Part shown: piece by piece, positions 1-64,000 of the stretch
Layout of the letters: each line of letters opens with the position of its first letter
How positions within the stretch are numbered: the first letter of the stretch is position 1
Translations under genes and position numbers: made by a program
Origin: Dehalococcoidia bacterium
GTDB lineage: Bacteria; Chloroflexota; Dehalococcoidia; DSTF01; JACRBR01
Length of the DNA: 64,000 nt
Direction of reading: 5' to 3'
Assembly (NCBI GenBank): GCA_040902535.1
Contig: JBBDXD010000001.1
Coordinates: 62,001-126,000, forward strand
Notes under the pieces: generated by a model
The model's input: only the letters and a program-made list of their open reading frames with translations
Databases searched by the model: none
Told to the model about the DNA's origin: nothing

Positions 1-1743
<1,743 letters not shown>

Positions 1744-1753
1744 CGGAGCCATC

Positions 1754-2317
1754 ATGAAGATCGAAACGCATCCGCTCACACCTGATAGATGGGACGACCT
1801 CGACGCGCTCTTCAAGACGAACAGCATCACCCGCAACTGCTGGTGCATGTGGTTCCGTCAGACGACCGACGAAGCACGACGCTTCGGCGGAGCACAGAAC
1901 CGCCACGCATTCCGCAAGATCGTCCAGACCGCCGAAGTACCGCCCGGCATCCTCGCGTATGTCGATGGCAAACCAGCCGGCTGGTGCGCCATCGCACCGC
2001 GCGAGGATTACCCGCGCATCGAGCGCTCGCGCAACGTAAAGCCGATCGATGACGAACCGGCGTGGTCGATCGTCTGCTTCTTCATCGCAAAGGATGCGCG
2101 TGGCGCCGGCCTTTCGCGCCGGCTCACCGATGCCGCCGTCGACCTCGCGCAGAAGCACGGCGCAAAGCTCGTCGAAGCCTATCCCGTCGACCCGGCACAG
2201 GGCCCGCTGACGCCCGATCAGGCCTACTACGGCCTCCAACCCGCCTTCGAGCGCGCCGGCTTCGAAGAAGCGCTGCGCCGCACGCCAAAACGCCCGATCA
2301 TGCGCCGCCGGCTTTAA
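1754..2317 (+). CDS. GNAT family N-acetyltransferase
   Basis: 187 residues, close to a usual single GNAT domain. The early NCWCMWF stretch is typical of a GNAT subgroup annotated only at family level. The acetyl-CoA-binding part is visible as WSIVCFFIAKDARGAGLSRRL, where R-G-A-G-L replaces the consensus Q/R-x-x-G-x-G/A, and a C-terminal FERAGFEE turn follows. The substrate cannot be told from sequence. The gene starts 10 bases after dnaE2 with GGAG just before the ATG, so it is probably cotranscribed with the polymerase. Confidence 0.85.
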   Translation: MKIETHPLTPDRWDDLDALFKTNSITRNCWCMWFRQTTDEARRFGGAQNRHAFRKIVQTAEVPPGILAYVDGKPAGWCAIAPREDYPRIERSRNVKPIDDEPAWSIVCFFIAKDARGAGLSRRLTDAAVDLAQKHGAKLVEAYPVDPAQGPLTPDQAYYGLQPAFERAGFEEALRRTPKRPIMRRRL

Positions 2318-2402
2318 CAGGTCCCTGTAGTGATACGCCCGTTGATCGTCGTTACTCGGCGCTCCGGCTCCCAGTTCGACGGTCAGCTAAGCTAGGGCAA
2401 CG

Positions 2403-3500
2403 ATGACGCGGATCATCCTCCACGCTGACCTCGACGCGTTTTACGCCTCCGTCGAACAGCTCGACAACCCCGACCTGCGCGGCAAGCCCGTGGTCGTCGG
2501 CGGGCCGCCGGAAGCGCGCGGCGTCGTCGCTGCCGCATCATACGAAGCTCGCAGGTTCGGCGTGCGGTCCGCTATGCCGATGTCACGCGCCGTGCGGCTC
2601 TGTCCGGACGCCGTCCGCGTGCCGCCGCGCTTCGACCGCTACATCGAGCTGTCGCGTAAGGTCATGGCGCTATTTCGCGCCGTGACACCGCTCGTCGAGC
2701 CACTGTCGCTGGACGAAGCCTTTCTCGACGTGACCGCTGTCGCGGCCGATGAGGCTGCGGCCGAGGCGATCGCGCGCAACCTCAAGGACGGCGTCCGCGC
2801 GACGACGGGACTAACGCTCTCGATCGGCGTCGGCAGCAACAAGACCGTCGCCAAGATCGCGTCCGACCTGCGCAAGCCAGACGGCCTCGTGGTCGTGCCG
2901 TTCGGCAGTGAGGCAGAGTTCCTGGCGCCGATGCCGATCCGCGCGCTATCCGGCGTGGGGCCCAAGACCGAGGCGGTGTTGCTGCGAGCCGGCATTCGCC
3001 TGGTCGCTGATCTCACGCAACGCTCGGCAGGTGAAATCACGCGTCTCGTCGGTTCGCGCGGCCCGTGGTTGCACGACATCGCACGCGGTATCGATGACCG
3101 GGCGGTCGAGACGAACTCTGAGCGTAAGTCGGTTGGCGCGGAGACCACGTTCGCGCGCGATCTTCCGGATGGCGAGGAACTGCGCGCTGCCCTGCGCGAC
3201 ACGGCCGCGCACGTCGATCAGCGAATGCAGCACGCCGGCGTGCGCGCCCATACGGTCGCGATCAAGCTGCGCTACTCCGACTTCAAGACGATCACGCGCC
3301 AGGCCAGCGCCAAGTCGCCGATCGCGGGCGCCCCTTCGATCGAGAATATGGCGACGCAGCTGCTCGACGCCGTGGTCCACCCTGGTGATTGCTTTCGCCT
3401 GCTCGGGATCCAGTGCTCCAGGCTCACGTCGGACGGCGATCCGCAGGGCCGCCTCTGGGAAGATCAGCCGAACATCAACTCAAGCGAAAAGCACGCTTAG
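2403..3500 (+). CDS. dinB: DNA polymerase IV (Y family)
   Basis: 365 residues, normal for DinB. The N-terminal ILHADLDAFYASVEQ carries the first catalytic Asp pair, and SLDEAFLDVT carries the second acidic pair. The loop with A-A-S-Y-E-A-R-R-F-G-V follows the Y-family pattern, the helix-hairpin-helix is at ALSGVGPKTEAVL, and the little-finger domain follows. The last residues (NINSSEKHA) do not show a clear beta-clamp-binding QxxLF motif. Translesion polymerase making -1 frameshifts and bypassing N2-dG adducts. It ends with a 4-base convergent overlap with the methyltransferase on the other strand. Confidence 0.95.
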   Translation: MTRIILHADLDAFYASVEQLDNPDLRGKPVVVGGPPEARGVVAAASYEARRFGVRSAMPMSRAVRLCPDAVRVPPRFDRYIELSRKVMALFRAVTPLVEPLSLDEAFLDVTAVAADEAAAEAIARNLKDGVRATTGLTLSIGVGSNKTVAKIASDLRKPDGLVVVPFGSEAEFLAPMPIRALSGVGPKTEAVLLRAGIRLVADLTQRSAGEITRLVGSRGPWLHDIARGIDDRAVETNSERKSVGAETTFARDLPDGEELRAALRDTAAHVDQRMQHAGVRAHTVAIKLRYSDFKTITRQASAKSPIAGAPSIENMATQLLDAVVHPGDCFRLLGIQCSRLTSDGDPQGRLWEDQPNINSSEKHA

Positions 3501-4339
3501 CCGGCCATCGCATCCAGGCGGCGCTGTGCGATCGCCGCATATTCGGGGACGCTCTCGATGAGCAGCCAGTCGCGATCATGCTTCGCCGCTGCAAGAGCCA
3601 GCGTGCCGGCGCCGCCGAACGGGTCGAGTAGCAGCTCCCCCGGCTGCGAGGCCAACAGCACCGCACGCTCGAGCAATGCCAATGGCTTTTGTGACGGATG
3701 CTTGCCCTCGGCGCGCTCCTTACCCGGCGTCACAGGAAACTGCCAGAGGTTGCGCATCTGCTTGCCCTCATTCATCTCCTTGGCAAGCCAGTAGTTGAAT
3801 GTCCATCCCGTCGCCTTCGCCGGTGTTTCGTTTACCGCCCAGATGATCTGTTCGGTGCTCTCGGTGAGCGTGCGCGCCGTGATGTTCGGCTGCGCGTTCG
3901 GCTTGAACCACACGACCGAGTTGAGAATGCGGCGTTCCAGCCAGTTCTGCAGGATGAAGCCGAGCTGGTAGATGTTGTGGTACGTGCCGAAGACCAGGAT
4001 ATTCCCGTTCGGCTTCACGACGCGGCACACTTCGGCGAGCCAGGCGCGGTTGAACTCGAAGAACTCGTCTTTGCTGAACGCGTCCCACGTCTCTTGCATC
4101 GTCACGTGCGATGAGAACGCCCATCCGAGTCCGCTCTTGCTCTTGCGACCGCTGCCCGAGCCAATGTTGAAGGGCGGGTCGACGACGCAATGGTCAATGC
4201 AGTGGTCCGGCCACGCGCGCATGACATCCAGGCAGTCGCCTGTGATCAAGCGATTCACATCGGGCCGCGGCGATAGACGCGCGGGAGGCGGCGGCGCCGC
4301 GCGCCGTGATGAACTGCGAGTCGAGACCTTCGTGACCAT
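3497..4339 (-). CDS. Site-specific DNA methyltransferase, beta class (orphan)
   Basis: About 280 residues. Motif IV (VVDPPFNIGSG) comes early and the SAM-binding motif (LLDPFGGAGTLALAA) late, the order of beta-class N6-adenine or N4-cytosine methyltransferases such as the CcrM/HinfI group. HPSQKPLALLERAV is the usual motif X region just before motif I. I chose the ATG at 4339 (MVTKVSTRSS) rather than the upstream one at 4393 because the extra 18 residues look non-coding. No endonuclease gene is next to it, so it is a solitary methylase, perhaps for regulation, repair timing or as a relic. DPPF would allow either N6-adenine or N4-cytosine chemistry. Confidence 0.88.
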   Translation of the reverse strand: MVTKVSTRSSSRRAAPPPPARLSPRPDVNRLITGDCLDVMRAWPDHCIDHCVVDPPFNIGSGSGRKSKSGLGWAFSSHVTMQETWDAFSKDEFFEFNRAWLAEVCRVVKPNGNILVFGTYHNIYQLGFILQNWLERRILNSVVWFKPNAQPNITARTLTESTEQIIWAVNETPAKATGWTFNYWLAKEMNEGKQMRNLWQFPVTPGKERAEGKHPSQKPLALLERAVLLASQPGELLLDPFGGAGTLALAAAKHDRDWLLIESVPEYAAIAQRRLDAMAG

Positions 4340-4440
4340 GGCAGGCATTAGATCAGCGTTATGATCACCAAACCATACGGGAAAACCCTGCATTCCGCCT
4401 GCGCCAGCGGTTCGATGTCAACCGATAGAATGCGCACCGT

Positions 4441-4767
4441 ATGGGAGAACCTCGCACGCTCGCGGATCTGATCGATGAAGTCCGTAAGGGCCTCATCTGC
4501 GACCGCTGCGGACGCTACGTCGGCTCACTCGCCGAGAAGACGTACCTGCCGCCGGCGTACGCGGTCGCCGTCTCCAAAGACCGGCTCGACGACGAGGTCG
4601 GGGCACTGATCGCTTTCGAGAGGCACATAATCGAGCGCCTGCGCCGCGGCAACTTCGTCATTCGCCATCCCCAGAAGGACGGCCGTTGCGTCTCGATTCA
4701 GGAGTGGCTCGCCGACGACGACGAAGAAGAAGACGATGAGGATAGCGCCGCAGCCGTCAGCGAGTAG
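4441..4767 (+). CDS. Small zinc-knuckle-like acidic protein, unknown
   Basis: 108 residues that I do not recognise. One CxxC pair (ICDRCGRY) sits near residue 20, and the tail is very acidic (DDDEEEDDEDSAAA). A TAGAAT box lies 10-15 bases before the ATG, with no clear Shine-Dalgarno, so a leaderless message is possible. Coding signs are codon-like composition and a tight fit between the methyltransferase and the HD-GYP gene, whose stop is one base away on the other strand. Confidence 0.7.
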   Translation: MGEPRTLADLIDEVRKGLICDRCGRYVGSLAEKTYLPPAYAVAVSKDRLDDEVGALIAFERHIIERLRRGNFVIRHPQKDGRCVSIQEWLADDDEEEDDEDSAAAVSE

Positions 4768-4768
4768 C

Positions 4769-5467
4769 TCAGGCCGCCCGCTGACGCTCCTGCGGAAGCT
4801 CGGGGCCCCTGCCCGTGAGCTGGTTCACGCGCACCATCGACACGAATGACCTGACCAGGTACGGGTCGAACTGCGATCCCGCATTTCGATCGAGTTCTTC
4901 GAGCGCGACCTCCTCGCCGCGCGCCACGCGGTACGGCGTGTCCATGATCATCGCGGCGTATGCGTCGGCGATGGTCATGATGCGCGCCGCGAGCGGGATC
5001 TTCTTCTCGGATAACCCCCGCGGATAACCGGTGCCATCCCAACGCTCGTGGTGAAAGAGCACGACCTCGAGCACGACCTGCGACATCCAGCGCGGGCTGA
5101 TCTTCAGGATGTCCCAGTCCCGCAGCAGCTCGTAGCCGGTCGACACGTGGTTCTGCATCATCATCATCTCGGCGTTCGAGAGCGGCCCCTGCTTGACCAG
5201 CACGTTCTCGGGCACCGAGATCTTGCCCAAGTCGTAGACGTGTCCCCCTACCCAGAGCGCCGCGATGGTGTCGTACGGCAGGTCCTGGCGGTTTGCGAGC
5301 TGCACGGCATATTCCGTCGCCAGCCCCGCGTGATGCCCCGAGTAGTTGTCCTTGCTATCGAGCTTGTCCCGCCATGTCCCCAGGAGCCCCCGGACCCGCT
5401 CCCACGTATCCTGCGGCCACAGCGAAATCAGCAGATCGACGACGGAGTTCATCTCCGGGACACTCAT
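4769..5467 (-). CDS. HD-GYP domain protein with altered HD motif
   Basis: 232 residues from the ATG at 5467, preceded by GGGGAG at a good distance; an upstream in-frame ATG at 5557 would add 30 residues of poor protein character. Family: c-di-GMP (or cGAMP) phosphodiesterases. The second half has the GYP signature HHERWDGTGYPRGLSEKKIP and the DAYAAMI stretch. The first metal-binding motif, normally HDxGK, reads HVYDLGKIS: the His of HD is Tyr (TAC where CAC is expected) while Asp and Gly-Lys remain. A His stands three residues earlier in the aligned block. Catalysis may be lost and the protein may act as a binding sensor. There is no receiver, PAS or membrane segment. Confidence 0.88.
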   Translation of the reverse strand: MSVPEMNSVVDLLISLWPQDTWERVRGLLGTWRDKLDSKDNYSGHHAGLATEYAVQLANRQDLPYDTIAALWVGGHVYDLGKISVPENVLVKQGPLSNAEMMMMQNHVSTGYELLRDWDILKISPRWMSQVVLEVVLFHHERWDGTGYPRGLSEKKIPLAARIMTIADAYAAMIMDTPYRVARGEEVALEELDRNAGSQFDPYLVRSFVSMVRVNQLTGRGPELPQERQRAA

Positions 5468-5633
5468 GCGGGCACTCCCCAACCGCCTGGGCGCGCAACA
5501 GCGCCCGTACTGCAGAGTAGGTATCGGCAGCGGCCAGGCACGCTTGCAATGGGCCACGAGTTATGTCTTGTAAACCATTCCGGCGTCAACTTCACAGTTT
5601 GGCCATAGAACACGACTATCGGAGCGTAGTACA

Positions 5634-5840
5634 ATGCTCGTGGAGAGGTGTATGAACGCCCCCGACGGCAAGGAAGACCGCACGGCGGCGCCTCAGCGTG
5701 CCCGCGAGGTGCGGATGGGTGAACCGGTGTGCCCTCGTTGCCGTAAGAACTTTACCGCCAGTTATTGGAGCGGCGGGGTGATGGTCCAGGCGCGCTGCCT
5801 GAGTTGTGACCTCAAGTGGCCCCTGCCGGACGTCGTCTGA
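5634..5840 (+). CDS. Small zinc-ribbon protein
   Basis: 68 residues (62 from the second ATG at 5652, which follows GGAGAGG closely). Two CxxC knuckles, PVCPRCRKNF and RCLSCDLKW, about 20 residues apart, form a zinc ribbon of the kind seen in nucleic-acid-binding or rubredoxin-like mini-proteins. A TACAAT box overlaps the first ATG, which favours the second start. The gene stands alone ahead of the sigma factor gene. Function unknown. Confidence 0.65.
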   Translation: MLVERCMNAPDGKEDRTAAPQRAREVRMGEPVCPRCRKNFTASYWSGGVMVQARCLSCDLKWPLPDVV

Positions 5841-5950
5841 GCGCTCTGGCTCCCCGGTCACACGGTCACGCGCGTTCCGAAGCCGCTTCCAGCCGGACTG
5901 GCATCAAGATCCCCCTTCCCCAGCCGGGTGGGCTGAATTCCAGGTGAGAG

Positions 5951-7354
5951 ATGGCGAAAACTAAAACCGCAGTAAAAGAGATCGCGCCCGATGAAGTAGC
6001 GCGCAACAAGGGTGAGCTGAAGGCGACTCCGCCGCTTCCCATTGTCGCGCCCAAACCCGAAACCACGACGGAAGAACCGGTCGGCGAAACGCCGGACTCC
6101 GTTGAGCTGTACCTCAATGAGATCGCCCGCTACAAGCTCCTGCGGCCGGAAGAGGAGGTCTCGCTCGCCAAGGAGATAGAAAACGGCCGCATCCTCGATG
6201 AGCTGACTGAAGTGCTGATGGAGGAGCAGGGCTCGGCGCCTTCCATCGAGCAGGTCATCGTCCGCTTCCTCGGCGAAGTGCGCGATGGACTGTCATTGGT
6301 ACGACGCTCGCGCACGCTGAAGGGTTTCCCGCAGCGCGGCGCCTACTGGGATCAACTTCACTTCTCCCAGCTTGAGGACTACATCCAGAACAGGCTCGAG
6401 GAGGGCTTCGAGGACGCAATCGCGGCCGCCACAAAGAAGCAGGTCGCCGACGTGCGCCGCCTGCTCATCACGCTCGCCGTCGCCCAGCGCATCTTGCCTG
6501 AAACCACGGAAAAAGCCTTCAACGAAGCGGTCGGGCTCATCCAGAAGGGCGTCACCCGTCCGACGGATCGCTCACTGGCAGCGCGGCTGCGTGTCCTGCT
6601 CCCCGTGATCCTCGTCGCGCGCGAACGCTCGCAGCGGGCGGAAGAGCACATGGTGAACGCCAACCTGCGGCTCGTCGTCAGCGTGGCGAAGAAGTATGCC
6701 GGCCGCGGCATGCCGCTGATGGATCTCATCCAGGAGGGCAACGGCGGCCTCATGCGCGCCGTCGAAAAGTTTGAACACCGGCGTGGTTTCCGCTTCAGCA
6801 CGTACGCGACGTGGTGGATTCGCCAGGCCGTCGGGCGGGCGATCGCCGACAAGGGTCGCACGATCCGCTTGCCGATCCACATCACGGAGCTGATCTCGAA
6901 GTACTCCCAGGCCCGCGAGCGGCTGTTCCAGCGTCTCGGGCGCGAACCGAAGACCACCGAGCTTTCCAAGCTTATGGGCATGCCGCCGGACAAAGTGCGG
7001 GAGGCCGCACGTGCGCTTCGCCAGTCGGTCGTCTCGCTCGAGACGCCTGTGGGTGAGGAAGAGGAAGGCACACTGGGCAGCGTCCTGGAGGACGTCATGG
7101 CGCCCTCGCCGGAAGAGGAAGCTGCTCGCCAACTCTTGCGGGAGCGTGTGCGCTCCGCGCTCGACGTCCTCACGCCCCGCGAGCGCACGGTGATCGAACT
7201 GCGCTTCGGCATCAAGGACGGCCGCCCGCGCACGCTCGACATCGTCGGAAACGAACTCGGCGTCACGCGAGAGCGCGCCCGTCAGATCGAAGCGCAGGCG
7301 CTCGACAAGCTGCGCCGCTCGAACGGCAACCTCCGCGGCGAAGGCGACTTCTAG
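5951..7354 (+). CDS. rpoD: RNA polymerase sigma-70 factor, RpoD/SigA type
   Basis: 467 residues. A short region 1.1-like Lys/Glu-rich N-terminus (1-40) precedes region 1.2 ([19 protein letters not shown]), then a non-conserved insert of about 140 residues. Region 2 follows ([34 protein letters not shown]), then region 3 ([20 protein letters not shown]) and region 4 with the helix-turn-helix ([20 protein letters not shown]). This is the layout of primary or primary-like group 2 factors. Region 2.2 reads [16 protein letters not shown], where Gly replaces a nearly invariant Ile, so it may be an alternative primary-like factor. AGGTGAGAG precedes the ATG. The gene appears monocistronic. Confidence 0.93.
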
Positions 7355-7586
7355 CCGGTCGGTCGCCGCGCGCTTGCCGAGCCATCACGCCTTGTGGCAA
7401 TGGTTCATTCGTACCTGCCTGGCTGACCCCGCTCTGGCTACGCTTAGGTCGAATGCGGCGCGGTTGACAGAACATTTGTCCGCCAATCGCACCCCGCTAC
7501 GTATACTCGAAGACGTAACGGACGCGATTCGATCGACCGCAACTCAGGCAACAGTGGCCCCCCGCAGGCCGGAGAATCGAGAAGCG

Positions 7587-9503
7587 ATGGTACTTGGCAA
7601 ACTGAGAATCGCCGGCGTTCCCGACGACGAACAAGACTCCATCTTCTCGCCCGAAGATCCGCTCACGTTCCCGGAACTTCTGGAGGTTCAGCGACGCAAG
7701 TTTGGCCAGAAGATCCTGGTGCAGACGAAGGTGCGCCGCGAGTGGCGTCGTTATAGCCACGCGGAAACCTATGCGCAGGCGTATGCGATCGCAGCCGGGC
7801 TCAACGACATCGGACTCCGGCAGGGCGATCGGGTCGCCATCATCCTCGAGAACAGCCCCGAATGGGTCTTCTCGTACTACGGCATCGTCCTGAACGGTGC
7901 GATCGCCGTGCCGATCTACTACGACCTCAAGCCGCCGGAAGTCGAAGCGATGCTGCAGCACGCGTCGCCAACCATGGCCGTCGTCTCCGCAAAGGTGCTG
8001 CCGAAAATGCGTGCGCTGCTCCGCGACGTGCGCACCATCATCGTCGTCCCTGATCCCGCAGCGCGCGCCGGCGTGCCCGAACAGGACGACGCCCGTCAAG
8101 ACATCGTGTCCTTCGATGCCTTGACGCAACACGCCAACGCCGCGGCGCGCGCGCAGGTGGCGGCGCTCACGATCAGTCCCGACGACGTCGCGTCAATCGT
8201 GTTCACGTCCGGTACGTCGGGCGGCGCGAAGGGCGTCATGCTCACGCACCGCAACTTCATGGCGAATCTGCAGCAGGTCAGACGGTCGATCCCCTTCAAC
8301 GAACGGGACCGGCTTGTCATGGTGCTGCCCCTCCACCATGCGTTCCCCTTCACGGTGACGGTCGTCGTCGCGCCCTACGTCGGCGGTGAGGTCACCTTCG
8401 AGAACGACCTGCGCCGCATCCGCGACCGCATGGCCGAGGTGAAGCCGACGCTCTTCCTGGGCGTGCCGGCCCTCTTCGAGGTGATGTACCGGAACATCAT
8501 CCACGGCATCGAGACGCAAGGACGCCTCGAGCAGTTCCAGCGCGGCCTGCGCATCGTCGAGGCGACGAAGCAGCGCACGGGCGTGAACATCGGCCGGATC
8601 GTCTTCCGCGAACTCCACAAGCGCCTCGGCGGCAGCCTGCGTTTCATGGTGAGCGGCGGCGCGGCGTTGAACCCCCAGGTTGCGCGGGACTTCGCCATGC
8701 TCGGAGTCCAGATCCTGCAGGGTTGGGGCCTCAGCGAAGCCGCACCTGTGCTCTCCGTGCAGCGCTGGAATCCACGCAAGTTCTACCTGTCGAATCACTA
8801 CGAAGATCACGTGGGCTCGATCGGCGAGCCGCTCGACGGGGTTGAGATAGCGCTCATCGACGTGCCCGAAAAGGAGTTGTACGTCCACCTGCACGGCGAG
8901 GGTGAGTTGATCGCGCGCGGTGAGAACATCACACCCGGCTACTGGAACGGCGAGGATGAAAGCCGCGCCATCAAGGTGGGCGGCTGGCTACGCACGGGCG
9001 ATGTCGGCCGGATCGATGAAGATGGTCACATCTGGATCACTGGCCGGAGCAAGTTCGTCATTGTCCTCGATTCCGGCGAGAAGGTGCACCCGGATGAGCT
9101 CGAAGAGAAACTGGAACTGCATCCGTTGATCGAAGACATCGTCGTGATGGGCCGCAAGTCCCGTGGCAAGACGCAGATCGTCGCCGTCGTCTACCCGAAC
9201 CGCGATGCGGCGCTCGAGACCCTCCGTGGTGTGTTCGACGAGACGGATATCCGGCGCGCCGTCCAGGAAGCGATACGCGAACAGGAGGCGGACATCGCGC
9301 AGTACAAGCGGATCAGCGAGTTCATGCTCACCGATGCGCCGCTGCCCCGCACGCCGATTCGCAAGGTCATGCGCGGTCACATCGCCGATAGCTATAGCTT
9401 CAACGTCAATCGTTGGGCCGAGAGCTGGCGCGACTTCCTCGCCGCGTCGAGCGCTCCCGCGGATGCCGTCGAGTCGGAAGAGGAAGCAGCGCTCAGCGTC
9501 TAA
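7587..9503 (+). CDS. Long-chain fatty acid-CoA ligase (AMP-forming)
   Basis: 638 residues from the ATG at 7587 (GGAGA at 7571-7575); the frame stays open upstream to an ATG at 7374, but that extension is not protein-like. ANL superfamily. The P-loop-like A3 motif is VFTSGTSGGAKGVMLTHRN, A5 is GWGLSEAAPV, and A7/A8 is LRTGDVGRIDEDGHIWITGR, with a hinge Lys region K-F-V-I-V. The catalytic C-terminal Lys is in TPIRKVMR, as in FadD-like long-chain enzymes. It activates fatty acids for beta-oxidation or lipid synthesis. A strong hairpin terminator follows. It probably supplies substrates for the MaoC/SDR operon 4.6 kb away, which is inference. Confidence 0.92.
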   Translation: MVLGKLRIAGVPDDEQDSIFSPEDPLTFPELLEVQRRKFGQKILVQTKVRREWRRYSHAETYAQAYAIAAGLNDIGLRQGDRVAIILENSPEWVFSYYGIVLNGAIAVPIYYDLKPPEVEAMLQHASPTMAVVSAKVLPKMRALLRDVRTIIVVPDPAARAGVPEQDDARQDIVSFDALTQHANAAARAQVAALTISPDDVASIVFTSGTSGGAKGVMLTHRNFMANLQQVRRSIPFNERDRLVMVLPLHHAFPFTVTVVVAPYVGGEVTFENDLRRIRDRMAEVKPTLFLGVPALFEVMYRNIIHGIETQGRLEQFQRGLRIVEATKQRTGVNIGRIVFRELHKRLGGSLRFMVSGGAALNPQVARDFAMLGVQILQGWGLSEAAPVLSVQRWNPRKFYLSNHYEDHVGSIGEPLDGVEIALIDVPEKELYVHLHGEGELIARGENITPGYWNGEDESRAIKVGGWLRTGDVGRIDEDGHIWITGRSKFVIVLDSGEKVHPDELEEKLELHPLIEDIVVMGRKSRGKTQIVAVVYPNRDAALETLRGVFDETDIRRAVQEAIREQEADIAQYKRISEFMLTDAPLPRTPIRKVMRGHIADSYSFNVNRWAESWRDFLAASSAPADAVESEEEAALSV

Positions 9504-9555
9504 CCGCGCAAAGCAGGCCGGGTGAGCCTCACGCGCGGTGGTTGCGCAAGCACGA

Positions 9556-9582
9556 AAGAGGGAGCGCACTGCGCTCCCTCTT
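9556..9582. terminator. Bidirectional intrinsic terminator
   Basis: A perfect 12-bp inverted repeat (AAGAGGGAGCGC / GCGCTCCCTCTT) with a 3-base loop. A T-rich run (GTTTGTT) follows on the plus side and TTTCG on the minus side. It lies between the convergent ends of the acyl-CoA ligase and the pyrophosphatase and probably ends both transcripts. Confidence 0.85.
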
Positions 9583-9609
9583 GTTTGTTGGTCGGCGTTG
9601 CTGTCCTGA

Positions 9610-11967
9610 CTACCTGGCGGAGGCCTCATCCGAGGGCAACTGCTGGCTAATCGCGCCGCCTCCCGCGCCTGTCTCCACCGGATGCGGCTCCGATCCCGTG
9701 GCGATGAACAGCGGCGCCAACACGAGCGTAATCGTCGCGAGCAGCTTGATCAGCACGTGCAGCGAAGGGCCGGCCGTATCCTTGAACGGGTCGCCGATCG
9801 TGTCGCCGACGACGGCCGCCTTGTGGGGCTCGCTCCCCTTGCCGAGCACGTTGCCCTGCTCGTCCTTCAACCCACCCGACTCGATGAACTTCTTGGCGTT
9901 GTCCCACGCACCGCCGCCGTTGTTCAAGACGGTCGCCATCATGATGCCGCCGATCGTACCGATGATCAGCACGCCTGACACCGCAAGCCAGCCGGACGCA
10001 TCCTCGTACACCATGCCGTTGACGACGACTTCGCTGTCGCGTGTGTACCGGAAAATCAGCCCTACAGCGACCGGCAGCCCGACGGCCAGGATGCCCGGCA
10101 GTACCATCTGTCGCAGCGCAGCCTTCGCCGTAATATCTACCGCCGCACGGTAGTCCGGTCGCGACGTGCCGGCCATGATGCCCGGATCCGCGCGGAACTG
10201 CCGCCGCACTTCCTCGATGATCGCCCCGGCGGCGTTGCCCACGGCGCGGATCGCCAGCGAACTGAACAAGAACACCAGCATCACGCCCAACAACCCACCG
10301 ACGAACACGTCGACGTTCGCCAGGTCGATCGGCAACTCCGCCGTCAACGGGATCTCGAGCCGCTCTTTCACCTTGTCCAGGTACGCCGAGAACAGCAGAA
10401 ACGCAGCCAGCCCTGCCGACGCCACGGCGTATCCCTTCGTAAGCGCCTTCGTCGTGTTGCCGACAGCGTCCAGCTTGTCGGTGATCTCGCGCGCGCTCTC
10501 CGGTGCGCCGGACATCTCGGTGATGCCGCCCGCGTTGTCCGTGATCGGGCCGAACGTGTCCATGCTCAGGATGTACGCAGCGGACATCAGCATGCCCATC
10601 GTCGCCACCGCCGTGCCGAAGATGCCGACGGTGAACGATGGAATCTGAAAGCCGTTCGCCCCGACGATCTCCGCCTGCGAACCGAGCGCAAACGACCCGA
10701 TCAGCGCAAGACCAATCGAGATCGCCGTCATCGCCGTCGTCTCGAATCCGACGGCCGTACCGATGATCACGTTCGTCGCGGGGCCTGTCCGCGATGCCTC
10801 GGCGATCTCCTTCACCGGCCGCCACGAGCCTGATGTGTAGTACTGCGTGATGTAGACGAATGCGATGCCCGTCGCGATGCCGATGAGGCCGCAGTAGAAG
10901 AACCAGTGCCACTCATCGCCCAGCATGGCCCTCGTCGCGATGAAGAGCCCGCCAACTGACAGCAGCGACACGATGTAGTACCCGAAGTTCAGCGGCTGCA
11001 TCGGGTCTTGCTTGCTTTGCGGATCACCACTGGTGAAGAACGGTACCGAAATGAGACCGATGATCGTCGCGATAATCCCGAACGAGCGCAGGACGAGCGG
11101 GAACATGATCCACTCGATGTCGCGCGTCACGGCATAGATGGCGACGCCGAGGATCATCGCGCCGATGTTCTCGGCAGACATCGACTCGAAGAGGTCCGCG
11201 CCACGTCCCGCGCAGTCGCCGACATTATCCCCGACAAGGTCTGCTACGACCGCAGCGTTGCGTGGGTCGTCCTCTGGGATGCCCGCCTCTATCTTGCCGA
11301 CAAGGTCCGCACCGACGTCCGCCGCCTTTGTGTAGATGCCGCCGCCTAGCTGCGCGAACAACGCCACGAAACTGGCGCCGAAGCCAAAGCCGACGATCAG
11401 GAAAGGCGTGATCTCATACGGATTGTCGAGCAGTTTGCTGTACGTGAAGAAGATGCCCGAGACGCCGAGCAGGCTCAGCGCCACCACCAGGAACCCCGAT
11501 ACGGCGCCTCCGCGCAGCGAGACCGTGATCGCTTCCTTCAACGAATTCTGCGCCGCCGCCGCCGTCCGGACGTTCGAGCGCACGGCGATGAACATGCCGA
11601 TGTAGCCGGCGATGCCGGAGCAGGCCGCGCCAACCAGGAAGGCGATGCCCGTCAGCAAGCCTTCCTCCCACTGTCCGACGACGTTTTCTCCCCCGAAGCT
11701 GATGCCGCTCTCGCTGGAGATGATCGGCTTCACGCCTTCCGAAATAGATCCGACGATCAGCGTCACCGCAACGGCCGTCAGCACCGCCATGATGGCGATC
11801 GTGCGGTATTGCCGGGCCAGGAACGCCATGGCGCCTTCGAAGATCATGCCGGCGATCTCTTGCATCGCCTCGGTCCCGGTATCGCGTCGAAGCACGTCAT
11901 AGGCCAGCCAGATGGCGAAGAGCGCCGCAGCCGCCCCGGTCACTGGCACCAACCAGACCAGTTCCAT
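9610..11967 (-). CDS. hppA: Membrane-bound proton-translocating pyrophosphatase, K+-independent type
   Basis: 785 residues from the ATG at 11967, which is preceded by AGGAGGGGG; the longer frame to 12054 is not needed. About 16 hydrophobic segments. Catalytic loops are present: KAADVGADLVGKIEAGIPED, DNVGDCAGRGADLFES, then DTFGPITDNAGG and GDTIGDPFKDTAGPSLHVLI. It hydrolyses PPi and pumps H+ (or Na+). The region reading GNTTKALTKGYAVAS has Lys and Thr at the positions that are Ala and Ala/Gly in K+-dependent enzymes, so it belongs to the K+-independent subfamily. Single-gene unit. Confidence 0.96.
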   Translation of the reverse strand: MELVWLVPVTGAAAALFAIWLAYDVLRRDTGTEAMQEIAGMIFEGAMAFLARQYRTIAIMAVLTAVAVTLIVGSISEGVKPIISSESGISFGGENVVGQWEEGLLTGIAFLVGAACSGIAGYIGMFIAVRSNVRTAAAAQNSLKEAITVSLRGGAVSGFLVVALSLLGVSGIFFTYSKLLDNPYEITPFLIVGFGFGASFVALFAQLGGGIYTKAADVGADLVGKIEAGIPEDDPRNAAVVADLVGDNVGDCAGRGADLFESMSAENIGAMILGVAIYAVTRDIEWIMFPLVLRSFGIIATIIGLISVPFFTSGDPQSKQDPMQPLNFGYYIVSLLSVGGLFIATRAMLGDEWHWFFYCGLIGIATGIAFVYITQYYTSGSWRPVKEIAEASRTGPATNVIIGTAVGFETTAMTAISIGLALIGSFALGSQAEIVGANGFQIPSFTVGIFGTAVATMGMLMSAAYILSMDTFGPITDNAGGITEMSGAPESAREITDKLDAVGNTTKALTKGYAVASAGLAAFLLFSAYLDKVKERLEIPLTAELPIDLANVDVFVGGLLGVMLVFLFSSLAIRAVGNAAGAIIEEVRRQFRADPGIMAGTSRPDYRAAVDITAKAALRQMVLPGILAVGLPVAVGLIFRYTRDSEVVVNGMVYEDASGWLAVSGVLIIGTIGGIMMATVLNNGGGAWDNAKKFIESGGLKDEQGNVLGKGSEPHKAAVVGDTIGDPFKDTAGPSLHVLIKLLATITLVLAPLFIATGSEPHPVETGAGGGAISQQLPSDEASAR

Positions 11968-12034
11968 CGTCCCCCTCCTGAGGTTCGCTCGCTCGACGCC
12001 TGGCGCCGCGAGTTTCGTGAGTATCCAGACACAC

Positions 12035-12058
12035 AAAAGGAGGCGCCCGCGCACCTCC
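12035..12058 (-). terminator. Intrinsic terminator of the dockerin-tailed surface protein gene
   Basis: On the minus strand an 8-bp stem (GGAGGTGC / GCGCCTCC, one G-T pair) with a 4-base loop is followed by TTTTGTGTG. It lies about 130 bases after the stop of the gene at 12186-13925 and 68 bases before the pyrophosphatase start, so it separates two genes of the same strand. Confidence 0.7.
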
Positions 12059-12185
12059 GTAAGAGCGGGGCAAGTCTAACCGCCGCGATCCCCTCGATCA
12101 AGCAACGTAAGCGAGTGTCATCGCGCAGGACGTGCGCGCTGTGCGCGCTGCCGCCCGTCGATTCGTACGGTTCGGTGGCGGCCGG

Positions 12186-13925
12186 CTAGCAGTTCATCCC
12201 GATCGCGCGCAGTACGACGAAAAGATCGCGGACGTTCACCCGTCCGTCGCCGTTGAGGTCATAGCGCAGGTTGGGCTTCTTCTTCCCCATGGCCCGCGCG
12301 ACGGCAACCAGGTCCGCGACGGTGACGCGCCCGTCGCCAGTGACGTCGGGGCAGTCTCGAGCCGGCGTCGCCGTCGCGGTGCGCGTGGCGGTCGACGTGC
12401 GTGTCGCCGTTGCCGTCGCGGTGCGACTCGGCACCGCTGTGCGCGTGGCTGTTGCGGTCGCCGTGTGAGTCGGCGTCGACGTGCGCGTGGCTGTTGCGGT
12501 CGCCGTCTGAGTCGGCGTCAACGTGCGCGTGGCTGCCGCTGTCGCCGTGTGAGTCGACGTGCGTGTGGCAGTCGCCGTCGCGGTGTGAGTCGGCGTCGAC
12601 GTCGCCGTGAGCGTGGACGTCGGTACCGGCGTCCACGTCTCCGTAGCCGACGCGGTCGCTGAAGCGGTCGATGCGGGCGTCACCGTGGCGGTACCGATTG
12701 GCGTCGGCGTTTCCAACCCGCGCACGTCCACAGGCGCCGCGCCGATCACACCCTGCACCTCGACGCCGCGCGCCGTGCCCGTCGCGTCGTTTGTGAACGT
12801 TCCGGGTGTAATCCCGACACCCACGTCGAAACTCTGCGAGACGCTGTCGCCGGCCGGGATTGTCGCCCGATCGAACCATCCGATCGACGTTTTCGATACG
12901 GACGGGTCGAACGCGTACGCACCGACGCTTGAGCCGGGCACATACGTGAACCCGGTTGGGAGCGTGTCCTCGATCGAATCGAGCCGCACCGCGAACGCGT
13001 TGGAGTTGTGCACTTCGATCGTGTAGCCGTTCGTGCCGCCCGCGTCGGACTGCGTGCTGTCAGCGGTCTTCGTCATTGTCAACGCGCGCACGTTCGCGAA
13101 CCGCGTCCGATGTGAGAACGTCGCAGATGCGCCCGCGTCCAGCGTCCGGCGCCAGTTGATGCCCACGGCGTTGTCCGCTGGCGACGTGCACGCACAGGCG
13201 TCGCTGAGGTCCAGTCGTTGGTTGATCGATGTCCACAATGTGGCCGCGGCGCCCGCAAAGTAGTGGTCCGCCGCCGTGATCGGCTCCCAGGCGGTGAACC
13301 GCTCTACCGGCGAGTTGTTCGCGGTCGTCGCGCAGCCGGCTGCTCCCGTCGATGCATCGGCGTAGCCGAATCCCAGGTTGGATCCGCCGACGAAGCAGTT
13401 GCCGGCACGGTAGAGCACGAAGCTCTGGCTCGTCGCCGCGCTGTTCTCGACGGTCACGTCCGTCCGATAGCCGTCATCGCCGGCGACGTACGAATCGACC
13501 TGCGTGATCCTGAGGCCGGTCGTACCGGCATGCACGACCGTAGTGATGATGTACGGGTCGCCCGCCGTGCCGCTGCCGCCTGCCGAAGATTGCGAATCCG
13601 GTGTGAACGTCGTGTACACCAGCTGTGTGGCGCCGGTGCCGTCGTGGCTGAAGACATCGGGCGCGAATAGCGTCGAACCAACGTTCAGAAACGTGCCGCA
13701 GTCGGCGAGCGGGATCGACTGCGGGAACATCGCCTGCTCCGGCACATTCGAGAGGCCGGCCTGGCAGCTGAGGTCGCCGCCAGCGTTGATCTGCTCGATG
13801 GGGCCCGCGCTCACGATCGACTGATAGGCTGGCGGCGCGGCCTCGGAGCGCGGGAGCAGTAATCCAGCCGTCGCGACGATCGCCGCAACGGGCAACAACA
13901 GCAGGACGACACGCAGATGCAACAT
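12186..13925 (-). CDS. Secreted protein with DUF11-like domain, Thr-rich stalk and dockerin tail
   Basis: 579 residues from the ATG at 13925 (GGGGGAG five bases upstream). Residues 1-29 are a signal peptide ([20 protein letters not shown]). The middle has a cell-surface beta-sandwich with an isopeptide/DUF11-like module near residues 290-390 ([18 protein letters not shown], then [13 protein letters not shown]). Residues 410-510 form a stalk of 14-residue repeats rich in Thr/Ala. The last 55 residues carry two Ca-binding dockerin loops, [20 protein letters not shown] and [20 protein letters not shown]. Dockerins normally bind cohesins; no cohesin is visible in this window. Likely a surface-displayed structural or adhesive protein. 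Same tail as the giant protein at 43.3-51.6 kb. Confidence 0.85.
12439..12606. repeat. 42-bp tandem repeat coding a Thr-rich stalk
   Basis: About four units of 42 bases, most reading like GTGCGCGTGGCTGTTGCGGT followed by CGCCGTGTGAGTCGGCGTCGAC, with point changes and one shortened unit. On the coding strand each unit gives 14 residues of the pattern [14 protein letters not shown]. Degenerate Thr repeats flank it on both sides (about 12358-12670). Copy number is likely variable between strains. Confidence 0.75.
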
Positions 13926-14015
13926 GCACGCTCCCCCTGTGCATGCCGCCGCCCTCCCCCTCTGTTGTCGATCATCGGCCCCAATTCGCAAAGATGTTGC
14001 CCGGTTCGGAGCGCG

Positions 14016-14044
14016 TTGACACTCGCAGGGGCCGGTGCTATGTT
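14016..14044 (+). promoter_or_regulatory. Sigma-70 promoter of the MaoC/SDR operon
   Basis: TTGACA at 14016-14021, a 17-base spacer, then TATGTT at 14039-14044 with an upstream TGC (extended -10). Expected start about 14051, giving a 60-base leader to the first ATG with GAGGTG. It fits the consensus better than any other site in this region. Confidence 0.75.
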
Positions 14045-14110
14045 CGATTTTGCTAACCCTGACGTGTACGTGAGACTTGCATGCCGCGCTCGCGGCCCGA
14101 GGTGCACCCC

Positions 14111-14611
14111 ATGACCCAGGAGGCCAAGCAATCCGTCATCACCGATGAAATGCGTGCGGCGGTCGGCGTCGAAGGCCCGCCTGCGACGCTCGACGTCGAG
14201 AAGACCAACTGCCGCATGTTCGCCCGAGCCGTCGGGCACACCGATGCCGTCTTCTACGACGATGCGGCCGCGAAGGCGCGCGGATATCGCGGCATCGTTG
14301 CGCCACCCGGGTTTCTGGGTACGCCGATCTTCAACCCTGCGCGGGCGCCCGGCGCCCCAGGCGAGATGGGTGGCCGCGGCTACACCATCCCGTACAAGCG
14401 CGTCCTCAACGGCGGCACGGAATACGAGTACTTCCCGGAGAACGACGTGATCTGCGCCGGCGACACCATCACCGCGCGTTCGAAGGTCACTGGCTTCGAC
14501 GAGCGCGAAGGCAGCCTCGGCCCGATGCTCATCACGACGCGCGAGACGACGTACGCCAACCAGCACGGCAAAGTCGTCGCGAAGATGTACGGCACGGTGA
14601 TCCAGTACTGA
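14111..14611 (+). CDS. MaoC-like N-terminal hotdog dehydratase subunit (FAS1-like)
   Basis: 166 residues from the ATG at 14111, preceded by GAGGTG at six bases; an in-frame ATG at 14081 would add ten unlikely residues. It matches the N-terminal hotdog (MaoC_dehydrat_N) family: the end of the central region has [20 protein letters not shown], then [20 protein letters not shown]. Such subunits pair with a separate catalytic MaoC subunit, and here that is the next gene, 25 bases on. Together they would hydrate 2-enoyl-CoA or dehydrate 3-hydroxyacyl thioesters. It is a paralog of the gene at 15102-15593. Confidence 0.88.
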
Positions 14612-14636
14612 ATGCGAGTCGAAGGAGCTAGAGACG

Positions 14637-15065
14637 ATGCCGCAGGTTTACTTCGAAGAGATCAAGGTCGGCGACGAGATCCCGCAGCTCAAGAAGAACT
14701 GCTCCACGCAGCAACTCGTGCTGTGGGCGGCCGGCTCGGGCGACTTCTACCAGATCCACTATGACAAGGACTTCGCGCAGCGCACCGGACTGAAGGGACT
14801 GATCGTGCACGGTGCGCTCAAGAACGCCTTCTTGGGCCAATTGCTGCACGACTGGGCCGGCGAGCACGGCCACGTCCGGAAGTTCGGCTGTGCCTATCGC
14901 GGCATGGACGAGCCCGATCAGGACATCCTGTGCCGCGGCGTCGTCACGAAGACCTACCAGGACGGCGGCAAGAATTACGTCGAGCTGGACGTATGGACGG
15001 AAAAGCCCGACGGCGCAAAGACGTCTCCCGGCACCGCCGTCGTCACGTTGCCATCGAAAAGCTGA
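14637..15065 (+). CDS. MaoC-like catalytic hotdog hydratase subunit
   Basis: 142 residues. The hydratase 2 signature is visible as A-G-S-G-D-F-Y-Q-I-H-Y-D near residue 40, with the Asp and His of the catalytic dyad, followed by GLIVHGALKNAFL. This is the active partner of the preceding N-terminal-type subunit; in actinobacteria and some Chloroflexota such split pairs act as heterodimeric enoyl-CoA hydratases. GAAGGAG precedes the ATG. Its closest relative in the window is 15631-16068. Confidence 0.88.
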   Translation: MPQVYFEEIKVGDEIPQLKKNCSTQQLVLWAAGSGDFYQIHYDKDFAQRTGLKGLIVHGALKNAFLGQLLHDWAGEHGHVRKFGCAYRGMDEPDQDILCRGVVTKTYQDGGKNYVELDVWTEKPDGAKTSPGTAVVTLPSKS

Positions 15066-15101
15066 TCGCGCACGGGCGCGGCGCACCACAAGAGAGGACG
15101 C

Positions 15102-15593
15102 ATGGCCGAAGACTTCCAGATCACCGATGAGATGCGCGCCCAGATCGGCAAGGAAAGCGAGCCCTGGGAGTACGAAGTGACAACCACAAGCGTGCGCATG
15201 TACGCGCGCGGCATCGGCTCCGAAGACCCCGTCCACTACGACGTGGACTTCGCGAAGTCGCAGGGGTTCCGCAGCATCGTCGCGCCGCTCGGGTACATTG
15301 GCACGCCGGTCTACGTGCCCGGCAAGAACGACCCCACATTCGGCTTTCCGCGCCGCGAGGGCGGGCCGCGCCTGAACATCCCGTTTCGCGGCTTGCTCGA
15401 CGGCGGCACCGAGACCGAGTACTTCGACGTCATCTGCGCGGGCGACGTGCTCGTGGAGACCTCGCACCTCGCGGACCTCAAGCTGCGCGAGAGCGGACGT
15501 CCCATGTTGTTCGTGACCAACGAGGCCGTCTACACGAACAAGGCGACAGGCAAGGTCGTCGCGAAGCAGCGCTTGACCTCGATTCACATGTAA
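15102..15593 (+). CDS. MaoC-like N-terminal hotdog subunit, second copy
   Basis: 163 residues, clearly paralogous to 14111-14611: ITDEMRAQIGKESEP, then YDVDFAKSQGFRSIVAPLGY and LLDGGTETEYFDVICAGDVL. GAGAGGA precedes the ATG. It starts the second split-hydratase pair, so the operon carries a tandem duplication of the two-gene unit. The copies have diverged well beyond recent duplication, suggesting different acyl chain preferences. Confidence 0.88.
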   Translation: MAEDFQITDEMRAQIGKESEPWEYEVTTTSVRMYARGIGSEDPVHYDVDFAKSQGFRSIVAPLGYIGTPVYVPGKNDPTFGFPRREGGPRLNIPFRGLLDGGTETEYFDVICAGDVLVETSHLADLKLRESGRPMLFVTNEAVYTNKATGKVVAKQRLTSIHM

Positions 15594-15630
15594 CCAGCGC
15601 GCAGCCATATGCGCAGCAAGGAGCAATCAC

Positions 15631-16068
15631 ATGGCGGAACAGAATTACTTCGAAGACGTGAAGGAAGGGCAGGAGCTGCCCCCGATCAAGATCTCGCCCG
15701 ACAAGCAGCAACTCGTGAAGTTCGCGGCCGGCAGCGGCGACTTCAACCCCCTGCACTTCGACGAGAACTTCCCCATGCTCAAGCCCATGGGCTTGAGCGA
15801 GAATATCGTGCACGGCCGCTTCAAGTACGCGCAGGTCGGACGCGCCGTCTTCGCCTTCGCAGGCTACAAGGGCCGCGTGCAGAAGTTCGGCGTCAGCTAC
15901 CGCGGCATGGACATGCTCAACAAGGAGATCACCGTCAACGGCGTCGTCACCGCCAAGCGCCAGGAAGGCGGCGAGAATCTCGTCGACCTCGACGTCTGGA
16001 CGGAAGACGCCGAAGGCAAAAAGACGACGCCCGGCACCGCCACGGTCGTACTGCCGAGCAAGTCGTGA
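15631..16068 (+). CDS. MaoC-like catalytic hotdog hydratase subunit, second copy
   Basis: 145 residues. Its hydratase 2 signature is A-G-S-G-D-F-N-P-L-H-F-D, closer to the family consensus (G-D-x-N-P-L-H) than its paralog at 14637. Conserved NIVHGRFKYAQVGRAV follows. AAGGAG stands before the ATG. It probably acts with the gene before it as a 2-enoyl-CoA hydratase, the step before the SDR dehydrogenases encoded next. Confidence 0.9.
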   Translation: MAEQNYFEDVKEGQELPPIKISPDKQQLVKFAAGSGDFNPLHFDENFPMLKPMGLSENIVHGRFKYAQVGRAVFAFAGYKGRVQKFGVSYRGMDMLNKEITVNGVVTAKRQEGGENLVDLDVWTEDAEGKKTTPGTATVVLPSKS

Positions 16069-16113
16069 GTTCCGCGTCATTCAGAGCCGAAGGCGAAGAA
16101 TCTCTCCGTTGTT

Positions 16114-16143
16114 TCTGTGACCAGCATCAGAACTCGTCACAGA
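16114..16143. promoter_or_regulatory. 8-bp inverted repeat before the SDR genes
   Basis: TCTGTGAC at 16114-16121 and GTCACAGA at 16136-16143, with a 14-base spacer, in the 96-base gap between the MaoC and SDR genes. It could be an operator or an mRNA hairpin. The spacing excludes a normal CRP site (6-base spacer). No T-run follows, so it is not a standard terminator. Confidence 0.35.
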
Positions 16144-16164
16144 CCGAGTAATCAGGAGACTCAC

Positions 16165-17154
16165 ATGGGTGCGCTTGAAGGCAGAGTAGCCGTCGTCACC
16201 GGCTCCGGCCGCGGCATCGGCCGCGGCATCGCCATGCTCTTCGCGCGTGAAGGCGCGAAGGTCGTCGTGAACGATCCTGGCGGCAACGTCGATGGCACCG
16301 GCCACGACAACGGCCCCGCCGACCAGGTCGTCGCGGAGATCAAGGGCGAATGCGGCACCGCCGTCGCCAGCTACGACTCCGTCGCCGACGCCGATGGCGG
16401 CGAGGCGATCATCAAGACCGCCGTCGACACGTTCGAACGCATCGATATTCTGGTGAACAATGCCGGCATCCTGCGCGACCGTATGATCTTCAACATGAGT
16501 GAGCAGGAGTGGGACGATGTCATCGACGTCCACCTCAAAGGCCATTACAACTGCACGCGCCCCGCATCGATCCTCATGCGCCAGCAGCGTTTCGGGCGGC
16601 TGATCAACTTCTCGTCGGGCTCCGGCCTCATCGGCAACCCCGGCCAGGCGAACTACGGCGCCGCGAAGTCGGGCGTCGCCGGTTTCACGCGCGTCGTCGC
16701 GAAAGATCTCGGACGCTACGGCGTCACCTGCAACGCCATCGCGCCGGCCGCCGCCACGCGCATGATCGGCACGGTCAGCGACCAGTCGCGCGAATTGCGC
16801 CAGCGCGCCGGCATCGGCGGTCCCGGCGCACAGCCGCAGCGACGCCCGAACCCGTCGATGCGGGACCCCGAGATGATCGCGCCCATGGTCGCGTATCTCG
16901 CCTCCGACGACGCGTGGAACATCAACGGGCAGATCTTTCACGTCGCCGGCGGCACCGTCGGTATCGCCTATCACCCGACGCCCATGCGCACGCTCTGGAA
17001 GCCCGCGATGTGGACGCTCGACGAACTCGAAGACCTGGTGCCGCGGCAGTTGATGGCGGGCATCCCGAACCCGGCGTCGCCGCCACCCGATCTCGATATC
17101 CCGGGCCGTCCGACAAAGCAGCCCGAAGGCGCACCCGCAGGAGGTGCGGCATGA
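16165..17154 (+). CDS. SDR family 3-hydroxyacyl-CoA dehydrogenase-like oxidoreductase
   Basis: 329 residues from the ATG at 16165 with CAGGAGAC upstream. The cofactor motif is VTGSGRGIGRGIAM, followed by D-P-G-G near the end of beta-2, LVNNAGILRDRMIFNMSEQE, the catalytic Ser in NFSSGSGLIG and Tyr-x-x-x-Lys in NYGAAKSG. The RDRMIFNMSEQEWDDVI block is the hallmark of the (3R)-hydroxyacyl-CoA dehydrogenase part of HSD17B4-like proteins. The tail of about 70 residues after the SDR core is Pro-rich. It overlaps the next gene by ATGA. Confidence 0.9.
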   Translation: MGALEGRVAVVTGSGRGIGRGIAMLFAREGAKVVVNDPGGNVDGTGHDNGPADQVVAEIKGECGTAVASYDSVADADGGEAIIKTAVDTFERIDILVNNAGILRDRMIFNMSEQEWDDVIDVHLKGHYNCTRPASILMRQQRFGRLINFSSGSGLIGNPGQANYGAAKSGVAGFTRVVAKDLGRYGVTCNAIAPAAATRMIGTVSDQSRELRQRAGIGGPGAQPQRRPNPSMRDPEMIAPMVAYLASDDAWNINGQIFHVAGGTVGIAYHPTPMRTLWKPAMWTLDELEDLVPRQLMAGIPNPASPPPDLDIPGRPTKQPEGAPAGGAA

Positions 17155-18119
17155 GCGGCCGCCTTGAAGGACGCACGGCGATCGTCACCGGCGCCGGTCG
17201 CGGCATCGGCCGTGGCGTGGCGATGCTGCTCGCCGAAGAAGGCGCGAACGTCGTGGTCAACGACTTTGGCGTGAACGTCGACGGTACCAAGCCCGACAGC
17301 GGCCCCGCGGCGGTGGTGGCCGACGAGATTCGCGCGAAGGGCGGCAAGGCCGTCCCCAACTTCGACACCGTCGCGACGATGGACGGCGGCGAGGCGATCA
17401 TCAAGACCGCGCTCGACAGCTTCGGCCGCGTCGACATCCTGATCAACGTCGCCGGCATCCTGCGCGACCGCATGATTTTCAACATGAGCGAGCAGGAGTG
17501 GGACGATGTCATCGCCGTCCACCTCAAGGGTCACTTCGCGACGACGAAGCCGGCGTCGATCCTGATGCGTCAGCAGCGCTCCGGCCGCATCATCAACTTC
17601 TCGTCCGTCTCCGGTCTCGGCGGTCTGCCCGGACAGGCGAACTACGGTGCCGCGAAGGCGGGCATCGCCGGCTTCACGCGCGTCGTCGCGCGCGATCTCG
17701 GACGCTACGGCGTCACCTGCAACGCGATCGCGCCCGGCGCCGCGACGCGCATGACGGCGACGGTCCCCGCGAACACGGCGCAACTGCGACAGCGCGCCGG
17801 CACCGCGCCCGTCGTCCAGCAGCCACGGCAGTCGTCTGTGCCGCCGATGCGCGAACCGGAGTACGTCGCGCCGATGACGGTCTTCCTCGCGACGGACGCC
17901 GCCTGGAACATCAACGGCAAGATCTTCTACGTCGCCGGCGGCCGCATCTCGCTCGCGCACGAAGAGGCGGCGTACCGCCAGATCCAGAAAGACGGCATGT
18001 GGACCATCGATGAGCTGCGCGAGATGGTGCCGTCGCAACTCACCAACGGCGTGCAGAACCCAGCTCCACCACCGCCCGATCTCGATCTGCCAGGACGACC
18101 GGTCGCCGCGACGGCCTAG
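17151..18119 (+). CDS. SDR family 3-hydroxyacyl-CoA dehydrogenase-like oxidoreductase, second copy
   Basis: 322 residues, starting at an ATG that overlaps the TGA of the preceding gene and follows GCAGGAGG. Motifs are VTGAGRGIGRGVAM, NVAGILRDRMIFNM (Val for the second Asn of NNAG), NFSSVSGLGG and NYGAAKAG. It is a tandem paralog of 16165-17154 and keeps the same Pro-rich tail ending in PDLDLPGRP. It probably oxidises the 3-hydroxyacyl-CoA made by the MaoC pairs. Two hydratase pairs and two dehydrogenases in one transcript suggest matched sets for two substrate types. Confidence 0.9.
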   Translation: MSGRLEGRTAIVTGAGRGIGRGVAMLLAEEGANVVVNDFGVNVDGTKPDSGPAAVVADEIRAKGGKAVPNFDTVATMDGGEAIIKTALDSFGRVDILINVAGILRDRMIFNMSEQEWDDVIAVHLKGHFATTKPASILMRQQRSGRIINFSSVSGLGGLPGQANYGAAKAGIAGFTRVVARDLGRYGVTCNAIAPGAATRMTATVPANTAQLRQRAGTAPVVQQPRQSSVPPMREPEYVAPMTVFLATDAAWNINGKIFYVAGGRISLAHEEAAYRQIQKDGMWTIDELREMVPSQLTNGVQNPAPPPPDLDLPGRPVAATA

Positions 18120-18128
18120 CGAGTAGCT

Positions 18129-18881
18129 CTATAGCAGTGCTTCAAGTTGCTTGAGTCGGCGGCGCGCGTACTCGGGCTCAGTCGACCATGAACAGGCAAC
18201 TTCCCACGCCACGAGAGCACGTCGTTGCGCTGGCAAGAGCAAGTCGAGTTCAGGCAGGTCCAAATCAAGCATGGATGCATCCACGCGCGACTCGTCCCAG
18301 TCGATGAACGTCGGCCTACCGTGCACCATAAGCACGTTCGATGATGGATCACCGTGAATCGCAGACATCGGCTCATTCATCGCCGCGCGCCACGTCTGTC
18401 GACAGGCCTCCACCACGCCCGCAGGCATTCGCGTGAAATCAACGTCGCCACCTCGAGGGTGCAACAGGAGATCGCGCGTAGAAGCGAAGCCGGGTCGTTG
18501 AGCCCAGTCGCGTGTTGACTGATGGAGTTGAGTCAGTGAATCGCGGACCAATTCCCAGTCACGCTTCGACTCAGGCGTCACACCGTCAACCCACTCGAAG
18601 ATGACAATAGATCCCGCATGACGTCGGCCATTCATCGTCCTCACGACTCCCGGGGTGCGAACGCCAGCAGCGGCCGCCGCCGCCATCAGGTCAAGCTCCC
18701 AATCCAGCGCCAGGGGCGAACGACGGCTTAACCGCGCAACCCCCGTCTTGCCCTGGATCTTCAGCATCCACGACAGGTTCCTCGCGCCTCCGGTCATCGG
18801 TTCGAGCAGCTCTGCTTGCGTCCCCCAACCCGTCAGATCGATGCGTTGACTGCCGTTCAAGTTGCAGCTCCTCGCGCCCAT
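18129..18881 (-). CDS. APH-like kinase (phosphotransferase family protein)
   Basis: About 250 residues. The phosphotransfer loop AIHGDPSSNVLM (His-Gly-Asp ... Asn) and the metal-binding FIDWDESRVDASMLDLDL are the two hallmarks of the aminoglycoside/choline/homoserine kinase (APH) fold. The N-terminal lobe has a putative ATP Lys near LKIQGKTGVARL. I took the ATG at 18881; a GTG at 18890 adds three residues. The substrate is unknown, and divergent members of this family are rarely true drug-resistance enzymes. It converges on the SDR gene. Confidence 0.8.
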   Translation of the reverse strand: MGARSCNLNGSQRIDLTGWGTQAELLEPMTGGARNLSWMLKIQGKTGVARLSRRSPLALDWELDLMAAAAAAGVRTPGVVRTMNGRRHAGSIVIFEWVDGVTPESKRDWELVRDSLTQLHQSTRDWAQRPGFASTRDLLLHPRGGDVDFTRMPAGVVEACRQTWRAAMNEPMSAIHGDPSSNVLMVHGRPTFIDWDESRVDASMLDLDLPELDLLLPAQRRALVAWEVACSWSTEPEYARRRLKQLEALL

Positions 18882-19107
18882 GGTCGTCACCGCGACCGCC
18901 TGTGCGATTATCGATGAAGGCGCGCCACGCCCTACTATGCCTGCGCCCTCACCAACATCGCATCGCAGAAGACGGCTCTGGCGAGCGGCTTTCGGCCGGT
19001 GTGCTCTGTCGCGACGGCCGTGCCTGCCGGGATGGGCCTCGCCTGAACCACGCCGTCTCGGTCCCGGGGGTTCCGCATCTTGATCGCGCTAGAGGCCAAG
19101 GCCGCCC

Positions 19108-19137
19108 TTGACCGGCGCTCTTCAGGCCGGTTATCTT
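19108..19137 (+). promoter_or_regulatory. Promoter of the toxin-antitoxin pair
   Basis: TTGACC at 19108-19113, an 18-base spacer and TATCTT at 19132-19137. The predicted start falls near 19144, inside the palindrome that follows, as expected for a repressor-controlled promoter. Confidence 0.65.
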
Positions 19138-19142
19138 GCAAT

Positions 19143-19159
19143 GCAATACGTCGTATTGC
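19143..19159. promoter_or_regulatory. Palindromic operator of the toxin-antitoxin pair
   Basis: A perfect palindrome GCAATACG-T-CGTATTGC with one central base. It lies across the predicted transcription start and ends 3 bases before the AGGAGG that serves the antitoxin. Ribbon-helix-helix antitoxins usually bind such sites and repress their own operon. Confidence 0.7.
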
Positions 19160-19173
19160 GTCAGGAGGTTTCG

Positions 19174-19596
19174 ATGCCACGCTCCACCACCAGCCTCAGA
19201 CTCGACGACGACCTGCGCGAGCGGCTTGGCATTCAGGCCGAATCCGAAGCGATCTCCCTAACTGCGCTCGTGGAGCGGCTCCTGAGAGAGGGACTAGCCG
19301 TAGCCGAGCATCCGGGCATCGTATTCAAACCGGGGCCGTCGGGCCGTCGCGCGGCGCTCTCCAGCGGCCCTGATGTCTGGGAGATTGCCGCAGCCATACG
19401 GCGGCTCTCAGGCTCGGAAGCCGGCCGCGTCGCCACCATCGCCAAGGAATTCGGCATCCATGAGCAGCAAGTCGCGATCACCCTGAACTACGCCGCCGCC
19501 AATCGTGAGGAGATTGATGCTCGTATTGCCGCCAACGATCGCGCGCTCGATGAAGCAGAGCGTGTGTCATTTGAGCGCAAGCGCCTTCTTGCGTGA
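19174..19596 (+). CDS. Antitoxin, ribbon-helix-helix plus DUF433-like domain
   Basis: 140 residues from the ATG at 19174, which follows AGGAGG by five bases; the frame is open to 19108, but that part is the promoter and operator. Residues 1-45 look like a CopG/RHH-type DNA-binding unit (TTSLRLDDDLRERLGIQAES). Residues 55-120 (GIVFKPGPSGRRAAL, DVWEIAAAIRRL, IAKEFGIHEQQVAITLNYAA) resemble the DUF433 family found next to PIN-like DUF5615 toxins. It should neutralise the toxin encoded immediately downstream (GTGA overlap) and repress the operon. Confidence 0.82.
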   Translation: MPRSTTSLRLDDDLRERLGIQAESEAISLTALVERLLREGLAVAEHPGIVFKPGPSGRRAALSSGPDVWEIAAAIRRLSGSEAGRVATIAKEFGIHEQQVAITLNYAAANREEIDARIAANDRALDEAERVSFERKRLLA

Positions 19597-19925
19597 GGTT
19601 TCTTGTTGACTCTATGTTCCCATCCGACATTGCCAGCGACCTCAATGCGCGTGGTCATGACGCGGTGACGCCAGATGACATCGGCGCGCATAATCTGCCC
19701 GACGATGTTCTCATCGAAATTGCGACGGCGGAGCAGCGCGTCATCGTGACGGAGAACGCGAGCGACTTCGCTCACGTGACGACCTGCCCCGTCCTGTTCG
19801 TCCGTAAGTCGTGGTGGCCGCCGAAGGCGCTCGCCGCCGGCCTGGCGGCGGCCCTGGATCGCTGGGCGGGGATGAACGCGGATCCAGGTTCTTGGCCCCA
19901 TTGGCTCGAAGAAGAGTTCCGCTGA
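19593..19925 (+). CDS. PIN-like toxin, DUF5615 family
   Basis: 110 residues starting with GTG, overlapping the antitoxin stop as GTGA. The start RFLVDSMFPSDIASDLNARGHD has the early Asp of the DUF5615/Mut7-C PIN-like fold, and VIVTENASDFAH has the usual second acidic pair region (T-x-N-x-x-D-F). PIN-like proteins are RNases, and the pair fits a type II toxin-antitoxin module. The overlap gives translational coupling. The strong promoter/operator upstream is shared. Confidence 0.82.
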   Translation: MRFLVDSMFPSDIASDLNARGHDAVTPDDIGAHNLPDDVLIEIATAEQRVIVTENASDFAHVTTCPVLFVRKSWWPPKALAAGLAAALDRWAGMNADPGSWPHWLEEEFR

Positions 19926-19979
19926 CGTCAGGGTTTCCCCGCATAGCGCCGGATCGCCCACCCGTGCGAAGATCGCACT

Positions 19980-20978
19980 ATGAAGGCCCCTGCCTCTGCT
20001 TCTACGCCCGCCCAGGCTGCGATCGACCGCCTCCTCGAGCGCTACTTCGCCGTCCTGCAGGCCGAACACAACCTCTCGCGCTTCACCGTGCGCAACTACG
20101 CCAGCGACCTGCGCCAGTTCTTCGATTGGCTCGCCGATCGCAGCACCGACCCATTGAAGCTCACCCGGCAGGCCTTCCGCAGCTACCTCGCGTCGATGAT
20201 CGACGCCGGCAACGCGCAGGGCAGCATCGCGCGACGGGTCAGCACGACACGATCGTTCTACAAGTGGCTGCGGCTCACCGGCGCGCTCACCGACGATCCG
20301 CTCGCGAACGTCAGCGGCCCGAAGCGGGCGCGCCGCCTGCCGAAAGCGCTCACGCTCGAAGACATCACGAACGTCATCGCCGCGGCGGATGGCGAACGTC
20401 CGGCTGACCTCCGCGACCGCGCGCTGCTCGAGGTGATGTACGCGTGCGGACTGCGCGTCAGCGAAATATCAGCGCTCAGCCTCGGCGACGTCGATCTCGA
20501 GCAGAACGCCCTGCTCGTCCATGGCAAGGGCAACAAGCAGCGCGTCGCCGTCATGGGCGAGCCCGCCCGCCGCGCGCTCGAACGCTACCTGCGAGACGGC
20601 CGCCCTAAAATCGTGCGCACCCCGAAGGCAGCGAAGCCCGGCGTAAAACCTGATACACACGCCGTCCTTCTGAATCGCAGCGGCGGCCGCATGTCGCAGC
20701 GGCGTATCCAGATCCTCGTCCGCAACTACGCGCTCAAGGCGGGCCTCGACGCGCGCGTGCATCCGCACCTGCTGCGTCATACCTTCGCCACGCACATGCT
20801 CGATGGCGGCGCCGAGCTGCGCGTCGTGCAGGAGCTCATGGGGCACGCCAGCCCCAACACGACGCAGATCTATCTGCACGTCACGGAGGAACGCCAGCGC
20901 AAAGTCCTCGAAGGCTCGCTCGACGGCATCGCCGAAGTCGAGATGGCGCGCCGCGCCGCCCGCAAGCAGCGCGACTGA
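19980..20978 (+). CDS. xerD: Tyrosine recombinase XerC/XerD-like
   Basis: 332 residues, slightly longer than the usual ~300. The N-terminal SAM-like core-binding domain has HNLSRFTVRNYASDLRQFFDWL. Catalytic residues are visible: Arg in CGLRVSEISAL, Lys in HGKGNKQR, the H-x-x-R box in HPHLLRHTFATHML, His in LMGHASPNTTQIYLHV and the Tyr nucleophile in the same stretch. A small insert (residues 215-235) before the second half is unusual. Probably chromosome dimer resolution. It is the only site-specific recombinase in the window, so it is also a candidate to act on the repeats at tRNA-Asp. No clear Shine-Dalgarno. Confidence 0.92.
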   Translation: MKAPASASTPAQAAIDRLLERYFAVLQAEHNLSRFTVRNYASDLRQFFDWLADRSTDPLKLTRQAFRSYLASMIDAGNAQGSIARRVSTTRSFYKWLRLTGALTDDPLANVSGPKRARRLPKALTLEDITNVIAAADGERPADLRDRALLEVMYACGLRVSEISALSLGDVDLEQNALLVHGKGNKQRVAVMGEPARRALERYLRDGRPKIVRTPKAAKPGVKPDTHAVLLNRSGGRMSQRRIQILVRNYALKAGLDARVHPHLLRHTFATHMLDGGAELRVVQELMGHASPNTTQIYLHVTEERQRKVLEGSLDGIAEVEMARRAARKQRD

Positions 20979-20990
20979 GAGCCACGCTCA

Positions 20991-21032
20991 CTCCAGCCTC
21001 CAGCCTCCAGCCTCCAGCCTCCGGCCTCCAGC
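20991..21032. repeat. 7-bp tandem repeat (CTCCAGC)6
   Basis: Six units of CTCCAGC in a row, the fifth being CTCCGGC, just after the recombinase stop codon. No coding frame uses it. A microsatellite-like tract that may vary in length. Confidence 0.9.
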
Positions 21033-21120
21033 GTCTGACCTCCGACCGTCGGGCCGTCGCAGTTCCACTTCGCGCTATGCTTTCATCAACATGTCAATCC
21101 AAAACAGAAGGAGCCAGAAA

Positions 21121-21411
21121 ATGCCCCTCTACCTCACCGAGCACAAGCACTCCGCAGAGACATGTCCCACGAAAAACCGCGACATGATGCTCATGCTCGG
21201 GCAACACGTCACGCAGGAGACCGCGGACAAGTTCGGCATCAAGATCCATTCCGACGTCGTGATCCCCGGCGAGCACCACATGATGATGGTGCTCGAAGCC
21301 GACTCGCAAAAGCCGATCGACGAGTACATGCAACCGTTCTCAATGGTCGGCTCCGTCGACGTCAAGGAAGTCCACACCTGTGAGCAGGTCGTAGCCACCG
21401 CGACGTGCTGA
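21121..21411 (+). CDS. Small conserved-looking protein, ferredoxin-fold-like (DUF3303-like)
   Basis: 96 residues with AAGGAG before the ATG. The sequence MPLYLTEHKHSAETCPTKN, VVIPGEHHMMMVLEAD and YMQPFSMVGSVDVKEVHTCE looks like a short alpha+beta barrel unit of the kind annotated as DUF3303 or unknown. His/Met-rich, with Cys near the start (15) and end, so metal or sulfur chemistry is possible. The family match is from memory and moderate. The stop codon lies inside a long palindrome. Confidence 0.7.
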   Translation: MPLYLTEHKHSAETCPTKNRDMMLMLGQHVTQETADKFGIKIHSDVVIPGEHHMMMVLEADSQKPIDEYMQPFSMVGSVDVKEVHTCEQVVATATC

Positions 21412-21436
21412 GGGCGCACCGGCCGGTGCGCCCTCA
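21409..21436. terminator. 28-bp perfect palindrome between convergent genes
   Basis: TGAGGGCGCACCGG followed directly by its reverse complement: 14-bp arms with no loop base spared. It includes the stop codon of the small gene before it and ends 27 bases before the stop of the secreted protein on the other strand. No T-run follows on either side, so it may be a Rho-independent-like pause hairpin or mRNA 3' protector. Confidence 0.6.
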
Positions 21437-21462
21437 GCAGTGATCTCTCAAGTGAAATCAGA

Positions 21463-22206
21463 TTACGGTGTAGCCGTGGCGGTAGGCGTCGCCGTGTTCG
21501 TCGGCGCAGGCGTCCCTGCATCACCGACGGCGATGTCTTCCTCCGAGCCCGGTTCCACGGGCACGTCGTCCTCCAGGCCATCGGCCCACACGTCGACCTC
21601 GTTCACCTGGTCATCGTCGTCCGGCACGGCGATGTCGATCGAGAACTGCGCCGATTCGTTCTCCGCCAGGTCGTCGATCGTCGTGTCCTTGCCCGTCGTC
21701 ACGACACGCCCATCCTCGTTCCAGACCACCGCGCAAACGACAGGCTCTTCCAGTTCGTCGTCGTCCTCGTTCGTGACCGTGCCTTCCACCGTCAACGTCG
21801 TGCCGTCCCGTTCGGCCGTCACGTCGCTCAGCACGATGTCACCGTTTTCGACGGTACCGACGGTGAAGTTTGGATCCTCCGCCAGGTTCGCGAGCCGCGC
21901 GAGCCCGATCGTCGTCGATTCGTCCGGCAGGCTGCTTGTTGCCGAGAAGAAGTCGGAACCGCCATCAGGCAACGAGCGCAGGCACCCGTCGACCGTGAAG
22001 CTCTGGACCACCGCACCGTTGCTGTTCAGGAATGCGATCCGGTAGCGGTGCTGCAAGATGTTGACGCCGGAGTCATTCTGCAGCTCACCCGCGAATACGT
22101 CGTTATCGTCGATCGTCGTGAGCGACTCGTTCGTGACGATGCAGGTCTGGGCCATAGCCGCCAACCCGATCGCCGCAAAGATTCCTAATGCGAGAATACG
22201 CTTCAA
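21463..22206 (-). CDS. Secreted protein with FxLYD-like domains and Thr-rich tail (copy A)
   Basis: 247 residues from the TTG at 22206, chosen because GGGAGG stands six bases before it and because it places a signal peptide (KRILALGIFAAIGLAAMAQT) at the N-terminus. The body has two beta-rich repeats: DDNDVFAGELQNDSGVNILQ with YRIAFLNSNGAVVQSF, and TLTVEGTVTNEDDDELEEP with CAVVWNEDGRVVTTGK. That is the pattern of FxLYD/DUF3426-like modules. The C-terminus ends in an acidic stretch and TNTATPTATATP, as if cut just after a stalk begins. It is a tandem paralog of 22398-23183. Function unknown; exported and probably surface-attached. Confidence 0.8.
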   Translation of the reverse strand: MKRILALGIFAAIGLAAMAQTCIVTNESLTTIDDNDVFAGELQNDSGVNILQHRYRIAFLNSNGAVVQSFTVDGCLRSLPDGGSDFFSATSSLPDESTTIGLARLANLAEDPNFTVGTVENGDIVLSDVTAERDGTTLTVEGTVTNEDDDELEEPVVCAVVWNEDGRVVTTGKDTTIDDLAENESAQFSIDIAVPDDDDQVNEVDVWADGLEDDVPVEPGSEEDIAVGDAGTPAPTNTATPTATATP

Positions 22207-22367
22207 ATCAAGCCTCCCTGGTAGATTCGCATTCAGGTTATCCGCTCGATCCGTAGATTCCGCGTTGCAGCCAATGTCAGGGTTACGCCGCCGTGCCAGA
22301 TGTCGAAGTTTGACGCGGGCGCGCCGGGTCCGGAGCCCACAATCGAAGACCGAAGTGAAACACGGAG

Positions 22368-22387
22368 CGGCGCCTCGTAAGGCGCCG
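22368..22387 (-). terminator. Hairpin terminator after copy B
   Basis: CGGCGCCT / AGGCGCCG, an 8-bp stem with a 4-base loop, 11 bases past the stop of the gene at 22398-23183. On the minus strand CTCCGTGTTTC follows. Only a weak T-run. Confidence 0.5.
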
Positions 22388-22397
22388 TCGCGCACCG

Positions 22398-23183
22398 CTA
22401 CGGCGTCGCAGTAGCTGTCGGCGTTGCCGTGTTCACCGGCGTACTCGTCGCTGGCGTCCCCGTGACCGTGGCAGTCGCCGTTGCGGTGGGCGCCACCACC
22501 GTAACGACCACATCACCGAGGCTCGACGGTTCCACGGGATCATCGTCCTCGAGTCCGTCCGCCCACACGTCTACCTGGTGTACGAGCTTCGAACTGTCCG
22601 GCACCGTGATTGCGATGGTGAACGTCGAAGCCTCGCCCTTGGCGAGATCGTCGATGTTACCGACCTTCTTTGTCGTGATGACGCGATTCTCGTCGTTCCA
22701 CACGGTCGCACAGACGACCGGATCCTCCAACGTGTCGTCGTCGTTGTTCGTGATGGTGCCTTCGATCGTGAGCGTCGTGCCGACGCGCACCGCCGTCACC
22801 TCGTTGATAACGATCGCGCCGTCCTCGACTTCGCCGATCGAGAAGCTCGGATCCTCCGCTGCATTCGCCATCCGCGCGAGTCCGATCGCTGTCATCGACG
22901 CCGGGAGGCGGCTCGCCGCGGAGAAGAAGTCCGAGCCGCCGTCCTGCAGCGAGCGAAGACACCCCTCGACGGACACTGTCTCAACGACGGCGCCGTTGCT
23001 GTTGAGGAACGCCACGCGAAACCGATGGTTCAGGATGTCGACGCCCGAATCGTTCTCCATCTCGCCGGCGAACGTATCGTGCTCGCCGATCGTAGTCAGT
23101 GACTCGTGCGTCACGACGCACGTCGCGGCCGTCGCCGCCAGCGCAATCGCCGCCAATAGCGCAACCCCTACAATTCTTCTCAC
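22398..23183 (-). CDS. Secreted protein with FxLYD-like domains and Thr-rich tail (copy B)
   Basis: 261 residues from the GTG at 23183 (GGGGAGG, five-base spacing), giving the signal peptide RRIVGVALLAAIALAATAAT. The same two-module body as copy A, about half identical, e.g. HDTFAGEMENDSGVDILNHR, FLNSNGAVVETVSVEGCLRS and TLTIEGTITNNDDDTLEDP. The tail of about 35 residues is TATATATVTGTPATST-like and ends with the same TNTATPTATATP-like motif as copy A. A third, more distant relative is at 35692-36411. Tandem duplication with non-ATG starts in both copies. Confidence 0.8.
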   Translation of the reverse strand: MRRIVGVALLAAIALAATAATCVVTHESLTTIGEHDTFAGEMENDSGVDILNHRFRVAFLNSNGAVVETVSVEGCLRSLQDGGSDFFSAASRLPASMTAIGLARMANAAEDPSFSIGEVEDGAIVINEVTAVRVGTTLTIEGTITNNDDDTLEDPVVCATVWNDENRVITTKKVGNIDDLAKGEASTFTIAITVPDSSKLVHQVDVWADGLEDDDPVEPSSLGDVVVTVVAPTATATATVTGTPATSTPVNTATPTATATP

Positions 23184-23489
23184 GGTGTCCTCCCCGTTCG
23201 CGCGAGCCGAAACTACCCCGCCGACCGTCACCCGGCTCCATCCTCAATAGCGAGTCTCTCATTGCCGGAGCCAAAGTACCAGCGCCCGGCGTCACATAGC
23301 TTGTCATATGTCGGGCTTTCACTCCGATGACCCGCGGTTGGGAATAGGTTCAGGCGGGTCCCGACGGCCACAGCCGCTCGTAACTGGCGCTTCCTGGTTT
23401 GAACGGCTCTCCCGAGCCGATGTGTGATACCCTACGCCTTCGAAGACCGGCGCGTCTTACGACGGGGGTGAGGACCTATCAACCGCCAG
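23184..23489. other. Intergenic region, no gene seen
   Basis: 306 bases between divergent genes. No open frame with protein character. A short hairpin (CGGCTC/GAGCCG) lies at 23404-23419, and TTGAAC at 23399 precedes a poor -10 candidate. Promoters for both flanking operons must lie here, but I cannot place them with confidence. Confidence 0.5.
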
Positions 23490-24248
23490 GTGCGCAGAGC
23501 CTACGAACTGCTCTACCTCCTCACGTTTCGCGAACTCAAGCTCCGGTATCAGGACACCATCTTCGGTTTCCTCTGGTCCCTCGTGCGCCCGCTGCTGCAG
23601 GGCGCCGTGCTCTTCGTCGTGCTGAGCAAGTTCATCCGCATCGACGTCGAAGATTACGCTCTGGTGTTGCTCGCCGGCCTTTTTCCGTGGACGTGGTTCC
23701 AGACGTCGCTCGTCATCGCTGTGGGCTCCTTCGCCTCCAATGGCGCCCTGATCAAGAAGGTCTACTTCCCTCGCTTCGTGCTGCCCCTGGCAACCGTCAT
23801 GAACAATGGTGTGCAGTACGCGCTTTCGATCCCGGTGTTGTTGATCCTGCTGCTGTTTCAGGGCTATACGCCGAATTGGACGTGGATCGTGGGCATCCCG
23901 TATCTGCTGGCGGTGCAGGCGCTGCTGATCATGGGTATCGTCCTGTTCATAGCCTCGCTCGACGTCTATTTCCGCGATCTGGAGCACCTCACAGACGTCG
24001 TGGTCGGGCTGATCTGGTTCTACCTGACGCCGGTCATCTACCCGCTCTCTATCGTGCCCGACAAGTATCATGGCTGGATGCTGCTCAATCCCATGGCATC
24101 GCTCATCGAAGGCTGGCGCGATCTGTTCCTCCAGAACCAGCTCCCCGGTGCGGATCTCTGGCCGGCGCTCGTCTTCGCCACCGGCATGGCCGCGCTCGGC
24201 ACCTTCTCCTTCAAGCAAATGGAGGGAGGATTCGCCGATGCGCTCTGA
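23490..24248 (+). CDS. ABC-2 type polysaccharide exporter permease
   Basis: 252 residues with six hydrophobic segments. The N-terminal RRAYELLYLLTFRELKLRYQ and YQDTIFGFLWSLVRPLLQ are typical of Wzm/KpsM/TagG-like permeases that export O-antigen, capsule or teichoic-acid chains. The end of the protein has LTPVIYPLSIVPDKYHGWML and NPMASLIEGWRD, also family hallmarks. The start is the GTG at 23490; no better start exists because a TGA lies seven codons upstream. It overlaps the ATPase gene by 11 bases. Confidence 0.9.
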   Translation: MRRAYELLYLLTFRELKLRYQDTIFGFLWSLVRPLLQGAVLFVVLSKFIRIDVEDYALVLLAGLFPWTWFQTSLVIAVGSFASNGALIKKVYFPRFVLPLATVMNNGVQYALSIPVLLILLLFQGYTPNWTWIVGIPYLLAVQALLIMGIVLFIASLDVYFRDLEHLTDVVVGLIWFYLTPVIYPLSIVPDKYHGWMLLNPMASLIEGWRDLFLQNQLPGADLWPALVFATGMAALGTFSFKQMEGGFADAL

Positions 24249-25062
24249 CATCGGCGGCAACGTCGCGATCGCGCTCGAAAACGTCTCCAAGCACTACTCC
24301 CTCTCACTCCAAAAAGAAGCGACCGATTTCAAGACCATGCTGCTGCACCTGCCGCGCTTCCTTTCGAGCGCGAGGCGCCCATTCGTCGCGCTCGACGATG
24401 TAACCCTGCGCGTCCACCGCGGCGAGAGCCTGGGCATCATCGGCCCAAACGGCTCCGGGAAGAGCACCACGTTACGCGTCATGGCGCGCATTACGCCTCC
24501 GACATCCGGTAACGTCGTCGTCAACGGGCGTATTTCAGCACTTCTCGAGCTGGGTTCCGGGTTCCATCCGCAGATCAGCGGCCGCGAGAACGCCATCCTC
24601 AACGCCGTCCTGCTCGGACTCACACTGCAGGAAGCACGCGATATCCTCCCGGAGATCATCGAGTTCTCCGAGCTTGGCGACTTCATCGACCAACCAATGC
24701 GCACGTACTCGTCGGGAATGTTCTTTCGCCTCGGCTTCGCCGTCGCTGTACACGTCGACCCGGAGATCCTGCTGATCGATGAAGTGCTGGCCGTAGGCGA
24801 CGCCGAGTTCCAGAAGAAGTGCATGGACCACATCCACCGGCTGCGCGCGAACGGCGTGACGCTCGTGCTCGTGACGCACGACATGCTCAGCCTGCCGATG
24901 TTCTGCGACCGCGGCATCCTGCTCGAGCACGGCCGCATCACCGACGAAGGCACACCTCAGCAGGTCGTACACAATTACCTCGAGCGCGTCGAGAAGCTGC
25001 TCGCGCTCCGCACCGAGGAGCAGCAGCGTCTGAAGATGCAGCAGACGGCGGTGGCGCAATGA
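24238..25062 (+). CDS. ABC transporter ATP-binding protein, polysaccharide export (Wzt-like, short form)
   Basis: 274 residues. Walker A is IIGPNGSGKSTTLRVMA, the signature MRTYSSGMFFRLGFAVAVHV, Walker B EILLIDEVLAVGDAEF, and the switch His lies in LVLVTHDMLS. Residues 15-55 carry the extra N-terminal part with LHLPRFLSS usual for polysaccharide exporters. It lacks the C-terminal carbohydrate-binding domain of long Wzt, so chain export is probably not coupled to recognition of a terminal cap. It works with the permease at 23490-24248, and its TGA overlaps the next ATG. Confidence 0.92.
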   Translation: MRSDIGGNVAIALENVSKHYSLSLQKEATDFKTMLLHLPRFLSSARRPFVALDDVTLRVHRGESLGIIGPNGSGKSTTLRVMARITPPTSGNVVVNGRISALLELGSGFHPQISGRENAILNAVLLGLTLQEARDILPEIIEFSELGDFIDQPMRTYSSGMFFRLGFAVAVHVDPEILLIDEVLAVGDAEFQKKCMDHIHRLRANGVTLVLVTHDMLSLPMFCDRGILLEHGRITDEGTPQQVVHNYLERVEKLLALRTEEQQRLKMQQTAVAQ

Positions 25063-25877
25063 TGGTGCGCGTCGACTTCACGGGCCGTGCCCGCCAGGCC
25101 GCGCGAGCGATCCGCGTCGGCGCCCGGCGCGAGCCCGGTATCGCGCTCGTCGCGGAGGCCGGGCCCCATCTTCCGTTCAAAGACGGCACGGTCGATGAAC
25201 TGTTCGTCGGCCGCGCGGTCGCGTGGCGCACCGATATCGCGGCGACGCTCGACGAGCTATGGCGCGTGAGCAAGCCAGGCGCGCTTATCCACCTGACGCT
25301 TCCGCACGCTTCGTCCGTGATCGCCGCCTCCCGCGACGCTCATCCGCGTCCGCTCCTCACGCTCAACACCTTCAACTACTATGACCCGCGCCTCAAGCCT
25401 GCCGATGCGCCTCGCACCGCATTCGCCATCGAGCGCGCGCGCCTTCGCGTCGCCGGCCGCCGCGGCGACGACACAGGCCTCGCGCTGGCCCGCGGACCCT
25501 TTGCGCAGTTCATCGAGAAGCTTGCGAACGGAAGTCGCGGCTCGCAGTATCGCTTCGAGCGCTGGTTCGCGAACCTCATCGGTGGCTTCGAAGAGTTCGA
25601 TGTGGCGCTGGCCGTGATCAAGGACGTTGAGAAGCATCCGGAACGATCAGCGCGGCTGAGCACAGCGCGTGCCTCCGCGCCATCACGCCCGCCCCTCTCG
25701 GACGAACACGCCGCCACCGTCGACCCCAACGGGTTGCGCGTCACGAGCGATGTCGCGCACGAGGCCGCAGCGGTCGAACCGGACGCCGTCGATCCGCTGC
25801 CCAACGCCGCGCCCGCCGAGACCGGCCCACCGTACGTCTCGCACCCGTCCGGAGATCGCGGAGAACACGTGCCTTGA
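25059..25877 (+). CDS. Methyltransferase-like protein lacking the SAM-binding motif
   Basis: 272 residues from an ATG that overlaps the ATPase stop (ATGA). Residues 30-85 (LPFKDGTVDELFVGRAV, LDELWRVSKPGALIHLTLPH) follow the second half of a class I methyltransferase, from the strand before motif II to motif III. But the N-terminal GxGxG motif I is absent: the protein starts directly with a short basic leader. The 60-residue tail is Pro/Ala-rich and looks disordered. It may be an inactive pseudo-enzyme or subunit for the true methyltransferase encoded next. Function in polysaccharide modification is inferred from position only. Confidence 0.7.
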   Translation: MMVRVDFTGRARQAARAIRVGARREPGIALVAEAGPHLPFKDGTVDELFVGRAVAWRTDIAATLDELWRVSKPGALIHLTLPHASSVIAASRDAHPRPLLTLNTFNYYDPRLKPADAPRTAFAIERARLRVAGRRGDDTGLALARGPFAQFIEKLANGSRGSQYRFERWFANLIGGFEEFDVALAVIKDVEKHPERSARLSTARASAPSRPPLSDEHAATVDPNGLRVTSDVAHEAAAVEPDAVDPLPNAAPAETGPPYVSHPSGDRGEHVP

Positions 25878-26659
25878 CCATCGAGACGCAGACGCCCGAA
25901 GTCGATCTCGACTACTCGATTGACGACTTCACGCCCAGCGCCGACCGTGACTCGCAATATCTGTACCGTGCGATCGAAGACATGATGCTCGAACTGGCGA
26001 CTGCAGTCCGCGGCGGCCGTGTGCTCGATATGGCCTGCGGCACCGGCAAGAACGCCATGCGCATCGCCGAGCGCGGCTGCTACTCCGTCGGCGCCGAAGC
26101 ATCGACGGAAATGATCGGCGTCGGCCGCTGGGTGATGCCCGGGAGTACCGCCCGCATGGTGCGCAGCATCGCGGAGCAAGTTCCGTTTGCCGACGATTCG
26201 TTCGACCGCGTCATCTGTCAGGGCTCCCTCGACCACTTCGCGGACCCCTATGCCTTCATGCGCGAAGCGGCACGCGTCATCAAGCCCGATGGTCGCGTCG
26301 TCATCGCGCTCGCGAACTTTGAGAGCGTGTCCTGTCGCATCGGACGCACCGTCGATCGCGTGAAGCGGCGTCTCGGGCGGCCGCGTCCTCCGTGGCGGCT
26401 CTACTGGCAGACACCCGAGGACCATAACGTCAAAGGCGACTTATCGTACGTGCGCACGCTCGGCGCGGACGCGCTCGCGCTCGACGACCTGTTTGGCATC
26501 TCGCTATTCTGGCCCGTGCCGGGATACGGAAAAGCCCTCAACGTCATACCCGAGACGTTCGCGTCGACGATCTGGCGCGGCTTCGACCGCATCGCGCGAA
26601 ACCGGCCTCAGGACTCCGACATGATCGTTTCCGTGTGGAAGCGTCCCGGCGCCCGATGA
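25874..26659 (+). CDS. Class I SAM-dependent methyltransferase
   Basis: 261 residues starting at TTG in a TTGA overlap with the preceding stop. Motif I is RVLDMACGTGKNAMRIAERG, then VGAEASTEMIGVG, PFADDSFDRVICQGSLDH (motif II) and REAARVIKPDGRVVIALAN (motif III). Residues 150-230 form a C-terminal cap without a known name. In this operon it probably methylates a sugar or the lipid-linked polysaccharide. It overlaps the next gene by ATGA. Confidence 0.88.
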   Translation: MTIETQTPEVDLDYSIDDFTPSADRDSQYLYRAIEDMMLELATAVRGGRVLDMACGTGKNAMRIAERGCYSVGAEASTEMIGVGRWVMPGSTARMVRSIAEQVPFADDSFDRVICQGSLDHFADPYAFMREAARVIKPDGRVVIALANFESVSCRIGRTVDRVKRRLGRPRPPWRLYWQTPEDHNVKGDLSYVRTLGADALALDDLFGISLFWPVPGYGKALNVIPETFASTIWRGFDRIARNRPQDSDMIVSVWKRPGAR

Positions 26660-27519
26660 CCTCCGGACGCATCGACCAGGACTTCGACGCACATGCCGTC
26701 TTCTCGTTCTCGGCCATTCCCGAGTCGCCGGCGATGGCGAACCGCGCAGCGCGCGTCCGCCGCTGGTTCGTCATCGCGTTCGTCGAAAGTTGGCTCGCCG
26801 TTGCCCTGTACCGCACAAAGATCAGGCTCCTGGGAATCCACGCGCCCATGCTGCCCGGCGTCTGCGATCTCCTATCACGGACGTTGTTCGGCGTCCAGAT
26901 AGGAAACACGGTCCAGGCGGGTCCGGGACTGATGATCACCCACGGCCATGTCGTCATCGACGGGCGCACGAAGATCGGCCGGCACTGCCAGGTGAATCCG
27001 TGGGTGACGATCGGGCTCTCCAACAGCCGCAAGCTAGGATTCAGCGTCGATGGTCCGACGATCGGCGACCACGTGCACATCGGCACCGGCGCGAAGGTCC
27101 TCGGCCCCATAACGGTCGGCGACTACGCGCGGATCGGCGCTAATGCCGTCGTCGTGCACGATGTGCCGGACAACGTCACCGTCGTCGGCATCCCGGCGCG
27201 CATCATCGGCCTCCGCCACGTCGTCGACGAGATCGTCACGAACGGCGCACCCTCGGACGAAAGGCTCGCCGCCTACATGCGCGGCGAAATCATCGAGTAC
27301 CGGCTCCATCGCCAGTCGCTGCAGACGCTCGTCGATACGCTGAGCCGGTCGTTCGAACTGGGTTCGCCGCACCTGCGTGATGCCGCGAAAGAGCGAGAGG
27401 AGGACCTCATCTTCCTCGACGCGGTCGCGGCGGCCGGCGGAGAACCCACGCAGCCGGTCATCGAGGCGCTCGAAGCCGTCGACGCCGCGCTGTCGCCGTT
27501 CGCGCGCGTGCCCGTCTAG
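26656..27519 (+). CDS. Serine O-acetyltransferase-like hexapeptide acyltransferase
   Basis: 287 residues from the ATG at 26656 (ATGA overlap). Residues 70-190 are a left-handed beta-helix of hexapeptide repeats with the CysE-like pattern: GPGLMITHGHVVIDGRTKIG, VNPWVTIG, VHIGTGAKVLGPITVGDYAR, ANAVVVHDVPDNVTVVGIPA. The N-terminal helical domain of true serine acetyltransferases is shorter and different. A 95-residue helical C-terminal extension is unusual. Given the operon, acetylation of a polysaccharide is more likely than cysteine synthesis. Confidence 0.85.
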   Translation: MTSGRIDQDFDAHAVFSFSAIPESPAMANRAARVRRWFVIAFVESWLAVALYRTKIRLLGIHAPMLPGVCDLLSRTLFGVQIGNTVQAGPGLMITHGHVVIDGRTKIGRHCQVNPWVTIGLSNSRKLGFSVDGPTIGDHVHIGTGAKVLGPITVGDYARIGANAVVVHDVPDNVTVVGIPARIIGLRHVVDEIVTNGAPSDERLAAYMRGEIIEYRLHRQSLQTLVDTLSRSFELGSPHLRDAAKEREEDLIFLDAVAAAGGEPTQPVIEALEAVDAALSPFARVPV

Positions 27520-28358
27520 GCGGCCAGCGCGTCCCAGGCTGCCTTGCCCAGCCGCCCGAGTATGACGTTGCCTTCCGAGGCGCGACCGCTGCCCGGCCTC
27601 GTGCTGCCTTCGCAGAACGGGCTCATCGCGAAGAAGCCGCGCCGCCCCTTGAAGATCGATCCGCCGGCGCGCACACCTCCGCGGTCGGCGCCGCCCTTCT
27701 CGGCTACCCACGCCTGCTTCGGATCGTCCCCGAGCGTGTTCATCTCGTTCCACGGCAACTCACCCGAAAGCTCGTGCCGGTAGTCCTGCCGCCGCAAGAT
27801 GCGCAGCATGTCCTCGTCAGCGTCCGCTGTCACGCACTCATGCCGCCCGATCAGCGCGAGGAGTTTCGTCATCTCGCGCGCCGTCGTAAGGTTCCTGCCG
27901 CGTGCGCCCCGGCTCCCCGCATCGCCGCAACGCTGGAACAGCCGCGTGTCTCGCAATCCGTGCCGCTCCATCTCGCCGTTCACCGCATCGATACCCACCA
28001 GGTCGAGGCACATGTTCGTCGCCGTATTGTCCGAGATGATGATCATGAGCGTCGCAGCATCGCGCACCGTCATCTCGACGCCGAACGACATGCGCGCGAG
28101 CACGCCCGAACCCAGCGATCGATGCTGCTCTTCGTAGCGTAGGCGTTCATCGAGCCGCAGCCGTCCGTCTTCGACCGCGCGATACAACGTCACGAGGATC
28201 GGCACCTTTGCGAGCGAAGCCGGGGGCATCGTCGCATCTTCGTCACGCCCGATGTGCGCGCCCGACCCGAGGTCGGTCAGCGCCCAGGTGCACGTGCCCG
28301 TGTGCGCGTCGGCAATGGCGTTGAGCCTGCGTTCAAGCTCTTGCATCGCCGGCGTCAC
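27516..28358 (-). CDS. Class A beta-lactamase-like serine hydrolase
   Basis: 280 residues, GTG start overlapping the upstream stop (GTGA). Motif 1 is PPASLAKVPIL (Ser-x-x-Lys), motif 2 is IIISDNTATN (Ser-Asp-Asn), and motif 3 is weak: AEKGGADRGGV, with K-G-G for K-T/S-G. A clear omega-loop ExxLN is not visible; the nearest is WNEMNTLG. There is no signal peptide, so a periplasmic beta-lactamase role is doubtful; it may be a cytosolic esterase or peptidase of the beta-lactamase2 family. Convergent 4-base overlap with the acetyltransferase gene. Confidence 0.82.
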   Translation of the reverse strand: MTPAMQELERRLNAIADAHTGTCTWALTDLGSGAHIGRDEDATMPPASLAKVPILVTLYRAVEDGRLRLDERLRYEEQHRSLGSGVLARMSFGVEMTVRDAATLMIIISDNTATNMCLDLVGIDAVNGEMERHGLRDTRLFQRCGDAGSRGARGRNLTTAREMTKLLALIGRHECVTADADEDMLRILRRQDYRHELSGELPWNEMNTLGDDPKQAWVAEKGGADRGGVRAGGSIFKGRRGFFAMSPFCEGSTRPGSGRASEGNVILGRLGKAAWDALAA

Positions 28359-28789
28359 TTCACCAACCCGGCTTCGAGCTCGGCCTGCGTGTATTCGACC
28401 TGCTCGTCTCTAAGCGAAGGGTCGTACGCAGGATCGGGGTAGTTCACCAGCCAACCCTCTTCGTCGCCGATGTTCTCGAGCCCTGTCGCGACGTTGTTCG
28501 GGATGAACAATCGCTGCGGCTGTGCTGCGTCAAGGATATGCTCCTCGCGCCGCCACTCTGGCCCGCCGCTGTAGAGGATGATCTTCATCCGACCGCGCAC
28601 GCACACGTAGCGCGCCGCGCGCACACGATGCAGATGGTAGCCCTTGAACGCGCCGGGCGCCGCCGCCGTCAGGTACGCGACGGTCTTCTCACCGTCTTTG
28701 AACAATTCGAGCAGCCAGCCGTTTTCCGCCCCGTCATGGTCGGATGTCGTGACGCGCTTCGCCGCCTCAGTGGCGATCTTCTCGATCAC
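28355..28789 (-). CDS. Cupin / RmlC-like protein
   Basis: 144 residues from the GTG at 28789, chosen because GGAGG lies five bases upstream; GTG at 28801 would overlap that Shine-Dalgarno. The first cupin motif is GYHLHRVRAARYVCVRGRMK. The end WLVNYPDPAYDPSLRDEQVE resembles the C-terminus of dTDP-4-dehydrorhamnose 3,5-epimerase-like sugar proteins. The His pair is H-L-H without the usual downstream Glu/His pattern, so metal binding or epimerase activity is uncertain. Translationally coupled to the lactamase-like gene. Confidence 0.75.
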   Translation of the reverse strand: MIEKIATEAAKRVTTSDHDGAENGWLLELFKDGEKTVAYLTAAAPGAFKGYHLHRVRAARYVCVRGRMKIILYSGGPEWRREEHILDAAQPQRLFIPNNVATGLENIGDEEGWLVNYPDPAYDPSLRDEQVEYTQAELEAGLVK

Positions 28790-28862
28790 ATCGTCCTCCA
28801 CTCAGGGCATCATCGTGCGGCATGCGGCGTCGGGCCGGAGTTTAGTGTGAACGACGAAGATC

Positions 28863-29363
28863 TTACGAAGCCGTCGCCACGTGCGCCGCACCGCGGCCCG
28901 TGCGCGCCGTCACGGTGCCCGGGAACATGCTCCGCACTGGCTTCAGGATGATGTTCGTCTCTGCCTTCACGATGCCGGGTATCGCCGCCAGCGTCTGCGT
29001 CATGAAGTCAGTGAGATCGTCGTTGCTGGGGAAAAACGCGAGCACGATGATGTCGGCGTTGCCGGTCGTATACCCGACGTACACGACGCCCGGCGCCTGC
29101 GCGATCTGCTCCGCGATATCCGTGATGCGTGCCAATTCGGCCGAAATGCTGATCACGGCGGCCGTATTCAACCCCAGCCGCGCCGGATTCGTCACGCCGA
29201 CGATGCGCAGCACGTCATCGCGGATCAACCGCTCGATGCGGTTCCGCACCGTGCCTTCCGAAACGCCGACGGCCTCCGCGATCTCCCGGTTCGTGGCGCG
29301 GCCATTCTCCTCGAGAATGCTGAGAATGTGCTGATCGACGGCGTCGGGCTTCTGAAACGGCAA
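28863..29363 (-). CDS. Lrp/AsnC family transcriptional regulator
   Basis: 166 residues from a TTG at 29363 with AGGGGG at seven bases. The longer GTG start at 29399 is excluded because it lies inside the -10 box. N-terminal helix-turn-helix: AVDQHILSILEENGRATNRE and VSEGTVRNRIERLIRDDVLR. The C-terminal RAM effector domain follows (VYVGYTTGNADIIVLAFFPS). Such regulators sense amino acids or other small metabolites and usually repress themselves; an inverted repeat around its -35 box may be the site. The neighbouring solute-binding protein, transcribed away, is a possible target. Confidence 0.9.
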   Translation of the reverse strand: MPFQKPDAVDQHILSILEENGRATNREIAEAVGVSEGTVRNRIERLIRDDVLRIVGVTNPARLGLNTAAVISISAELARITDIAEQIAQAPGVVYVGYTTGNADIIVLAFFPSNDDLTDFMTQTLAAIPGIVKAETNIILKPVRSMFPGTVTARTGRGAAHVATAS

Positions 29364-29397
29364 CTGAATGCCCCCTGCGCTGACGGATTGTGACGGC

Positions 29398-29426
29398 ACG
29401 ATAGAGGCGCCCCAAGACAGTGTCAA
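29398..29426 (-). promoter_or_regulatory. Promoter of the Lrp/AsnC gene
   Basis: On the minus strand TTGACA (29421-29426), a 17-base spacer and TATCGT (29398-29403). The start would fall about 29390, leaving a short leader with AGGGGG before the TTG start. Confidence 0.75.
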
Positions 29427-29445
29427 GCCGCCTCCAAGCTTGACA
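29421..29445. promoter_or_regulatory. Inverted repeat at the Lrp/AsnC promoter
   Basis: TGTCAAG (29421-29427) and CTTGACA (29439-29445), a perfect 7-bp inverted repeat with an 11-base spacer. The left arm is the -35 box of the regulator gene. The right arm has the same box facing the solute-binding gene. It may be an autoregulatory operator or two divergent -35 boxes. Confidence 0.5.
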
Positions 29446-29467
29446 GCCCACGCGCGATCCCGTTCGA

Positions 29468-29504
29468 TGTACCGTCCCGCGAGCACATCCGTGTACCGTC
29501 TCGC
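29468..29504. repeat. Direct repeat pair upstream of the solute-binding gene
   Basis: TGTACCGTCCCGC at 29468-29480 and TGTACCGTCTCGC at 29492-29504: 12 of 13 bases alike, 24 bases apart, i.e. on the same face of the helix. Regulator-binding half-sites are possible. Confidence 0.45.
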
Positions 29505-29530
29505 TTGCATCAGAAAGCCGCTGGCTCAAC

Positions 29531-31198
29531 ATGCCCCACCCCCGCCCCGGCGCACGCGCGCTCACCACGCGCCTCAGCCGCCGCGACCTGTTGCGTCGCT
29601 CCGCCGCCGCCTCAGGCGCGCTTGCGGCGATGACGCTCGTCGGCTGCAACGAGGAGGACGGTGGCGGCGTATCGACGCCTCCTGCTGAGGCCGGCGGCAC
29701 GCTGCGCTTCGCGACGTCGTTGCCAATCTCGTATGGACTTGATCCGCACGTAGAGCGGGCCACCGGCCTCGCGATCTTCCCGAAGATCTACGGCTACCTG
29801 CTCCATGTCGACCCGCGCGACGACGCCGTCGTCTACGATCATGCTTCCGGCTATGAACAGCCAGACCATACGACGCTGATCGTCAAACTCCAACCGAACA
29901 TCTACTTCCACGACATCCCGCCCGTCGGCCAACGTCGCGTCACCGCCTCCGACGTCGTCGCATCAATCGAGCGATTCCGCGATAACCCGCTCGTCACTGA
30001 CAAGACATGGCACACCACCATCCTCGACCGCGCCGAAGCAACCGATCCTGAGACCGTCCGCATCACACTGAAGCGGCCATACACATACACGCTTGGCGAA
30101 CTCGGCGCTCTCGCTGCGGGAGCCATCATCCCGCGCGAGTTGATCGAGCAAAACGAGAACATCGCCATCAATGCCATCGGCAGCGGCCCCTTCCGTGCCG
30201 AATCTCTCGACGTCTCGAGCGGCGCGGCGCGCATCGTCCGCAATGACGCCTACTTTCGCGCTCCCGCTAACGTCGATGCGATGCAATGGCAAGTGTTTGA
30301 TGCTGGATCACGTCTCGAGGCCTTCCGCCGCCGCGACGTCGATGTCATCCCGAACCGCGACAAGAACGAAGCGCGCACGCTCGCCGAATTCTCGGATCAA
30401 GTTGACGTCGCGTCCGAACCGAGCCTCGCGTACCTCTCCCTGGGCCTCCGCGTCGATCGCCCACGGTTCACCGACGAACGCGTGCGCCGCGCGATCGATA
30501 TGCTGCTCGACCGCGATGAACTGATCCGGGAAGTGGCGTTCGGCGACGGTGATATTCTCGGCCCGGTCAATCCGCGCCTGTCCGACGGTTTCTGGTCGCT
30601 GCCTCGATCGGAAATCGCGGCCTCGCGAAACGCCACCATGTCTGCCGACGAACGGATAGCGGACGCGATGCGCCTGCTGGCCGCAGCGGACGCCGCGGAT
30701 GCCACCTTCGCCCTGCAGGTGCGCGACCTTCCGGACCTGGTCGACGTGGGGGCGCTCGTGCGCAATCAACTGATGCGCGGCGGCGTCCGCGCCGAAGTGC
30801 AGGTGCTCCCCGAATTGCAGTGGTTCCTGAACTTCCGCGGCGGCCAATTTGACGCGACGCTGATCAGCCACCTGCCGTACGAATCGCCCGACTACCCGAC
30901 GCGCTTCTTCTACTCGAAGGGCATCGATGGAAAGGCCAACATGTTCGGCTTTGGCGACGCCGCGATCGACACCCGCATCGAGCGGTCCTGGGGTCAGACC
31001 GGCGAGGCGCGCCGCGAAACGTTGCTCGACGCCCAGCGCCTCATGCTCGACGCCCGCCCGATGCTCCAGCTATTTACCGGCACCGGCTATACGTCGGCGT
31101 GGAACTACGTACGGAACCGAGGGCGCGCGCACCTCGGCAGCATGGCGCAGTATCAATACGAGCAGTGGCTCGCTCCCGGCGCTCCCGGCCGAAGCTGA
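29531..31198 (+). CDS. ABC transporter substrate-binding protein, family 5, Tat-exported lipoprotein
   Basis: 555 residues. The N-terminus has a twin-arginine signal (SRRDLLRRSAAASGALAAMT) ending in a lipobox LVGC, so the protein is lipidated. The body is the SBP_bac_5 (DppA/OppA/NikA) fold: LRFATSLPISYGLDPHVERA, TASDVVASIERFRDNPLVTD, RVDRPRFTDERVRRAIDMLL, FYSKGIDGKANMFGFG. It binds peptides or other small compounds. No permease or ATPase genes accompany it here, so its transporter must be elsewhere. The stop codon is just before the tRNA-Asp promoter. Confidence 0.9.
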   Translation: MPHPRPGARALTTRLSRRDLLRRSAAASGALAAMTLVGCNEEDGGGVSTPPAEAGGTLRFATSLPISYGLDPHVERATGLAIFPKIYGYLLHVDPRDDAVVYDHASGYEQPDHTTLIVKLQPNIYFHDIPPVGQRRVTASDVVASIERFRDNPLVTDKTWHTTILDRAEATDPETVRITLKRPYTYTLGELGALAAGAIIPRELIEQNENIAINAIGSGPFRAESLDVSSGAARIVRNDAYFRAPANVDAMQWQVFDAGSRLEAFRRRDVDVIPNRDKNEARTLAEFSDQVDVASEPSLAYLSLGLRVDRPRFTDERVRRAIDMLLDRDELIREVAFGDGDILGPVNPRLSDGFWSLPRSEIAASRNATMSADERIADAMRLLAAADAADATFALQVRDLPDLVDVGALVRNQLMRGGVRAEVQVLPELQWFLNFRGGQFDATLISHLPYESPDYPTRFFYSKGIDGKANMFGFGDAAIDTRIERSWGQTGEARRETLLDAQRLMLDARPMLQLFTGTGYTSAWNYVRNRGRAHLGSMAQYQYEQWLAPGAPGRS

Positions 31199-31203
31199 TG
31201 CGT

Positions 31204-31233
31204 TTGACACCCTCGCGCGTCCGTCCGTAGAAT
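31204..31233 (+). promoter_or_regulatory. Promoter of tRNA-Asp
   Basis: TTGACA at 31204-31209, 18 bases, TAGAAT at 31228-31233. The predicted start about 31240 is some 50 bases before the tRNA. It begins five bases after the stop of the solute-binding gene. Confidence 0.75.
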
Positions 31234-31290
31234 GTCTCTGCCCGAAGATGCCCGCGCATGCGGTGCTTCGGGCGTCATTACGTCGAGCGC

Positions 31291-31367
31291 GGCCCCGTGG
31301 TGTAGCGGTCTAACATGCCACCCTGTCACGGTGGAGATCGAGGGTTCGAATCCCTTCGGGGTCGCCA
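31291..31367 (+). tRNA. tRNA-Asp (anticodon GTC)
   Basis: 77 bases with CCA encoded. Acceptor GGCCCCG pairs with CGGGGTC (one G-T), discriminator G. The anticodon stem CCACC/GGTGG encloses CTGTCAC with anticodon GTC. The T arm is GAGGG-TTCGAAT-CCCTT. The D arm lies in TGGTGTAGCGGTCTAACATG. The 3' end of this gene recurs four times in the next 4 kb, so it is an integration hot spot. Confidence 0.96.
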
Positions 31368-31504
31368 CTATCACACTTCCCATCGGCTCCGGGTCGTCGG
31401 CCACGGGCGTGCCGTACCTACGCGCCCTACTGCGCTACCGTCCGTTTCGCATGAGGCATCGCACGCCGTTGTCTAGCTCGGTTGGCGGATGTAGGCTGCG
31501 CCCG

Positions 31505-32848
31505 ATGGATCAACAGATCCGCTTCTGTACGACCAGCGACGGCGTGTGCATCGCGTACTCCGCTGTGGGTCAGGGACCGCCGCTGGTGAAGGCGGCAAAC
31601 TGGCTCACGCATTTGGAGTTTGACTGGGAGAGTCCCGTTTGGCGACACCTCTTCAGCGCGCTGGCAGAGAACCACACGCTGGTGCGCTACGACGAACGGG
31701 GCACGGGGCTATCGGATCGTCAGGTCGACGAGATCTCGCTGGAAGGACTCGTCCGCGACCTCGAGGCGGTGGTTGATACGCTCGGCCTCGAGCGCTTCGC
31801 GCTCCTCGGCATCTCTCAGGGCGGCCCGACGGCGATGCAATATGCAGTGACTCATCCCGAGCGCGTTAGCCACCTCGTTCTTTACGGCTCATTCGCTCAC
31901 GTCGGAGCGGATGAGCGCGGTGCCGCGCTCGCAAGCGCGATGCGCGTAGGTTGGGGCCAGGACAATCCAGCGTTTAGGCAGCTTTTCACTACCCTCTTCA
32001 TCCCGGGTGCCAACGGCGAGCAGATGGCCTGGTTCAACGAGCTCGAACGCGTTTCCGCCTCCCCGGAGACGGCGGCCAGGGTTCTGGAATCAATTGGCCA
32101 AATCGACGTGCGCAATATCCTGCCGGACCTACAGGCGCCAACGATTGTCATTCACCCTAAAAAAGACGCGGCGGTGTTCTTCGAGCGTGGGCGCGAGATG
32201 GCGGCACTCATCCCCGGGGCGCGCTTCGTGCCCATGGAAGGCAGTAACCACTACATCCTCGAACAAGAGCCGGAGTTTGAGACGTTCCTCGACTTGCTCG
32301 AAGGATTCCTCGGGCATAAAGCCGTGCGATTACGCGCGAATCGCGGCGCGCCCGTGACCGTCATGTTCACCGATCTCGTCGGTCACACGGAGATGATGCA
32401 GCGGCTGGGCGACGAAAGGGGACGGGAAGTGCTCCGAGAGCACGAGCGGATGACGCGCGACGCGCTGAAGCAGTACGGCGGGACCGAGATCAAGACGGAT
32501 GGCGACAGTTTCATGGTGTCGTTCGGCAGCGTCACGGCCGGGGTGGACTGCGCGATCGCGCTCCAGCGCGCGTTTGCGGCGCGCAACGAAGGTGGGGGCG
32601 AAGCGCTGCACGTACGCATCGGCCTCAACGCTGGGGAACCGGTGGAGGAGGAAGGCGATCTGTTCGGTTCGTCGGTCATCCTGGCGGCGCGGGTGGCGGC
32701 GAAGGCTTCTGCGGGCGAGATCCTCATTCCGGAACCGCTGCGGCATCTGCTCTCCGGCAAGACCTACGTCCATGCCGACCGCGGGGAGACGCTGCTCAAG
32801 GGCTTCGAGGATGCTGTGCGGTTGTACGAAGTGCGCTGGCAGTCGTAG
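31505..32848 (+). CDS. Alpha/beta hydrolase-class III nucleotide cyclase fusion
   Basis: 447 residues from the ATG at 31505; the frame is open back through the tRNA but is not coding there. Residues 1-265 are an alpha/beta hydrolase: the nucleophile elbow is LLGISQGGPTAMQYA, the acid is probably in HPKKDAAVFF, and the His is in GSNHYILE. Residues 280-447 are a class III adenylate/guanylate cyclase domain: VTVMFTDLVGHTEMM with the first metal Asp, EIKTDGDSFMVSF with the second, and the transition-state Asn/Arg region in LFGSSVILAARVAAKA (Asn replaced by Ile-Leu). Such fusions are common in actinobacteria and Chloroflexota; the hydrolase may sense a small molecule and tune the cyclase. First gene after tRNA-Asp. 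Confidence 0.9.
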   Translation: MDQQIRFCTTSDGVCIAYSAVGQGPPLVKAANWLTHLEFDWESPVWRHLFSALAENHTLVRYDERGTGLSDRQVDEISLEGLVRDLEAVVDTLGLERFALLGISQGGPTAMQYAVTHPERVSHLVLYGSFAHVGADERGAALASAMRVGWGQDNPAFRQLFTTLFIPGANGEQMAWFNELERVSASPETAARVLESIGQIDVRNILPDLQAPTIVIHPKKDAAVFFERGREMAALIPGARFVPMEGSNHYILEQEPEFETFLDLLEGFLGHKAVRLRANRGAPVTVMFTDLVGHTEMMQRLGDERGREVLREHERMTRDALKQYGGTEIKTDGDSFMVSFGSVTAGVDCAIALQRAFAARNEGGGEALHVRIGLNAGEPVEEEGDLFGSSVILAARVAAKASAGEILIPEPLRHLLSGKTYVHADRGETLLKGFEDAVRLYEVRWQS

Positions 32849-32866
32849 GGACGACCCTCACAACAG

Positions 32867-32942
32867 TGATGCCCCACCGCCTCAGTCTCGGGTCAATCTT
32901 CGTGTGTCTTCGACGGCCCCCGTTCCCCTTCTGGGGTCGCCA
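32867..32942 (+). repeat. tRNA-Asp-derived repeat, copy 1
   Basis: 76 bases starting TGATGCCCC and ending CTGGGGTCGCCA. It shares with copies at 33544 and 35112 the order TGATGCCCC, a TCAG/GGGTCAA block, GTGTCTTCGACGGCCCC and the tRNA-like tail. This copy has two single-base inserts in the tail (CCCCTTCT for CCCTTC). Confidence 0.85.
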
Positions 32943-32956
32943 GTTCACAACATGAA

Positions 32957-32980
32957 AACCGGCCCCGAATGCGGCCGGTT
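32957..32980. terminator. Bidirectional hairpin between cyclase and VOC genes
   Basis: AACCGGCC / GGCCGGTT, an 8-bp stem with an 8-base loop, flanked by GTGTTTG on one side and TTCATG on the other strand. It lies between two convergent genes. Confidence 0.55.
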
Positions 32981-33028
32981 GTGTTTGACGACCGCGGCGA
33001 CACGCGTTGGGTCTGCGCGCGGCTTCGC

Positions 33029-33430
33029 TCAGGCAGGGCCAAGCAAGTCCCATCGGTTGCCCGCGATGTCGACAAAGAGTGCGAACCGACCGTACGCCTC
33101 AGTCCGAGGCGACGACAGAAACTTCACACCAGCCGACACCATGCGTTCGTAAGCCGCGTCGAAGTCGTCGACCCGCAGGAAGAATCCTACCCGCCCGGCT
33201 GTTTGGCTCCCGACGATCGCACGTTGCTGTTCGCCATCCGCTCGCGCGAGAAGGATGCCCGTCTGGGCACTCGGTGGGCGCACGACGACCCACCTTTTGG
33301 GACGCCTATCGTTAGATAGCGACGGTGCATCCTCCACCAAATCGAAGCCGAGCGCATCGACGAAGAAGGCAATCGCGGGGTCGTATTCGTCAACCACGAT
33401 TGCGATGAGTTCCAGAAACGGCACGGCCAC
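33029..33430 (-). CDS. VOC (glyoxalase/bleomycin-resistance) family protein
   Basis: 133 residues from a GTG at 33430 (AAGGTG upstream; another GTG is two codons on). The beta-alpha-beta-beta-beta fold is visible twice: ELIAIVVDEYDPAIAFFVDA with LGFDLVED, and VGFFLRVDDFDAAYERMVSA with ALFVDIAGNRWDLLGP. The first metal position, usually His/Gln/Glu in L-x-H-V, reads A-I-V, so metal binding is doubtful. It may be a dioxygenase-, epimerase- or antibiotic-binding-like protein. Single gene between repeat copies 1 and 2, on the opposite strand to the tRNA. Confidence 0.85.
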   Translation of the reverse strand: MAVPFLELIAIVVDEYDPAIAFFVDALGFDLVEDAPSLSNDRRPKRWVVVRPPSAQTGILLARADGEQQRAIVGSQTAGRVGFFLRVDDFDAAYERMVSAGVKFLSSPRTEAYGRFALFVDIAGNRWDLLGPA

Positions 33431-33543
33431 AGCACACCTTAGCGTCGCTTCGTCTACCAACAATGCCCTTCCACACGTCCGAGCTTTGGAGCGATGAACG
33501 CCGCCGTTCGTCGCTCATCGCGGCGCCCGCGTAGGAACGACTT

Positions 33544-33622
33544 TGATGCCCCATCGTTTAAGCCTGGGTCAACCTTCGCTCGCTTGTGTCTTCGACGGCC
33601 CCCGTTCCCTTCGGGGTCGCCA
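33544..33622 (+). repeat. tRNA-Asp-derived repeat, copy 2
   Basis: 79 bases: TGATGCCCC, AGCCTGGGTCAACCTTCG, TGTGTCTTCGACGGCCCCCG, then TTCCCTTCGGGGTCGCCA. The last 17 bases equal the tRNA-Asp 3' end, and the GGCCCC before them equals the 5' acceptor strand. It lies between the start of the VOC gene and the stop of the RibD-like gene. Confidence 0.9.
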
Positions 33623-33655
33623 CTCCATACACACGGGGACCGGCGCACCGGCAGA

Positions 33656-34300
33656 TCAGCGCTTGGCGATGACCACGTGCGTCGCCTTCGCCGTCGCGGT
33701 GTGTTCAGTCCGCTCGTAGCCCAACGACGGCAGGTCGATACCCGTCAGCAGGTGCTCACCGGCGCCCAACAAAACGGGTGAGATCGCGAGGTGCATCTCG
33801 TCGATCAGTCCAGCTTCGAGATACTGCCTGATCGTGCTGACGCCGCCGCCGACAAGAATGTCGCGCCCACCTGCGGCTTCGCGCGCCTGTTCGAGCGCTG
33901 ACTGAACGCCGTCTGTTACGAAGTAGAACGTCGTGCCACCATCCATCTCAATCGGGCCATGCGTGTAGTGCGTGAGGACGAACACGGGCACGTGGTACGG
34001 TGGGTTGTCACCCCACCAGCCCTTCCAGCTTTCGTCTGTCCACGGACCGCGGACCGGACCGAACATGTTCCGACCCATGATCCACGCCCCGACATTCGCG
34101 AATCCTCGCGCAGCGAGATCGTCATCAATACCGGACGTGCCGTCCTCTCCGCCGTGCATGCGCTGAAAAGTGCGCGTCGGGACGAACCACTCGTGTAGCC
34201 CTTCGCCTCCGGAACCGAGCGGCTGCTCGACGCTCTGGTCAGCGCCGGCACCGTATCCATCCAGTGAAATCGAAAATGATGTCACGCGGACCTTCGTCAT
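33656..34300 (-). CDS. Dihydrofolate reductase-like / RibD C-terminal family protein
   Basis: 214 residues from the ATG at 34300 (AGAGGTG upstream). The start MTKVRVTSFSISLDGYGAG, then WIMGRNMFGPVRGP, FYFVTDGVQSALEQAREAAG and ILVGGGVSTIRQYLEAGLID, fits the RibD_C/DHFR fold of NADPH-dependent reductases often called deaminase/reductase. The second Gly-rich block binds NADPH. Not part of a riboflavin operon, so the substrate is unknown. Single gene between repeat copies 2 and 3. Confidence 0.88.
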   Translation of the reverse strand: MTKVRVTSFSISLDGYGAGADQSVEQPLGSGGEGLHEWFVPTRTFQRMHGGEDGTSGIDDDLAARGFANVGAWIMGRNMFGPVRGPWTDESWKGWWGDNPPYHVPVFVLTHYTHGPIEMDGGTTFYFVTDGVQSALEQAREAAGGRDILVGGGVSTIRQYLEAGLIDEMHLAISPVLLGAGEHLLTGIDLPSLGYERTEHTATAKATHVVIAKR

Positions 34301-34494
34301 CCAACACCTCTTCATCAGCTTCGGCTGCCAGATCACCACAATCGATCCTACACGCACACGGGCCTTTGCCTCATCGCAGGCCGCATCCGCGTCGGAGGTA
34401 CGGCGACACTTGCAGCGGGAAGCACCGGGACGACCGTCATGCGCCATCGGCGTATGCGGGGGTCGTCAGGCTCGCCGGAGTGTTGCTGGTAGCC

Positions 34495-34515
34495 CGAATC
34501 CCTTCGGGGTCGCCA
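34495..34515 (+). repeat. Exact 21-bp copy of the tRNA-Asp 3' end (copy 3)
   Basis: Identical to 31347-31367, from CGAATCCC to the encoded CCA. The bases before it do not resemble the tRNA or the longer repeats. This is the form an attachment site takes after integration into a tRNA gene. Confidence 0.9.
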
Positions 34516-34569
34516 GCCTCTTCTCGCAGCAACGAAGCTTCACGGCGCTGTTTGCCTGGACTTGCTGAG

Positions 34570-35013
34570 TTAATCAGCAAGCCAACGGCCGTCCACCATC
34601 ACTGAGCGATCGTCGTCCTCCTCCCGCCAGGCATGAATCGTACGTGGCGTGAGCCGGATATAGATGTTCCTGCCTGAACGTCTGGCATCGAACCCAGCTG
34701 CCTCGGTGTGTGCATCAGCTAATGCATCGTCCGCGTCAGTCTCGACGAACTCCAACGTCCCCTCGATGATGACAACGTCTCTCGTGGGCGGCAACGCCAT
34801 GCGGGCAACGCCTGCACGACGAAGGTTCCGAGCGGTCTTGCTTCGCTTCGGGGTGGCCAACGTTAGGCGAGAGCCGTCCCAGAAAAAGGACAGCGGGATC
34901 AAGTACGCATCGCCTTGTTCGCTCGCTGACGCAACCCAGATGTCTTTTTCCGTACCGGGCACCATGCGCAGCTGCTCCAGCACATCTGCCTTCCGCTGTG
35001 CAGGGCTTCTCAT
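34570..35013 (-). CDS. Pyridoxamine 5'-phosphate oxidase-like FMN/F420-binding protein
   Basis: 147 residues from the ATG at 35013 (GGTGGA upstream). The split-barrel fold shows in DIWVASASEQGDAYLIPLSF, then LTLATPKRSKTARNLRRAGV, VVIIEGTLEFVETD and YIRLTPRTIHAWREED. This is the TIGR03618/F420-type PNPOx-like family, whose members reduce small compounds with F420 or FMN; the cofactor cannot be decided here. Single gene between repeat copies 3 and 4. Confidence 0.85.
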   Translation of the reverse strand: MRSPAQRKADVLEQLRMVPGTEKDIWVASASEQGDAYLIPLSFFWDGSRLTLATPKRSKTARNLRRAGVARMALPPTRDVVIIEGTLEFVETDADDALADAHTEAAGFDARRSGRNIYIRLTPRTIHAWREEDDDRSVMVDGRWLAD

Positions 35014-35111
35014 GCTTCCACCGATTTTTCTGTACTGGCACTCACTCTCAGCCGGAGTTTGACAGCCGCCATTGTAGGCTATGCCCGAGAGGGTGTTGAG
35101 CAGAACCACCG

Positions 35112-35188
35112 TGATGCCCCGGTGCTTCAGCCTCGGTCAATCTTGGGCCGTTGTGTCTTCGACGGCCCCGTTCCCTTCGGGGTCGCCA
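35112..35188 (+). repeat. tRNA-Asp-derived repeat, copy 4
   Basis: 77 bases: TGATGCCCCGGTGCTTCAG, CCTCGGTCAATCTTGG, GTGTCTTCGACGGCCCCG, then TTCCCTTCGGGGTCGCCA. Here the two tRNA acceptor strands (GGCCCCG and CGGGGTC) stand exactly seven bases apart and can form a 7-bp hairpin, followed by G-CCA as in the tRNA. Confidence 0.9.
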
Positions 35189-35229
35189 GCTTCATACTCC
35201 GCCCGAGCACCTTCAAAGTCGCTACCACC

Positions 35230-35590
35230 TCAATCGATCGTCGGTTCATTCGCCGTCGGGCCAGTGCGCCGCGCATACCAGCCGGGCGCGAATGCGATGC
35301 TGGCGAGGGACAACAGCACGATCACGCCACCACCGACCGGGAAGAGCCCAATTCCAATAATGAGTGCAACGCAGAGTCCAGCGACACGCTTGAGCTTCGC
35401 GCGAACACGGTCGCCGCCAACGCGATTAAGGCCATCAAGGCGAGCATGAAACTCACCACGTAGATGGTGCCGAGGGCATCCATGCCAAGTCCGTCTGCGA
35501 CGGCGTTGACGAGGCCAACGACCACCGCCGCTGCCGCAGCGAGGTGGGCAATCTTCCGGACGACTTCGATCCGTCGTGGAGCCGCGACCG
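35230..35590 (-). pseudogene. Frameshifted small membrane protein
   Basis: Two overlapping minus-strand frames together give one plausible protein with about four hydrophobic segments: IAHLAAAAAVVVGLVNAVAD and IYVVSFMLALMALIALAATV in one frame, then KLKRVAGLCVALIIGIGLFP and GGVIVLLSLASIAFAPGWYA in the other. The switch is a single base near 35400-35405. No proper start codon is seen for the first part. It follows repeat copy 4 as the genes above follow theirs, but is broken. Function unknown. Confidence 0.45.
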
Positions 35591-35691
35591 CGCGTAAGCG
35601 TCACTAGGGCGGAATGGTGGCGGTGAACGATCCCCGACGACGGGCGAACTCGTGACGCGCCCAGCAGGCTGAACAACGAGGCACTGAACGG

Positions 35692-36411
35692 CTAACGAGG
35701 CACGACTACCAGACCGGTCATGAGGGGCCTGTACGTCCCTCGAGTGTTGGTCGGGTCTTGGGCAATCCAGAACCAACCGCGGACGGTCCGGAGATCCGCC
35801 GGTGCATCATCAAGATGCATAAGTACGTAGTCCGGCGCTGAACCCAACCCTCCGGGAATGGGCGTGCCCTGATCGTTGTAATTCTGGAGTGGGTTGCTGT
35901 TTGCCGCGATGACTTTTCCGGCCGCGTCGTATCCGGCGATGCAGGCATTGAGGTTGAAATACTCGACGCCAGATTCATTCCTGATGTCCATGCGGAGAGT
36001 AGCCCGCCCCTGGCTGAACGACGCGCTCGTGCCGAGCAGCCGGATGCGTGGGTCAGGGAGGCCAGCGTCGGAAGCGGTCCCCCCGACCATGCGGACATCG
36101 AACGAAGCCGACGGCGGCAGATTCGGACTGTCGAAACAGATGTCGAAGAACGTCTGGCTGTGCGGAGGTAGTTCGGGTGGGCATAGCGGAGCGTCCTGCT
36201 CCGCAATCACGCTTCCGTCGCTGCGCAGGAGCCGGCCATGAATACGCATCGAGTGGCCCTGGATCTCGGTGTCGTTGTAGATCTCGCCATAGATGTGCGT
36301 ATAGCCGTCAGCATCAACGCGAACGCTCGTATTCTCAACGCAGCGAGCGCCCAACGCTGCCATAGCAATCAGGGCCAAGATTCCTAGCATTGCGGCACGC
36401 CGGACTGTCAC
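35692..36411 (-). CDS. Secreted protein, FxLYD-like, distant relative of the 21-23 kb pair
   Basis: 239 residues starting with GTG at 36411 (AAGGAG at seven bases). The signal peptide is RRAAMLGILALIAMAALGAR. The first module reads GYTHIYGEIYNDTEIQGHSM then RIHGRLLRSDGSVIAEQDAP; the second ATLRMDIRNESGVEYFNLNA then CIAGYDAAGKVIAANSNPL. The layout (GEIxND, then LLxSDGSVI and a Cys-containing second half) is that of the proteins at 21463 and 22398, but it has no Thr-rich tail. Function unknown; exported. Confidence 0.75.
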   Translation of the reverse strand: MTVRRAAMLGILALIAMAALGARCVENTSVRVDADGYTHIYGEIYNDTEIQGHSMRIHGRLLRSDGSVIAEQDAPLCPPELPPHSQTFFDICFDSPNLPPSASFDVRMVGGTASDAGLPDPRIRLLGTSASFSQGRATLRMDIRNESGVEYFNLNACIAGYDAAGKVIAANSNPLQNYNDQGTPIPGGLGSAPDYVLMHLDDAPADLRTVRGWFWIAQDPTNTRGTYRPLMTGLVVVPR

Positions 36412-36549
36412 TGACGAACTCCTTCATCGACGTCGAGAAGGCGCATGGGGCGTCGATGGGCCCTCGCGTTGGTCGGCTGTTTTGAGCTTGGTCACCGAGA
36501 GGATAGTCGATTGATCGATGCGACGCTTGGGGCGGCTTGCGCTAGGCGG

Positions 36550-37040
36550 TCAGCCCAATACCCTTTGCGCCAGCGCCCGCGTGATGCCGAGCGAACGCTC
36601 GTGGTCGATTGGCAGGTCCCAATTGCCGATGAACCGCAGCAGTTCTTCCTTCGTCTCGACGATGCGTTGCTTTGGGTCGTCGAGGTCGCCCCGGAAGCTC
36701 GGCTTCATCGGGTCCTCGCCGTTGAACTCCTCGAAGTACTCAGCAGCCACGGTCTCGACGGCGACGAGTTGCGTCCAGTACGACGCCAGCGCCTCACGTA
36801 TGATGTACGCCACCACGCGCGCGGTCTCCTCGGTCCCATTGGGTTCGTCAGGTAGGTCGCAGTCAGGTCGAAGGGGAGCGTGAACTGGCAGCCCCCGCGT
36901 GTGATCTTCCGGACGAGATCGCGGTTCCGCCGCAGTGCCGCGACCTCGTCGGCGTCCTCGTCGGGATACACGACGTAGCCGCCGAGGCGCGGCTTGCTCT
37001 TCCGCTTTCCGCGTTCGCTCTTGGTGATCGGTTCGGGCAT
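36550..37040 (-). pseudogene. Phage-island protein of unknown function, frameshifted
   Basis: One protein can be read in two frames. From the ATG at 37040 it runs PEPITKSERGKRKSKPRLGG, YVVYPDEDADEVAALRRNRD and TLPFDLTATYLTNPMG. Near 36840 it switches to TEETARVVAYIIREALASYW and continues EYFEEFNGEDPMKPSFRGDL, RFIGNWDLPIDHERSLGITR to a TGA/TAG at 36550. I do not recognise the family. Downstream of the ParB-methyltransferase in the same direction, as in a packaging/head region of a phage or phage-like element. Confidence 0.5.
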
Positions 37041-37352
37041 GCCTCGTCGAGGTAGTTGCCCAAGATCCACAGGTCGCCGGCATGCCGGTGTGTTTCCTCA
37101 AGCCAGTTCAGCCGCAGCTCTGCCTGGGTCACCTGTTCCTTCAGAATCCGCACGCAGTCCGCCAGTTCGCCGTTGACGAAGCGGATGATCGCCATCAACC
37201 GCTCGAACTCTCGCTCGATGCCCGCTGGCACCGGCTGCTCGTAGGGATCGGTCGTCACGCCGTCCTTGAAGTCGTGCAGAAACAGCATCGCCCGCTCGTG
37301 GGCGCGAAGCGCAGGCATCAATCGGTCGAGCCCGCCTGTCTGCCGTCGTCAT
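37022..37352 (-). pseudogene. Short island protein, frameshifted
   Basis: It starts at the ATG overlapping the stop of the ParB-methyltransferase (37352) but the frame changes within ~30 bases to one reading MPALRAHERAMLFLHDFKDG, PYEQPVPAGIEREFERLMAI and RLNWLEETHRHAGDLWILGN, ending near the start of the next gene without its own stop. Mostly helical. Function unknown. Confidence 0.45.
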
Positions 37353-38437
37353 CGCCTCTTCTCCAGCCGCGGACCAAGGGCGCCCTCCACGCGCGACAGC
37401 CGCTCCTCCAGCTCGCCGACTTTCTAACAGCTTGGTCGCCGTCTGCGCCAGGTAGGCGAGCGTGCGGGCGCGAGCGACCTGCGCTTCGGTTTCTTGCCCT
37501 CGACCCAGCCGTAGAAGCAGGCTCGTGCTGCCAGAGGTAGTGGCTGTGCGTCAGCACGCCGTGTTCCTTCGCCCAGATTATCTGCTGGTGCACGAGCAGC
37601 CCCGCCTGCTTCCAGGCTTCCTCGACGAGCGCCTGCCTGCGGCGCGTGCCACTGGTAGATCGCGGCGTTCGGGACCAGGTGCGGCAGCGCGGCTTTGAGG
37701 AACTTTGTGAAGAACTCGACCGCCGCCTCCGGGTCGGTGTAGTCGTCCCAGTGCTTGTCCTTGGTCTTGCGGCTGTTCGTCTTGCTCTGCGGATGGTTGC
37801 CGCCCTGGTAGTCCACGAGATACGGCGGGTCCGTCGCCATGAGTGAAGCCTTCGCCCCGTCGAACAAGCGCTCCACCGCGCCCGTGTCGGTGCTGTCGCC
37901 AATCAGGAGCCGGTGGTCGCCCATGGCCCACAGCTCGCCACGTTGGGCGCGCGGGGCGGAGCGGGCGGCGTCCAGCGCCTGGTCGAGGTCGAACGCTTCG
38001 ACCTGCTCCTTCTTCTCCCGCACGTCCAGAGACCGCAGCAGCTTGTCCAACTCGTCCTCGCTGAAGCCCGAGATCGTGAGATCGACGGACTCGATCGTCG
38101 AAAGGTCCGCGACCATGCGCGCAAGCAGCTCCTCATCCCACGTGCCGCTAATTCGGTTCAGCGCCAAATTCAAGACGCGCGCCTGCTCATGCGTCAGGTC
38201 GAGGTAGATGACCGGCACGTGGGGTGATCCCAGTCGCCGTGCGGCGAGCAGCCGCTGGTGGCCGCCGACCACGCTGTTGTCCTCGCGCCGCGCCAGCATC
38301 GGCTGCACGAAGCCCTACTCGCGCAGGCTGCGCGTCAGCGCCTCCAGTTCGTCGTCGGAGATCCGCCGCGGGTTGGCTGGGTCCGGCTTCAGGTCGTCGA
38401 TCGCGACGTGCTCGATCTGCATCACTGTGGTGTTCAT
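37349..38437 (-). pseudogene. ParB-like nuclease/DNA methyltransferase fusion, broken
   Basis: From the ATG at 38437: EHVAIDDLKPDPANPRRISD, then LEALTRSLRE, an in-frame TAG at 38315-38317 where family members have Tyr, then GFVQPMLARREDNSVVGGHQ (ParB motif). It continues with RISGTWDEELLARMVADLST and the methyltransferase part RLLIGDSTDTGAVERLF, ATDPPYLVDYQGGN (DPPY). Near 37650 the frame shifts to ALVEEAWKQAGLLVHQQIIW, near 37530 back to CFYGWVEGKKPKRR, then once more to end KVGELEERLSRVEGALGP. Such fusions sit beside terminase genes in prophages and methylate phage DNA. With one stop and about three frameshifts it is dead. Confidence 0.8.
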
Positions 38438-38985
38438 GGTGATGACCTCAACATCTCCCGCGGATCGGGCTCTGCCAGCCGTCTGCGGTACTCCTCGATG
38501 CTCTCGACCTGGCGTTGCGCCTCCCGTGGGTCAGGCGGCCGCTCGTGCACGATGCCCGCACGCAGGCGCGCGGTCGGTGACAGGCCAAGTTGCCGCGCCA
38601 ACTCGGTGACGGACTCGTCGGCGTCGCGCCGCAGCAGCCAGATCGGATTCCTCACCAAGTTGTTTTTTTGGCCGCCAATCAGGATCCCGGACTTCTGCAG
38701 CATCCCCTCCAGCTCCACCCAGTCCGACCATGCCGTGCAGTAGCGGATGAGCAGCGCCCGGTCGATCATCGCCAGGGCGCCCATGTCCTCCAGTCTGCGG
38801 CACGACCCGCCGCCATTCGGCCTTCGCCTCCGCCGCGAGGTCAGGCGGCATCTTCGGGCGCGCGACCTGGATGCTGTGGGCGCTCGTCCGCCGGCGGTTG
38901 CGGCGACGCGCGCACGGCTTCGGCAGCGGTCCCGGTCACCCATCACGCGCCTCGGGATACGATCCGGAAAAACCCGTACGGACAA
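38434..38985 (-). pseudogene. P27-type phage terminase small subunit, frameshifted
   Basis: The N-terminal part is readable in one frame (VARPKMPPDLAAEAKAEWRR, then VVP) and the rest in another after about 38800: RLEDMGALAMIDRALLIRYC, TAWSDWVELEGMLQKSGILI, NNLVRNPIWLLRRDADESVT. This is the Terminase_4/P27 pattern (E-W-x-R-V-x-P-x-L ... D ... Y-C-x-A-W). Its stop overlaps the ParB-methyltransferase start, so the order is packaging gene then methylase. No large terminase subunit was found. Confidence 0.75.
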
Positions 38986-39030
38986 AGAGGCGGGTTGCAG
39001 AGCGCCTTCCGGATCGAAATCGTTTTGACT

Positions 39031-39234
39031 TCATTTCGGGGCGCCCCCGCTCACCATCCGCTCCTCGCAACGCACGATTCGGTCATAGCGTCCGCTCATC
39101 GCTGGTTTTTCATCAGTCTGCCTCAGCGCGTCTCCACGGCACTCGTCGCACAGGTTGCTGGCGGGTTTCTCGGGAACACGTGAGCACCGCTTGCACTGCG
39201 GGGTTCCCACCGCATTCGGGGTTGTCCCCCGCAC
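39031..39234 (-). CDS. Small Cys-rich (zinc-finger-like) island ORF
   Basis: 67 residues with CKRCSRV and CDECRGD, two CxxC pairs 14 residues apart, which could bind zinc. Between the primase and the terminase, where phages often keep HNH or zinc-finger genes. No further support. Confidence 0.3.
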   Translation of the reverse strand: MRGTTPNAVGTPQCKRCSRVPEKPASNLCDECRGDALRQTDEKPAMSGRYDRIVRCEERMVSGGAPK

Positions 39235-39357
39235 GTCCCCCGCACCATTTGGGCACCGTCTTTGAATCTACGTGCGGGGGTTGCGGGTATTGCGGGGTTG
39301 AATTGCTACCCTCTGCGCACGCATCGATCTCGACGGCCGTCGCATACATGCGTTTGC

Positions 39358-41911
39358 TCAGGTCGGATCTGACCCCGCATTACCCGCATCTCCCGCATCC
39401 GAATCTGAAATGGGGCCGTTTTTCTGCGGGGTTGATGCGGGGGTGCCGTCGACTTGAGCGTTGTCCCCCGCATCCGGTGGTGCCGCTTGGGCAAGCTCGA
39501 CGTAGCGGGCGGTCTTCGAGTGGCCGTCCCCCTGCTGCGCCTGGCGGATGAACAGATGCTCGAAGCGGTTGTCGCGGCGCGATGCGAGCGCCTTGCCCAG
39601 CTTCGTCCGGATCGTCTTGCCGTCCGCGCCTTCCTTGATGCCGTCGAACCACGGCGTCAGCGTCTCCTCGGCGATCGGCTGAAGGTCGGCAACTTTGACT
39701 GGCGCAGCACCGTGTTCGCCCCACGACGAAGAAGTGAACGCGCGCCACTCCTCGCTGTCGGCGTCTCCGCGGCGATAGAGTTCCGGGCGGTTCTCCAGGA
39801 ACCCGGAGATGCCGGCTGTTTCAAGGATGCCACCGAGCACACGGCACCAGGACTCGTACGAGCCCATCGGCTGCCCCGTCCAGTCGGGCCGCCCGCGCGC
39901 CAGCCAGTGCCGCACCAGCACGAGACACGCCCAGATCACGTCGTGACGATGCCGCTTGAGCCAGCAGACGAGATCAGGGTGTCGGTACGTGCGGCCTTCC
40001 CACGGACGGTCAGTCTTCGCGTCGATCCGGATCGACCCGGCACGGCGCGTGATCTCGTCGCTGAGCGGCAGGTTGTTGCCCGTCACGAGGAAGAGCGTAC
40101 CGGTAACGTCACAGTCCGCGAGAAACCAAGCACCGATCGGTCCAGACGGACGCGGTCAGCAGCGCCGCCAGCGACCCGGAGTCCAGGCGACGACGCACGT
40201 TGTCGAGCAGGACGACGCCGGCGCCCTCCATCAACTTTGTCGTGACGCGCTTCCGGAACTCCTCCTCGTTCTTCGTATCGGCCATCACGGCAACGTCGTA
40301 GCCCGTCGTGACGATCGATACGCACGTCGCGAGGAGACCCTTCCCGTTCCCCGCCTTCGGAGCGTCCAGCGCAAACAGCGGCACAGGGCTTTGAATCAGA
40401 TCTCGCACCATCGGCGTGATCAGTGCGGCGACCATGTTGGCAAGAGAGGCGCGCTCGTCCGCCCAAGGGAAGTCGCCGAACAGATCGTCACCCAGCCGCA
40501 TGCGGGCGACGCGCAGGTCCGTGGCGTCCGGATCGGTTGGCACGTCGGGTACCGGCTGGCCGACAAGTTCGTAGTAGAGGCCCGTCGTGCGCTGATAGCC
40601 AATGCTCGTCTGAAGTTCTCCCGCTGATGTGAAGACAGGCGACGCGATGATCCCTCGAAGCGGCGGCAATGGGATCTCCAGCGCCTCCATGTCCTCGACG
40701 ACGTCGCGTGGCGGGCGCGCGGGCTGTTCGTCGGCCTTCGTGCGCTTGATGAAGTCCGCGCATCGGTCGAGGCGCCCAGACAACCCTGTCGTGCCGAGGT
40801 GCTTGATCACCGCGCCGCCCTCGTCCGGCTTGGCGATCTCCACCACCACGTTGCCATGGCGGAAGAAGCGGACGGGATTGTTCGCCGCAATCAGCGCACT
40901 CCAAGCATCGAAGGCGATGTCGCGTCGATGACGGCCGGAAACGATGATTTTCAGTCGTGCGTGGCCGGGCGCTATCTGATCGTTCGAAAGACGGGGGACG
41001 CTTAGGCCAAGCGCCGCCTTCCAGTCGTGCCAGGTCTTGCCTTGGCCTTCGGGATGGAAACAGTGTCCGGCGTAGGGTCCGTCGGGAAGCTTCTCTGTCC
41101 GACACCGCACTCGAAAGGGCGTCCGTCATCGTGAAAGACACATGGCTGGATGTGGTACCAGGTCACGCCGTGCGCATCGGGAGCCTGCTCTCGGTACTCA
41201 ATTCCCGCCGACCCGAGCATGTCACCCAGATCGCTTGTGCGAGGTACGACAAAGAGCCGACTTCGGGGCCGACCGACCGGGCACGATCTGCTCGAGTTGC
41301 TGGCTCGTCACCGCGACCAACGAGTCAGGAACCGAGACCACTCCCGAACGCCGATGCGGTCGGTCGAGCGTCGCGTCGCCCTTCATCTTTTCGTACCGAT
41401 GACCGCGAGAACGCGCGGCGTTGAACACGCTCGTGTCGACGTGCGCAGCGTCTGTGTTGAAGCGCTCTGCCAACGATTCGAGGACAGCTTTGACGAGCGA
41501 CATCGCAGCAGAGTCGTTGGGAAGGTCGACGCGGTACAACGCGTAGAACCCGTTCCCGGACATGCAGATGACCGGTTCCGGCCAACCAGCGCCCGTCAGA
41601 AATGCCACCACCTCACGGAGCAAGGCTTGAGCCGAGTCGCGCTCTTCAGCCGTGCTGCTGATTCCGCTCGCGCGCGTCGGGTCAACGTCGATGAAGAGGA
41701 ATTCACGTCGCACCACATCGCTGTCGGCAGACGCAGCGGTCGCCCGCGGCTCAATCCGATTCACGGCTCGGGCCAACAGCGATCGGTGTAGACAGGAAGC
41801 GCGTGATGTCATCGGCTTCGTCGCGTCGCGTCTCGACGAACATTGTTCATCCATTACGGATGCCCACTCGCAGGGCGGCGACATCGCATCCCCGCGGGCG
41901 GTCGCTATCAC
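39358..41911 (-). pseudogene. Prim-pol/helicase (phage or plasmid replication protein), multiply frameshifted
   Basis: The archaeo-eukaryotic primase part is in 41222-41860: NRIEPRATAASADSDVVRRE, FLFIDVDPTRASGISSTAEE, PEPVICMSGNGFYALYRVDL. It breaks near 41222 and again near 41110 (EYREQAPDAHGVTWYHIQP to KLPDGPYAGHCFHPEGQGKT). The D5-like helicase part follows: PVPLFALDAPKAGNGKGLLA (Walker A), KLMEGAGVVLLDNVRRRLDS (Walker B). Near 40100-40150 two more single-base losses separate VWTDR, LGFSRTVTLPV and LFLVTGNNLPLSDEITRRAG. The rest is open to a GNAGSDPT end at 39358. Such proteins start replication of phages and integrative plasmids. At least four frame breaks make it nonfunctional. Confidence 0.8.
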
Positions 41912-42562
41912 GCCGGCGGAGGGGTTCGACGCGCTTCAGCCCATCTTCTTCAAGCTCAATGAACTTTTCGGCGCAGATCCAGCGCGGCTCATCACGCGTC
42001 CTCGCGAACGTTATGACGAGTGGGTTCCTGTAAGCCTCGACCGCGGGAGCGATAACGCTAGAGCGATCCGGCCAACCACTGCCGCGTGCGATGACAGGCG
42101 GCCAGGGCCGCCCGCCTGAATGGATGCGGCTCAACTTCCAGACACGCCCTGGAACAAGCGCCGTGCACGCCTGAGTCCGAAGCTTACGCGCGACGAGACT
42201 GGCAACCCCGTCGGCGGATACCGCCCAACGCCTGCAGAGCTCACTGTCGACCGCTGTCTTCCCGAATTCGACGCATGAATGTAGGCGCGGCCATCCAGCC
42301 ACTCCGGCTCTTCCCAGTGCCCTTCGTCGCACGCCGGACACAGCGCGGTCCGCGACGGCTGGATCTCGTGGATGATCTCTTCAGCCAAGAACACGTCAAG
42401 AAAAGGTTCGCGCCACGACTCCATTTCGTCAGGGCGAAGAATGGCCGCTCGCGCGTCCGTGGCGTCGGCACGAACCAGAAGATCGCGGATCACGTCCTGC
42501 ATCAAGCAGTACGGGCGCGGGCGTCGGGTGAGGATTGAAACCCGCACCGGCATGTCACACAC
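41847..42562 (-). pseudogene. Island protein of unknown function with CPxC knuckle, frameshifted
   Basis: From about 42502: MQDVIRDLLVRADATDARAA, REPFLDVFLAEEIIHEIQPS, TALCPACDEGHWEEPEWLDG, then a frame change near 42275 to VEFGKTAVDSELCRRWAVSA, ACTALVPGRVWKLSRIHSGG and IARGSGWPDRSSVIAPAVEA. The layout suggests a zinc-containing regulatory or replication-associated protein upstream of the primase. Family not identified. Confidence 0.5.
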
Positions 42563-42600
42563 GGACGCCTGTCGGGGGGGGTGGCACCCGGCGTGCGCAG

Positions 42601-42726
42601 GTGATGCTCAGTCTCCTCGCCAACCACACGCAACTCTGCAAGGAGTTCAGCGGGAACCCATCGTTCACCAAGTGGCTGGCAAACAATATGTTCGGCGTCA
42701 CGTATCAGCCACTGACTAACGGGTGA
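42601..42726 (+). pseudogene. C-terminal stub resembling type I restriction enzyme R subunit
   Basis: About 41 residues: LLANHTQLCKEFSGNPSFTK followed by WLANNMFGVTY, then TGA. This matches the C-terminal end pattern of HsdR-like helicase subunits (L-Y-K-x-F-x-D-N-x-x-F-x-x-W-L-x-x-x-x-F-x-x-T-Y). Nothing upstream continues it, so it is a leftover from insertion or deletion at the island edge. Match from memory, moderate. Confidence 0.4.
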
Positions 42727-43314
42727 CGGTTCACCCAATCGAGCGCTATCCCCACATAGTTATCAGTGCCGCGAAGGTCAACCAGAAGAAGGCGTTGACT
42801 GCTTTGTTCGCGTTCACGTGTTTGGCGCGGACGACGGCATCCCTCAGCGGTTGCAACCCGCCAAGCTGACAGGTCGGCCGCATGCTGGTCTCAACGAACG
42901 TTTAGCATGAACATACAGTGCGCCGGAACGCGTTTTGATCGTGACGATGAAGCGCGAAGTGGGCTCCGTGAACAGCAGGTGCAACCGTCATGGAAGGCAG
43001 AGCGCGACCGACGACCACCAATCGGACCCGTCTGGCTGATTGAAGCGCAAGGTTGGCTGGACGCATGTCGTCCATCAGCAGCGGCCAGATCATCGTCAAC
43101 TGAGCCGCGTCCGAACTCGCCGGCCAAAGACCCTTCTCTCTACTCAGACCCGCCGCCAACCCTCAGGCGAACGCGTTAGTTCAACGGCTTTCTATCTGGC
43201 TTCGGCCCCTCGCGGCCCACTTGTCAAGCTAGATTCCCATCGATGCTGCTTCCGTCTTTGCGCGATGGTGATACACTCGCCTGAACCCCGCCGCGAAGCC
43301 GATGGGGGGACCGG
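42727..43314. other. Intergenic region, no gene seen
   Basis: 588 bases. Short frames on both strands (for example 42907-43179 plus and 42891-43127 minus) have no recognisable domain or start signal and look like remnants or chance. It contains a GGGGGGA Shine-Dalgarno-like run at 43304-43310 ahead of the giant gene. TTGTCA at 43221 has no -10 at a good distance. Confidence 0.5.
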
Positions 43315-46300
43315 CTGCACTTTCGACCTACCCTCTGCTCCCTGCGAGACGTTGCGAGTCGCCTCAGCTCGCTGCGCCAGCGTGCCGCGCTAGCTGCCGC
43401 CATCCTCGTCGGCGTCGTAGCGAGCGCCTCATCGCCCGCTACTCTTGAGCCGGCGTCACTTCCTCTCATCCCGATCCCTCAGGCACGCTTCACGGTCACG
43501 CAAACCGTCGCCGGGAACGCGCATTCCTGCGCCCTTAACACCACAGGAGCGCTGCGCTGCTGGGGCGCGAACAACGTGGGGCAGCTCGGCGATTTCACGT
43601 CGGCGTCGCGCGAGCGTCCGGTACCGGTCGTCGGGTACGAAACCGGCGGCGTCACCTTCGTGTCGTCGACATCCGACCACACGTGCGCCGTCCTGGCCGA
43701 TACCAGCCTGAAATGCTGGGGAGGAAACGCCTACGGTCAGGTCGGAAATGGCACGAGCGGAAACGCGTGGCTCGGCGCCGTCCCTGTGTGCGAAACCGGC
43801 AGCGGGTTCTTCTGCACCGGCGGCAACGAACTGATCGGCATCGCCAGCGTCGCCACCGGTGACCGCCACACCTGTGCGCTCATGCTCAGCGGGGGCGTCA
43901 AATGCTGGGGCGATAGCTTCTTCGGGCAGATCGGGGACGGCATCAGCGGAACCGCAGCCGGCAGCACGTTGCCTGTGGATGTGCCGGGGCTGTCGTCCGG
44001 CGTCACACACATTAGCGCCGGCGGATTCAACACCTGCGCCATCCTCACCGGCGGCGCGTTGAAGTGCTGGGGAAACAACTACAACGGCCAGCTCGGCATT
44101 GGTACCTTCCCGAACGCCCCGCTCGCGGCCGGAGAAACGTGTCCATCCGCGCCAGAACCAGGCGCGAAATGCCTGTCACGCCCGGCCGACGTCACCGGGT
44201 TGAGCAGCGGCGCGGCAGAGGTCGCCGTGTTCGACACGACGTGCGCGCGAACAACCGGGGGCGCGGCGAAGTGCTGGGGCTATAACGGCAACGGCGAAGT
44301 GGGGTCTGGCGCAGTGACACCCGCGAACCCGGGCGTGCCGATTGGAGTCCCGCCGAATCATCCAGTTGCCATGCCGACAGACGTAGTCGGACTCACCTCC
44401 GGCGTCGATGCCATTGCACAGTCCTGCGCGCTGCTCGCGACAGGCGCGGCGCAATGCTGGGGCGATAATTTCCTCGGTCAGCTTGGCGATGGCTCGTTCA
44501 CTAACAGCGCCACACCGGTTGATGTGACCGGACTTCCCGGCCCCGCCGCGACGGCGCCGTCGGGTGGCGCTCATCGCTGCATCGTGCTCTCCGACGGGCT
44601 GGAAATGTGTTGGGGAAGCAACTCCTCCGGACAGCTCGGCGCGCCCAGCGATATCTGCTACCCCGGATTCCTCAACATCGCCTGCAGCGCATCGCCGCTT
44701 GAGGTGCTGTTTGGCTTCGTCGTCAACACTACCAGCGACGCGTCGGATGCCGGCGTCAACGACCGCATATGCGACACGCTGCCGGCCACCCCCGGGAGGC
44801 AATGCTCGCTGAGAGCCGCGATCGAGCAGGGCAACGCCATCGCCGGCACCGACTACATCCTGTTCGACATCGGCAGCGGGGTGAGGACGATTAGCCCCGC
44901 ATCGTTGCTGCCCGAACTCGTGAGCACGACGCTGATCGATGGGCGCACGCAGGGCGGCTACGCCGGCAAGCCGCTGATCGAGATCGACGGAACCATCGCC
45001 GGCCCCGCAGCGAACGGCCTCGTCCTGATGGCGCGCGGAAGTACCGTGCGCGGACTCGCGATCAACCGGTTCCAGCTCAACGGCCTGTGGTTGCTCGGCG
45101 AGGGCGAACATCTCGTCGAAGCGAACTACATAGGTCTCGACCCCACCGGCGAGCTCGATCAGGGCAACGCCCAATCCGGCATCCGCATCGATTCGCCCGA
45201 CAACGTGGTTGGCCTCTCTGCGGCAGCCTTCGCTGCGGAAGCGCGCAACGTGATCTCGGGCAACGGGATGGATGGCATCGCCATCTTTGGAGCCTTCGCG
45301 AAGAACAACCTCGTGCGCGGCAACTTCATCGGCACCGATGATGACGCCGAGACGGCGATCGCTAACGCTGGCGATGGTGTGGCGATCAGCGGCGCCTCCG
45401 AAAACGAGATCGGGCATCACGACGGCGGGATCGCCACGCGGAGCGTGATCGCCGGCAACACGAGAAACGGCATCTCGATTGTGGGCGCGAGCGCCGTCCT
45501 CAACCGGATCCGCGGCAACCACATCGGCATTACCGATGTGGGCAACACCGCGCTGGGCAACGGCGACAACGGCATCGACGTGCAAAGCCCATTCAACGTC
45601 ATCGGCGGAACCGCCGCGGATCATCGCAACGTGATCGGTGGCAACGGCGAGGACGGCCTTCTCCTGCACAACGCCGCCGATCAGAATCAGATCCTCGGCA
45701 ACCGCATCGGCGTCGGCGTGTCCTCGGAACTGCCACCGCTGCCCAACGGCAGCGGCATCCTCATCTCCGATGCCGAACAGAACATCATCGGCGGCGCTCA
45801 GGACGGTGCCGGCAACCTCCTCGCCGGCAACACCAACTTTGGCCTCGCGATCATCGGCACCGACGCGATCCGCAACCAGGTCTCCGGCAACGATATCGGC
45901 TGGGCGGCCGGCGATACCGTCGGGAACGGCCTGGGTGGCGTTCTGATTCACGACGGATCTGCCAATATCATCGGCGGTCTTCAAGGCGTCGAACCGGGCG
46001 GCACGTGCCAGGGAGACTGCAACAGCATCAGCGACAACGGCGGCGCCGGCGTGATCGTAACTGGGGATGCCGCCACAAACCGCATCCGTGGCAACTCGAT
46101 CTTCCGCAACGCCGGTCTCGGCATCGACCTCGGCCGCGACGGCATCACGTGGGGGGATCCCGGCGATCTCGATGTCGGTCCGAACGCGCTGTTCAACGCG
46201 CCGGAGATCGTCAGCGTCACGTTCTCGGCAAGCACCGTGACGTTCACGGGCACACTCGATACCCAGAACCCCGCGGCCGCCTTCGTTGATGTCTACGCAT

Positions 46301-49300
46301 CCAGCTTCCTCGGCGCTGGCGGGCTCACGGAAGGAACGCGCTACGTCGGATCGACCTCGCCGGACGCCAACGGCAACTGGACCCTGACGACTTCCGTCAC
46401 CCTGTCGGATAGCGACTACTACACGGCAACGGCGAGCGGGCAGTTCGGTCCGACATCGGAATTCTCTCATTGCGTCGATCCCGACGGCGATGGCAGCCCT
46501 GATTCCGACGGCGATGGCCTGTGCGACACCTGGGAGACCCTGGGCATCGACTTCGACGGCGACGAGGTGATCGACCTTCAGTTGTATGACCTCGATCAGG
46601 ATGGCACGGTGCAGGCCGGAGAGCGGGCCGATCCCATGCACAAGGACCTCTTCGTCGAAGCGGACTGGATGGCCCAACACCAGCCGAACTCGCAGGCGCT
46701 TGCCGCCGCCGTCGCATCTTTCGCAGCGGCCCCCGTCGCGAATCCGGATGGCACCACCGGGATCCGGCTGCACGTCCAGCGCGATGAGTTGGCCGCGGCG
46801 CACGCCAGCCTTCTCGCGTTCACGCCTTGCACCAGCGCGGCCGCCGCTGGAAGCGCCGACTTCGATTCGATCAAGTCGGCCAGCTTCGGCACAGCCGCCG
46901 AGCGCGGGAATCCGAAAGTCCTTGGCGCGAAACGTCTGGTCACCCGTTACGCGCTCTTCGCGCACAGCCTGCAAGGCCGAGGCAGCACATCCGGATGCGC
47001 GGAACTTCCCGGCAACGACTTTGTCGTCACCCTCGGTGGCTGGAGTACCGTCGGCGGTCACGCGGTCGGCAGCCCGGATCAGCAGGCCGGGACGTTCATG
47101 CACGAGATGGGGCACACCCTCGACCTGCGCCACGGCGGCGCCACCAGCGTCAACTGCAAGCCCAATTACATCAGCGTGATGAGCTACTCTCGCCAGTTCA
47201 GCAGCCCGACCGGGCGAACGCTCGACTACTCTCGCCTGGCGTTACCGGCACTCAACGAAAACAGCCTGGACGAAAGCGCCGGCATCTCGGGCCTCCCCGG
47301 CGAGATCACGGTCTACGGCCCCATCGACCCGATCGGCCCGCCCGGCGTCCCTGCACCATCCCTGGGCATAATGACCGGCGGCGCCTGGGTGGTGGTCGTG
47401 CCCACCGACGACCCGATCGACTGGAACTTCGATGGCGATACGTCTGACACTGGCGTTGCAAGCGACATCAACCGGATTCGCCTCGGCGGAGGCGGCTGCG
47501 GGTTTGAACTTGACTCGGACGCGGACGGCACCAACGACGCGGAAGTCCTCAGCACCCTGGGCGGCCACGACGACTGGTCAAACATCCGGTACAACTTCCG
47601 CCACAGCCCCGACTTCGCCGATGGCGTGCATCAGACACACGACGAGGATGTCGAGGAGATCACCTTCGAGGAGGCAGCGTCGCTCAGTCCTGACACCGAC
47701 GGCGACGCCCTCGTGGATCTGCTCGACAATTGCCCCAACATCGCCAACCCCGGACAAGAAGACGCCGATGACGACTTCGAGGGCGATGCTTGCGAAGCCG
47801 TGACGCCAACGCCGACGGATACCCCGACGGATACGCCGACACTGACGCCAACACCAACCGCCGTCCCCACGGATACCTCGACGCCCACCAACACTCCGAC
47901 GGCGAGCAACACCCCCACGCCTACGTCCACGCCGAGCAACGGGGTGTTCGTTGTTAACAGCACCGTCGACGCCGTCGACGCCGCGCCGGGCAACGGCGTG
48001 TGTGCTTCTGCGGCGGGCGAGTGCACGTTGCGAGCAGCGGTTATGGAGGCAAACCGGGGCGCAGGCGCCACGCGTGTGATCACCGTCCCAGCAGGCACCT
48101 ACCGACTCACGCTCGGGCCAAACGATCCCGAAGGTGACTTCGCCGAGGACCGCGGCGACCTCGATCTTGGCGGGAGCAAGCAGTTCACCATCATCGGCGC
48201 GGGCATCGATCAGACGATCGTCGATGCCACGGGCTTCTCGCGCGTGTTCGACGTGCGCGGCGGGGCAGAGCTCCGCGGCATGACGCTGCAGAACTCCGGC
48301 GCGCAAGGCATCATCCACCGGCAGAGCGACCACGGGTTACCGATGACGCTCGACCGCGTCCGCGTCACGGGGATCACAGGCGGCGGCTCGGCGGCCGTGT
48401 TGAGCCTGGGCCTGGTCATCGTCAAGGACAGCCGCGTCGAGAACAACGCGGGCGGCGGCTTTGGCCTTTTCTTCACCAACGCGCAGGCCCGGCTCGAGTT
48501 GTACGACAGCACCGTCTCAGGGCACGGCGATACGGGCATTCGCCTCGACCAGAATAAGTCGGCGCTGATTGTCCGCAGCACGATCTCTGACAACGAATCG
48601 AGCGGTGACGGCGGCGGCATTTACAACATCGGCAGCACCGTGACGATCATCGACAGCACGATCAGCGGCAACCGCGCCAGCGGGCGCGGCGGCGGCCTGG
48701 CCAACCTGGGCACCTCGACGATCACCAACAGCACGTTCAGCGGTAATAGCGCCGGCATGGACGGCGGCGCCATCTTCAACGACTACTCCGCCGTCATGAC
48801 GCTCAGCGACTCTACCGTCGTTGCCAACCTCGCCGACGCCGACGGCAATGGCACGGGCGATGGCGGAGGCCTCACGAGTCCCGCGGCAGGTTCCGTCACG
48901 CGGACGATCATCGACGCGAACGGTGATGCGGCGGGAGAAACACCCGACTGCGCGGGCGTATTCACGTCGGGAGGCAACAACCTGATCGGCGATAGCGCCG
49001 GATGCGTGCTGGTCGGAGACGCGGGTTCGAGCGTCCTCGGGACTCCGGCGGGCCTATTTGCGCTCGCCGATAACGGCGGGCCAACGCACACGCACGCCCT
49101 GGCTCCCGCGAGCGCAGCGCTCGATGCCGCGGGAGATGGCTGTCCGCCGGCGGACCAGCGCGGCGCCACGCGCCCGCAGGGGGCGGCCTGCGACATCGGC
49201 GCTTACGAGCGCGATGCCGGCGCACCCGACGTCGCCGATCCTCCGGCTCTTCCGGCGCCAGCCTCACCCGGCGTGATCGCCGTGAACGACTTCGCGGATT

Positions 49301-51573
49301 CGCCTGACGCCGCGCTCAACGGCGTCTGCGCGGACGCGACCGGCGTCTGCACCCTGCGCGCCGCTATCATGGAGGCGAACTTCCAGGCAGGACCGCAGGT
49401 CATCGACCTCCGCGCAGGCACGTTCCTGCTGAGCCGCCCCACTACCGAAAACTTCACGGTGAACGCGTCCGTTGGCGACCTGGATGTCGTCGACGACCTG
49501 TTGGTCCGTGGCGCAGGATCGGGGCAGACGATCATAGACGGCGGCGCTCTCGACCACATCTTCGGCGTCGCCGGGCCGAACGCGGTGCCCTCCATCCCGC
49601 AGGCAGTCATGTTTGAACTGCAGGGCGTCTCCGTTGTGAATGGCGCACCGCACAACCGGGCACCGAACTGCCCATGCCCGGGCCTGCTGGAGCACGTCGG
49701 CCCGGCCAACGGCGGCGGAGGCATTCAGGCGGAATTGACGTCGGTGGTGTCGCTTGTAGACGTGATCGTGAGTGACAACGTCGGCTGGGGGATAAGCGGC
49801 GGGACGATTATCGTTCGAAACAGCGAGGTCAGCAACAACACCCACCAGGGGATCATCGGTACATACAGCACTCTCGGCGTGAGCTTCTCGATCGTGGACA
49901 GCACCGTCTCGAACAATGGGCTTGCCGGTATCGCGTTTAGCAGCTTCGGCTCGAACTCTGCCTTTGTGCGTTCTCGCATCGAAGGGAACGGGGCTTCAGG
50001 GATCTCGCTGACCGGATCCGGGACAGCGTATGTCGTCGACAGCACCATCGCCAACAACTCAGGACAGTCCGGCGGCGGCATCAACAGTAACGTCAACCTC
50101 GTGATTAGCGGCAGCACGATTAGCGGCAACACCGCGCCAACGCCGTTTTCCGGGTTCGGCGGCGGCATTGCCAGTGCTGGCAGCCTCACTATCTTGAACT
50201 CCACCATCAGCGGCAACTCGACGTCGGGCGACGGAGGCGGTCTCAGCGTGAGCACGACCGCGCCCGCGACCGCCGAGCTGATCAACGTCACGATCACCGG
50301 CAACAGCGCCGACAGCGACGCCGACGGCCAGGGGAACGGCGGCGGCATCCGCCACGGCGGCAACCGAACGACCATGCGCAACGTCCTCATCGGCGGCAAC
50401 CGCGACCTCAGCGCGCCCGCATCCGACCCCGACGACGACCTGAACGCCCCGGATTGCGCCGCATCGTTCCAGAGCATTACGTCCGCGGGCCACAACTTGA
50501 TCGCCGATCCCAAGGAGTGCTTCCGCCTCGGCGACGCCGACTCCGATATCACCGGCGTCGACGCTCAGCTCGGGCCGCTCGCCGACAACGGCGGACGCAC
50601 CGAGACGCACTCGTTGCTCGCGGAAAGCCCCGCGGTTGACGCGGGAGCGAACGTTGGGTGCCCGGCGATCGACCAACGCGGCGTCTCGCGGCCCCAGGGC
50701 AGTTCGTGCGACATCGGTGCGTTCGAAGCTGATGGCGTATTTGCCCCCACTGCTACCGCGACGCCCCCGGCAACTGCGACAAGCACGGCGTCGCCCACCG
50801 CGACCGAGACCGCAGTCCCCACCGCGACCGAGACGCCTGAGCCGACCAACACGGCTACACCGACGCCAACAAACACGGGCGTACCGACCGCCACAGACAC
50901 CGCGACCCCGACCGCAACGAACACGGTGATAGCCACGGCCACCAACACGTCGACACCCGCGGCGACGGACACGGCGATAGCGACCGCGACGAACACGCCC
51001 ACGCCGACGGCGACGAACACGGCGAGCGCCACGCCATCGGGCACGCTTACGCCCACGTCTACCGCCACGTTCACGTGGACGCCCAGCCCGACTGCTTCGC
51101 CGACGGAGATTCCCTCCGTCACGCCCATGCCTACCGTTGCCGCGGCGAGCGCGACGCCCACGCGTATGACGACGATGGCGCCCGGGCGCACGGCCACTCC
51201 TCGCGGCACTCAGACGGCGACACGTACGAGGACAGCCGTGCCCACGGCGACGAATACGCCGAAGCCGAAGGCAACGAAGACGACGACCCGCACGAAGACA
51301 GCCGTGCCCACGGCGACGAATACGCCGAAGCCGAAGGCAACGAAGACGATCTCTGGCACGAGCACGCCGAGGCCGAACGATCAAAAGTGCGCCGACGTAA
51401 CGGGCGATGGTCGCGTAACGCTGAAGGACGTGTTGCGCATCGTCGAGCGGCTCGGCTCCGGCGAGGACGAGAAGCGATACGCGCGGAAGTACGACATCAA
51501 CGATGACCGCAAGATCACGGGGTTGGATGTCGCGCTCGCCGTGAAGCAGCTTGGCGAGCGCTGCCGGCAGTAG
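43315..51573 (+). CDS. Giant secreted mosaic protein: RCC1-like repeats, beta-helices, metalloprotease-like motif, Thr/Pro stalks, dockerin
   Basis: About 2750 residues. The first ATG/GTG-type codon in frame is GTG at 43576, but it lies inside the first RCC1 repeat ([20 protein letters not shown]). The frame is open back to a TGA at 43282 and includes a signal peptide ([20 protein letters not shown]). I place the start at CTG 43315, four bases after GGGGGGA. Domains: RCC1-like repeats ~60-465; right-handed beta-helix with [13 protein letters not shown] ~495-940; Ca-binding [20 protein letters not shown] ~1060; zinc protease-like motif [13 protein letters not shown] at ~1263; TSP3-like repeat ~1460; Thr/Pro stalk ~1496-1540; two choice-of-anchor-Q-type beta-helices ([24 protein letters not shown]; each ending DIGAYE/DIGAFE) ~1543-2474; long Thr/Pro stalk ~2476-2687; dockerin with [20 protein letters not shown] and [20 protein letters not shown]. 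Cell-surface or extracellular; function unknown. Confidence 0.85.
51231..51349. repeat. 66-bp direct repeat in the stalk of the giant gene
   Basis: Two copies beginning GACAGCCGTGCCCACGGCGA at 51231 and 51297. About 52 bases are identical and the period is 66 bases (22 residues, [20 protein letters not shown]-like). A recent in-frame duplication. Confidence 0.85.
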
Positions 51574-51669
51574 TGCGGCGTCGATGACCGCGCGTCTTCG
51601 GTTCGATCCGTCGCCGGCACGAACGTGATCGAACGAACGCCGAACAGGCGCCGTGCCAGGCGGGACGCG

Positions 51670-51880
51670 CTACGACGATGCGTCACGACGGAAGATGTTG
51701 CGGCCGAACTTGATGCGCTCGCCATCGTAGTATTCCACGGATAGTTTCCAGCATCTCAGCCTTCACCTGTTCTCTCGTTTTGGGATCGGCCTGTCGAGGC
51801 CCTTGCGCCAGCCGGGAACGCACCCTGGGCGAATTCGACGTACTCCTCGGGCGGTCCCTTCAGATCAGGGTGCGGAACAC
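51670..51880 (-). pseudogene. Fragment of an unknown gene in several frames
   Basis: On the minus strand protein-like pieces follow one another in different frames: LKGPPEEYVEFAQ, GWRKGLDRPIPK, TREQVKAEMLETIRG and EYYDGERIKFGRNIFRRDAS, ending in TAG at 51670-51672. They read as the C-terminal end of one enzyme with three frame breaks. Family not identified. The rest of 51574-51986 shows nothing. Confidence 0.35.
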
Positions 51881-51986
51881 CATGTGGACATCGTGCCCGG
51901 TGTTCGCGATGCTGTTGTCGGCGCGTCCTAACCCCTACCCTCGCTCAGGTGAGTGGCGCGCCGTTTTTACGAACGCGGAACCCTCC

Positions 51987-52770
51987 ATGCAGTCACTTAC
52001 GATAAACGGCCAGCGGCTTGAATACGAGTTCGTCGGCGACGACCCTCTCGTCGTCCTTGTGAACAACCCCCTTGCCGTTGGCGGGGCAGCGACAGGCTGG
52101 CCGATCCGCTAGTCAAGGCGGGACGGCGCGTGCGGATCTTCGAAAACCACGGACCCGCCTCGGCATCAATCCTGGAGTTCACGGATGGCCTCGCCGGCCT
52201 ACTCGATGCGCTTGAATTGCGATCCGCGTGCGTTTGGGGTTGGTCAGGCGGTGCCGTGATGCGCGTCATGATCTCGCCGGGCGCATCGTACTCTTGGCCA
52301 CCACCGGAAGGTTCACGACTTTCTTCCGCGTGTTCAGTAAGGCATACAGAGACTCCCTCACTCTCGGCACCGAGGACGGCGCGAACATGAGATCCGTGCT
52401 GATGATGCGGGGCCAGATGATGCCTGGCATGATCTTCAACGACGCCGTCGTGGCGGCCGTCGCCGCTGGCGCATCGCCGCCCGAAGTGCACCGCCGGGCG
52501 TTCGGTGATACGGCATACGAACCGCGGCTGGATGCGCTCGCGACCATTGCGGCGCCAACTCTGGTCGTCGGGTTTGAACTGGGTCTCTTGATTCCGGCTA
52601 CCCTTGGACGCGAGGTCGCAGATGTCATCAAGGGTTCCCGCTACGCTGAGATCGCCGGCGCCACGCATATGGCTCCTCTCACACATCCCAAGCAGATCAT
52701 GGAACGAGCTCTGCCATTCCTGAACGTCAGGGATCGGGATGAGACGAAAATGGCGTTGGCGCCAGACTGA
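51987..52770 (+). pseudogene. Alpha/beta hydrolase, frameshifted
   Basis: It starts MQSLTINGQRLEYEFVGDD and PLVVLVNNPLAVGG, then breaks near 52090 to a second frame, VRIFENHGPASASILEFTDG and LLDALELRSACVWGWSGGAV (nucleophile elbow G-W-S-G-G). It breaks again near 52255 to DLAGRIVLLATTGRFTTFFR, SVLMMRGQMMPGMIFNDAVV and AGATHMAPLTHPKQIMERAL (catalytic His region). A normal-size hydrolase with two frame changes. Confidence 0.7.
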
Positions 52771-53143
52771 TCGGCTCGCTAATCCGACACGATGGGTGGA
52801 TGCTGCAGTCGTTCGAGTCATTTTCTTTACCTCAATCCGGACTGGGTCCGGCGTGACAACGACGTCGTCAACGCGATTGTCCTTCTTAGGGATTGTCATC
52901 GTCCTTCTTGGGCACGCAACAAAAGGGGCGTCACATGCGTACGCCACGATGTCGTCATAGTGGCCTGCAGGCTCTGCCTACCCTGGTCCGCGCCGTCGCC
53001 CTGCGCGGCGTCATCGTTGACACCCCTCTGGGACGCAATACCCACTGCAAATGAGACCGCAGGCCCATGGCAATGAGACCGCTACGGCGTAGCCTCACTT
53101 CGAGGGCGCTTTGCCCACGAGCAAACTATCAGGAGGAGATCCT
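52771..53143. other. Intergenic region with an 11-bp direct repeat
   Basis: 373 bases without a convincing gene. AATGAGACCGC occurs at 53050-53060 and 53072-53082, 22 bases (two helical turns) apart. TTGACA at 53017-53022 has only a poor -10 (TACCCA) 16 bases on. These may control the superoxide dismutase gene. Confidence 0.45.
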
Positions 53144-53710
53144 ATGAAGATGGTATGGGGACTGGTCGCCGCGGCGACCGTTCTGGTCGGCGGGCTTTCG
53201 TATTTTGCGGCCGGAGGCGAGGCGGGCGGCAGTTCGTCCCGCGATGGCTCAAGCGCGCGCGCCACGTTGCGTGATGCGAACCAGGCGGAGGTCGGGAAGG
53301 TGAAGCTCAAGCAACGGGGTGACGCGGTAGAGATCCGAATAGAGGTTGATGGATCGGTGACTCCCGGCTTCCACGGCTTTCACGTACACGCGACTGCTGC
53401 GTGCGTTGCGCCGTTTACCTCAGCCGGCGGGCACTACAACCCGAGCAGCGCTACGCACCGCGATCACGCAGGCGACCTGCCAGTCTTGTACGTCGACGCC
53501 GACGGCGAGGCTGAAGCGCGCTTCTCCACGGATCGCTTTGGGCTGAACGCTCTGTTCGACGCGGATGGAAGCGCGTTCATCCTGCACGCTGGCCCTGACA
53601 ACTACGCGAACATCCCGACCGACCGCTACGACCCGGACCCCGACGCAACGACGCTTGCTACCGGCGATGCCGGTGGCCGCATCGCCTGCGGCATCATCGA
53701 AAAGCGCTGA
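53144..53710 (+). CDS. sodC: Cu/Zn superoxide dismutase family protein, exported
   Basis: 188 residues from the ATG at 53144, preceded by AGGAGGAGAT. The N-terminal membrane/signal segment is MVWGLVAAATVLVGGLSYFA, followed by a Gly/Ser linker. The SOD fold shows GFHGFHVHATAACVAPFTSA (two Cu His and the disulfide Cys), GGHYNPSSATHRDHAGDLPV (bridging and Zn His), then FILHAGPDNYANIP (Cu His) and GDAGGRIACGIIE (second Cys). All metal ligands seem present. It protects the outer face of the membrane from superoxide. The UbiB-like gene follows after four bases. Confidence 0.92.
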   Translation: MKMVWGLVAAATVLVGGLSYFAAGGEAGGSSSRDGSSARATLRDANQAEVGKVKLKQRGDAVEIRIEVDGSVTPGFHGFHVHATAACVAPFTSAGGHYNPSSATHRDHAGDLPVLYVDADGEAEARFSTDRFGLNALFDADGSAFILHAGPDNYANIPTDRYDPDPDATTLATGDAGGRIACGIIEKR

Positions 53711-53714
53711 GGTG

Positions 53715-55187
53715 ATGGAGGTGCGAGTGCTTGACGACCATGGTGCAGCGGAAGATAGCTCCGCTGAGCGATCGTCGCGGGTGCTCGCCCCTCGTCCGAT
53801 TGACCTGCCGAGCGGTGGCCTCGTGCGCCGCGTCCGACGCCTCACACGGATCGCCGCGCTCGCAGCCAGACACATGCCGCCCGTAGCCGCCCGCAAGCTT
53901 TTGCGGCGGCCGGGCGGCGCGGCGACAGCAGGTCGACGGATCTTCGACGGTCTAGGGGCTACCTACATCAAGTTCGGGCAGTTCATCGCGTCGGCTCCTG
54001 GCATCGTCGGCGATGAGGTGGCGGAGGAGTTCCGGGGTTGCCTCGATGCTGGGCCCGCGGTGCCATTTCGACACGTGCGCGCGCTCGTCGAGTCGGAGAT
54101 GGGGTGCCCACTCGGTGACGTGTTCACTCATTTCGAGGAGACGCCACTGGCGGCCGCCTCCATCGCGGTCGTCCACCGTGCGACGTTGCTAGACGGCACC
54201 CCCGTCGCCGTGAAGGTGCTGCGGCCGGGCATCGAGCGCGCGGTTGCGACGGACCTCGCGATGATGGAGGCATGGGTGCGGTTCCTCGCGGCGCGAGGCA
54301 TCGACCAGGCCTACAACATGGTGGGACTGGTAGTGGGTCTTAAGGCGCAAATCGCCGAGGAGTTGGACCTGGGCAACGAGGCACGCACGATGGACGCCTT
54401 CCGCGCGCTTTTCGCGGAGTTCGAGATGTCGCTCCTCGTCGTGCCGCAGGTCTATCACGCGCACTCCTCGCGGCGCGTCTTGACGATGGAACTCCTGGAT
54501 GGAAAGCCGCTGGATGATCTGGGGCATGCACGGGCGCGCGGCGTAGACCCGGCGCCGCTGGTCCGCGAACTCCTGTCTGCCTGGGTCGTTTCGAGCCTTC
54601 GCGCCGGCGCGTTCCACGCGGATATCCACGCCGGCAATCTGCTGCTGCTCACCGATGGCCGGCTCGGCATGATCGACTGGGGGATCATCTCGCGGCTCGA
54701 CGACGAGTCGCTGCTCATGTTCCGCGGCATATGCGAGGCGGCTGCGGGCCGTGAGGAAGCGTGGGATGACCTGACGGTGTTCATGATCCGCGCGAACGGT
54801 CCGAGCTTCTACGCGTTGGGGCTGAACGACGAGCAGATCCGTCGCTTCACGCGGGCCAACATGGAGCCAGTGCTCGTGTTGCCGTTGCGCGAGGTCAGCA
54901 TGTCTTCGCTGCTCCTGACGGGTGACGACGTCGTGCGCCTCGCGACCGGTGAAGCGCCGACCCGGCGCTCCATCCGCCAAAAGCTGGCGGGAATGAGGGC
55001 GGCCGGACGTTCGTACCGCAGCGCCGTGCAGTCCGGCGCGTTCGAGACGCCGATGATGCGCATGGGGTTTCTGTCCATCAAGCAACTCGTCTACCTCGAA
55101 CGCTACGGACGCATGTACATCCCGGACGAGACGCTCCTGGGAGACCGCGATTTCCTGCGGCGCGCGCTCGCCGAAAGCAAGACTTGA
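53715..55187 (+). CDS. UbiB/ABC1 (AarF/ADCK) family atypical kinase
   Basis: 490 residues from the ATG at 53715. The family-specific KxGQ motif is LGATYIKFGQFIASAPGI, the Ala-rich nucleotide loop is ETPLAAASIAVVHRA, the Lys is in PVAVKVLRPG, the catalytic loop is FHADIHAGNLLLL and the metal Asp is in MIDWGIISR. The Ala-loop normally reads S-I-A-Q-V-H; here Gln is Val. The C-terminal helical part has no clear membrane pair. Members support quinone or lipid biosynthesis. The UbiE/UbiA pair lies 5 kb downstream. Confidence 0.9.
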   Translation: MEVRVLDDHGAAEDSSAERSSRVLAPRPIDLPSGGLVRRVRRLTRIAALAARHMPPVAARKLLRRPGGAATAGRRIFDGLGATYIKFGQFIASAPGIVGDEVAEEFRGCLDAGPAVPFRHVRALVESEMGCPLGDVFTHFEETPLAAASIAVVHRATLLDGTPVAVKVLRPGIERAVATDLAMMEAWVRFLAARGIDQAYNMVGLVVGLKAQIAEELDLGNEARTMDAFRALFAEFEMSLLVVPQVYHAHSSRRVLTMELLDGKPLDDLGHARARGVDPAPLVRELLSAWVVSSLRAGAFHADIHAGNLLLLTDGRLGMIDWGIISRLDDESLLMFRGICEAAAGREEAWDDLTVFMIRANGPSFYALGLNDEQIRRFTRANMEPVLVLPLREVSMSSLLLTGDDVVRLATGEAPTRRSIRQKLAGMRAAGRSYRSAVQSGAFETPMMRMGFLSIKQLVYLERYGRMYIPDETLLGDRDFLRRALAESKT

Positions 55188-55221
55188 CGTCAGCGAGGGC
55201 GGGGCGCGCAGAGAACAGGTG

Positions 55222-55227
55222 TATAGT
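55222..55227 (+). promoter_or_regulatory. -10 box of a possibly leaderless message
   Basis: TATAGT nine bases before the ATG at 55237, with no Shine-Dalgarno between. A start about seven bases after the box would put the 5' end at the ATG. No -35 at normal distance. Confidence 0.45.
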
Positions 55228-55236
55228 CTGCCTACC

Positions 55237-56571
55237 ATGAGCATCAACGTCCTCTGGCGGCACAAGCCTCTGACTGCGGTCGTGGTGGTGGTCGCGTCGG
55301 CGGCGCTGATTGAAGCGTTCTTGATCCCTGGCGCACTCCCGTTCGCCATCATCCTCACCGTGGCCTACGTGCTGATCCGGCTCGTCGCGACCCGCCTCTC
55401 CCGCGTCATCGCGCGGGTCCAGCTCAGCATCCGCTGGAAGATCGTCGCGGCGCTGAGCCTCATGGCGCTGCTGTTCGTAGCGGGCGCTGTGATCAACTTC
55501 GAGGCGATGGACTACATGCACGTCGAACTGCATGCGATCCTCGACCTCCAGCAAGAAGATCCGCAGCGTCTCACGGCCGCCGTTGAAGACCTGGAGCAGA
55601 CGCAGCACGGATTCCTCTTCTCCTCCGCTCCGATGCTTGCCATCATCGGCGCCCTGGTCACGATCACCCTCGGCGCGGCAATCGCCATCTCCGTGATCGA
55701 GCCGTTGGAGAAGATGAAGCAGGCGATGCGGCGGATCGCGACCGGCGACTTCTCACAGCCCGTCGAGGTCAAGAGCCGTGACGAACTTGGCGAGCTTTCC
55801 GACCACATCAACCGCATGGCTGACGACTTGGCGCGCTTGCAGGCAGCAACGCTCGCCGAGGAGCGGTCGCGGGCGCTAAGGGATCAGATCATCCGGGTGA
55901 CGGCAGCGCAGGAAGATGAGCGACGGCGCATATCTCGCGAGTTACACGACGGTCTCGGGCCCTCACTGGCGGTCACCGTCAACCGATTGCGTGCTTGCCA
56001 ACCGCTGGTACGCAGCGATCCCCAGGCCGCAGAAGTTGAACTGGAAGACCTGAGCAAGACGGTGAGAGGACACATCCAGGATATTCGCCAACTGATCAAC
56101 GGGCTCAGGCCGCTCACCATTGACCAACTGGGGCTCGTCGGCGCGACGCGGCAGCATCTCGAGCAATTCGCCAGTGAGACAGGTATCGAAGTGCTGTCGC
56201 TCCTGTCACCCGTGTCGCTTGATCCGTACGCCGAGGTGACGATCTTTCGTGTCCTCCAGGAGTCTCTAATCAACGTACAGCGACACGCAGGCGCCGATCA
56301 CGTTGAAGTGCATCTGCGACAAACCGTTGACGGCGTCGAGCTCACGGTGCGGGACAATGGAAGCGGGTTCGACCAACGCCGCCACGGCACGCGAACTGAT
56401 GCGGGCGTCGGCATCCTAGGGATGCGCGAGCGGGCCGAGATCACCGGCGGGCGTCTATGGATACGAAGCAGCCCGGGGAACGGCTGCGAGGTGAGGCTGA
56501 CCGTGCCGAGCCGCCAGGCTGAAAAGAGAACGGAGGCGGCACTTGGAAGCCATCCGAGTCCTGTTAGCTGA
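55237..56571 (+). CDS. NarX-type sensor histidine kinase with HAMP domain
   Basis: 444 residues from the ATG at 55237; a GTG six codons upstream overlaps the -10 box. Transmembrane segments: a hydrophobic pair at 12-50, one at 71-90 and one at 135-155. HAMP follows (VIEPLEKMKQAMRRIATGDF). The HisKA_3 dimerisation helix has RRRISRELHDGLGPSLAVTV with the phosphorylated His at ~237. The ATPase domain is LQESLINVQRHAGADHVEVH, VRDNGSGFDQ, GVGILGMRERAEITGGRLWI. The ~45-residue extracytoplasmic loop is short. It overlaps the response regulator by 29 bases, so they act together. Confidence 0.92.
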   Translation: MSINVLWRHKPLTAVVVVVASAALIEAFLIPGALPFAIILTVAYVLIRLVATRLSRVIARVQLSIRWKIVAALSLMALLFVAGAVINFEAMDYMHVELHAILDLQQEDPQRLTAAVEDLEQTQHGFLFSSAPMLAIIGALVTITLGAAIAISVIEPLEKMKQAMRRIATGDFSQPVEVKSRDELGELSDHINRMADDLARLQAATLAEERSRALRDQIIRVTAAQEDERRRISRELHDGLGPSLAVTVNRLRACQPLVRSDPQAAEVELEDLSKTVRGHIQDIRQLINGLRPLTIDQLGLVGATRQHLEQFASETGIEVLSLLSPVSLDPYAEVTIFRVLQESLINVQRHAGADHVEVHLRQTVDGVELTVRDNGSGFDQRRHGTRTDAGVGILGMRERAEITGGRLWIRSSPGNGCEVRLTVPSRQAEKRTEAALGSHPSPVS

Positions 56572-57226
56572 CGACCACACGCTCTTTCGCAGGGGCATCG
56601 CCACGATGCTCAGCCAGATGCCTGGCATCGAAGTCATCGGAGAGGCGGCCAATGGAAGCGACGTGGTCACGCTGGCGAACGAGCTTGTGCCTGACGTGAT
56701 CCTGATGGACATCAAGATGCCCGAGCAGAGCGGGATCGAAGCGACACGCGCGATCCTCAAGGAGAACCCGCACATCGGCATCATCCTCGTGACAATGTTC
56801 GATGACCCGGAGTCGGTCTTCGACGGCATGCGCGCCGGCACGCGTGGCTACGTGCTGAAGGAAGCGGAGCCAGAAGAGCTGCGCCGTGCGGTTGAGGCCG
56901 CCCACCGCGGTGAGGTGATGCTGTGCCCGGTGATTGCGAGGAGGGTGCTCGATCACTTCGCGGGCGAATCGCAGCAGGCGCTGCGCCCTCTTCCCTACGA
57001 GCAACTCAGTCAGCGGGAACTTCAAGTGCTACAGCTCGCCGCAGATGGACTCACCAATCGCGACATCGCGCAGCGGCTCGTTATCAGTGAGAAGACCGCC
57101 AAGAACCACATCGCCAACATCTTCTCGAAGCTCAACGTCAACGATCGGACGCAAGCCGTGATCCAGGCGTTGCGGATGGGCCTCGTGACGATGTCGCCGG
57201 CGGAACCGCGGCAGGGCCGCGACTGA
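56543..57226 (+). CDS. NarL/FixJ-type response regulator
   Basis: 227 residues from a TTG at 56543, with CGGAGGCGG upstream, inside the kinase gene. The receiver domain shows IRVLLADDHTLFRRG, the phosphorylated Asp56 in VILMDIKMPEQSG, Thr in ILVTMFDD and Lys in YVLKEAEPEEL. The LuxR-type helix-turn-helix has LSQRELQVLQLAADGLTNRD and SEKTAKNHIANIFSKLNVND. Partner of the preceding kinase. Targets unknown; the sodC/UbiB genes just upstream are candidates by position only. Confidence 0.94.
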   Translation: MEAIRVLLADDHTLFRRGIATMLSQMPGIEVIGEAANGSDVVTLANELVPDVILMDIKMPEQSGIEATRAILKENPHIGIILVTMFDDPESVFDGMRAGTRGYVLKEAEPEELRRAVEAAHRGEVMLCPVIARRVLDHFAGESQQALRPLPYEQLSQRELQVLQLAADGLTNRDIAQRLVISEKTAKNHIANIFSKLNVNDRTQAVIQALRMGLVTMSPAEPRQGRD

Positions 57227-57296
57227 CGCCCTATTGCGTCATAGCGCTCCACTCGACGCTCCCATTAAAGTTGCTCCTAGCCAGCGGCGGGAGCAC

Positions 57297-57690
57297 TCAG
57301 CAGTCGTCAGCCATGCCGCGAACGGCACACCCAATGAACTCGACTAGGCGTATTCCACCCGGAGGAAGCGGGCCACCGCCGCAACCGGGACCAGATCGGA
57401 ACGCCCCGTCGATGAAACAGCCGTCCCAAATGTCCCCGTGAGTCTCCACCGCAAGGCTCAAATGATCGGTACTCCACGACGCATCAGAGTGAAAGTCATC
57501 GATCAGCGGAAAGCTCGTGCAACGATTCGCTGGCAGGGGTTGACATCCGGGATTCGCATCTACTGTGAAGAGGGCCGCCTCAGGATCGAACGAATCGACG
57601 ATTCGTTCGATTACCAGGCTCCCCGACTTCAGATCGAAAGCTGAATCGAGACGAAGATCGTTGTTCGCACACCCTGCCGAAGACCGACGT
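57297..57690 (-). pseudogene. Remnant C-terminal coding stretch running into the ligase gene
   Basis: A frame different from the ligase is open and protein-like from about 57690 to TGA at 57297-57299: NNDLRLDSAFDLKSGSLVIE, IVDSFDPEAALFTVDANPGC, DASWSTDHLSLAVETHGDIW, GPGCGGGPLPPGGIRLVEFI. It has no start codon of its own and four to six Cys, like an exported protein. It may be the end of another gene joined to the truncated ligase by a deletion. The plus-strand ORF 57438-57644 lies opposite and is less convincing. Confidence 0.35.
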
Positions 57691-58975
57691 AAAGCTCGTC
57701 GTCCATCAAGAAGCCAACATCTCCTGTGCGAAGCGTTTTCTCAACCACTTGTTCATCCAGGTAGCCGCTAAAAACGCTCGGTGATGTGACGACGATTTCG
57801 CCCAGCTCACCGCATTCGACGGAGACTCCGGTTTCGTCAACTATCTGGATCGAAACGCCCGGCAATGGCCGGCCACATGAAGTCACGTATCTCGATGACG
57901 ACTCTGGATCTTCTAGCTCATCAAACGCACTCGAGGAGATCGACTCAAGCGCCTCTCCTTCATCGCCATCGAGCCGTAGAACTGCGACCTTAACACGCTC
58001 AGGCAACGGCGTCGCCGACACCGCGAGCGTTGTCTCTGCCATGCCATAGCCCACAAGAAACGCCTCACGCTTGAAGCCGAAGTCTTCCAAGCGCCGCGTG
58101 GCGCTCCGCAAGAGATATGGGTCGACGGGTTCACTGCCACAGATTGCAACCCTCCATCTTGAGAGATCGAGCCTTTCGCTTCTTTGGAGGCGCCGGAGCA
58201 GGAGCTCATACCCGATCGGAGGGGATCCGCTTATGGTGCCGCCGGCGTTTACCATCGCCTCGATCCACTCGTTCGGCGATCGCACAAACTCTCGCGGACT
58301 GGTGATCATCGTGCTGATCTGAAACACGATCGGCGTAATCCATGCGCCGACTAGACCCAAGTCGTGATGAGTCGGAAGCCAGGACGCGACGCAATCATCA
58401 TCGCCCAATTCAAGGGTCGCTCGGATCATTCCCGTCTGCGCGATCAGGCTTCTCGTCGTGATAACCGCCGCCTTGGGTGTCCCGGTCGAGCCCGAGGTGT
58501 ATTGCAATAGCGCGATCGTTGGTAGGGCGCCGGAGACCAATTGATGGCTGCGCGGAAGACGATCCGGATAGCAGAAGACACCGCCGTTAACATGCTCGAG
58601 TAACGGAAGTGTTTCGCGTTCACAGATAGTGAGACTCGCGGCCGCGTGTTCAAGTAGTGGCCGCACATATTGCTGGTACGAGCTGCGTTGCTGAAAAGCG
58701 CTCGGCGCGGCGATAGGAACTGCCGTGCAACCGAGATACCAGGTGGAAAAGAGGGCGATCGCGAAGGAATAGGGATCGCCCAGCACCAAGCCAACTCGGG
58801 AGCCTGGCGGTGCTTGGGCCCTGAGCAAGGACGCCAAAGCCAGCACGTCCCGGGCCATGTCTTCGTATCGTCGTTTATGGCGGGAGCGACCGGCGACGGA
58901 CGTGATGCCCCGCTCGGTACTAGGACTTTCGATCCAACTTAGGAGCCGAGAATCGTGGCGGCTGTCGTTCGGCAT
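57629..58975 (-). CDS. Fatty acyl-AMP ligase-like protein, C-terminal domain missing
   Basis: 448 residues. ANL superfamily: A3 is LQYTSGSTGTPKAAVITTRS (Ala for Gly after Lys), LPTHHDLGLVGAWITPIV is typical of FAAL/olefin-type ligases, A5 is FLVGYGMAETTLAV, A7 TLRTGDVGFLMDDELYVG. After that, where TGRxKD and the mobile C-terminal domain with its catalytic Lys should follow, the frame runs only 18 more residues (LRQGVRTTIFVSIQLSI). So about 120-150 residues are absent. It could still make acyl adenylate slowly or be a decaying gene. Downstream of the ACP gene in the same direction, as expected for acyl loading onto an ACP. Confidence 0.8.
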   Translation of the reverse strand: MPNDSRHDSRLLSWIESPSTERGITSVAGRSRHKRRYEDMARDVLALASLLRAQAPPGSRVGLVLGDPYSFAIALFSTWYLGCTAVPIAAPSAFQQRSSYQQYVRPLLEHAAASLTICERETLPLLEHVNGGVFCYPDRLPRSHQLVSGALPTIALLQYTSGSTGTPKAAVITTRSLIAQTGMIRATLELGDDDCVASWLPTHHDLGLVGAWITPIVFQISTMITSPREFVRSPNEWIEAMVNAGGTISGSPPIGYELLLRRLQRSERLDLSRWRVAICGSEPVDPYLLRSATRRLEDFGFKREAFLVGYGMAETTLAVSATPLPERVKVAVLRLDGDEGEALESISSSAFDELEDPESSSRYVTSCGRPLPGVSIQIVDETGVSVECGELGEIVVTSPSVFSGYLDEQVVEKTLRTGDVGFLMDDELYVGLRQGVRTTIFVSIQLSI

Positions 58976-59077
58976 AGGGTTGCTCGTCCTCGGTACACCG
59001 ATGAGCGTTACACGCGCGCCACCGAGTGCTTGTCGCTGCGTGCCATACTCACGGCGTTCGATTGCTGGGCTGGCTAC

Positions 59078-59371
59078 TTAGCGGCTGACCCCGGGAATGT
59101 TGACATTCATATCCACCAAGTTGCACAGATCTCTCACGGTCCTCACGAGAGAAGTATCGATGTCTGTCGGCAGGTCGCGTTCAAATCGCTCCTCCAATGA
59201 CATGGTGAGATCGAGTGCCTCAAGCGAGTCTAAATCTAAGGCGATTGCGCCTGATCCTTCCGCCCCGAGGAGCAACATGTCGGGGCGGATCGAGGTGGCC
59301 TTTACTCGTCCGTTTGTTGCAAACTCAATTGCTTCGCCTACTCCCGTCTCAATATCAACTCGCGTAAACAC
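59078..59371 (-). CDS. Acyl carrier protein
   Basis: 97 residues, GTG start after AGGAGG and four bases. The phosphopantetheine site is DLDSLEALDLTMSLEERF, with Ser at the D-S-L. A short N-terminal part with GVGEAIEFATNGRVKATSIR is as expected for a four-helix ACP. Not part of a fatty-acid synthase cluster. With the neighbouring acyl-AMP ligase it suggests a specialised acyl-loading step. Confidence 0.85.
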   Translation of the reverse strand: MFTRVDIETGVGEAIEFATNGRVKATSIRPDMLLLGAEGSGAIALDLDSLEALDLTMSLEERFERDLPTDIDTSLVRTVRDLCNLVDMNVNIPGVSR

Positions 59372-59395
59372 AACACCTCCTGAGCATCCGGAACG

Positions 59396-59854
59396 TCACG
59401 CTTTGGCCGCGTGGTGCCAAGCCGGCGGCCGAATGCAGTAGATTCGGCTGGGAACCAAGCGGACCGTCACCATTTCTTCCGCTTCGCCAGGCTCAATCGT
59501 AGCCTTCCCGTATACGACTACCACCTCCCAAGGACCCGACCACGAGATCAGGGCGGCTTGTGAATTCGAGCGCAGGTCGGATATGCGAACGGCGTTCGCA
59601 AACGTACTCATGGTGAAAGTGCCGTCGACCAGCTCGGGTTCTATCGGCACTACGTGTGGCTTCCCCCGCGACGAGACAGTGCAGAAACCGGCGACGGGGT
59701 GTTGCTGCCAAAAGGCTTCGAGTTCATGAACCGACATCACCCATTCGTCGTCTACAAAGTTCACTTTCATTACCGGCCCGGCCCCCGCTGTCGCCCGATC
59801 TATGGCCGACTTCAGGAGATCCCGTGTGCTTGGGGAATCTGACTGTTCGGTCAT
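59396..59854 (-). CDS. Pyridoxamine 5'-phosphate oxidase-like flavin-binding protein
   Basis: 152 residues. The split barrel shows HPVAGFCTVSSRGKPHVVPI, GTFTMSTFANAVRISDLRSN and AALISWSGPWEVVVVYGKAT. Residues 1-35 form an extra helix. An FMN- or F420-dependent reductase is likely; the substrate is unknown. The ATG overlaps the stop of the preceding small gene (ATGA), and the ACP gene follows 24 bases later. Different subfamily from 34570-35013. Confidence 0.82.
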   Translation of the reverse strand: MTEQSDSPSTRDLLKSAIDRATAGAGPVMKVNFVDDEWVMSVHELEAFWQQHPVAGFCTVSSRGKPHVVPIEPELVDGTFTMSTFANAVRISDLRSNSQAALISWSGPWEVVVVYGKATIEPGEAEEMVTVRLVPSRIYCIRPPAWHHAAKA

Positions 59855-60090
59855 GGCGAGCTCTCCTCGAGTCCCCAGATTCCCAACGTCGCACTCTCCA
59901 CGAATCCGCGATGCCCGAGAAATAGCCGCATGCGCTCGTTACCTATGTCCGACAATGCCCACGCAAGATTGAGCCGTCCTTCGTTCAGTGGGCATACGTC
60001 CACATTCAGAGGATTAGATTCGAAATTGAAGATCAAGACGCCGAGTCTTTTCAACGTCTTAAGCAAAGGGCTGACGAAGTCCTGCAGCAC
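59851..60090 (-). CDS. Small protein of unknown function
   Basis: 79 residues, GTG start: LQDFVSPLLKTLKRLGVLIF, NPLNVDVCPLNEGRLNLAWA, LSDIGNERMRLFLGHRGFVE. I do not recognise it. It overlaps the PNPOx-like gene by four bases, which supports it being real and cotranslated. First gene of the acyl-loading set. Confidence 0.6.
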   Translation of the reverse strand: MLQDFVSPLLKTLKRLGVLIFNFESNPLNVDVCPLNEGRLNLAWALSDIGNERMRLFLGHRGFVESATLGIWGLEESSP

Positions 60091-60124
60091 ATGCTAGCAC
60101 TGACGGTTCAATCGGCGTAACGCG

Positions 60125-60140
60125 ACTATCGTTTGATAGT
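60125..60140. promoter_or_regulatory. Hairpin/operator candidate between divergent operons
   Basis: ACTATC-GTTT-GATAGT, 6-bp arms and a 4-base loop. With a 2-base bulge the arms extend to GCGACTATC/GATAGTGTCGC. It lies 35 bases before the start of the minus operon and 117 bases before the plus one. Confidence 0.4.
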
Positions 60141-60256
60141 GTCGCCCGGCGATGTCCTCGCTGATCGCGTGGAAGTCGCCTCGCAAGGGTGTCCCCTCAC
60201 GATGCGGCTCATAGAGGCCTTCGCGCTTCCGCGGTACCCTCTCCTTGGAGGTTGGC

Positions 60257-61015
60257 ATGATGCCCACGCGACCGACTGCGACCGCAGGCGATATTAGGCG
60301 CGCGATGGAGCCGGCCGTCCACGCGGCCGCGGTACCACTCACACTCTTTTCAGCGATCGCGAGGAGCTACGACGGTCCCGCCCAAGCATTGAGCCTTCTC
60401 CAGTACCGCCGCTGGCACCGACAGGTGCAATCCGAGATTGGCGTGGAACCGCCGGCTCGAATTCTGGACATGGCGACCGGGACCGGCGCCATCGCGTTAC
60501 GTCTCGGTCGCCAGTCAGGAATGCAGGTGGTGGGCGCCGATGTCACAAGGGAGATGCTCTCATCGGCGTGTGAGCGCGCGCTCAGTCAAGGCGTCAGGCT
60601 CGATCTCTTGGAGTGCACCGCCGAGATGATCCCCTTCAGAGATGGCGTGTTCGACGCCGTGGTGTTCAGTTATCTCCTGCGCTACGTGTCGGACGTCGCC
60701 TGGACGGTCCGCCAGCTCGCTGACCTTGTCCGGCCCGGGGGGAGACTCGTCTCTCTTGAGTTCGCCGTTCCAAGCGGCATACCGTATCCGCTGTGGCGTT
60801 TGTACACCGACCTTTTCCTTCCTGTCGCGGGTGCGGCCTTCGCGGCAAACTGGCGACGCGTCGGCTCGTTTCTTGGGCCGAGCATCCGGGACTTCTACCG
60901 ACGATGGCCCGAGGATCGGCTCGTGGATCTCTGGTACGAGTGCGGTCTGCGCGACGTGCGTGTGCGACATCTCTCGCTCGGTGGAGCAATGGTGATGTCC
61001 GGCACGAGGGCGTGA
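60257..61015 (+). CDS. UbiE/MenG-like class I methyltransferase
   Basis: 252 residues from the ATG at 60257, five bases after GGAGG. Motif I is ILDMATGTGAIALRLGRQSG, then VVGADVTREMLSSACERA, IPFRDGVFDAVVFSYLLRYV and ADLVRPGGRLVSLEFAVPSG. The last block and GPSIRDFYRRW resemble quinone C-methyltransferases (UbiE/COQ5). GTGA overlap with a UbiA-like prenyltransferase gene, so the pair probably works on a prenylated ring compound. Confidence 0.87.
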   Translation: MMPTRPTATAGDIRRAMEPAVHAAAVPLTLFSAIARSYDGPAQALSLLQYRRWHRQVQSEIGVEPPARILDMATGTGAIALRLGRQSGMQVVGADVTREMLSSACERALSQGVRLDLLECTAEMIPFRDGVFDAVVFSYLLRYVSDVAWTVRQLADLVRPGGRLVSLEFAVPSGIPYPLWRLYTDLFLPVAGAAFAANWRRVGSFLGPSIRDFYRRWPEDRLVDLWYECGLRDVRVRHLSLGGAMVMSGTRA

Positions 61016-61779
61016 CGAGGCCGTCGCGGCTCGGCCTGCGCGATCCGACCGCTGCGTCGGCGTCTCCGCCTGCTTTTTACGCGCTGCGCCCCGGCGCATG
61101 GCGCGATTACGTCACGTTGCTCCACCCGCCCTACACCATCTGGCACCTAAGTTACGTGGTCATGGGTGCCGCGCTGGCCCCCACGGTTCATTACGATCGC
61201 CTCAGCGCCAGCTTGCTCGCTTTCTTCCTGGCACTTGGCCTCGGCGCCCACGCGCTCGACGAACTCAATGGACGCCCCCTGCAGACGCACATCCCGGACC
61301 GCGTGTTACGTGGCATCGCCATCGGAGGGATCGCCGGCGCCGCAGGGCTGGGAGGCCTCGGGGTGGCGCTCGTCTCTCCGTGGTTGCTCGCCTTCGTGGC
61401 GTTTGGCGCCTTCATTGCTCCTGCCTACAACCTGGAATGGTTCCACGGTCGCCTGCACTCGGATCTGTGGTTTGCGGCCGCCTGGGGTGCCTTCCCGTTC
61501 CTCACGAGCTACTGGGTGAACGCCGAGCATCTCGGTCCAGCGGCTGGCGTCGGTGCGGTTGCGGTGTTGCTCGTTAGCCTGGTGCAACGCGTGCTGAGCA
61601 AGCGCGTGCGTGAAATCCGCCGGCGAGCACGCGTGATCGTGGGACACGTAACCGATGTGAGCGGAGAGACGCACGTGATCGATCGCGCATGGGTTATCGC
61701 CACCGACGAATCGGCTCTGATGCTGCTCTCTGTAGCGCTTGCATTACTGAGCATCGCGATGTTGGTGGCCCGGATGTGA
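61012..61779 (+). CDS. UbiA-like prenyltransferase family membrane protein
   Basis: 255 residues from a GTG overlapping the methyltransferase stop. About seven to eight hydrophobic segments. The acidic substrate-binding box is AHALDELNGRPLQTHIPDRV, a shortened version of the NDxxDxxxD motif of UbiA enzymes. A second acidic site is less clear (FIAPAYNLEW, FHGRLHSDLWFAAAWGAFPF). An internal helical part RVLSKRVREIRRRARVIVGH precedes the last membrane segments. Together with the UbiE-like gene it suggests tailoring of a quinone or related lipid. Confidence 0.7.
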   Translation: MTRPSRLGLRDPTAASASPPAFYALRPGAWRDYVTLLHPPYTIWHLSYVVMGAALAPTVHYDRLSASLLAFFLALGLGAHALDELNGRPLQTHIPDRVLRGIAIGGIAGAAGLGGLGVALVSPWLLAFVAFGAFIAPAYNLEWFHGRLHSDLWFAAAWGAFPFLTSYWVNAEHLGPAAGVGAVAVLLVSLVQRVLSKRVREIRRRARVIVGHVTDVSGETHVIDRAWVIATDESALMLLSVALALLSIAMLVARM

Positions 61780-61906
61780 GCGCTGATCCCGAGGCCGGTT
61801 CGGGGTCGGATTGGGTGCTCGCACGACACGATCGTCCCGTAGCGATCGCCCCGGCAAGTGACCTCCTCCCCTTCGAGATTGCAGGCAGGGCGTGGATCAA
61901 TGATGC

Positions 61907-62278
61907 ATGACCGTGTTCCCCTACCGCGACCGCGGCTACGTCCGCCCCATCAGCGATCGCACGCGTGAGACGATGTTCGAGATCACGACGCTCGACGGCT
62001 CGATGATTGTATGGGGCGCGCACTACCGACCTGACGAATTCTGCGCGCCGTTGGCCGACGACGGCGCAACGGTGGCCGTCCTGGGGCGCTGCTCGACCGC
62101 CTCTGGCCTCTCGCTCGACGTTTACGACGGGCTGAGGACCGATGCCGGTTTTCCGCGTCGAGTTGGGAAGCTGGCGCAACTACGATCCGTCCTGGAAGCG
62201 CGACCGGACATGGGGATCTCCACACTTCCCCCGATCTCCGATCGCTCCGGCGTGAAAGAGGATTCTCCTGCTTGTTGA
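61907..62278 (+). CDS. Hypothetical protein
   Basis: 123 residues, ATG at 61907 without clear Shine-Dalgarno: TVFPYRDRGYVRPISDRTRE, SMIVWGAHYRPDEFCAPLAD, STASGLSLDVYDGLRTDAGF. No family recognised and no membrane segment. Its end overlaps the promoter of the next gene by four bases. Confidence 0.45.
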   Translation: MTVFPYRDRGYVRPISDRTRETMFEITTLDGSMIVWGAHYRPDEFCAPLADDGATVAVLGRCSTASGLSLDVYDGLRTDAGFPRRVGKLAQLRSVLEARPDMGISTLPPISDRSGVKEDSPAC

Positions 62279-62304
62279 CACGCTTCCGGAACCAAGAGTA
62301 TAAG
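62275..62304 (+). promoter_or_regulatory. Strong sigma-70 promoter
   Basis: TTGACA at 62275-62280, an 18-base spacer and TATAAG at 62299-62304. Start expected about 62311, then GGAG and a GTG start at 62335. It decides the start of the next gene, since the longer frame (from 62272) begins before the promoter. Confidence 0.8.
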
Positions 62305-62334
62305 TGTTGTTGCTGCTTATCCTTGGAGAAACTA

Positions 62335-62994
62335 GTGGGCACTGTCACTCACCCAGCTACAGGTTCAACCGCGTCGCCCCCTCCGGCGCCAGGACCGCCC
62401 TCCGGGACGTGCAGGTTCACGAGCGACTCCGGCATCCTGCTCGTGGATGTTCCCTGCCTGATTGAAGAAGGCGTCGATCCCACGGCACGGATCGCTCGCC
62501 CTGGCGTCCCCGCTGCCGGTGAGTCGATCTTTGTCGAAACTGGCAACCCCCTGCGAATTCAATACCAGGGCCAGGTGTTAAAGACGCTCGCACTGGATCT
62601 TCGCGGCGCCATCGACCTTCTTCTGACCGTCGATCCCGACAGCAACTCGACAAGACTCGTACGGCGAGCGTCGTTCACCGTCCACGTCCGAGAGGGCGGG
62701 GGCGATCCGCCCGCGACCAAAGACAGCGTTGCTCCTCAGCTGTGTGTTAAACGTACGATGGTGCAGTTTGCGCTCGCGTCGGTCCGTGCCGCCAATAACG
62801 TCCTGACGGCGGTGATCGGGCTGCTCGCCATCGCCGCTGGCAGCAGCTCTGCCATCCTCTTAGCACTGGGTGAACGCCAATATGCGGCGCTGTCCGCGGC
62901 CGTCGTCCTCGTGATCCTGATCATCCTCCTCGTGTTCATCGTCGTTAGCTGGTTTCGCCGCGAGTCCGAGGTGTCGAGATGTCTGAGGAAATAG
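62335..62994 (+). CDS. Membrane protein of unknown function
   Basis: 219 residues from the GTG at 62335 (CTTGGAG upstream). Residues 1-145 are soluble: Pro/Ser-rich start, then CRFTSDSGILLVDVPCLIEE, NPLRIQYQGQVLKTLALDLR, ASFTVHVREGGGD. Two membrane segments follow: NVLTAVIGLLAIAAGSSSAI and YAALSAAVVLVILIILLVFI, then a basic tail (SWFRRESEVSRCLRK). Topology suggests a double-pass anchor with the N-terminal domain on one side. It overlaps the next gene by 16 bases. Confidence 0.7.
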   Translation: MGTVTHPATGSTASPPPAPGPPSGTCRFTSDSGILLVDVPCLIEEGVDPTARIARPGVPAAGESIFVETGNPLRIQYQGQVLKTLALDLRGAIDLLLTVDPDSNSTRLVRRASFTVHVREGGGDPPATKDSVAPQLCVKRTMVQFALASVRAANNVLTAVIGLLAIAAGSSSAILLALGERQYAALSAAVVLVILIILLVFIVVSWFRRESEVSRCLRK

Positions 62995-63311
62995 TCCCGC
63001 CCAACGAGGTGGTATTGGAACTCGATGGAAGCGAAGCGGTCGAGGCCGGCACGTCGCGCCGCATCACGATCAGGCTTCCCCGTTCCGACGTCCAGCAGAT
63101 GATCGACTACGAGGTCACGGATGACGAGGGCAACCGCGTGCAGTCGCAGAGGTTCCGCACGTCTCGAGGCGTCGATGCTATCCAGTCAATTTTAGAGGCA
63201 CCACCCTCGATCGGGTCGGGCAAGCTGAATGTCGCCATCAAGGTGATGCTTGAGGGCGACGAGGACGCATTGCCGATCATCTTCGAAGACAGCTTTGACG
63301 TAAAAGCATAG
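62979..63311 (+). CDS. Hypothetical soluble beta-rich protein
   Basis: 110 residues, ATG inside the end of the preceding gene. SRRITIRLPRSDVQQMIDYE, VTDDEGNRVQSQRFRTSRGV and GKLNVAIKVMLEGDEDALPI alternate like a beta-sandwich. No signal or membrane segment. Probably a cytosolic or interacting partner of the preceding membrane protein because the genes are coupled. Confidence 0.65.
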   Translation: MSEEIVPPNEVVLELDGSEAVEAGTSRRITIRLPRSDVQQMIDYEVTDDEGNRVQSQRFRTSRGVDAIQSILEAPPSIGSGKLNVAIKVMLEGDEDALPIIFEDSFDVKA

Positions 63312-63487
63312 ACATCCGTCGGCATCCGTTCACAGCTGGACCCAGGGCGCCCTCGGAATCGATCCTGAAGGCTATGTTCTGTCTGGTCATGCCCACAGTC
63401 GCGAAGCCACCGCGACACGATGGCGGAGTCGTGCGATCGCCCGGCCGTAGCGCGGCAGGGATGGCGTTACGGAGAAGGTAGACCCAC

Positions 63488-64000
63488 TTACGCCGTTTCG
63501 TTCGATCGCGCACGGAGCCCTATAAGTGCGAGGAGAGTCCCTGCTCCGGCAAGGAGAACAGCCAGCATCATGGGGAGACGCTTCCGATTTTCGAATGCCT
63601 CAGAACTGCCTGCGGTTGGGAGCGACAGGGACGACGGCCCGACGTCTCCATAGTCACCTGCGGGATCGACGGACGCATCGCGGTCTAGAGTGGCGTCGTC
63701 CTGGCCGTCTGTACCTTCGGCGGCGGGTGCGTCGACGTCGCTTGCCGGCGGTGCACCTTCAGGTGCTGTGGGCGTGAAGCGCGGCGCCTGCACGTTCGGG
63801 GCTGCTGGATCACCTGGTGTTGACGCGAGGCTCGTCGGGGTCGCGGTAGCGGTGGGTGTCTGAGTCACCGTGTCTGTGGACGTCGGAGTGGCTGTGTCTG
63901 GAAGCGGCGTATCCGTTGATGTTGCCGTTCCCGTGTGAGTCGCCGTGATGGTCGCCGTCGCCGTGTCCGGGAGCGATGTCTCGGTTGGTATTGGCGTCGG
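63488..64000 (-). CDS. Thr/Pro-stalk surface protein with C-terminal membrane anchor (3' part)
   Basis: The frame is open to the end of the window; 170 residues are visible and the N-terminal part lies beyond. It begins with PTPIPTETSLPDTATATITA-type stalk, followed by an acidic, Pro/Ala linker (APAAEGTDGQDDATLDRDAS), then one membrane segment LPMMLAVLLAGAGTLLALIG and a short basic end RARSNETA. A stalk, membrane helix and positive tail make it a cell-surface protein anchored at its C-terminus. Same stalk style as 12186-13925 and the giant protein, but with a membrane anchor instead of a dockerin. Confidence 0.85.
   Translation of the reverse strand, partial: PTPIPTETSLPDTATATITATHTGTATSTDTPLPDTATPTSTDTVTQTPTATATPTSLASTPGDPAAPNVQAPRFTPTAPEGAPPASDVDAPAAEGTDGQDDATLDRDASVDPAGDYGDVGPSSLSLPTAGSSEAFENRKRLPMMLAVLLAGAGTLLALIGLRARSNETA

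Follow-up and report, generated by a model that had tools for sequence, protein, structure and literature searches.

The exact 21-bp duplication of a tRNA-Asp 3′ end at positions 34495-34515 of the window (the whole stretch of 64,000 nucleotides of Dehalococcoidia DNA analysed here) is one of a series and not a lone repeat. The intact tRNA-Asp(gtc) gene, located by ARAGORN at 31291-31367 on the + strand, is followed on the same strand by four copies of its own 3′ end, which end at 32942, 33622, 34515, and 35188, and each copy stands behind one gene (AB-hydrolase/cyclase, VOC, RibD-like, and PNPox-like, respectively). An identical tRNA-Asp is present in seven genomes of the family including the source genome, and the gene appears to be the target of integration, its 3′ end (31347-31367) forming the attL core. 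Direct sequence comparison confirmed what an earlier note on this DNA had reported, namely that 31347-31367 and 34495-34515 both read CGAATCCCTTCGGGGTCGCCA between unlike flanks; the note had missed the other core copies at 32927-32942, 33607-33622, and 35173-35188. When as many as 3 mismatches were allowed, the 16-nt core CCCTTCGGGGTCGCCA occurred 6 times, always on the + strand, where 1.43 matches would be expected, and 0 of 100 shuffles reached 6; the match at 34844, lying within the PNPox gene, is taken as chance.

These copies delimit a row of short inserts behind the tRNA. Insert 1 (31368-32942, 1575 bp, ending in att site w1) carries an AB-hydrolase/adenylate-guanylate cyclase fusion gene (31505-32848, + strand), and insert 2 (32943-33622, 680 bp, ending in w2) a VOC/glyoxalase-family gene (33029-33463, − strand). 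Insert 3 (33623-34515, 893 bp, ending in w3) holds a RibD_C-domain gene in the ORF 33656-34447 (− strand), which shows 77% identity over 99 aa to a RibD gene behind the array of G001, a relative of the same family, and which probably starts nearer 34300, since the long ORF extends into the att arm. The PNPOx_N-domain gene of insert 4 (34516-35188, 673 bp, ending in w4) lies in the ORF 34570-35109 (− strand), with a probable start nearer 35013, and insert 5 (35189 to approximately 35542) is the truncated start of a membrane-protein insert. The four genes are all different, one per insert, with open ORFs and little other sequence. The repeat had earlier been thought to bound one segment of 3.1 kb, a view that did not hold: att copies separate the genes for the cyclase, the VOC protein, and RibD, a further copy stands behind that for PNPox, and the segment reads as three separate inserts in an array continuing beyond 34515. 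The window inserts have att sites at both ends and are without recombinase or transfer genes of their own; no recombinase was found next to tRNA-Asp within the window, nor an intact cognate (tRNA-Asp-type) recombinase in the source genome. Judged by this content, the units appear to be recombinase-less inserts resembling CIMEs (cis-mobilizable elements). Fusions of the AB-hydrolase/cyclase kind recur at L009:2396-3748, L009:10938-12000, and L125:10772-12166, and occur as array inserts and also, on the right-hand side of the hot spot, as a chromosomal gene.

The repeated unit is larger than the core. A repeat finder recovered an element of ~80 nt common to three of the copies, all on the + strand: w1 (32862-32942), which consists of a ~60-nt arm and the tRNA-Asp core with one extra T and whose minus strand reads IDPRLRRWGITVV, and w2 (33539-33622) and w4 (35107-35188), both further placed by a model match and by reading of the frame. 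Its consensus is GTGATGCCCCACCGCTTCAGCC..GGGTCAATCTT....TTGTGTCTTCGACGGCCCCGTTCCCTTCGGGGTCGCCA. Site w3 (34434-34515, + strand), which contains the exact 21-bp core, has the longest match to the tRNA and the most tRNA-like core but a divergent, type II arm, and its minus strand reads EPDDPRIRRWRMTVVP, frameshifted relative to the core. A sequence model was built from w1, w2, and w4 together with three copies on contig C8 of the source genome, and a whole-genome scan with it gave six strong copies, 3 in the window and 3 on C8, each on the + strand of its contig; their E-values of 8e-19 to 3e-23 hold by construction, since all six were used for the model. The same model detects the sites of G001 and G002, none of which went into its building, and scores w3 at 13.5 bits (E 0.22) as a divergent member; a w3-like divergent copy exists in a relative at G001:C33:12471-12491. 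Matches in the class members G038, G079, and G090 were weak and were judged noise after reading.

All six type-I sites of the source genome carry a derived core-proximal GTTCCC (or near) where the tRNA has GAATCCC, and this shared derived sequence suggests that one att lineage may have been used repeatedly. No conserved fold was found in the att arms or the element on either strand, which agrees with a site acting as duplex DNA, and an Rfam search of the element returned only the tRNA itself above cut-off, plus two matches below theirs. Since insert genes occur in both orientations, the elements are more than simple terminators. Right of the cores, no sequence common to the window inserts was found, and a second half-site is not visible there.

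Related sites lie at another locus of the source genome. Contig C8 (L009, G000:C8) starts with a tmRNA 3′ core at 36-53, and within L009:36-1024 this core is followed by a damaged/deleted ssrA-type serine recombinase, 69% identical to the ssrA recombinase of G003, and then by att sites of the tRNA-Asp type. The ssrA gene of the source genome is at the left end of contig C1 (G000:C1:2-352). The w4 region is duplicated between the two loci: w4 with the stretch 35189-35542 is 97% identical to C8:940-1379 (440 bp), and on C8 the membrane-protein insert extends farther and has an att site at its end. Most simply, the array would have been split when the chromosome was rearranged between the two hot spots, ssrA and tRNA-Asp, the join of C1 and C8 being deduced rather than assembled in a draft that can mislead at repeats.

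Comparison with relatives indicates that this DNA is variable. Synteny left of the tRNA (window 23.4-31.2 kb) is found in G002, G003, G005, G006, and G007 and, apart from a short gap beside the tRNA, in G001 as well, whereas directly right of the tRNA nothing is in common with any of these genomes. G001 has four att sites on its contig C33, and G002 a single one 1 kb past tRNA-Asp with a single APH-family gene between. The tRNA-Asp gene is intact and without att copies in G003, G005, G006, and G007, the contigs of G005 and G007 stopping 1-2 kb past the tRNA and those of several key relatives breaking near it. In G003, the tRNA is followed after ~7 kb by a gene block common to the post-array DNA, the same block that follows the C8 array in the source genome and the C33 array in G001; the intervening ~7 kb are different DNA, and an exact empty-site allele was not found in the relatives. 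The search for empty sites that the earlier note had proposed thus came out in part, with tRNA genes free of att copies in four genomes and none joined directly to the sequence after 34515. Conservation of the segment as core genome, which the note had named, together with the lack of any empty-site allele, as speaking against insertion, was not seen, as the right flank varies in every family genome compared. Left synteny, unlike the right side, together with presence and absence of the sites, marks the array as variable DNA at a hot spot and not core genome. The same left synteny and varying right flank support site-specific integration at the tRNA 3′ end; the enzyme that the note's wording implies for it, a tyrosine integrase, is probably wrong.

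Several neighbouring features of the window deserve mention in their own right. The DNA right of the array (36445-41911) contains mostly minus-strand, apparently frameshifted genes with a phage- or plasmid-like look, among them ParB/methylase-like and primase-like genes judged by eye only; a Pfam search with five of its ORFs gave no match, and the region possibly represents the remains of another integrated element. Farther right, at 43576-51573, an ORF of 2665 aa combines RCC1 repeats, right-handed beta-helix stretches, and a C-terminal dockerin domain, with long Thr/Pro-rich linkers, and at 16396-17708 a direct duplication with an offset of 989 bp and several exact runs of at least 18 nt looks like two paralogous tandem modules. 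On the contig of G001 that carries its array (L080, G001:C33), a KwaB-family gene (Kiwa anti-phage defence, PF16162) and a small gene beside it are located at 10363-11819 between a tyrosine recombinase and the att array; the small gene matched no Pfam family.

A candidate for the inserting enzyme comes from the relatives. Directly after tRNA-Asp and on the opposite strand, G001 encodes a 524-aa large serine recombinase with Resolvase, Recombinase, and Zn-ribbon domains, whose gene reads through the core into the antisense strand of the tRNA and stops there (...EPGDSDSGCGDPEGIRTLDLHRDRVAC, then stop). Related recombinases likewise abut and read into tRNA-Asp in G009, of the same order, and G041, of the same class. 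In many other Dehalococcoidia, recombinase homologues lie at tmRNA, including those of the Dehalococcoides-like G030, with 33-35% identity over the full length. The recombinase tree groups G001 and G009 in one clade (100/100) beside the main tmRNA clade and leaves G041 unplaced. From these recombinases of relatives we infer that the inserting enzyme is likely to be a DsiB-related large serine recombinase and not one of the tyrosine type.

The att arms themselves carry a trace of such an enzyme. In the frame of the recombinase they encode an alternative tail, ...DPRLKRWGITVVPV (three copies in G001, and in G002 and G009). Read on the minus strand in the GDPEGIR frame, these arms are open through the core, with the tails GDPEGIRGGCQHKLREIDPRLKRWGITVVPV, GDPEGIRGGCQHLNLNDPRLKRWAIAVVP, GDPEGIRTSSNRTSEPDDPRIRRWHMTVVPV, GESEGIRGRRKHRLPEINPRLKRWGITVVPVG, and GDPEGIRSSSGLTAEWIRALGAIPVIVTPV, the last two followed by a stop, and in G001, G002, and G009 the tails end in VVPV, VVP, or VTPV. 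Among the seven copies with a readable tail, 126 of 201 differences (63%) fall at third codon positions (permutation p 0.0004), as do 40 of the 66 differences within the four in-frame copies from G001 and G002 (p 0.0014); these p values are rough, since the copies share descent and the choice of the seven was made with the peptide already in view. The excess is not significant in the six type-I copies of the source genome alone (p 0.09). The arm tail thus appears to evolve like coding sequence. In the source genome every tail is frameshifted relative to the core or has a stop before it, so these sites may be dead. In the ssrA att arms of Dehalococcoides, VETGE is followed by a similar tail (WLWPERRLEF and variants). 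At att site 14162 of G001, the 59 bp that follow the core match those following the tRNA at all but one position, and another insert retains the first 27 bp only, followed by cargo; 27 bp is about the size of a serine-integrase half-site. It appears from the tails in the arms that attP lies inside the recombinase gene and that integration swaps the C-terminus of the recombinase.

When a genome collection was searched for the tail codons, single matches in Phycisphaerae, Rhodobacteraceae (two), Noviherbaspirillum, and Alishewanella were taken as chance, and the scan otherwise matched the known G001 and G002 contigs and L176 (JAJTWZ010000159.1). The latter is filed under a Blastocatellia MAG and matches the G001 att array at 99.98% identity; one of the two MAGs was probably binned wrongly. 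The idea that the coding tail is part of a viral protein was dropped, as all 6 pattern matches in IMG/VR were assigned on reading to an unrelated protein family or to chance frames.

With good, though not complete, confidence we regard the ~80-nt elements as attR-type sites left by repeated insertion of small elements at the tRNA-Asp 3′ end, most likely by a DsiB-related serine recombinase of the tRNA-Asp branch with attP in the 3′ end of its gene, the inserts having lost the recombinase. In the free circle, attP would lie within the 3′ end of the recombinase gene, the gene body running leftward into the core and the arm beyond the core holding the last ~25 codons (...GDPEGIR-core-...IDPRLKRWGITVVPV). 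By recombining with the tRNA gene, the circle would restore the tRNA; after integration the recombinase gene would end in the antisense strand of the tRNA (...GDPEGIRTLDLHRDRVAC, then stop), and the arm with a core copy would remain at the far end of the insert. Inserts of the source genome would have lost the recombinase gene and retained one cargo gene and the att site, so that movement would be possible only in trans or jointly with neighbours, and such one-gene derivatives would use the same sites. The sequences directly show the row of sites with their orientation and gene content, the presence or absence of sites in relatives, the in-frame tail with its codon-like divergence, and recombinases at tRNA-Asp in three relatives; we infer that a serine recombinase would be the catalyst, that circles would form, and that the units may be mobile at present. 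Insertion at an RNA gene is ordinary in itself; what is unusual is that the DsiB lineage has a second target in tRNA-Asp, that the units hold one gene, and that the last codons of the recombinase lie across the joint.

The main rival history, which overlaps with this one, sees in each att site the end of a former large island that has decayed to one gene, so that the units as such never moved and are immobile. It would fit the frameshifted tails throughout the source genome, the truncation of insert 5 at 35542, the 3′ scraps of a tyrosine recombinase gene with which G001 inserts begin, and the remains of an ssrA-type serine recombinase on C8. However, the six type-I sites share the derived GTTCCC-like sequence as if one changed att lineage had spread, four different genes each fill one insert as open ORFs with little else, and one G001 insert retains just the 27-bp right half-site; on balance we consider decay from large islands rather unlikely. 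That the repeat at 34495 ends a single element of 3.1 kb, as its exact 21-bp core at both ends would invite, is very improbable given two more att sites within and one behind, and given the single-insert spacing in G002.

As for the enzyme, the main rival is a tyrosine integrase such as the 340-aa Xer-like protein of the G001 island, inserting the units at the tRNA 3′ end. Tyrosine integrases usually target such ends (PMC4383910), an intact gene lies at L080:9344-10366, 2 kb left of the first G001 core, and two 3′ fragments of a related gene stand directly behind G001 cores. We nevertheless find this alternative doubtful: the gene has no close homologue in the source genome (best 35%), nor in G002 or G009 at E 1e-30, its relatives in G004 and G024 lie away from tRNA-Asp, and the arm tail in the frame of a serine recombinase would be left unexplained. 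Next to the arrays in the window, on C8, and in G002, no tyrosine recombinase was found. Units of one gene with a conserved 3′ element of ~80 nt also recall integron cassettes with attC sites, an explanation that we deem scarcely credible, for neither strand shows a conserved hairpin, the core is the end of a tRNA, and none of the 8 tyrosine recombinases checked in the source genome (of 10 PF00589 genes), nor that of G001, reaches the integron-integrase cut-off.

Insertion by a DsiB-related serine recombinase finds its closest counterpart in the DsiB ssrA islands of Dehalococcoides, which lie in tandem downstream of one RNA gene between ~20-bp direct repeats of its 3′ end (McMurdie et al., 2011, PMC3146451). 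A conserved sequence stands upstream of each repeat, and the integration module is absent from 15 of 31 islands (PMC3146451). The dsiB gene overlaps attL with an unclear stop codon, and its full function may require the circle or a 3′ gene fragment next to it (PMC3146451). The present array likewise has tandem units between repeats of an RNA-gene 3′ end and extra conserved sequence beside the repeat, and the tRNA-Asp recombinases of relatives are related over their full length (33-35% identity) and adjoin attL with their 3′ end overlapping the site, although no such gene stands next to tRNA-Asp in the window. The target here, however, is tRNA-Asp and not tmRNA, the ssrA of the source genome lying elsewhere, so the array is a sister kind of the ssrA islands rather than a member. 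While ssrA islands carry dehalogenase and other genes, the units here measure 0.7-1.6 kb with one gene, and the six-gene integration module is absent from the window inserts. In our reading, the missing 3′ fragment postulated for dsiB is to be found in the att arm, in frame and coding-like.

Other systems share single traits with the array. As in CIMEs and tandem accretion, att sites without their own recombinase are stacked at one RNA gene; islands usually called CIMEs are much larger than these units. Like integron cassettes, the array consists of one-gene units each with a 3′ recombination element of ~60-100 nt, but it has no folded attC and no integron integrase, and its core is a tRNA end. 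In the integration-dependent immunity of mycobacteriophage BPs, attP lies in the repressor gene and the effect of the tail, a degradation tag, has been tested (PMC4557955). Here too attP would be inside a coding gene, so that integration alters the C-terminus of the product, the gene concerned being the recombinase itself and not a repressor.

With this array, the kind of mechanism proposed to spread the vinyl-chloride-respiration islands of Dehalococcoides reaches a further RNA gene and further Dehalococcoidia, and very small one-gene units are seen that would be stacked by a DsiB-like mechanism. The array also bears on the question raised in 2011 of where the integrase gene ends, and a distinct form of the integrase in the circle becomes a directly testable idea. 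It is a tentative suggestion, to which we would give less than even weight, that throughout the lineage, in both the tRNA-Asp and the tmRNA branches, attP lies within the recombinase gene, the C-termini of circle and integrated forms differ, and the swap regulates direction or activity; if true, a switch responding to the state of integration would be built into the integrase.
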